The translations under genes were made by a program, and so were the position numbers. Below are positions 1 through 23,997 of a stretch of 23,997 nucleotides of DNA, in pieces. Positions within the stretch are counted from its first letter, which is position 1; the number at the start of each line of letters is the position of its first letter. The stretch lies in the IMG/VR virus record IMGVR_UViG_3300040751_002675, positions 1 through 23,997 of that record; one strand, 5' to 3'. Under the pieces are notes generated by a model that saw only the letters and a program-made list of their open reading frames with translations, made no database searches and was not told where the DNA came from. The stretch is from a virus.

Positions 1-363
1 TATTTCTTCGCCTTCTGCCGGATGTCCTTTAGGCCAACGTACTCCTTGATCAGCCCAGTAACGTTCTGTGATAGGCTGGAAGTCTAGTTGTACTGGATGT
101 CTATTGTCTTCAATGTCAACTATCTGGACATTATTTTTTGTAAGAACATCAACAATAGTATCAAGATGATTAACGTAGCCTGTGCCGCCAATACCAAAGA
201 AAGCAACTTTACCGTCCCATCTTCCCAGTTTATACTGGGGCATGTATCGAGCATAAGGCACTTCAAATTTAAGAGCATTGGCGAGCTTTCGTCGTACATC
301 GACCTCTAGTCCTTCTAGTTTGATGTTTACTTCGTCTTCAATTATTAATCTACAAGTACTCAT
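1..363 (-). CDS. uvsW: UvsW-like helicase, N-terminal part (runs off left edge)
   Basis: Only the first 121 residues are in the window. The translation starts MSTCRLIIEDEVNIKLEG and continues with a segment of the kind VRRKLANALKFEVPYARYMP, then KLGRWDGKVAFFG and GGTGYVNHL. This basic, aromatic N-terminal region ahead of the helicase core is what I associate with UvsW of marine T4-like phages. In T4, UvsW is an SF2 helicase that unwinds branched recombination intermediates and R-loops. No helicase motif (Walker A, DEAD/H) is reached before the edge, so the call rests on the N-terminal domain and on the nearby recombination genes. The start ATG overlaps the stop of the upstream 416-aa gene as ATGA, implying translational coupling. 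Confidence 0.72.
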   Translation of the reverse strand, partial: MSTCRLIIEDEVNIKLEGLEVDVRRKLANALKFEVPYARYMPQYKLGRWDGKVAFFGIGGTGYVNHLDTIVDVLTKNNVQIVDIEDNRHPVQLDFQPITERYWADQGVRWPKGHPAEGEEI

Positions 364-1610
364 GCTTTATAAACATAACCTCTTAAAAATGGACTTGCAT
401 CATCGTCATAATGCAATACCAAATCAAAGCTCTCTAAGTAAGGACCTACTTTTGTTGATAGCCTATTAGCACTACTTGTAAATGCAGCACTAGGATGCCA
501 GTCGGCCTGTAATAGTGGCTTTGGAACTTTATTATTACTAATATACACTATTTTGGTATTTTTGTCAACCAAATTGTTTAATTGTTTTTGTTGAATAAAT
601 TGATTAAAGTGTATACCTTCTCCTACATTTTCTTTTCTAAACATAACACTGATTTTGTCATTAGGAATAATGTTTGCAAACAATTTATAGAATGTAGTTA
701 GTTCGTCAAATGCATATTTTTCATCTAGTACAACTAACAGTGGAAATCTATTCAACTCAAGTATAGATTCTGCTAGCTGTTCTAATGTATACTTGTTGCT
801 GTTTACAAGTACTCTCTTTTTAGTTCTTTGAACTATTTTTGCTGTTAGAGGAGTTACTTGTCTAAAAGAATTATGTAATTCATTATCATCAAAATCTGCA
901 ATTCCTATTACGTCTCTTTGATCATAATAGTGTATAAGATTCTCTTGTGACGGTTCTCCGATTGTAGAAATAGCATAGTCAAATGCTTTGTTAGATATAT
1001 TGTTTAAGTTAAATCCTCTTAAACTAGTTACGAAATTCTTTTTGTTTTCATTCATTTTTAAAATCTTTTCATAATATTCTTTTATCTCTGTGTCAATTTC
1101 AAAATTATTTGATTCATTAAAGTTTGATAAAATTTCAAACACAGATTTTTCGTTAAAAGGAAAGTAATGAATTTTATTTTCCTTGTCATAGTCTCCTTCA
1201 CCAAGTGAACGTTTAATAGCTTCTATATTGCTAATAAGTTTCTTTTGAAAAATAAATCTTATTGCAATAAAAGGAGCCTTGTCACTTTCGTAAACTTTAT
1301 TAGGTCCTTGATCATCTACAAGTTTAACCCAGCGACTTCTATCTATTTGTCTTAGAGGTAATCTAGTCGTATTAATATTTTCTAGATCAATATTGTATTG
1401 ATCAAATTGTGATTTATAGTATAAAACTTTTTGTTTAGCAAGATCATATTGTCTATCAGTAAACCCTATACCTTTAAATGTTTGTCTAGCTAAACTATAA
1501 ACTAAGTTCTTATCAGAATTTTCGATTTGAAATAAAATTGGAGAGTCGGTTGACCCAACTTCCTTAAGACCAGCAAGTGTTTCTATTGCATCTTCGCATG
1601 AGTTTAACAT
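360..1610 (-). CDS. conserved-looking 416-aa protein of unknown function, upstream of uvsW
   Basis: I do not recognise this protein. It is 416 aa, soluble-looking, with no signal peptide or membrane segment. Visible landmarks are FTDRQYDLAKQKVLYYKSQF near residues 50-69, HYFPFNEKSVFEILSNF near 148-164, a hydrophobic beta-strand-like segment FPLLVVLDEKYAF in the second half, and a C-terminal part with DLVLHYDDD. The alternating strand/helix pattern could fit a degraded helicase-like or P-loop fold, but no Walker motif is visible. A start at 1610 fits an AAAGGAAA ribosome-binding site about 8-10 bases upstream. The gene follows a strong sigma70-type promoter and is coupled to uvsW by an ATGA overlap, suggesting a role in early replication/recombination. 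That role is inference only. Confidence 0.8.
   Translation of the reverse strand: MLNSCEDAIETLAGLKEVGSTDSPILFQIENSDKNLVYSLARQTFKGIGFTDRQYDLAKQKVLYYKSQFDQYNIDLENINTTRLPLRQIDRSRWVKLVDDQGPNKVYESDKAPFIAIRFIFQKKLISNIEAIKRSLGEGDYDKENKIHYFPFNEKSVFEILSNFNESNNFEIDTEIKEYYEKILKMNENKKNFVTSLRGFNLNNISNKAFDYAISTIGEPSQENLIHYYDQRDVIGIADFDDNELHNSFRQVTPLTAKIVQRTKKRVLVNSNKYTLEQLAESILELNRFPLLVVLDEKYAFDELTTFYKLFANIIPNDKISVMFRKENVGEGIHFNQFIQQKQLNNLVDKNTKIVYISNNKVPKPLLQADWHPSAAFTSSANRLSTKVGPYLESFDLVLHYDDDASPFLRGYVYKA
540..568 (-). promoter_or_regulatory. possible internal sigma70-type promoter ahead of uvsW
   Basis: On the minus strand TTGACA (568-563) is followed after exactly 17 bases by TATATT (545-540), five of six matches to TATAAT. 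It lies inside the 416-aa coding sequence about 180 bases upstream of the uvsW start. The match is good, but the region is AT-rich and coding, so chance is a real alternative. Confidence 0.35.
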
Positions 1611-1637
1611 TGAGTTGTTTCCTTTAGCTTTTAAACT

Positions 1638-1666
1638 ATTATAAACTACTATAAGGAAAAAGTCAA
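1638..1666 (-). promoter_or_regulatory. sigma70-type (early) promoter for the 416-aa gene and uvsW
   Basis: On the minus strand TTGACT (1666-1661) and a perfect TATAAT (1643-1638) are separated by exactly 17 bases. The -35 box overlaps the TGA stop of the upstream glycan gene, and the predicted start near 1631 leaves a short leader with an AAAGGAAA ribosome-binding site before the ATG at 1610. It would separate early expression of this gene and uvsW from the late-type cassette upstream. Confidence 0.8.
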
Positions 1667-2577
1667 TCTTTATCGGCGTTTTCTTCGATAATTTCTTCTA
1701 ATTTATGAAGTATTCTTTTTAGCGGAATGCCTTGAGATATTTCTTCAATGGTCCACTCAGTGTATGCAATATTGTTTGCCCATTGCTGTCTGTCTGGCAT
1801 GTCAGGATCTTCAATACGTTTTAAGTTTAAGTTAGCAACTGGTGCAGCTAGGCTTTCAGGACCTGTAAAAATAGGTACTCCATTAAGTGCTGCCTGTGTT
1901 GCAGGATTACTCGACCAATTAACTACACACCATGCATCATTTAGTTGCTTATCAAAATCAAAGTCGTCATAGGTGCCTGCTACTTGTCTTGGTTGATTAA
2001 AATATACGTCATTATAATTTTTTATAGTTTCTTTAATCCAGGTTTGATCTAAAGGACTTCTTGGATGAGGACGAATACGTATGTCTCTGTCTGTAACAGT
2101 TCTTATTTGAGTTATAATACTTTCAATCCACTCAGTGCTAGTAGGCATGTCACGCCATTGATGACTAAATTCATTTTGACCTAATACTAATACATACTTA
2201 GGCTGATATGTTCTAGGTCGCCAAGGTTGCATTTTTAATTTTAAACCTGTAAGTCTATCGCTGATGTTATCTGTTTCATGTCCGAAATATGCTTCACCGT
2301 TAATACCACCAACAGCTACCTTCCATGTTTTATTTCTTATAAGACCTCCGACTTCAAGAACAATTACTGGCTTTCCGGCTTCAGTAAACTTTTTCATTAC
2401 CTTCTGATTGCCTTTCATTCTACCGTTCCATAAGACGCTCCATATAACGGCTACATCTGGCATATCCCAGTTACCTTCTACAACTGTATGTCCTAATTTT
2501 TCTGCACCTTGTTTAAATGCTTGGAACACAGGTCCTGCGTTCATTGCACCAAAGTCTGTAAACATTCCAAATATCAT
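1663..2577 (-). CDS. capsule-polysaccharide-biosynthesis-like protein (paralogue A)
   Basis: This 304-aa protein looks like a GT-B-type capsule or surface-polysaccharide enzyme (KpsS-like). Visible parts are an N-terminal Rossmann-like half, a central QPKYVLVLGQ strand (125-134), RIRPHPRSP (167-175) with the His-Pro typical of this group, and a C-terminal block AWCVVNWSSNPATQAALNGV (215-234) followed by PIF and LNLKRIEDPD. The last block matches two other proteins in the cassette (5220-6167 and 7062-7844) in order and spacing, so the three are paralogues. Its ATG overlaps the stop of the glycosyltransferase upstream by four bases (ATGA). Family assignment is moderately sure; donor and acceptor are unknown. 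Confidence 0.65.
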   Translation of the reverse strand: MIFGMFTDFGAMNAGPVFQAFKQGAEKLGHTVVEGNWDMPDVAVIWSVLWNGRMKGNQKVMKKFTEAGKPVIVLEVGGLIRNKTWKVAVGGINGEAYFGHETDNISDRLTGLKLKMQPWRPRTYQPKYVLVLGQNEFSHQWRDMPTSTEWIESIITQIRTVTDRDIRIRPHPRSPLDQTWIKETIKNYNDVYFNQPRQVAGTYDDFDFDKQLNDAWCVVNWSSNPATQAALNGVPIFTGPESLAAPVANLNLKRIEDPDMPDRQQWANNIAYTEWTIEEISQGIPLKRILHKLEEIIEENADKD

Positions 2578-3308
2578 GATTTTACTTTTTCCACTAATTT
2601 TTCAAAATCGTCTCTGCGTTTTAATCCATGTTTGAAATGTACAAGATATGACTTTAATATACTCCTGCTCATAGGAGTTTTATGCATTCCTGGATTGATA
2701 TCATTCATTTCTTTTTCTTTAAATTCTTTAACAACAGCGCCGTATACATCGCCGTCATAAAATCTACGAAGGTCTTCTTTTTCTCTATTAACATATCTCT
2801 CTTTGTATCTTTTTACAAATTTGTCGTAGTGCTTATGATTTTTGTTTAAAGCAAAGAATCCAGTTTCGCAACTAAACATCAACGGACTAGTTTCGTCATG
2901 TTTAATAGCATGGTGCCATACTCCTAAGTGAGTTGATAATTTATCTTCAGGAATTAACGACTCAATAAATTCTTTAGTTATATGCTTTTTAGTAACTACG
3001 TCTGCATCTAACCAAACTAAAATATCTGTTTCGATATTTTCCATAGCATGAATAATTGAGTATGCTTTTTTTGCAAATGTTTTTTCAGAAGCTTTTCTTT
3101 TTTCTTTTTGAAACACAAAATAGTCAGGATCGAGATCTTCAAACGGAACTTTAACGAATCTACTATTGTTAAAAAGTTCAAAGTCTTCTACATACAATAC
3201 AATATGAATGTTTGGATCCCAATACTGTAGCATTGTTTCTAAACAGTGTTTTCCTACTTTATCATAGTAAGATTGATCAAAACTAGTTATTACCGTAACT
3301 TTACGCAT
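2574..3308 (-). CDS. DxD glycosyltransferase-like protein
   Basis: This 244-aa protein begins MRKVTVITSFDQ and carries a hydrophobic strand ending in a DAD motif (TDILVWLDADVV, DAD at 101-103). That is the nucleotide-sugar and metal-binding signature of GT-A fold glycosyltransferases. A downstream DGDVYG and a C-terminal LVHFKHGLKRR segment recall the HFK-type ending of the paralogue at 7841-8593. It is divergently paired with another paralogue at 3359-4183, which shares the MRK start and the DVL-W-DAD-V core. A ribosome-binding site ACAGGAAA lies just upstream. It heads a two-gene minus-strand unit with 1663-2577. Sugar specificity cannot be read. Confidence 0.72.
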   Translation of the reverse strand: MRKVTVITSFDQSYYDKVGKHCLETMLQYWDPNIHIVLYVEDFELFNNSRFVKVPFEDLDPDYFVFQKEKRKASEKTFAKKAYSIIHAMENIETDILVWLDADVVTKKHITKEFIESLIPEDKLSTHLGVWHHAIKHDETSPLMFSCETGFFALNKNHKHYDKFVKRYKERYVNREKEDLRRFYDGDVYGAVVKEFKEKEMNDINPGMHKTPMSRSILKSYLVHFKHGLKRRDDFEKLVEKVKS

Positions 3309-3322
3309 GAATTTCCTGTCTA

Positions 3323-3330
3323 CATAAATA
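3323..3330 (+). promoter_or_regulatory. T4-type late promoter box for the plus-strand island
   Basis: CATAAATA matches the NATAAATA late-box pattern of T4-like phages. The T4 rule (box ends at -6) puts the start near 3336, leaving a 23-base leader with GAAAGAGG before the ATG at 3359. It would make the two plus-strand genes an independent late unit. Confidence 0.65.
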
Positions 3331-3336
3331 TATACG

Positions 3337-3343
3337 TATTTAA
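3337..3343 (-). promoter_or_regulatory. possible variant late box for the minus-strand glycosyltransferase
   Basis: The minus strand reads GTTAAATACG here, the same TTAAATA variant seen just upstream of gp17. It would give a start near 3331 and a 23-base leader with ACAGGAAA before the ATG at 3308. One base differs from the NATAAATA pattern, so this is weak. Confidence 0.35.
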
Positions 3344-3358
3344 CTGAAAGAGGATACT

Positions 3359-4183
3359 ATGAGAAAATTTGCGGTTGTAACAACTTTTAATCAACAAGGT
3401 CTTGATAGGTATGCACAAAGATTTATCAACACATTTGATAAGAATATGCCAAATGAAATTGACCTTCTTATCTATAGCGAGAGAGCTAATCCTACTATTC
3501 CTAAGAATAAAAGAAGAACCGTACAGATTTTTGATGTAGAAAAACAATTACGTAATACACTAATTGCATTTAAGAAAAGATGGAAGGGAGTTCCTAAAGC
3601 AAACGGACTAGCTCCTGATGGATCTAGACTAGATGCAGGAAAAGCATTTAAATGGGACGCGGTTAGATTCAGTCATAAAGTTTACGCAATTTTTGATGCT
3701 GCAAAAGAAACAGATGCAGATGTGCTCATTTGGATGGACGCCGACACTGTTGTTCATAGTCCAGTTTCGTATGAATTTTTTGATAAGTTTATTCCATCTA
3801 ATGTATTCACAGCATTCTTAGGCAGAGGCAGGAAGTACACAGAGTGCGGATGGTATAGTATGAATTTAAAACATCCACATGCTGATAAATTTTTTGAAGA
3901 GTTTCAAAAAATGTACGACGATGCAGAAAACGGAATATTTCAAGAAAAAGAATGGCACGATAGTTATATTTTTGATGTGGTACGAAAAAGACATGAACAA
4001 GAAACTGGAACTGTAAACAAAGACATATCCAGTGGTATAGAAGGTGAAGGTCATCCTTTAATTAATAGCGAACTAGGTGCATACTTTGATCATTTAAAAG
4101 GTGATAGAAAAAGCACTGGGCAAAGCAAAGCTAAAGATTTAAAAGTTCAACGTAGCGAAGATTATTGGAAATCTGTTAGATGA
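3359..4183 (+). CDS. DxD glycosyltransferase-like protein, opposite orientation
   Basis: This 274-aa protein begins MRKFAVVTTFNQ and has the core DADVLIWMDADTVV with DAD at 127-129, indicating a GT-A fold glycosyltransferase. It differs from its paralogues by a longer segment between the first strand and the DxD (about 60-105, basic and Gly/Lys-rich) and by a C-terminal region with GAYFDHLKGDRK. A ribosome-binding site AGAGG precedes the ATG by six bases, below a late-promoter box. Its TGA overlaps the ATG of the next gene (ATGA), so the two form a tight operon. It is one of only three plus-strand genes in the window; together these suggest a separately acquired pair. Sugar specificity is unknown. 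Confidence 0.72.
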   Translation: MRKFAVVTTFNQQGLDRYAQRFINTFDKNMPNEIDLLIYSERANPTIPKNKRRTVQIFDVEKQLRNTLIAFKKRWKGVPKANGLAPDGSRLDAGKAFKWDAVRFSHKVYAIFDAAKETDADVLIWMDADTVVHSPVSYEFFDKFIPSNVFTAFLGRGRKYTECGWYSMNLKHPHADKFFEEFQKMYDDAENGIFQEKEWHDSYIFDVVRKRHEQETGTVNKDISSGIEGEGHPLINSELGAYFDHLKGDRKSTGQSKAKDLKVQRSEDYWKSVR

Positions 4184-4725
4184 AAAAAGGTCTTTTAGAT
4201 ATTGCTACACGTATTATCTTAGAAAACAAATGCACTCGTCTGTGTGAAATAGGAACACACCGAGGAAAGACAGCCGTACAATTAATTGATTTTTGCTGTA
4301 AAAACTTTCCTGGCAAAATTATTTCTTATGAAGGATTTGATGTATTTGATTATGCATGGAATAATGAAGAATTTAACCGTAAAGAAGTAAACGGAAAAAA
4401 TGGTGCAAAGTACGGATTAGTAAAACGTGATATAATGCACTATGAAAAAAAATATCGTAATTTAAAAGTAAAGTTACATAGAGGATTTACACACGAAACT
4501 TTGAAATATAAAAAATATGATTTCGTTTATATTGATGGCGGTCACAGTTATGATACTGTAAAACACGATTACGAAAAAGTTAAAGATAGTAAAGTTATAT
4601 TATTTGACGATTGCCAAGAGCCAACTGTTTTTAAATTTACTGAAGAACTAAGACAAAACGGTATTGATATACAATACATTGACACAGGAACTCCTCACAA
4701 ATGGGGATTAATCATTAACAATTAA
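4180..4725 (+). CDS. class I SAM-dependent methyltransferase-like protein (plus-strand copy)
   Basis: This 181-aa protein has a SAM-binding glycine motif CEIGTHRGKT (22-31) and a second conserved block DFVYIDGGHSYDTVKHDY (114-131) ending in VILFDD (139-144). This arrangement is typical of the Methyltransf_24 type often found in glycan loci. It is clearly paralogous to the minus-strand gene 4708-5223, which shares YIDGGHSY-TVKHDY and ILFDD. The two genes converge and overlap tail to tail by 18 bases. Start is coupled to the upstream glycosyltransferase by ATGA. A role in O-methylating a sugar is plausible given the neighbours; the substrate is not determined. Confidence 0.72.
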   Translation: MKKGLLDIATRIILENKCTRLCEIGTHRGKTAVQLIDFCCKNFPGKIISYEGFDVFDYAWNNEEFNRKEVNGKNGAKYGLVKRDIMHYEKKYRNLKVKLHRGFTHETLKYKKYDFVYIDGGHSYDTVKHDYEKVKDSKVILFDDCQEPTVFKFTEELRQNGIDIQYIDTGTPHKWGLIINN

Positions 4726-4899
4726 CCACATACGTTTTTTACGATGTGTTAATTCTAATTCTTTTCCTTTACCAATTTCATTTATAGCTTCTTGAACTCC
4801 TGGAAGATTGTAGTCATCAAATAATATAATTTTTGAGTCTTTAACCATACTATAATCGTGCTTAACAGTAGCATAACTATGTCCTCCGTCAATATAAAC
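4525..4899. repeat. imperfect inverted repeat formed by two convergent methyltransferase genes
   Basis: Positions 4525-4614 on the plus strand and the complement of 4810-4899 align base for base without gaps at roughly three quarters identity by eye (about 21 differences in 90). They encode the same YIDGGHSY to ILFDD block. The arms face each other across the tail-to-tail gene junction, so this is an inverted gene duplication rather than a mobile-element end. Confidence 0.7.
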
Positions 4900-5223
4900 A
4901 AAGCTATAACGTATCGGAGATGTTAGTGTTTGTTGTGTATATCCTTCAACTATATCATATGTAAAGTTTTTATATTGTCTACGCAACCGATTTAATTTTG
5001 CTATTATTTTTTCTTTATCGGGTACCGACTTACCGTTCCATTCTTCAGTAGGAACTTCTTCAAATGCATCGTATCCTTTATAGTGCAATCTATTTCTATA
5101 TTCAAGAGCAATACTACACATCCATCGTGCTGTGATGCCTTTGTGGCATCCTATCTCCATAATACTTGTTGGCTTGTATTCTCGTAATAAAGGTTCTACG
5201 ACTTCACATTGTGCAGGAATCAT
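4708..5223 (-). CDS. class I SAM-dependent methyltransferase-like protein (minus-strand copy)
   Basis: This 171-aa protein carries MEIGCHKGIT (22-31) as SAM-binding loop and SFVYIDGGHSYATVKHDY (107-124) followed by IILFDDYNLPG. It is the paralogue of 4180-4725. The glycine motif and the IDGGH block occupy matching positions, while the middle and C-terminus differ (RKKRMWLIVND end). It is the last gene of the overlapping minus-strand glycan operon: its ATG overlaps the stop of 5220-6167 by four bases. Probable glycan or small-molecule methyltransferase; the substrate is unknown. Confidence 0.72.
   Translation of the reverse strand: MIPAQCEVVEPLLREYKPTSIMEIGCHKGITARWMCSIALEYRNRLHYKGYDAFEEVPTEEWNGKSVPDKEKIIAKLNRLRRQYKNFTYDIVEGYTQQTLTSPIRYSFVYIDGGHSYATVKHDYSMVKDSKIILFDDYNLPGVQEAINEIGKGKELELTHRKKRMWLIVND
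4720..4754. other. hairpin at the convergent methyltransferase junction
   Basis: AATTAACCACAT and ATGTGTTAATT pair as an 11-bp stem with one bulged C around a T-rich loop. It spans the overlap of two convergent genes. It might act as a weak two-way terminator, but the T run is in the loop rather than after the stem, so the function is doubtful. Confidence 0.35.
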
Positions 5224-6167
5224 TTTATATATTGTCTCATGTGTGACCAGGCTTCGCCGCTTTTTAGTTCATCAAAGTTCCAATGAAACATTGATAGTCT
5301 TTGTAACCAAGGTGTTCTTTCTAACATAATAGGATTTTCTATTATAGATAAATCGGTGTTTGCAATATCACGTGCTTGACTAAAACTAGGATCAGTTAAA
5401 AATACAGGAACACCTTCGATTGCTGCGCCAACAGCCGGACTTGAGTTGTGTCCAACTACCGCCCAACAGTTTCTAAGATAATCTTCTAAGTTTGTATCAT
5501 AAGGACTAATTGTAACATTTCTAATATTTTTAAGTTTGTTTTTAGGATCTCTAAGATTACTTAATATTCGTCTTGTGTTTTTGTCTCCCGGGTGTCCTCT
5601 AACAATTATTGGCCTGTCTGTATACTTTTTAATTTCTGTTATTGTTTCTAAAGCCCATTCTTGTATATCTTTGCCTTTCATACTCCAACCGCCGTTGCGT
5701 TGCAAACATAACAAAATATGATTACCAGAAGTACGCCAGTCTTTAACTTTAATGCCAATAGTTTTTCTAATACTATTCCAACGCTTAGGATCTAGATTAT
5801 CGTCACAATATAAACCTGTTGTAGGAAATATACCGTTAAAACTATATCTCAAATAATGATGAGGATTATCAGTATTTTTATACAAAAATAGATTACTATC
5901 TGCTGTAATAGTATATGCATTATTTTTTCTTTGCATGTCTATTACGTTTTTACGTATTTGTAAATGAGGCACACGTTGTCCTATTTCGTGTACCCATCCT
6001 TGTATAAGTGCTACTTGACTTGGCAAATGCATGCCTTCGTGAACCATACCATAGTCGCCGACTTTGTTAACGCCTTCTATAAAGTTTTTTAGAATGGCAG
6101 GCTTTTCTAAATTTTTATTATTTGCCGGAATACCTCCACTGTATGCAATTACGTTTATTCTACTCAT
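5220..6167 (-). CDS. capsule-polysaccharide-biosynthesis-like protein (paralogue B)
   Basis: This 315-aa protein shows the same two-part plan as 1663-2577. An N-terminal half has GWVHEIGQRVPHLQIR. A strand HILLCLQRNGGWSMKG (150-165) follows, then ITEIKKYTDRPIIVRGHPGD (176-195) with the His-Pro pair, and a C-terminal block CWAVVGHNSSPAVGAAIEGV (234-253) plus DLSIIENP. That order resembles KpsS/capsule export-type glycosyltransferases, which add sugars to surface polymers. It overlaps both neighbours by four bases. The linker ITEIKKYTDRPI is nearly identical to one in 7062-7844, so these two are the closest pair. Exact reaction unknown. Confidence 0.65.
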   Translation of the reverse strand: MSRINVIAYSGGIPANNKNLEKPAILKNFIEGVNKVGDYGMVHEGMHLPSQVALIQGWVHEIGQRVPHLQIRKNVIDMQRKNNAYTITADSNLFLYKNTDNPHHYLRYSFNGIFPTTGLYCDDNLDPKRWNSIRKTIGIKVKDWRTSGNHILLCLQRNGGWSMKGKDIQEWALETITEIKKYTDRPIIVRGHPGDKNTRRILSNLRDPKNKLKNIRNVTISPYDTNLEDYLRNCWAVVGHNSSPAVGAAIEGVPVFLTDPSFSQARDIANTDLSIIENPIMLERTPWLQRLSMFHWNFDELKSGEAWSHMRQYIK

Positions 6168-7069
6168 AGCATACCTTTTACTTTTTTCCAGTATTTTTCA
6201 TTAGCATTAATACATTCGTCTAATGCATTAGGATATGATTGAGCTTCTTCAAGTGCAGGAATCCAGTCTTTAGATCTTGCAAATGTTGGTTCGTGCTTCA
6301 TAGCATTAAACTTACTACTCCATGGATCAACTACTACAACTCGTTTGCCTAGTATTGTTGCCCAATACGCACCATGATAACTGTTTGTAACTACTATGTT
6401 AGCACTACCTAATATTTCTGCAACTAGCTCTAAGTTTTGTCCTGTGTTTACAAATCTAGGAATTGGAGTATCACCAAAATCGCTTGCTTTGATTAATTGT
6501 TTTTTATGTTCAAACCAAATAATGTCATTAGTAACATTATATTTTTTTCTAAATGCAGGGTGCATACAACTTGCACATGGCACCCATTCATATGTGTCTG
6601 TTACATCTCTTATGCCAACAAGATCAAAATTTCTTAAAAATCTAGGAAATTTTTGTTTTGCTGCGCCTTTGATATTATGACCTGCACCCCAAATAATTTT
6701 TGTTCCATTATGGGGTTTTAAATTTCTTAATGCTTCTTTAAATATATCGTCAAACTTGTTCATAAAGGTTTTATGAACTTCTTGATTATTTGCATAACTA
6801 CATTCCCAAGCATTATCATACATATGCTGTAATCTTGTTTCGTCGGAATTTCTTGTAATAGTGTCTACAAACTCGCCAAATAATTCGTTTTCAATTAGGC
6901 CGCCACCGCCTACTACTATAGGCAAATTACTTTCATATGTTGTTAGATGAGGATTTGCAATATCTACTGTAATTAAATCCTCCTCTTTCATAAAATATCT
7001 TAGAGGATTACTATACCAGTCTCCTATATTATTTTGATCAGTTCTAAATACCTGTACTACTTTACTCAT
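6164..7069 (-). CDS. polysaccharide pyruvyl transferase-like protein (copy 1)
   Basis: This 301-aa protein has the hallmarks of the PS_pyruv_trans family, which transfers a pyruvyl ketal from phosphoenolpyruvate to a sugar. It shows VVGGGGLIENE (52-62), IIWGAGHNIKG (125-135), FDLVGIRD (148-155), and VVTNSYHGAYWATILGKRV (226-244). The segment EWVPCASCMHP (161-171) has a CxxC pair that is also present in the plus-strand copy at 10063-10842. The start is GDWYSNPLRY-like as in the paralogue (GDYYSNPSLY). It overlaps its upstream and downstream genes by eight and four bases. The family call is good; whether it truly pyruvylates is not established. Confidence 0.75.
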   Translation of the reverse strand: MSKVVQVFRTDQNNIGDWYSNPLRYFMKEEDLITVDIANPHLTTYESNLPIVVGGGGLIENELFGEFVDTITRNSDETRLQHMYDNAWECSYANNQEVHKTFMNKFDDIFKEALRNLKPHNGTKIIWGAGHNIKGAAKQKFPRFLRNFDLVGIRDVTDTYEWVPCASCMHPAFRKKYNVTNDIIWFEHKKQLIKASDFGDTPIPRFVNTGQNLELVAEILGSANIVVTNSYHGAYWATILGKRVVVVDPWSSKFNAMKHEPTFARSKDWIPALEEAQSYPNALDECINANEKYWKKVKGML

Positions 7070-7844
7070 CTGTGGTCTCCATAAGTATATTATACGCTTT
7101 GCCTGATTTCATTTCGTCAATGTGAAATTGACCATAAGCTAGGTGACAAGCCCATTTAAAAATTAAATCTTGGTCAAAAAATGTTGGTGTTTCTATTAAT
7201 GACAAATCTTTGTCACACACCGGGTCTGCTGCATTAGGTGCTAGTGTAAAAGAAGGTATTCCTGATAATACACTTTCTGTTGCTGCAATACTGTTGTATG
7301 TTACTGTACACCAAGCATCTTTAAAGTCTTCAAAGATGGGTCTATTTACCCTTGACGGTCTATCTGTTTTTTCTCTTACTACAATAGGTCTATCTGTATA
7401 TTTTTTTATTTCTTGAATTGTATCTTTTTTCCATTGTTCTAGATTAATACCGTAGAACTTACAAGGTTTTTCTGAAGGTGTAACTAATAATACGTTTTTA
7501 CCTGAACTTTGTATTTTAGGTATAGGTTGTTTTAGTGCTTCCCAACGATCACTAGGCCTATCGATAATTTTACTATGCTGTACAGCGTTTTTAACAATTC
7601 TGTGATACCATTTCCAACCACTAGGATTAACTGTACATTTGTAGTTTCCAAAATAACCACTATCCATATAATAGAAAGTATGCTGTTTCTCAATACACCA
7701 ATTAATTAGTTTTCGCTTGCCCATACTACGTATCATAATAGGTTTGTTGCCAAAATCATAGACATAATCTTCTATAGATAAATTTGCACCTTGGGCAAAC
7801 ATGTTTACATATTCATCTGTTAAATTTTTACTTAAACAAATCAT
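7062..7844 (-). CDS. capsule-polysaccharide-biosynthesis-like protein (paralogue C), lacking the His-Pro motif
   Basis: This 260-aa protein is the shortest of three paralogues. It keeps the strand NVLLVTP (117-123), TIQEIKKYTDRPIVVRE (142-158) and the C-terminal block AWCTVTYNSIAATESVLSGI (177-196) followed by PSF, DLSLIETP and FHIDEMKSGKAYNIL. Where the other two have RPHPR or RGHPG it reads REKTDRPSR, so the conserved His-Pro is gone. This could mean altered or lost catalysis, or a non-catalytic partner. Start and end overlap the neighbours by four and eight bases. The paralogy is clear; the activity is uncertain. Confidence 0.62.
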   Translation of the reverse strand: MICLSKNLTDEYVNMFAQGANLSIEDYVYDFGNKPIMIRSMGKRKLINWCIEKQHTFYYMDSGYFGNYKCTVNPSGWKWYHRIVKNAVQHSKIIDRPSDRWEALKQPIPKIQSSGKNVLLVTPSEKPCKFYGINLEQWKKDTIQEIKKYTDRPIVVREKTDRPSRVNRPIFEDFKDAWCTVTYNSIAATESVLSGIPSFTLAPNAADPVCDKDLSLIETPTFFDQDLIFKWACHLAYGQFHIDEMKSGKAYNILMETTDE

Positions 7845-8593
7845 TTTTCTTGTCTTACTCTACGATCAAATCTTTCTAAAACTTTTTCAACACTTTTGCC
7901 TTTGCGTATACCTTCAATTGCTTTGTCTATATGTTTAAAAATACTTTCATTAACTTTACGACTTGCTTTAAAGTGTCGCATGTATGTTCCTAATATTGTT
8001 TCGTATATAGGACTTAAACTTTTACGTTCTGGGTGCAAGTCTCTACAAGTATGTCCGTGATCTTCAGCGTATCTAATACAATGTGCTAGTACATAACTAT
8101 CATTAGGTTTTACAAAAATCTTATTGTCTAGTATTAATCTTTCTTCGTATACTCGAATATATTCTTTTACAAATTCGTTATAGAACTTATGATTTTTGTT
8201 TATTATAAAAAAACAACTATCACTATGCGAACCAAACTTATCGTGTGTAACACCAATATATGTAACTAACTCGTCGGCATTTAAAGTATCTAAAAAATCT
8301 TTAGAAAGTGTTCTAAAACAAATAATATCTGCATCTATAAAAACTAACTTATCACAGTCTTTTGAAAATGCATCAATAATACTATATGCTTTATATGCAA
8401 AACCTCTAGCTCTGCTTTGACCTAAATCATCTAAAAACTTACTAACTCTGTTGTCAATTTGTAAAGAATCTTTAATATCTTCAGAATATACATTTACATC
8501 AACAGGGAAGAATTTTTTAAATGTCTCTAACATTTTAAAGCCGATCGAGTCGTAGTATTCCTGACTCATTGATGTAAATGCAAAGTAGTTCAT
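7841..8593 (-). CDS. DxD glycosyltransferase-like protein
   Basis: This 250-aa protein has a GT-A-type DxD strand DKLVFIDADIICF (81-93, DAD at 87-89) preceded by GFAYKAYSIIDAF, matching the KKAYSIIHAM element of 2574-3308. It ends with GTYMRHFKASRK and a basic tail. These features place it with the cassette's other DxD glycosyltransferases. The start shares a base with the stop of the previous gene (TAATG) and its stop overlaps the next ATG by four bases, so it is inside the coupled operon. Donor sugar unknown. Confidence 0.72.
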   Translation of the reverse strand: MNYFAFTSMSQEYYDSIGFKMLETFKKFFPVDVNVYSEDIKDSLQIDNRVSKFLDDLGQSRARGFAYKAYSIIDAFSKDCDKLVFIDADIICFRTLSKDFLDTLNADELVTYIGVTHDKFGSHSDSCFFIINKNHKFYNEFVKEYIRVYEERLILDNKIFVKPNDSYVLAHCIRYAEDHGHTCRDLHPERKSLSPIYETILGTYMRHFKASRKVNESIFKHIDKAIEGIRKGKSVEKVLERFDRRVRQEK

Positions 8594-9264
8594 TACTTCA
8601 TCATATCAAACAGTTCTTGTTTCCATAGGTCTGCAAACTCACAATCTCTATAGTTTTCAAACCAAGGTCCGCCTTCTGTGTAGTGTATTAGTTTAGGTGT
8701 TTCGATATCGTTGTATACGCCAACTAGATAATTCCAAGTATGATCAAGCTCGCCAATTTCTTCGTCTTTTAACCAACTAAAGCGATGTAAGTATGCTCCG
8801 TTAATTTCAGGATCATTAACTAGGTCCATAGTAAGTTTTTTATTACTAGGATGCGCACAGTTAAACAACATCACACTGGACCAATTCTTGCGAGGATAAA
8901 CAGTCTGTTTTTGTCCATCCATTTTATATCCTGCCTCTACTTTGTAATCGTGTTGCACACACATAACAGCATAACGGTCATCTGCTTGATCAAACAGTTC
9001 TTTGATATCTGTAGTAAGAATCATATCACAATCCATGAACAAGGCCCAACCTTTAAAATCAGCAAGTTCTGGTATAAGGAATCTTGTAAATGTAAATTCT
9101 GTTGACGCAAGTTTATCAATAGGACGAGTGTACCATCCTGCATCTCTTAGTTCTTGTTGTTTTAATGGACGAACGTCTGCTCCTGGTTGCTTGTTTAAAA
9201 TACTGTGTTTGCAAACTTGATATGCAATGTCCTCTCTAGTGTCATAACCTACAAATACTTTCAT
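8593..9264 (-). CDS. GT8-like glycosyltransferase
   Basis: This 223-aa protein begins MKVFVGYDTREDIAYQVCKH, continues with TEFTFTRFLIPEL (55-67) and GWALFMDCDMILTTDIKEL (72-90), where DCD (78-80) is the DxD metal/donor site. It then shows VMLFNCAHPSNKKLT and a C-terminal ETPKLIHYTEGGPWFENY. That order, with a late His-containing H-Y-T-GGPW element, matches GT8-like transferases found in phage and bacterial glycan clusters. Both ends share a base with their neighbours through TAATG. It is distinct from the other DxD proteins here. The acceptor may be the sugar made by the nucleotidyltransferase encoded just upstream (inference). Confidence 0.75.
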   Translation of the reverse strand: MKVFVGYDTREDIAYQVCKHSILNKQPGADVRPLKQQELRDAGWYTRPIDKLASTEFTFTRFLIPELADFKGWALFMDCDMILTTDIKELFDQADDRYAVMCVQHDYKVEAGYKMDGQKQTVYPRKNWSSVMLFNCAHPSNKKLTMDLVNDPEINGAYLHRFSWLKDEEIGELDHTWNYLVGVYNDIETPKLIHYTEGGPWFENYRDCEFADLWKQELFDMMK

Positions 9265-10022
9265 TAGTCTCTTCTTTCTATATCATCTTCTGTGAGTTCT
9301 ACACCCATCCATACTTCGATAACTTTGGCTGTTTTGTCGCCTATGTTAGTTGCCTTGTGCCAAGTGTTAACAGGAATGTCTATGCTGTCACCGGATGACA
9401 AATGTGTAGTTGTACGCCAGCCGTGTTCTGATTCTAATATCATTTCAATTTCGCCTTCAACAACATGCCAATGCTCTGATCGTTTAAAATGTCTTTGATC
9501 GCTCAATGCTTTACCTGCATCAAATGCAAGTTTCTTTGTAGCCCAGCCATCACCTTTGTCTAGTACAGTGTATCTACCCCAGGCACGCTCTGTGGTAGGT
9601 TGACTCCATTCTTTTAGGATCCAGCTGCTCGAGTTTTTCTTATCTTCGCCGCCGACACCAAAAACGTACTCTACATCTGCATGTGAAAGCATTTCGGGAA
9701 TATTGTGCTTTGTTCTATCTCCGCCGTTGGCAAAAATAATTTTATGGCTATCGCCCCAACCTAACTTAACTTGGTTAATAGCGTCAATAGCTGTGTTGTC
9801 ACTGTCGTCAAATGTTACTACTTCGTCAACAACTTCTAACATTTCTATTACGCTAACACGTTCCTGTAACGGCATAAAAGGTCTACCCTTTTTACGTGTA
9901 AGCCACTCGTCTGAATTTACACCAACAATTAAATATTGGCCTAAATTCTTTGCTGCTTTAAAATAGGCAATGTGCCCTGAATGTAACGGGTCAAACCCGC
10001 CTGTAACTAAAACTATGTTCAT
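9264..10022 (-). CDS. nucleotidyltransferase-cupin fusion protein
   Basis: Residues 1-140 are a cytidylyltransferase-type domain: VTGGFDPLHSGHIAYF with HxGH at 14-17, GVNSDEWLTRKKGRPF (34-49), and a SSSW element (131-134) near where the ISSTR motif normally lies. Members activate small sugars or alcohols with CTP or ATP. Residues 144-250 form a cupin like the C-terminal part of ManC/mannose-6-phosphate isomerase: ERAWGRYTVL, RHFKRSEHWHVVEGEIEMIL (178-197), and DIPVNTWHKATN. The fusion could couple activation and isomerisation of one sugar. It heads an overlapping operon of seven genes down to 4708. No Shine-Dalgarno is visible before the ATG; a late box sits five bases upstream. The domain calls are firm, the substrate is unknown. 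Confidence 0.8.
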   Translation of the reverse strand: MNIVLVTGGFDPLHSGHIAYFKAAKNLGQYLIVGVNSDEWLTRKKGRPFMPLQERVSVIEMLEVVDEVVTFDDSDNTAIDAINQVKLGWGDSHKIIFANGGDRTKHNIPEMLSHADVEYVFGVGGEDKKNSSSWILKEWSQPTTERAWGRYTVLDKGDGWATKKLAFDAGKALSDQRHFKRSEHWHVVEGEIEMILESEHGWRTTTHLSSGDSIDIPVNTWHKATNIGDKTAKVIEVWMGVELTEDDIERRD

Positions 10023-10027
10023 ACTGA

Positions 10028-10034
10028 TATTTAT
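10028..10034 (-). promoter_or_regulatory. late promoter box giving a predicted leaderless mRNA
   Basis: The minus strand reads ACATAAATATCAGTATG. The box ends at 10028, so the T4 rule (last A at -6) puts the start at 10022, exactly the A of the ATG. No Shine-Dalgarno precedes the gene. Confidence 0.5.
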
Positions 10035-10050
10035 GTGCGCATATAACTAG

Positions 10051-10057
10051 GTAAATA
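10051..10057 (+). promoter_or_regulatory. variant late box upstream of the plus-strand pyruvyl transferase
   Basis: The plus strand reads GGTAAATATAATCATG. The TAAATA core ends at 10057, giving a predicted start at 10063, the A of the ATG. The first box base differs from ATAAATA. It mirrors the box of the divergent gene on the other side. Confidence 0.4.
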
Positions 10058-10062
10058 TAATC

Positions 10063-10842
10063 ATGAACACAGTTATATTACATAGACCAGACACTACTAA
10101 TCCTGGTGATTATTACTCTAATCCTAGTTTATATTTCGATTTAGGTAACGTAAGTATACACGATATTAAAGATCCAAGAAGTGTAAACAAAATTAAAGAC
10201 AATACAAATTTAATTATTGGTGGAGGAGGATTAGTTCGCCATAGAAAGTTTGATCAAAGAATTATAGAAGCCGTTGAGCAAAAATCAAGATTTAATAGTT
10301 TAATATTATGGGGAGCAGGACATAACTATCGTCCTAAAGAAGAAACAGAAAATTGGCACAATCCTTACTATTTAGATTTATTTGACGCTGTAGGAATTCG
10401 TGATTATTATTACGAAAGACGGGATAATTGGGTTCCGTGTGCTAGTTGTATGCACCCTATATTTGATGAAAATTTTAAAATTACTAACGATACAGTATAT
10501 TATGTTCATCAAATGAACAAAAAAATTAGAGAAAACTCATTAACAGATGTTACTTACAAGTATAACAATATTGATTTTGAAAGTGCTATTGAGTTTTTAG
10601 GTAGTTCACGAAAAATAGTAACAGATAGTTATCATGGTGCTTATTGGGGTATGCTTTTAGGAAAAGATGTAACTGTAGTATCTTGGAGTACAAAGTTTGA
10701 TTATTTTAAACATCCTGTACACAAGTTATACAAATACAATTCTCATAAAATTAAACCATCTAATACTTATAGAGTGTTAGACGAATATAGACAAGCTAAC
10801 ATAAATTTTTATAAAAAAGTAAAACTTGCAATGAAGTTATGA
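10063..10842 (+). CDS. polysaccharide pyruvyl transferase-like protein (copy 2, opposite strand)
   Basis: This 259-aa protein shares the fingerprint of 6164-7069: NPGDYYSNPSLYFD (13-26), IIGGGGLVRH (51-60), LILWGAGHNYR (80-90), FDAVGIRD (107-114), NWVPCASCMHPIFD (122-135), and IVTDSYHGAYWGMLLGKDV (185-203). It therefore belongs to the PS_pyruv_trans group, with the same CxxC pair. It is shorter than copy 1 mainly between the GGGGL and WGAGHN motifs. It is the lone plus-strand gene between two minus-strand units and overlaps the FkbM-like gene tail to tail by 34 bases. Probable enzyme of glycan decoration; the substrate is unknown. Confidence 0.75.
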   Translation: MNTVILHRPDTTNPGDYYSNPSLYFDLGNVSIHDIKDPRSVNKIKDNTNLIIGGGGLVRHRKFDQRIIEAVEQKSRFNSLILWGAGHNYRPKEETENWHNPYYLDLFDAVGIRDYYYERRDNWVPCASCMHPIFDENFKITNDTVYYVHQMNKKIRENSLTDVTYKYNNIDFESAIEFLGSSRKIVTDSYHGAYWGMLLGKDVTVVSWSTKFDYFKHPVHKLYKYNSHKIKPSNTYRVLDEYRQANINFYKKVKLAMKL

Positions 10843-11465
10843 TAAAAACTACTATTTGATGCTGTCTTATTTTTAAATGCATTTTTATCTAACAGTGCAA
10901 AATCTAAATCATATATTTTATATTCGAGACTAGATAGGTAATTGAAAATGTCTCCACTATCATAATCATAGTTTTTCATATGAACGTCTGCACATTCAAA
11001 ATAAATTAATGGATTATTATCTTTTATAGTTTTTTCACAGCCTTGCATAGTATTAAGTTCGTTACCTTCTACGTCAATTTTAATTAATCCTATATTTGAA
11101 AAATTAAAATTATCTAGCTTGTCAACCTGTGCTATAATTTCTTGATATCTTCCACTATCTTTTTGTTTGGTGAGGCCGCTCCACCCTCCTTGATCCAAGT
11201 CTACAAAAAAGGAACTTTCACCTTTGTAGTTACTCAGTGCAATAGTATGTACAGTAACATCTTTATCTTTTTTATATCGAGACCTTGTAGTACTAGCAAT
11301 AGATGGTATTGCTTCAAACAAATGTGCTTCTCTAGTTTTATTTTTTAAGAAAATATTTCGATACCAGTTACCTTTTCTAGCACCAATATCAATTACTGTC
11401 TTATTTTTATCTAGATTTTTTTCTAACCAAGGAAAAATTACACCATCTTCTTTTCTCTTATACAT
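10809..11465 (-). CDS. FkbM-family methyltransferase-like protein
   Basis: This 218-aa protein has the SAM-binding motif TVIDIGARKGNW (23-34), an acidic FEAIP (50-54), ALSNYKGESSFFVD (76-89) and the family signature LIKIDVEGNELNTMQG (127-142), which is diagnostic of FkbM-type methyltransferases. These act as O-methyltransferases on sugars and polyketides. Its ATG overlaps the stop of the upstream methyltransferase by eight bases, and its 3' end overlaps the convergent pyruvyl transferase by 34 bases. Family call is good; the exact substrate is unknown. Confidence 0.8.
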   Translation of the reverse strand: MYKRKEDGVIFPWLEKNLDKNKTVIDIGARKGNWYRNIFLKNKTREAHLFEAIPSIASTTRSRYKKDKDVTVHTIALSNYKGESSFFVDLDQGGWSGLTKQKDSGRYQEIIAQVDKLDNFNFSNIGLIKIDVEGNELNTMQGCEKTIKDNNPLIYFECADVHMKNYDYDSGDIFNYLSSLEYKIYDLDFALLDKNAFKNKTASNSSFYHNFIASFTFL

Positions 11466-11925
11466 TCATACAAATCCCTAATATATAATCTCTATTTCTA
11501 GTTATAGTAACATTACTAAAATTCTTTTTACAAACATATTCTAAAAATGATTCGTTAAAAGAATGTTTCCAGCCATACTTTTCTTTTTTCTTTTTAGCAA
11601 GAGCTAAGATAAACCAAGTATTTGCATTGTTTTTATACTTTTCAATTACATTAATAGGGTCGTCTACATATTCTAGTACACCTAGTATTAAACCTATATC
11701 ATATACTTTATCTATTTTAACTGTTTGTGTATTTAAGTCAGTTTTAATGTCTGCATACTCTGTTCTGTCTAAACCTAGATAATCGTTGCAATCAACAACT
11801 TCTAATATAGATTTATTGCCGCAGCCAATGTCTAGTATAGAAGAATTTTCTGGAATAAAATCTTTAATCCAAAGATTTCTTGCTTTCCAAAGTTTTGTAT
11901 ATTGATCTATCTTAGAGGGTTGCAT
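11458..11925 (-). CDS. class I SAM-dependent methyltransferase-like protein
   Basis: This 155-aa protein carries a clear SAM-binding motif SSILDIGCGNKS (28-39) followed by DYLGLDR, DIGLILGVLEYVDDP in the usual motif IV region and a helical C-terminus. It is short for a full methyltransferase but keeps the core fold. Its first 14 bases overlap the end of the uvsY-like gene in another frame, so translation passes directly from the recombination genes into the glycan cassette. It may methylate a sugar made by the neighbours (inference). Confidence 0.72.
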   Translation of the reverse strand: MQPSKIDQYTKLWKARNLWIKDFIPENSSILDIGCGNKSILEVVDCNDYLGLDRTEYADIKTDLNTQTVKIDKVYDIGLILGVLEYVDDPINVIEKYKNNANTWFILALAKKKKEKYGWKHSFNESFLEYVCKKNFSNVTITRNRDYILGICMNV

Positions 11926-12367
11926 CTTCCATACCTGCTACACGTAGTTTAACAACGTTAGTAATTTGCCATTGCTTTTGATCAAGTGCTTTAAGCACAC
12001 CTAACCATTTGTTACGCATCAATGCAAACTCGTTGATGATCTTTTCATAATCAACAACGTCTGCCTCACCGTCAACGTATTTTTCAACGTCACGGCTAGA
12101 CAGAGCTCGCTGATAGTGTTCAAGATATTTTTTAAAGTATGTGCTACGTAGCCTACGCAATTCAATATTAAGATAATTAAGGATTGCTTCAATCTCTTGA
12201 AGTTGATTAAATCTATGCTCTACAATTCCCGGCATATCTGCCGCTGCTCTTTCAACATTACCTGTTAATTTGCATTCTTTCCTTGCTTGCATTAGTTCCA
12301 GTTCAAAATGTGCTACAGCATCTGGAATTTTACTCACATCTCGAGATATTTCGCTATACCAACCCAT
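11912..12367 (-). CDS. uvsY: UvsY-like recombination mediator
   Basis: This 151-aa, mostly helical, charged protein resembles UvsY of marine T4-like phages: MGWYSEISRDVSKIPDA start, ELRRLRSTYFKKYLEHY in the middle, RDVEKYVDGEADV, NEFALMRNKWLGVLKALD and a WQITNVVKLRVAGMEDA ending. T4 UvsY is about 137 aa, binds ssDNA, and loads UvsX onto gp32-coated DNA. The size and the operon position behind uvsX support the call. I recognise no enzyme motif, as expected for a mediator. Similarity is judged from memory of the family. Confidence 0.72.
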   Translation of the reverse strand: MGWYSEISRDVSKIPDAVAHFELELMQARKECKLTGNVERAAADMPGIVEHRFNQLQEIEAILNYLNIELRRLRSTYFKKYLEHYQRALSSRDVEKYVDGEADVVDYEKIINEFALMRNKWLGVLKALDQKQWQITNVVKLRVAGMEDATL

Positions 12368-12370
12368 TAA

Positions 12371-12601
12371 TTAATCCCAATCAAAATCTTCATCTACGTA
12401 ATCTGCATCATCAAGATCTAAATAATAGTTTATGGCTGCATCTAGTGCGCTGTCAGAACCTAATGCACTAGTAAACTGATCATCTTGTATTCCGTAATCA
12501 GCCATTAGGTCGACATATCTTTCAGCAGCCATTTCTATACTTTTTTTATCTAGATATTCTTTGAATAGAGTCCAAATCTCAACAATTTGACTTTCATCCA
12601 T
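12371..12601 (-). CDS. small acidic protein between uvsX and uvsY, 76 aa
   Basis: I place the start at 12601 (MDESQIVEIW) rather than the upstream in-frame ATG at 12646. A good GAGGAG ribosome-binding site lies inside the end of uvsX seven bases before this ATG, and the earlier start would overlap uvsX heavily. The protein is helical with a repeat of acidic residues at its end (YYLDLDDADYVDEDFDWD). It has no known motif. Position between uvsX and uvsY suggests a co-expressed accessory of the recombination machinery, but no function can be given. Confidence 0.75.
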   Translation of the reverse strand: MDESQIVEIWTLFKEYLDKKSIEMAAERYVDLMADYGIQDDQFTSALGSDSALDAAINYYLDLDDADYVDEDFDWD

Positions 12602-12605
12602 AAAG

Positions 12606-13697
12606 TTACTCCTCGATTGGTTGTACATCATCGACTTCAACGTCAATATCGATGTCGTCGTCAGAGGTATTTACCACAGTTGCTTCTTTTGTAAGGTAAT
12701 CTGACATAACCGTATCGAGTAGTTCACCAGTCCATTTCTTACGATAGTCTAGTAGTTCTTCACCTTCGCTTGTAACATACTTCAAACGGTTACCGCTCTT
12801 TTCAATTACACCTTTTGCTTCAAACAATTCGACTAGTCCGCTATATGGATTCATTCCTGTTTCATAAGGAATCTTAACTTGTACGCCCTCGAAAGGTTTT
12901 GCGTAACGAGTTTTCATTACTTTACAACCTGCTCTAATACCACGTACTTCGCTAATTTTATTACCATCTTCATCTTCTTTTAGTTTTAGTTTTTTCATTG
13001 CTACAACAATTGAAGATGCATAGATAAAGCCTTGACCACCTGAAATCTTATCATCTGGATCAAACATATCTTGTGATGCGTATGTATGATTAGTACATAC
13101 TAAGCCTACGTTATGCGAACCGATCATATTAACTGTGTTACGTACAAGTGAAGTCAATGCCTTAGGCTTACGACCCATATCACCTTTCATATCACCTTTG
13201 TTAAACTGATCAACGTCAGTAGGTGTTAGCAACATACCTAATGAGTCAACTACAAATAGTACTTTAGGACGGTCTTCTTCCGCCATTTCTTTGTAATCTT
13301 TCATAAACAACGAAATAGTTTTTGCTACATCGTCAATCATGCTCATATTCAGTTTCATTAACTTGTCTTCTGATGTATCTACATCTAGAGCATGTAGCCA
13401 AGACTCGTCGAGTGCGTTCTCTGAGTCAATTAAAACTACAAAGATGCCTTGCTGTTGTGCGTATTTTACAATGTTACCTGCACAGATATATGATTTACCT
13501 GCACCAGATTCACCTGCAAATACAGTTACCTTACCCATCGGAACACCTTTGTGAAAGTCTCCTGAAATAAGATAGTTGAGTGCATAGTTACCCGTACTAA
13601 TCCAATCTGTAGGATCGTTAAATCCTGCACTCATACCTGTAATGGATTTAGTTAACGAAGTTCGAAACTTTGTTGGGTCAAATGCTTTATTCGCCAT
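12606..13697 (-). CDS. uvsX: UvsX, RecA-like recombinase
   Basis: This 363-aa protein has the RecA core: Walker A GESGAGKS (62-69), VVLIDSENALDE (87-98), a Walker B strand VLFVVDSLGML (146-156), CTNHTYASQD (201-210) in the L2-like region and SGGQGFIYASSIVVAMKK (219-236). It pairs homologous DNA strands on gp32- and UvsY-bound ssDNA in T4-type recombination-dependent replication. T4 UvsX is about 390 aa, so the length fits. The start at 13697 has TAGGAG six bases upstream. The C-terminal tail is strongly acidic (SDDDIDIDVEVDD), as in other RecA-like proteins. It lies two genes from gp32 (one if the micro-ORF is not real). Confidence 0.93.
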   Translation of the reverse strand: MANKAFDPTKFRTSLTKSITGMSAGFNDPTDWISTGNYALNYLISGDFHKGVPMGKVTVFAGESGAGKSYICAGNIVKYAQQQGIFVVLIDSENALDESWLHALDVDTSEDKLMKLNMSMIDDVAKTISLFMKDYKEMAEEDRPKVLFVVDSLGMLLTPTDVDQFNKGDMKGDMGRKPKALTSLVRNTVNMIGSHNVGLVCTNHTYASQDMFDPDDKISGGQGFIYASSIVVAMKKLKLKEDEDGNKISEVRGIRAGCKVMKTRYAKPFEGVQVKIPYETGMNPYSGLVELFEAKGVIEKSGNRLKYVTSEGEELLDYRKKWTGELLDTVMSDYLTKEATVVNTSDDDIDIDVEVDDVQPIEE

Positions 13698-13711
13698 GTG
13701 TTTCTCCTAAT

Positions 13712-13795
13712 CTAAAAAGCGTGGCAACTATTAACTTTTGAAGTGTTGACAGGTAAACCGTGAATCTCTACTTCGGTTTCGTTAATAGCTGCCAT
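13712..13795 (-). CDS. possible 27-aa micro-ORF between gp32 and uvsX
   Basis: An ATG-led reading frame of 27 codons fills the gap between gp32 and uvsX: MAAINETEVEIHGLPVNTSK followed by VNSCHAF. Its start lies six bases after the gp32 stop and its stop 14 bases before uvsX. The sequence AAGGACAG near the gp32 end could act as a ribosome-binding site about 11-13 bases upstream. It has one cysteine and no recognisable domain. Chance cannot be excluded for so short a frame. Confidence 0.45.
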   Translation of the reverse strand: MAAINETEVEIHGLPVNTSKVNSCHAF

Positions 13796-13801
13796 ATTGT
13801 T

Positions 13802-14797
13802 TTACTGTCCTTGACGTGCTCTAATCATTGCTAGAATGTCTTGAGCATTGCCACCTTCTGCAGGAGCCGCTTCAGCTGCTGGTGCTGGAGTAGGCTCTGG
13901 TGCTGCCTCTGCTACTGGAGCAGGTGCTGCCGCTGGTGCTGGAGCACTTTGACTTGTAGCTGTAGCTGCCGGACTTGCTGCTACATTTGGGTCACCTGTA
14001 CGTGCTGCCATTCCTGCTGGGCGGAAGTAATTACTCCAACGATCTGGATCATATGCTTCACCGTCTACTGACGCTTCAAACATTTCTTGCATGACTTTAA
14101 TCGCTGTCTCGTCTGGCTTTTTAGGTAAGAAGTCACTCAAATTATACAATCCGTGTGTATTAACCGCAGCCATTTCTGCATCACCTAGTGGACGTTCTCT
14201 ACGAGCCCAGTTAGACGTTGAATAGTCTGCGTAACCGCCTTTCGATGTTTTGTTAAGACGGAAGTCTACACCTGCTGTGTAATCTGTTGGCAATTCTTCC
14301 ATGTCTGGATCCATAAGCGCCTGCTTAATGATCTGGAAGATTTGAGGACCAATAATAAATCTACGGATTGGATTCTCCGGAGTTGTGTCCTCGCTTAGTG
14401 GATTGTCCGTTACAAAGCCTTGGAAAATGTATGAACGCTTTTTCCAATACTTACGACCCATATCTTCAAGACTTGCGTCTTTAAACCAGCCACGTACTTC
14501 ATTAAGAATGTTACATGTTTCGCCATACATTTCCATACATGGAATTTGTACTTGTACTGGACGTGAGTCAGTTTCGCCTTTTACGCCTGCAAATGGAAGT
14601 TTGATCATCAAACGTTCTACCCAGAAAAACGTGTTATCTGGATTGCCGTCAGGAAGGAAACGTAGCGTAGAGCTATCGCCTTCTTTCATATTCCAAAATG
14701 GGTAAATTGCGTTGTCACCGCCTGTGGACGGTCCAGAACCACCTGTGCGTGATTCTTGTTCTTTGAGCTTTGCTCGGATTTCTGCTAATGATGCCAT
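13802..14797 (-). CDS. 32: gp32 single-stranded DNA-binding protein
   Basis: This 331-aa protein has the gp32 layout: a basic N-terminal region with RAKLKEQ (cooperativity), an OB-type core with YWKKRSYIFQGFVTDNP and NPIRRFIIGPQIF, GGYADYSTSNWARRERPL and a C-terminal tail. It coats ssDNA during replication, repair and recombination. The tail (about 275-320) is a Pro/Ala-rich low-complexity linker followed by the conserved tip NAQDILAMIRARQGQ. The core has only C87 and C95 where T4 uses one His and three Cys to bind zinc. GGAGG lies just before the start. It has both an early-type and a late-type promoter. Confidence 0.92.
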   Translation of the reverse strand: MASLAEIRAKLKEQESRTGGSGPSTGGDNAIYPFWNMKEGDSSTLRFLPDGNPDNTFFWVERLMIKLPFAGVKGETDSRPVQVQIPCMEMYGETCNILNEVRGWFKDASLEDMGRKYWKKRSYIFQGFVTDNPLSEDTTPENPIRRFIIGPQIFQIIKQALMDPDMEELPTDYTAGVDFRLNKTSKGGYADYSTSNWARRERPLGDAEMAAVNTHGLYNLSDFLPKKPDETAIKVMQEMFEASVDGEAYDPDRWSNYFRPAGMAARTGDPNVAASPAATATSQSAPAPAAAPAPVAEAAPEPTPAPAAEAAPAEGGNAQDILAMIRARQGQ

Positions 14798-14852
14798 AGT
14801 TGTGCCTCCTATAATGTTATGCCTATGTGCTTTTGTGCCTATTTGTTTGTAG
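14798..14852 (-). promoter_or_regulatory. gp32 mRNA leader with short repeats, possible translational operator
   Basis: The untranslated leader carries TGCCTAT on the plus strand at 14820-14826 and 14836-14842, 16 bases apart, and a related TGCCTCCTAT at 14803-14812 that includes the ribosome-binding site. GTGC/GCAC pairs could form alternative small stems. In T4, gp32 represses its own translation by binding its leader; a similar role here is inference. Confidence 0.4.
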
Positions 14853-14857
14853 CACAG

Positions 14858-14864
14858 TATTTAT
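14858..14864 (-). promoter_or_regulatory. late promoter box for gp32
   Basis: The minus strand reads TAATAAATACTG, matching NATAAATA. The predicted start near 14852 gives a leader of about 55 bases. The box overlaps the -10 element of the early-type promoter. Confidence 0.6.
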
Positions 14865-14891
14865 TATATGCTCTACTACAAACAAAGTCAA
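14863..14891 (-). promoter_or_regulatory. sigma70-type promoter for gp32 and the recombination operon
   Basis: TTGACT (14891-14886) and a perfect TATAAT (14868-14863) are separated by exactly 17 bases on the minus strand. With the overlapping late box it gives gp32 a promoter usable both early and late. Confidence 0.8.
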
Positions 14892-14924
14892 GTCTTTTTT
14901 TAAAGAAAAAACATAAAAACTTAA

Positions 14925-14962
14925 AGAAGATTAGCCAATTAACGTAAACCGGCTAATCTTCT
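14925..14962 (-). terminator. hairpin terminator after the 577-aa gene
   Basis: AGAAGATTAGCC and GGCTAATCTTCT form a perfect 12-bp stem with a 14-base loop, followed on the minus strand by TTTAAGTTTTT. The first stem arm is inside the last codons of the 577-aa gene. The U tract is interrupted, so strength is uncertain. Confidence 0.65.
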
Positions 14963-16672
14963 CATATCGTCAAACTCTTGTGTATCTATTTGTTGCGGGT
15001 TCATACGCATTTGATATTCTTCAAAAGTTTGATTAATTCTTTCAATAAAGGCCTTTGCGGGTTCTATGAACTCTTCGCCATAGTCCTTTTCAATCATAGT
15101 TAATACAGCCGTTTCGCCTTTTGGAAACTCGCCTGTTTCTTTATCATAATAACTTAATACAAATTCGCCTAGTGGTGTCTTACCTTCTTTTTCTAATGTA
15201 ATTTCGTCGCCGTCTGGGCCTTGGATCTTATCGCCTTTTTTCTTGCCGTCTTTTTTAGCTTGACGTACAGCGTTAGCGTATGCATTGCCTTCGTCCATAT
15301 TATCGATCATTTGTTCAATAACACCTTGGACAATATCATCTCTATCGTCATCAGCATGTAAGCCGTGTTCCATACCGTACTCGTTAATTTCTTGGTCAAG
15401 TTCTTGATCGCTTATGCCCATTGCTTTTGCTAGTGCCGGTTCTCCACCTTTTTCATATGCTGACATAAATTCGTCTGCCATCATATCTGCTTTGCTTGGC
15501 TCTGACTGTGGATCAAAACTTTCATCTGCAAACTGGCCCAGTGATTGATTAAACAGTTCTTCTAACTCATCTTCTTTAACACATGAGCCTTTTTCGCCAC
15601 GCTTTTTGCCTGGTACTTTCTTGTAACCGTCCCAGCACTTGTCATACATCTTATCGTTGCCGTGACGTTCGCCTTCGTCTACTAGATCTTCTGCTGTTAA
15701 TTCTTTTGCTCGAGTTGCTTCGCCTACTAGTTTGTAAATGTACGGAAATACATCTTGTAATTCTTCATTAAACTGTTTAATTGTTAGCTCGTCAATCCAG
15801 TTTGATTTTAAATCTTCAGGAACATCTTCATAAACTGGAGTTTCAAAAGATTCAAATGCTTCTTTGTAATAAGATTCTTTTTGTAAGTTTTGTACGGTCT
15901 TTTTAATAGTGTCAAGTCTTTCAAGTACTACGCCCATATATTCTGATAGACTTTCTGCCATTACACTTGAACGTCCCATATAAGTTTTAAACTTACGTAG
16001 TTTAGCTAGTTCTTCGCTTAGGCTTGTAATATGCTTACCAAAATCATCGTATGCATTACCTCCTTCACTAACGTGACGAGCCATTGCTCTTGCTCCGTTA
16101 AGATGTTTAAATGGATACTTAAATCTTTCTCCTTCTGCACTCTCAATATATATTGCTTCTACATGTTGAGTTCTTCCGGCAGCTAGTTCTTGATTAACAG
16201 GCTTTGAATGTTTAACTAGTAGTCGTGCATTTCCTATATCTTGATAGCTCTGTCTTGACGTGCCGTACATCTTTGATTCAGTCATTTGTTCATCTCCAGG
16301 GCGATTTGTTGCTAAAAATTTATAATCTCTTTTATTTAAGTTTGATTTATTAATATCTCTAGTATCAAAGTTTAACATACGCTTCTTTGCAAATACTCTT
16401 AATTCTTTTAAAAAATTAAACCAATCTTTTTTGCCTAACGTGTCGTCCTCGTCAATTAGTTCTTGACTGTATACTACAGCTACTTCTTTTTCGTCTAGAC
16501 TAATACTTACTTTACCGTAGTTTTTGCCTGATTGAACATAATCAAAATCAAAGAATCTTGCTTGACTCGGCTCATTGGTTACATTGCCTTCAGCGTCACC
16601 AATAGTAACACTTGGAAAGCGTCCTCGAATCTTATTAAAAAGTTCTTCTGATATTAAATCTAACTTCTGCAT
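14939..16672 (-). CDS. 577-aa protein of unknown function next to gp17
   Basis: I do not recognise the function. The N-terminal half contains MYGTSRQSYQDIGNARLLVK (135-154) and FKYPFKHLNGARAMARHVSE (184-203), followed by helical, charged stretches. Residues 344-364 hold a Cys/Trp/Lys element, DKCWDGYKKVPGKKRGEKGS then C, of a type I have seen in structural proteins of marine phages. The C-terminal half is acidic and helical. Length and position between gp17 and gp32 suggest a virion or packaging-related protein; a prohead core or structural role is a guess. No Shine-Dalgarno is visible; a late box sits four bases before the ATG. The start is supported by this box. The last codons also form a terminator stem. 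Confidence 0.75.
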   Translation of the reverse strand: MQKLDLISEELFNKIRGRFPSVTIGDAEGNVTNEPSQARFFDFDYVQSGKNYGKVSISLDEKEVAVVYSQELIDEDDTLGKKDWFNFLKELRVFAKKRMLNFDTRDINKSNLNKRDYKFLATNRPGDEQMTESKMYGTSRQSYQDIGNARLLVKHSKPVNQELAAGRTQHVEAIYIESAEGERFKYPFKHLNGARAMARHVSEGGNAYDDFGKHITSLSEELAKLRKFKTYMGRSSVMAESLSEYMGVVLERLDTIKKTVQNLQKESYYKEAFESFETPVYEDVPEDLKSNWIDELTIKQFNEELQDVFPYIYKLVGEATRAKELTAEDLVDEGERHGNDKMYDKCWDGYKKVPGKKRGEKGSCVKEDELEELFNQSLGQFADESFDPQSEPSKADMMADEFMSAYEKGGEPALAKAMGISDQELDQEINEYGMEHGLHADDDRDDIVQGVIEQMIDNMDEGNAYANAVRQAKKDGKKKGDKIQGPDGDEITLEKEGKTPLGEFVLSYYDKETGEFPKGETAVLTMIEKDYGEEFIEPAKAFIERINQTFEEYQMRMNPQQIDTQEFDDMRRLAGLR

Positions 16673-16676
16673 AATG

Positions 16677-16683
16677 TATTTAT
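16677..16683 (-). promoter_or_regulatory. late promoter box at the start of the 577-aa gene
   Basis: The minus strand reads GATAAATACATTATG; the box overlaps the gp17 stop codon (TGA at 16685-16683). The predicted start is at 16671-16672, at the ATG. It is one base closer than in the other leaderless candidates. Confidence 0.5.
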
Positions 16684-18263
16684 CAATAGTTGGTACTTAT
16701 AAAGATTGGCATTGGTGGTTCATAGTTTTCGTCTGCTTCAATTTGATTAAAGGTATTATACACTCTAGGATCCCAATCTTTAAGAACACTCATCATCCTA
16801 AGTATTAAAAGTAATGCACTTACTAAATCATCAGTTTCACCGGGTTTGGCCTTGTAACTAGATGCTGTGGCAACAAATGCTTTTAATTCTGATATAAGTG
16901 GCGAAGAGTTAACCGTCATTTTATCGTTTTCTATCATAGTTTTTAATCTAGCACATGCTGTTACTTTTGTACTGTGTGTAGTATTAAAACCTTTGCGGAA
17001 CTTACGAACGTGTCCTTTGCGTATAGGTTCACTGACAAACAAACCCGGAATGTTTTCTTCTCCAAAGTCGTTTATAACGATTAGGGCAGCCTCGCCTATA
17101 CTATTGTTCTCCACGCTCCAGTAAATTCCTGTCGGGTTATTTGTTTCTTCTGCAATATATTTGCATATGTCAGCAAGAACTCTTACCTGGCCAGGTATAG
17201 CTGTAGTATTATGTCGCCATTCTGCTACTTGTTCATAACTTGGTATTTCGAATACTTGTATAGCAGCATAGTCGCCACCTGTACCCATACTAGGATCAAG
17301 TGCAATAGCGTATGTATACTGACTTGTTGGTTTTTTATACCAACGTGTTTGTCCCATATTCATAAGAGGCTTTTGACCCTCCATTGTAGCAAGTTTTAAA
17401 CTATTAATAAGTGTTTCGTCAAATACTAAGAATTCACAACCATATTCTCGTCTAAACTTTTCTTCACCAATACGTCCTATTTCTGCTTCTTTCCATTCTT
17501 CATCTCTATCCGGATGTTCTTGCCATTCTGCTCTAAATGCATGAAATCCATTTATACCAATTTCTTGTTCATTTCCATGAGCATCAAATTTATCTTCTGC
17601 TTGTTTCCAGATAGTAGCAAATGTATCTTCGTCCGAGTTAGGTGTACTAGTAATAATAGCACGACCACCTGTTGCTAGTGTAGGTGAAATCGATGTCCAA
17701 AACTCTTCCGCAATGTTGGGCATAACAAACGCAAACTCGTCACAGTATAGTAATGAAATTGACATACCACGTCCTGTGTTGCCTGTTGTTGTTTGACTTA
17801 CAATACGCGATCCGTTTTCAAACTCAATACTACCTTTGTTATATGAAGTAACACCTGCACGTATGTGATCTTCGCAAGTTTCATATACATAACGTATACG
17901 TGCCATAATCTCCTGAGCACCTGTATACTTGTGTGCAGCAATTAGTATTGTCTGATCTGGATTAAACATTGCATACCAGCACAAATAGATAGCAGCACAG
18001 GTAGTTTTACCTGTTTGTCTAGGCATCATATTAATATTAAAACGATAACTATGATACGAATGCATCAAACGTAGTTGATATTCGTAAGGATCAAACAACA
18101 ATTTACCTTTTACAGGATGTTGTATATATGCGAATTTTTTAGCAAAGTACAAATACCCGTTATCAGGGTCCATACACTGTGCAAGATCATTTATTTGATC
18201 TTCAGTATACGTTTCTCTTGTATTAGCTTTTTTTGTTAAAACACCATCTAATGACTTACTCAT
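16683..18263 (-). CDS. 17: terminase large subunit gp17 (ATPase and nuclease)
   Basis: This 526-aa protein has both halves of a T4 packaging motor. The ATPase part shows Walker A PRQTGKTT (81-88), Walker B SLLYCDEF (170-177) and the coupling motif TSTPN (205-209). The nuclease part has ALDPSMGTGGDYAA (321-334, metal-binding Asp), VENN (384-387) and TDDLVSALLL (477-486), matching the RNase H-like acidic residues. It cuts and pumps DNA into proheads with gp16. T4 gp17 is 610 aa, so it is somewhat shorter. The gene sits immediately after a strong terminator and a variant late box, and has no Shine-Dalgarno. Confidence 0.95.
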   Translation of the reverse strand: MSKSLDGVLTKKANTRETYTEDQINDLAQCMDPDNGYLYFAKKFAYIQHPVKGKLLFDPYEYQLRLMHSYHSYRFNINMMPRQTGKTTCAAIYLCWYAMFNPDQTILIAAHKYTGAQEIMARIRYVYETCEDHIRAGVTSYNKGSIEFENGSRIVSQTTTGNTGRGMSISLLYCDEFAFVMPNIAEEFWTSISPTLATGGRAIITSTPNSDEDTFATIWKQAEDKFDAHGNEQEIGINGFHAFRAEWQEHPDRDEEWKEAEIGRIGEEKFRREYGCEFLVFDETLINSLKLATMEGQKPLMNMGQTRWYKKPTSQYTYAIALDPSMGTGGDYAAIQVFEIPSYEQVAEWRHNTTAIPGQVRVLADICKYIAEETNNPTGIYWSVENNSIGEAALIVINDFGEENIPGLFVSEPIRKGHVRKFRKGFNTTHSTKVTACARLKTMIENDKMTVNSSPLISELKAFVATASSYKAKPGETDDLVSALLLILRMMSVLKDWDPRVYNTFNQIEADENYEPPMPIFISTNY

Positions 18264-18268
18264 GAAAG

Positions 18269-18275
18269 TATTTAA
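18269..18275 (-). promoter_or_regulatory. variant late box at the start of gp17
   Basis: The minus strand reads GGTTAAATACTTTCATG. The TAAATA core ends at 18269, so the T4 rule predicts a start at 18263, the A of the ATG. One base differs from ATAAATA. It follows directly on a terminator, so gp17 needs a promoter here. Confidence 0.5.
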
Positions 18276-18277
18276 CC

Positions 18278-18304
18278 AAAAAAATAGCGCCTTCTGGCGC
18301 TATT
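18278..18304 (-). terminator. strong intrinsic terminator before gp17
   Basis: AATAGCGCC and GGCGCTATT form a perfect 9-bp stem with the loop AGAA, followed by a run of seven T on the minus strand. It ends the transcript that carries 18308-18523 and upstream genes. Confidence 0.88.
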
Positions 18305-18307
18305 GAG

Positions 18308-18523
18308 TTAAATGACTTCGAAGCCTACTACGCCAACTTCTCGTGCCCTATTGAGAGCTTCGTCAAGCGTCCAACCTTCAATATGTGCTACTACTGAAAT
18401 AGGAAATTTTGATGCTTGTACATCAAGTGCTACTCTACGAAGTATTTCTTCGTTAGAATGTCCTTCTGCTGTATAAAATGCAACTCTTGCATTATATTCT
18501 GCTTCTGTAGTAATCGGATCCAT
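18308..18523 (-). CDS. 71-aa protein of unknown function
   Basis: I do not recognise this small, acidic, largely helical protein. Visible parts are EAEYNARVAFYTAEGHSNEE and VVAHIEGWTLDEALNRAREV, with no Cys pair, signal or membrane segment. AAGGACT lies before the ATG, and the gene starts just three bases after the upstream stop. It is the last gene before the terminator in front of gp17. The good ribosome-binding site and the gene-tight spacing support it being real. Confidence 0.7.
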   Translation of the reverse strand: MDPITTEAEYNARVAFYTAEGHSNEEILRRVALDVQASKFPISVVAHIEGWTLDEALNRAREVGVVGFEVI

Positions 18524-18526
18524 TGT

Positions 18527-19087
18527 TTAGTCCTTATTTCTTAGTTCTTCGTATTGAGCTTTTAGATTATTGTAAATTTCGTTTTCAACAGCCATTGGAT
18601 TATCTCCGTCTGCTGCTGGTCTGTATTGTCTTTTCTTGCGATTAATACCACCTGAAAGATCTTGTGTCATTGTTGTATGATCACTGTATTGCTCGTCTGG
18701 TTCGTTACTGTAACCTTCTTCAGTTTCTTCGTCACAACAGCATGGGCTTTCGCCACATTCTTCACAAGGTGTTTCTTCCATTTCCATATCTGGGCCATCT
18801 ACAGCTTTACGTAGACGCTCCATATCTAAACGCATTGGCATCATTTCTGGATCAACTTCTTTTGCTCCACCTAGGCCTGCATTTTTCATCATGTCTAACA
18901 AATCAGCAACATGTTCTTTACCACTTGCATTCATGTTAACATTCACTGTTACTGGATTACCTTCGTCTTTTGGCGGCATTGGTGGCATTGACGGCGACAT
19001 CATGCCTCCTTCGTCCATTCCACATTCAGTTGTTGTTTGTTCACTTTCCAAAAGTGTCATCTTTTGGATCATTTCCTTCATATTCAT
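18527..19087 (-). CDS. Met- and Cys-rich protein of unknown function, 186 aa
   Basis: I do not recognise a function. The protein is unusually rich in Met (MMSPSMPPMPP near 29-39 and several MM pairs) and has a Cys cluster PCEECGESPCCC (107-118) inside a strongly acidic stretch, which might bind metal. The N-terminus MNMKEMIQKMTLLESE has an LLE near residue 14 that could be a prohead-protease type site. The C-terminus (GGINRKKRQYRPAADGDNPM) looks conserved. AGGGAG precedes the ATG. Position next to the capsid-targeted protein suggests a structural or scaffold role (inference). Confidence 0.75.
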   Translation of the reverse strand: MNMKEMIQKMTLLESEQTTTECGMDEGGMMSPSMPPMPPKDEGNPVTVNVNMNASGKEHVADLLDMMKNAGLGGAKEVDPEMMPMRLDMERLRKAVDGPDMEMEETPCEECGESPCCCDEETEEGYSNEPDEQYSDHTTMTQDLSGGINRKKRQYRPAADGDNPMAVENEIYNNLKAQYEELRNKD

Positions 19088-19089
19088 AG

Positions 19090-19647
19090 TTAACTCCCTA
19101 CTACACTTTTGGTTTGTTCTTCTTCACTAATGTCCGCAGATTCACCTTGAGGTACACCGTCAGTCGGTTCGTGTTCGCGTTCTTTTCTAGCTGTTTCTAG
19201 TTCTTTTAACAGATCCATTACTCTGTTACCTGCTACATCACCCTGAGCACTTTCACCGCCCATATCTTCAGTGTCCATTAACGGTTCATATGTACCATCG
19301 GATGTGTCTTCTTGATATTCTTCTTGAGGTGCTTGTAAGTCTCTTACAATAATATTACTTTGAGGTATGCAGCAGCACTGACCTAAATATTCTTGCATGA
19401 CTTGTTGTGTTGTAGGATAATTTACTTCTGCTTCAAAATATGTTACTTCAATATTTTCTAATTGTGGAAAATCTAAAGGCTTTTTATTGATTGGAGTACG
19501 CTTACCGTCAGTTAGTTTTACTAGACCGTATTTTTCTAATGCAGATTTTATGTCTTCTACACAATTATCTGCATACTCTCCTGCAACACCAATTTTAAAA
19601 TCGTATGTCTTTTTGCTTTCAGTTAAATATTCTACAAAATTTTTCAT
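19090..19647 (-). CDS. probable internal head protein with capsid-targeting propeptide
   Basis: I choose the second ATG (19647), which is correctly spaced from GCGAGG, over the one at 19653. From there the N-terminus reads MKNFVEYLTE, matching the pattern of the T4 capsid-targeting sequence MKTYQEFIAE of internal proteins IPI-IPIII and Alt, which gp21 protease cleaves after the final Glu. Residues 12-105 alternate strand and helix (YDFKIGVAGEYADNCVEDIK and LENIEVTYFEAEVNYP), compatible with a ferredoxin-like domain; QCCCIP follows. The C-terminal third is acidic and probably disordered. The predicted protein is 185 aa. It lies between gp16 and gp17. The targeting idea is inference from the motif. 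Confidence 0.72.
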   Translation of the reverse strand: MKNFVEYLTESKKTYDFKIGVAGEYADNCVEDIKSALEKYGLVKLTDGKRTPINKKPLDFPQLENIEVTYFEAEVNYPTTQQVMQEYLGQCCCIPQSNIIVRDLQAPQEEYQEDTSDGTYEPLMDTEDMGGESAQGDVAGNRVMDLLKELETARKEREHEPTDGVPQGESADISEEEQTKSVVGS

Positions 19648-19667
19648 TATCATGCCTCGCTGTAAAA

Positions 19668-20168
19668 TTATTTATCCAATTTTTTCAGTTTTTCAAGCAA
19701 ACTGTTTCGATCAGTAACTACGTACCCTTCGCCATTCACTATATCACCGTCATTGGATCCTGCATCTTTATCCATTTTTTCTTTTTTAAGTTGCAATTCT
19801 ATCATTTTTAACTTTTTATCCATTTTTGCAACCTTAGCATCTAAACTTGTCTTAAGCATTCCGCCTGCAACTTCAAATACTCTGCCACTATAGCGACTTT
19901 CAACGTTCATACCCAAATCCATTAGGTCATCATATGCTTGCATTGCTTTGTCTGCTACTTCATTAAGCTCTTTGTCAGCTAGTTCGCCTAGGCCTTTGAC
20001 AGCAGGAAGCGCCGAAGCAATTTTATCAAACTCTGCAATATCTCGAAACGTTTGTTCTTGTTCGACTATTGCTGCTTCGTGTTTGTTGTCTTCTAATTTT
20101 TCCGATGTTTCTGCTTGTACTTCATTTGCATCGGGTAAATTTAGTAATTCTTCCAATTTTTTGGTCAT
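19668..20168 (-). CDS. 16: terminase small subunit gp16-like
   Basis: This 166-aa protein matches T4 gp16 in length (164 aa) and layout. The N-terminal part is acidic and flexible. A central helical domain has AYDDLMDLGMNVESRYSGRV then FEVAGGMLKTSLDAK, followed by a long coiled-coil-like MDKKLKMIELQLKKEKMDKD. In T4, gp16 recognises and regulates DNA ends for packaging by gp17. The pattern of RVFEV-GGMLKT-LDA plus the coiled coil is what I remember of marine gp16 proteins. gp17 lies three genes downstream. A late box is placed at the gene's upstream junction. Confidence 0.72.
   Translation of the reverse strand: MTKKLEELLNLPDANEVQAETSEKLEDNKHEAAIVEQEQTFRDIAEFDKIASALPAVKGLGELADKELNEVADKAMQAYDDLMDLGMNVESRYSGRVFEVAGGMLKTSLDAKVAKMDKKLKMIELQLKKEKMDKDAGSNDGDIVNGEGYVVTDRNSLLEKLKKLDK
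19669..19675 (-). promoter_or_regulatory. late promoter box for the internal-head-protein gene
   Basis: The minus strand reads GGATAAATAATTTT, overlapping the stop of gp16. The predicted start near 19663 leaves a 16-base leader with GCGAGG before the ATG at 19647. Confidence 0.65.
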
Positions 20169-20194
20169 TTTATGGTACCATTATATGCTAATAT

Positions 20195-20201
20195 TATTTA
20201 T
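20195..20201 (-). promoter_or_regulatory. late promoter box for gp16
   Basis: The minus strand reads AGATAAATAATATT, overlapping the stop of the gp4-like gene. The predicted start near 20189 gives a 20-base leader that has no strong Shine-Dalgarno. Confidence 0.6.
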
Positions 20202-20639
20202 CTATTTTCTTCGACCCTTGTGAAATATATCACCTTCGTTGACTACTCGAAAAAATATACCTTTTTGCTTACAGAATGCTCTTGCTGCTTCCCATTTTGC
20301 CATATTTACAACATATGACGCTTGATTTGCTCTACTACGACCTAGTTTTTCTCTTACTGTTTGATTTTCTGGTTTAACTTCAATTAATTCGACTCTCTGA
20401 GACCCTTTTTTATCGCTATATACTATAAAAAAGTCAGGAACATATATAGTGTGCTTGCCTGTTAAGGGATTTTTATAAGGAATTTTAATTGCTTCTGATG
20501 CCCATTTGCTTACACTAGGGTGTTCGTCACAAAATTTCATAAATGCAAATTCCCAACTCGAGCGATATGTTGGTGTTTTAGTACCTATGTACTTTTCTGG
20601 GTTTTTTGGAGTAAATTTTCCTTGTGCAAAGCGACCCAT
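20202..20639 (-). CDS. 4: head-completion nuclease, gp4-like (TnsA-type fold)
   Basis: This 145-aa protein has the PD-(D/E)xK arrangement expected of the T4 gp4 head-completion family: TYRSSWEFAFMKF (24-36, Glu30), TIYVPDFFIVYS (64-75, Asp69) and ELIEVKP (84-90, Glu87-x-Lys89). gp4 finishes filled heads before tail joining. T4 gp4 is about 150 aa, so the length fits. The N-terminus KFTPKNPEKYIG also matches the family. The gene begins one base after the previous stop. The fold is TnsA-like, so a nuclease role is likely but untested. Confidence 0.82.
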   Translation of the reverse strand: MGRFAQGKFTPKNPEKYIGTKTPTYRSSWEFAFMKFCDEHPSVSKWASEAIKIPYKNPLTGKHTIYVPDFFIVYSDKKGSQRVELIEVKPENQTVREKLGRSRANQASYVVNMAKWEAARAFCKQKGIFFRVVNEGDIFHKGRRK

Positions 20640-20640
20640 A

Positions 20641-21006
20641 TCATACTACTATATTTCTTTTTTCTAGTTTTTCAACTGGAGTTTCAGTTTTAAAGCCTAA
20701 TGTACTAATTTTTTCTCTATTGTAGTTTAAAATTGTTGCAACTATCTTACTTAATTGTACTTTTGTCAATCCTTGTAGTGTGTCTATTAAATCAAACACA
20801 TTTACATCATCTAATTTTGCTTGTGTTAACAAAACTGTAGCAACACTTTGTGCTGCGGTCTTTTCAAATCCTCTTTTTTCAAAAAACGCAATAACAGCGT
20901 CAACTTGGTTACTAGGAAATGATATACTTTTTGTAAAGTATTGGTCAAAAAATTCTTTTGTTTCGTCTGCACTATCTGTAGATACAGATTTTGGTAAATT
21001 AGACAT
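20641..21006 (-). CDS. 121-aa helical protein of unknown function
   Basis: This protein is almost entirely helical: VDAVIAFFEKRGFEKTAAQS near 36-55, FDLIDTLQGLTKVQLSKIVA and ILNYNREKISTLGF. No known motif is seen. I have the impression that the FFEKRGFEKTAAQ pattern recurs in marine T4-like phages, but I cannot name it. It overlaps the 3' end of the tube-like gene by eight bases, and GGAG lies about ten bases before the ATG. A neck, head-completion or assembly role would fit the position between tail and head genes (inference). Confidence 0.75.
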   Translation of the reverse strand: MSNLPKSVSTDSADETKEFFDQYFTKSISFPSNQVDAVIAFFEKRGFEKTAAQSVATVLLTQAKLDDVNVFDLIDTLQGLTKVQLSKIVATILNYNREKISTLGFKTETPVEKLEKRNIVV

Positions 21007-22363
21007 TTACGCTGTCTCCGTTTAGCTCTTTATACTGTACAATTACATTACTTGCAATATTTATGGCCTTTATATTTCCATTTTGTACAAGTTGAACAAA
21101 TTCATCTCGAAATGCTGCTTGATCAGCAGCATCTAGTGCAGAAAATGTTCCTACTCCGTTAGCAACATCACCTACAACGCCTGTAGCATATGCTTTGCGT
21201 ACTGAACTTAGTAATAAATCTTGATTTGTAGCAAAATTACCTAAAATTTCGTTTGCTCCTAATCTTTTTGTTGCTTTTACAGTAGTAACAGGAGTAGCTT
21301 CAGTTGTTTGTGTTCCACTTCCGCCATTTTTAGGAAAACTTGTGTTAGCTAAACCGCTTACATTAACACCTGTTGTATCTCTAATGGTATTTCCTACTAT
21401 ACCGTATGCTTCTTTTCTAATTCCTTCGCTTGTTAGCTCTTTAGCATTTTTAACAGTGTTTACACCTTTAATAATTGTGCCTAGTCCTATGTTTCCACTA
21501 GTAATATCTCCTATAACACTACCAGCACCAGATAATACACCGCCAGTTCCAAACAAACTAGCTGTTCCACCACCTGCTACACTAATAGGACTCGGTGAAC
21601 TGTCATAATGGTCAACACCAAAACCTTTTGGTGCATTTCCTTCTTCAACAGGACCTCTTGCATAAAATACTGTTTCATATTGTACTGTCATTTGATTAGC
21701 ACTAGGCTCTGCACCCAATGATTGATCCATAGTATCATGTTGAAAATCAGAAATTAAAGGATTTACAAGAGTATATGTTGTGTATTCGTGTCTTGCAAGT
21801 TGACTTATTTGTATACTTGTAAAAAATGGTTCGTAACTATCGTTGTCAAAACCGTGTCTTGGTAAATTTTCTTTACTTGTGTAAGTATTAAATCTACTGT
21901 AGGGTCCTGATGTTTGATTAGGCTTGCCTGCAGAGTCTACACTACCATAGTTACCGTCTCTGTAATAGTATCTATAGTAACCTTCCCACATTAGTGTAGT
22001 AATACCTAAGTTATCATCATGGAAAGTAATATTAACAGGATCATAATCTATTCTTGTTTGTAGGTTTTTCTTTCTGTTGTACATATTTTTTGTTTCTACA
22101 GAAATTTTGTACTTAGGAAGATCTACACTCTTAACAAGCATATTAACTTCGTTGCCATGTTTACTTGTAAAGCCTGGTAATACTCTACCTACAACTTCTT
22201 CGTTTAAATTAAATGCAACGTGATATAGAAATTTCGTTTTAGGCGAAAGTCTATGTTGGTTATCAGTATACAGACGGGCTGCATGTGCATAATCGGCCAT
22301 ATCCCCCTTAGGGTTTAAGGCGCCATTAACTAAATTATCTAAGAATCCATTAAACAAGCTCAT
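20999..22363 (-). CDS. tail-tube-like or tube-initiator-like structural protein, 454 aa
   Basis: The chosen start is MSLFNGFLDNL at 22363. An in-frame ATG at 22417 lies inside the terminator hairpin after gp19 and would add an implausible 18-residue hydrophobic extension. The N-terminal part has SPKTKFLYHVAFNLN, NEVNMLVKSVDLPKYKISVE and NVTFHDDN-like strand patterns, which suggest a gp19-like tube fold. T4 gp48 and gp54, which start the tube on the baseplate, have a similar fold. The C-terminal third (from about residue 265) is Gly-, Ser- and Ala-rich (SVAGGGTASLFGTGG). It follows gp19 directly. Tube or initiator identity is inference. Confidence 0.68.
   Translation of the reverse strand: MSLFNGFLDNLVNGALNPKGDMADYAHAARLYTDNQHRLSPKTKFLYHVAFNLNEEVVGRVLPGFTSKHGNEVNMLVKSVDLPKYKISVETKNMYNRKKNLQTRIDYDPVNITFHDDNLGITTLMWEGYYRYYYRDGNYGSVDSAGKPNQTSGPYSRFNTYTSKENLPRHGFDNDSYEPFFTSIQISQLARHEYTTYTLVNPLISDFQHDTMDQSLGAEPSANQMTVQYETVFYARGPVEEGNAPKGFGVDHYDSSPSPISVAGGGTASLFGTGGVLSGAGSVIGDITSGNIGLGTIIKGVNTVKNAKELTSEGIRKEAYGIVGNTIRDTTGVNVSGLANTSFPKNGGSGTQTTEATPVTTVKATKRLGANEILGNFATNQDLLLSSVRKAYATGVVGDVANGVGTFSALDAADQAAFRDEFVQLVQNGNIKAINIASNVIVQYKELNGDSVNV
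21058..21064 (-). promoter_or_regulatory. possible late box inside the tube-like gene
   Basis: The minus strand reads CATAAATATT. It would start transcription near 21052, about 46 bases before the 121-aa gene. It is inside a coding region, so it may be chance. Confidence 0.35.
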
Positions 22364-22368
22364 AATAA

Positions 22369-22375
22369 TATTTAT
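22369..22375 (-). promoter_or_regulatory. late promoter box giving a predicted leaderless mRNA
   Basis: The minus strand reads GGATAAATATTATTATG. The last A of the box is at 22369, so the T4 rule gives a start at 22363, the A of the ATG. No Shine-Dalgarno is present. It follows directly after the gp19 terminator. Confidence 0.6.
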
Positions 22376-22402
22376 CCATATGAATAATGTACGTAGATAA
22401 TA

Positions 22403-22428
22403 AAAAAGGGACCTCACGGCCCCTTTTT
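22403..22428 (-). terminator. intrinsic terminator after gp19
   Basis: AAAAAGGG pairs with CCCTTTTT (8 bp), with two more C-G pairs inside across one mismatch and a 4-base loop, and a run of T on the minus strand. It sits about 20 bases after the gp19 stop. Confidence 0.82.
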
Positions 22429-22446
22429 AAAAGGTTTTTAACTAGA

Positions 22447-23088
22447 TTAGCTAGAAACGCCAGTTGTTTGTGGTACTGTAGATAATGCTCTACCTACCGC
22501 TGTACCAATTCCGCCGCCTGCTTGTCCTGATGTTTGGATAGCATTGTCGTATTTGATACCTAGTGAAACTGTAACTGGTTCATTTGTAGCATATGCTAAT
22601 GAGTTATAGTTTGCACTTTCTAAGTAACAACCGTATAGTTCAAATGTTTCTAGTACTTCTGGTGCGTAGTTTCCGTTACCACCGTCTAGCATTTCAATTC
22701 TTGTTACGAATTTATAGTCTAGACCTGAAGCAGCACTTGACTGTTCTAAGAAGTCGAATTGCTTCTGTAGTTGCTCACCGACAAGTTTCTGAACAGCACC
22801 TGTTGCATCGTCACGTAGTGTCAATGTAATTGCTTCCCATGTATGCTTACCTGCAAGATATACTCTTGAGTTGTAAACATCAATGGTCATTGTTTCGAAA
22901 CTTACGTTCGGTCTTGTCACGTCTTGTACTTGCTTTGTAAGTTCGGTAACTTCACCTGCACTTACACCAAAGTTTTCTAGAGATACTCTAAAACGGTATT
23001 GTAGTTTGGGCATTAGCAGCCCTTGGTTTGCAGGGCTACTATCCGAAGCTAGTGGTACCGTAAATCTTGTTAGTGATGAAATAGCCAT
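22447..23088 (-). CDS. 19: tail tube protein gp19
   Basis: This 213-aa protein has the T4 tail-tube pattern: PKLQYRFRVSLENFG (27-41), NVSFETMTIDVYNSRVYLAG in the middle, TWEAITLTLRDDATGAVQKL and a late strand ETFELYGCYLESANYNSLAY followed by EPVTVSLGIKYDNA. It stacks as rings to form the inner tail tube inside the sheath. T4 gp19 is 163 aa; this one has an extended Gly-rich C-terminus (SGQAGGGIGTAVGRAL). TAGGAG lies about nine bases before the ATG. The gene is flanked by gp18 upstream and a terminator downstream. Confidence 0.88.
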   Translation of the reverse strand: MAISSLTRFTVPLASDSSPANQGLLMPKLQYRFRVSLENFGVSAGEVTELTKQVQDVTRPNVSFETMTIDVYNSRVYLAGKHTWEAITLTLRDDATGAVQKLVGEQLQKQFDFLEQSSAASGLDYKFVTRIEMLDGGNGNYAPEVLETFELYGCYLESANYNSLAYATNEPVTVSLGIKYDNAIQTSGQAGGGIGTAVGRALSTVPQTTGVSS

Positions 23089-23111
23089 TTAATTTGCTCC
23101 TAAGTTATAAG

Positions 23112-23118
23112 TATTTAT
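23112..23118 (-). promoter_or_regulatory. late promoter box for gp19
   Basis: The minus strand reads TGATAAATACTTATAAC. The predicted start near 23106 gives an 18-base leader with TTAGGAG before the ATG. It sits four bases after the gp18 stop. Confidence 0.7.
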
Positions 23119-23121
23119 CAT

Positions 23122-23997
23122 TTACAAGCCTGCTATTTCACCAGTATTTTTCAAGCGTAGCGGAATGTATATAAACTCCACAGCCTTCACTGGTTCAATT
23201 GCGATATCTAAGTATAGCTCATTACGATCTATTCTAGCTGGTGTGTTGTTTGATTCATCACATACAACTAGGTAGTCATATAAGCCTCTTGAACCTACTA
23301 GTTCAAGCATTAGACTCTCTGCTGCCTGTTTAATTTGATCCCTAGTGATCTTATCATTAGGTTCAAAAATGTAAGGCTTAGCAAGTTTGTTAAGTTGACT
23401 ACGTAGGAAGATTACTAGTCTTGCAACATTAATTCTATCTAATGCGCTAGATCCTCTTGCACGAGTCTTCTGTCCAAAGTTTACAAGTCCTGCACCTGTG
23501 ATAAACGTAATCGGGTTAACGTTATTGCTATATAGCGTATCACGTTGTCCTTCGTTTAGAGCAACTGATACAAATTCGCCTTCGCTATTTAAGTATCCTG
23601 TTGCTGTAGCATTAGTAATGCCACCACGTCTTGTGCCTGCTGGAGCAAACCATGGGTAGCTAACTTGGTCACTTAATGCAATAGTTCTTAGCATCATGTG
23701 TGAAGCTGGAACTACAACGTTGTTACCAAAGTTGTCGCTTGTAAATCCTGCTGGGTAAAAAATACCTAAGTACTCATCTCTTGAAACAAGTCCTTTATCG
23801 TTATCTTCTACAGCTAGATTTACGTTAGTTGCCCATTCATTTAGTGAAGTAGCATCTGGTGTTAGTCTCATTGGACTGTCACCTAAGATAAATGCTGTTA
23901 AGCCTCTATCATAGTTTAAGCTAATCATTTCACCAATTAGTTCTGGATATCCTGGAGTTGCCATAATGTTAAAGATTCTTGACTCATCGTCACGAAT
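23122..23997 (-). CDS. 18: tail sheath protein gp18, C-terminal part (runs off right edge)
   Basis: About 291 residues of the C-terminal part are visible; the frame is open to the edge and reads IRDDESRIFNIMATPGYPEL before the first ATG, so the window cuts the gene and 23964 is not the true start. The sheath signature includes YPWFAPAGTRRGGI, PITFITGAGLVNFGQKT, SSALDRINVARLVIFLRSQL and FEPNDKITRDQIKQ, ending with IYIPLRLKNTGEI. gp18 forms the contractile sheath around the gp19 tube. The match is strong, including the canonical LFRP-like arm region of contractile sheaths. Identity is secure, but the N-terminus is missing. Confidence 0.92.
   Translation of the reverse strand: MRDDESRIFNIMATPGYPELIGEMISLNYDRGLTAFILGDSPMRLTPDATSLNEWATNVNLAVEDNDKGLVSRDEYLGIFYPAGFTSDNFGNNVVVPASHMMLRTIALSDQVSYPWFAPAGTRRGGITNATATGYLNSEGEFVSVALNEGQRDTLYSNNVNPITFITGAGLVNFGQKTRARGSSALDRINVARLVIFLRSQLNKLAKPYIFEPNDKITRDQIKQAAESLMLELVGSRGLYDYLVVCDESNNTPARIDRNELYLDIAIEPVKAVEFIYIPLRLKNTGEIAGL

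Follow-up and report, generated by a model that had tools for sequence, protein, structure and literature searches.

A predicted glycan-enzyme island with a conserved six-gene core between uvsY and uvsW in an uncultured clade of marine phages

The window analyzed here is a whole viral record of 23,997 bases and is itself a 24-kb fragment. Read along the minus strand, it encodes a tail sheath protein, two tail-tube proteins, a gp4-like head-closure protein, a terminase, a head protein, a gp32-type SSB, UvsX, a 91-aa ORF, UvsY, a 14-gene cassette (positions 1663-11925), the helicase-like protein p416 and the start of uvsW (Table 1). All 14 genes that the original prediction had packed between uvsY and the 416-aa/uvsW pair are present, and their reading frames are intact and open. 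Neighboring cassette genes overlap or are separated by gaps of at most 50 bp, with overlap being the usual arrangement. The joint with uvsY is exactly as had been claimed, the methyltransferase-like gene c14 sharing 14 bases with it (11912-11925).

Table 1. Positions and assignments of the cassette genes (c01 to c14) and of the genes that flank them
Gene	Position	Strand	Assignment	Basis
uvsW	1..363	-	uvsW N-terminal part, cut by contig end	sequence matches
p416	360..1610	-	helicase-like, right anchor, non-glycan gene	26 viral contigs; model and fold search
c01	1663..2577	-	KpsC-like putative CMP-sugar glycosyltransferase, core; RPHP kept	paralog of c06/c08; 21/21 relatives
c02	2574..3308	-	GT-A-like DxD glycosyltransferase, accessory	paralog of c03/c09; 3/21 relatives
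c03	3359..4183	+	DxD glycosyltransferase, core, opposite strand here	21/21 relatives
c04	4180..4725	+	methyltransferase (Methyltransf_24), accessory	Pfam E 6e-12
c05	4708..5223	-	methyltransferase (Methyltransf_24), convergent paralog of c04 (36% identity)	Pfam E 5e-10
c06	5220..6167	-	KpsC-fold putative CMP-sugar transferase, core; QXXXG for QXXXD, RGHP kept	fold, motif counts, profile alignment
c07	6164..7069	-	polysaccharide pyruvyl-transferase-like, accessory	PF04230 E 4e-8
c08	7062..7844	-	divergent KpsC-like, core; without QXXXD or RXHP	paralogy, motif count, synteny
c09	7841..8593	-	GT8-like glycosyltransferase, paralog of c03, accessory	PF01501 E 2.6e-4, below Pfam cut-off
c10	8593..9264	-	GT8-like glycosyltransferase, core	PF01501 E 8e-6; 21/21 relatives
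c11	9264..10022	-	HldE-C/TagD-like nucleotidyltransferase and cupin fusion, core	PF01467, PF01050; 19/21 relatives
c12	10063..10842	+	polysaccharide pyruvyl-transferase-like, accessory, opposite strand	PF04230 E 4e-6; 34% to c07
c13	10809..11465	-	FkbM-type methyltransferase, variable part	PF05050 E 2e-16
c14	11458..11925	-	small methyltransferase-like, variable part	PF13489 (weak Methyltransf_23) E 0.003, below cut-off
uvsY	11912..12367	-	uvsY, left anchor	phrog_231 E 4e-17

By class, the cassette comprises four methyltransferases, four DxD glycosyltransferases, two pyruvyl-transferase-like proteins, three KpsC-like proteins and one nucleotidyltransferase-cupin fusion. Pfam and paralogy agree with the classes first proposed for it (methyltransferase, DxD glycosyltransferase, pyruvyl transferase-like, capsule-like and nucleotidyltransferase). 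The c11 match to rfaE_dom_II (E 2.5e-21) falls below the equivalog cut-off of that model. No Pfam match was obtained for c01, c02, c03, c06 and c08, which were placed through the paralog groups within the cassette (c02/c03/c09, c01/c06/c08, c04/c05 and c07/c12); c02 and c03 go with the DxD glycosyltransferases, and c01, c06 and c08 form one capsule-like family. A complete capsule or O-antigen locus encodes a membrane exporter, flippase or polymerase, whereas a transmembrane search found no membrane span in the 14 cassette proteins and one borderline span among 282 ORFs of related loci, and no exporter, flippase, polymerase or lipid-carrier transferase is encoded in the cassette. A search for riboswitch or structured RNA control gave no Rfam match. 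Promoter-like matches equaled the shuffled expectation and terminator-like matches fell below it, and operon limits were therefore not drawn. An invertible, phase-variable segment around c03 and c04 was considered and rejected because no long inverted repeats flank it; the sole long inverted repeat (4522-4610/4814-4902) lies inside the convergent c04/c05 paralogs.

The original prediction named pelagiphages and cyanophages as relatives for comparison, but the phage is no known member of either group: the nearest UvsX sequences are those of Phosso, Vibrio 2.275.O, Atu_ph07 and RaK2-like jumbo phages, and the nearest TerL sequences those of PA5oct-like phages. The uvsW part (1-363) is 58-90% identical to uvsW of the relatives described below and 44% identical to a Phosso gene annotated as DNA helicase. 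Its neighbor p416 holds a fixed position with the cassette on one side and uvsW on the other; a tblastn search of 50,697 phage records with p416 gave no match, and its profile matches a 222-aa ORF of Phosso. For one relative there is a 335,231-bp contig (411 picked ORFs, 10 tRNAs) whose gene order from the tail sheath through the cassette to uvsW is that of the window. Because of the size of this contig, the clade is probably jumbo-sized (>200 kb), the window being only a fragment. From these marker proteins and gene orders, we place the window phage in an uncultured clade of marine, probably jumbo, phages.

Using p416 and UvsX as baits, 106 viral contigs were fetched. The complete uvsY-p416 interval is present in 31 of them, representing 21 distinct marine contigs over which the core was counted. 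Compared with 10.3 kb and 14 genes in the window, the interval in these relatives spans 6.1-9.5 kb and 8-12 genes. Four families (c01, c03, c06 and c10) are found in every relative and c11 in all but two, and c08 is present in 20 of the 21, as a separate gene in 15 and as a c10-c08 fusion in five; the fusion was seen in 15 loci altogether. The order c11-c10-c08-c06-c03-c01-p416-uvsW is strictly kept in 17 relatives, is otherwise the same with an extra upstream c06 paralog in three, and is rearranged in one (L021). The strand of c03 relative to uvsX is the same in 13 relatives and opposite in eight. At least one core family occurs in 54 of the 58 loci that have at least 4 kb after uvsY.

The variation is concentrated on the uvsY side of the interval. 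There, 92 variable ORFs match methyltransferases, GT25 (LPS), GDP-mannose dehydratase and UDP-glucose dehydrogenase, and also sulfotransferase, GT29 sialyltransferase and aminotransferase families. The locus has the features of a phage surface-glycan (LPS-gene) island: clustered glycosyltransferases together with sugar-tailoring genes, in a content that differs between relatives. The idea that the region is a hypervariable island therefore stands for the uvsY side and not for the six-family core, which is nearly constant in the 21 relatives; equally, an ordinary core region with identical content in all relatives is what the core half of the interval resembles and the uvsY side does not. The comparison shows six predicted core enzymes in a fixed order, around which tailoring genes (methyl-, pyruvyl- and extra glycosyltransferases) have been gained and lost. 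Passive trapping of host glycan genes at a hypervariable landing site, with no selected role, would explain why the variable part differs among relatives and why there are duplications inside the cassette. This is the least probable of the explanations that we considered, however, given the conserved order of the six-gene core, the invariant motifs of c06 and c01 at 41-55% identity, and the 14 open frames of the window.

Between uvsY and uvsW, the cultured outgroups encode no gene (Cassandra), one gene (Mosig and Vibrio 2.275.O) or three genes (Phosso), and the core glycan families are absent from this interval in all four. The cassette can thus be called inserted, as first proposed, relative to the cultured outgroups, but among the members of its clade a glycan island almost always occupies this interval. 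On gene content and order it is no random cargo, appearing as an insertion in comparison with the outgroups and as a conserved feature of its own clade.

Islands of glycosyltransferases in marine phages are already known. The pelagimyophage host recognition cluster is a variable, glycosyltransferase-rich island with GT8 as the commonest family, and has been read as a means of changing the host O-chain and avoiding coinfection (PMC7029224). Like the cassette, it is a variable island in which a marine myophage encodes glycosyltransferases. The pelagimyophage cluster, however, lies between VrlC and gp14 with tail fibers, in the structural setting that defines it, whereas the cassette lies between uvsY and uvsW/p416, has no fiber genes, keeps a core of six genes in fixed order and comes from a lineage of jumbo phages. 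Pelagibacter phage Mosig (MT647606, 124.8-130.7 kb) encodes contiguous c08/c06-like, c10-like (45%), c03-like (35%) and methyltransferase genes as the cassette does, but this block adjoins RuvC/nrd genes, and the Mosig uvsY-uvsW gap contains only a 2OG oxygenase gene. CcrColossus and other Caulobacter giant phages share an adjacent KpsC-like/c10-like pair (28-36%), in their case flanked by tail genes and lysis genes; the complete core was not found in these phages. A recently described lineage of large aquatic phages has four putative glycosyltransferase orthogroups among its shared genes (PMC12619734). What is new here is the site, the ordered core, the grouping shared with SAR11 and a KpsC-like family lacking the nucleophile.

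That family is represented by c06. Searches of PDB sequences with c06, c01, c03 and p416 profiles gave nothing usable, and fold comparison was needed. The AlphaFold2 model of c06 (pLDDT 94) has KpsC, WbbB and KrkA as its best solved matches, with KpsC at the top in Foldseek (E 8.8e-8) and a Z score of 14.5 over 244 residues (rmsd 3.5) by VIA; identity to the three proteins in structural alignment is about 12-15%. A pairwise alignment of c06 with a published KpsC peptide was no better than with shuffled sequence. The catalytic features shared by retaining beta-Kdo transferases are QXXXD, which provides the nucleophilic Asp, and (K/R)XHP, which binds CMP (PMC10148158, PMC12887879). With KpsC (GT107), WbbB (GT99) and KrkA (GT140), c06 shares the fold, and both c06 and c01 share the (K/R)XHP motif: RXHP is present in 31 of 31 aligned members of c06 and 26 of 26 of c01. 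Where the three solved enzymes have the catalytic Asp, c06 has Gly (G160), in 31 of 31 aligned sequences and, by pattern, in 47 of 47 core copies. An hhalign comparison with 11 KpsC/KpsS modules, all with QXXXD, aligned this Gly onto the KpsC Asp (Prob 93, the accompanying E-value being that of a single comparison). The QXXXD motif is kept in 17 divergent c06 paralogs of the same phage loci and in the aligned SAR11 homologs of c06, except one lone gene, so loss of the Asp is specific to the core c06 family. The c01 protein (hhalign Prob 95.6 against the KpsC/KpsS modules) keeps RPHP and the Gln, the second residue after this Gln being acidic in most cases, and c08 has neither QXXXD nor RXHP. 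Fold and nucleotide motif support a CMP-sugar transferase-like action for c06. On its sequence, nevertheless, c06 departs from the retaining Kdo-transferase families GT99, GT107 and GT140 in one defining respect, the Asp of QXXXD.

Counterparts of the core families are encoded in SAR11 chromosomes. A profile search found full-length, mostly single-copy c10 homologs in 92 of 162 SAR11-order genomes (~57%), in 58 of 385 sampled Alphaproteobacteria, some of them weak, and as one clear cellular match among 149 genomes of the Neomarinimicrobiota phylum. In two SAR11 genomes (G153 and G169; loci L136 and L137), c10, c08, a 93-aa ORF, a TPR protein, c03 and c06 are consecutive and sit in a housekeeping neighborhood, flanked on one side by genes for ribulose-P epimerase, purH, HAD and LysE and on the other by thioredoxin, lon-domain and ftsK genes. 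This locus resembles the phage core in its families (c10-c08...c03-c06) and differs from it in the TPR protein, the absence of c11 and c01, and the swapped order of c03 and c06. Its c08, c06 and c03 homologs show only 26-34% identity, so an old origin of the shared site is possible. In another SAR11 genome, from a single cell (L113, the exception noted above), the c06 profile picked up an isolated gene of 48% identity, with guaA on one side and redoxin/engA genes on the other. Of six SAR11-order or relative-bearing genomes searched for PF05159, a single one contained it. In the c10 tree, eight SAR11 sequences form a starred clade within the fork to which 22 of the 24 phage c10 sequences also belong; the support for that fork is only 88/81. 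The simplest reading is gene exchange between the phage clade and some SAR11 lineage, of which we infer rather than observe the direction and the host; a SAR11-like host is likewise what we infer for the clade. The occurrence of c10 homologs in other Alphaproteobacteria and the filing of the 335-kb contig in a Neomarinimicrobiota MAG count against a SAR11 host.

The likeness to cellular capsule loci seen in the original prediction is borne out by the KpsC-like fold and the SAR11 counterparts. Its proposal that the cassette serves surface glycans, and might alter those of the virion or of the host surface, is also supported. Lacking membrane spans, the 14 proteins must act in the cytoplasm, where the acceptor would be a lipid-linked precursor of the host, a virion protein or DNA. 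The most likely product is a variant of a host-type envelope glycan, because the core families have SAR11 counterparts that are grouped in two genomes. That the island enzymes remodel or cap an envelope glycan of SAR11-like hosts is a proposal to which we give nearly even weight. During infection, c11 would make an activated sugar, c10 and c03 would add sugars from NDP donors, and c06 and c01, with their RXHP pocket kept, would add CMP-linked sugars; methyl and pyruvyl groups would then cap the chain. Assembly would take place at the inner membrane, on a lipid-linked precursor supplied by the host, whose machinery would also export the glycan; the altered coat could hide the receptor, block rival phages and prevent progeny from adhering to debris.

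Virion proteins could equally well be the acceptors of these soluble enzymes, which would decorate capsid, tail or fiber proteins in the cytoplasm and so provide a shield or alter adsorption. Export machinery is neither needed for this nor present. The core lies in a structural/replication block near the tail sheath, tube and terminase genes, and the position of the c06-c10 pair just after the tail genes in CcrColossus keeps virion glycosylation close behind the host-envelope reading. Precedents include mycobacteriophages, whose virion glycosylation is reported in work cited in PMC12619734, and chlorovirus PBCV-1, for which capsid glycan enzymes are reported (PMC11571054). Virion decoration is nonetheless a plausible minority reading, as counterparts occur in SAR11 chromosomes, where no virion exists, and the variable part commonly encodes enzymes of LPS type or of nucleotide-sugar metabolism (GT25, GDP-mannose dehydratase).

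Some phage glycosyltransferases are able to glycosylate modified DNA bases. The cassette lies beside recombination genes, and its glycosyltransferases might put sugars on modified phage bases and thereby evade restriction. We consider this improbable. Of 20 related viral contigs, 19 lack PF00303 (thymidylate-synthase/hydroxymethylase) and a divergent one of 289 kb has it; it is also absent from the 335-kb phage contig, the one match in that MAG being on another contig. For these relatives, the window itself being a 24-kb fragment, this argues against classical base hydroxymethylation and glycosylation. Polysaccharides are what the KpsC fold, the pyruvyl transferases and the FkbM methyltransferases suggest instead. 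A search for PF12851 (Tet_JBP) gave no match, and no control genome matched either.

Returning to the host-envelope reading and to c06, we tentatively suggest, while thinking it somewhat doubtful, that the c06 family represents new glycosyltransferases of KpsC-type fold that have kept CMP-sugar binding, lost the nucleophile and probably use a different, for example inverting, mechanism. The family would form the invariant center of a glycan pathway run by the phage and exchanged with SAR11 bacteria, the product being a phage-specific surface or virion glycan. SAR11 is among the most abundant bacterial groups of the ocean. If our model is correct, a widespread uncultured jumbo-phage clade linked to SAR11 would keep its own glycan pathway in a conserved gene order, and not as occasional cargo. 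The comparison also provides a testable set of KpsC-like enzymes without the expected catalytic residue.

The c10 and c08 products, a GT8-like glycosyltransferase and a divergent KpsC-like protein, occur in 15 loci (among them L001, L003, L007, L016, L036, L040, L052, L059, L068, L072 and L074) as a single fusion protein with a length of about 508-587 aa, pointing to a joint function of the two. The DxD glycosyltransferase gene c03 has a constant position among the 21 distinct relatives; 13 of them carry it in the same orientation as uvsX, and the other 8 in the reverse orientation. No long inverted repeats flanking c03 were found in the window; the inverted repeat listed below is formed by the convergent methyltransferase paralogs c04 and c05.

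Matches to p416, the helicase-like protein encoded beside the cassette, were detected in 26 viral contigs, and uvsW was immediately downstream in every case where both genes were seen whole. The modeled C-terminal half of p416 (residues 231-416) resembles the SF2 helicase domains of XPB, UvrB and T4 UvsW (Z 9.8-11.8), and p416 may therefore be a degenerate helicase that partners UvsW. Elsewhere in the window, a 91-aa ORF is matched by 81 ORFs in relatives, and a family search with it gave no match; two tail-tube paralogs are neighbors, one with a long C-terminal extension.

Coordinates of the features (window positions unless a locus is named)
Feature	Position	Detail
p416	360-1610	4-bp overlap with uvsW
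c04/c05 inverted repeat	4522-4610 / 4814-4902	89-nt arms, 78% complementary; 203-nt spacer
91-aa ORF	12371-12646	between uvsX and uvsY; 41-bp overlap with uvsX
Tail-tube paralogs	20999-22417, 22447-23088	
SAR11 c06	L113:9992-10900	QXXXG; 48% identity

The phage locus is also present on 335-kb and 153-kb contigs (L114, PBPT01000016.1, and L115, PBPT01000082.1) assigned to one Neomarinimicrobiota MAG, which appears to hold two near-identical copies. In mainstream SAR11 c10 loci, including L163, c10 is preceded by a HemY_N-like gene and faced by two TPR proteins of ~600 aa. A SAR11 single-cell genome encodes a lone core-type c06, the KpsC-fold putative CMP-sugar transferase, flanked by guaA on one side and redoxin/engA genes on the other, and this gene is likely a phage-to-host transfer.
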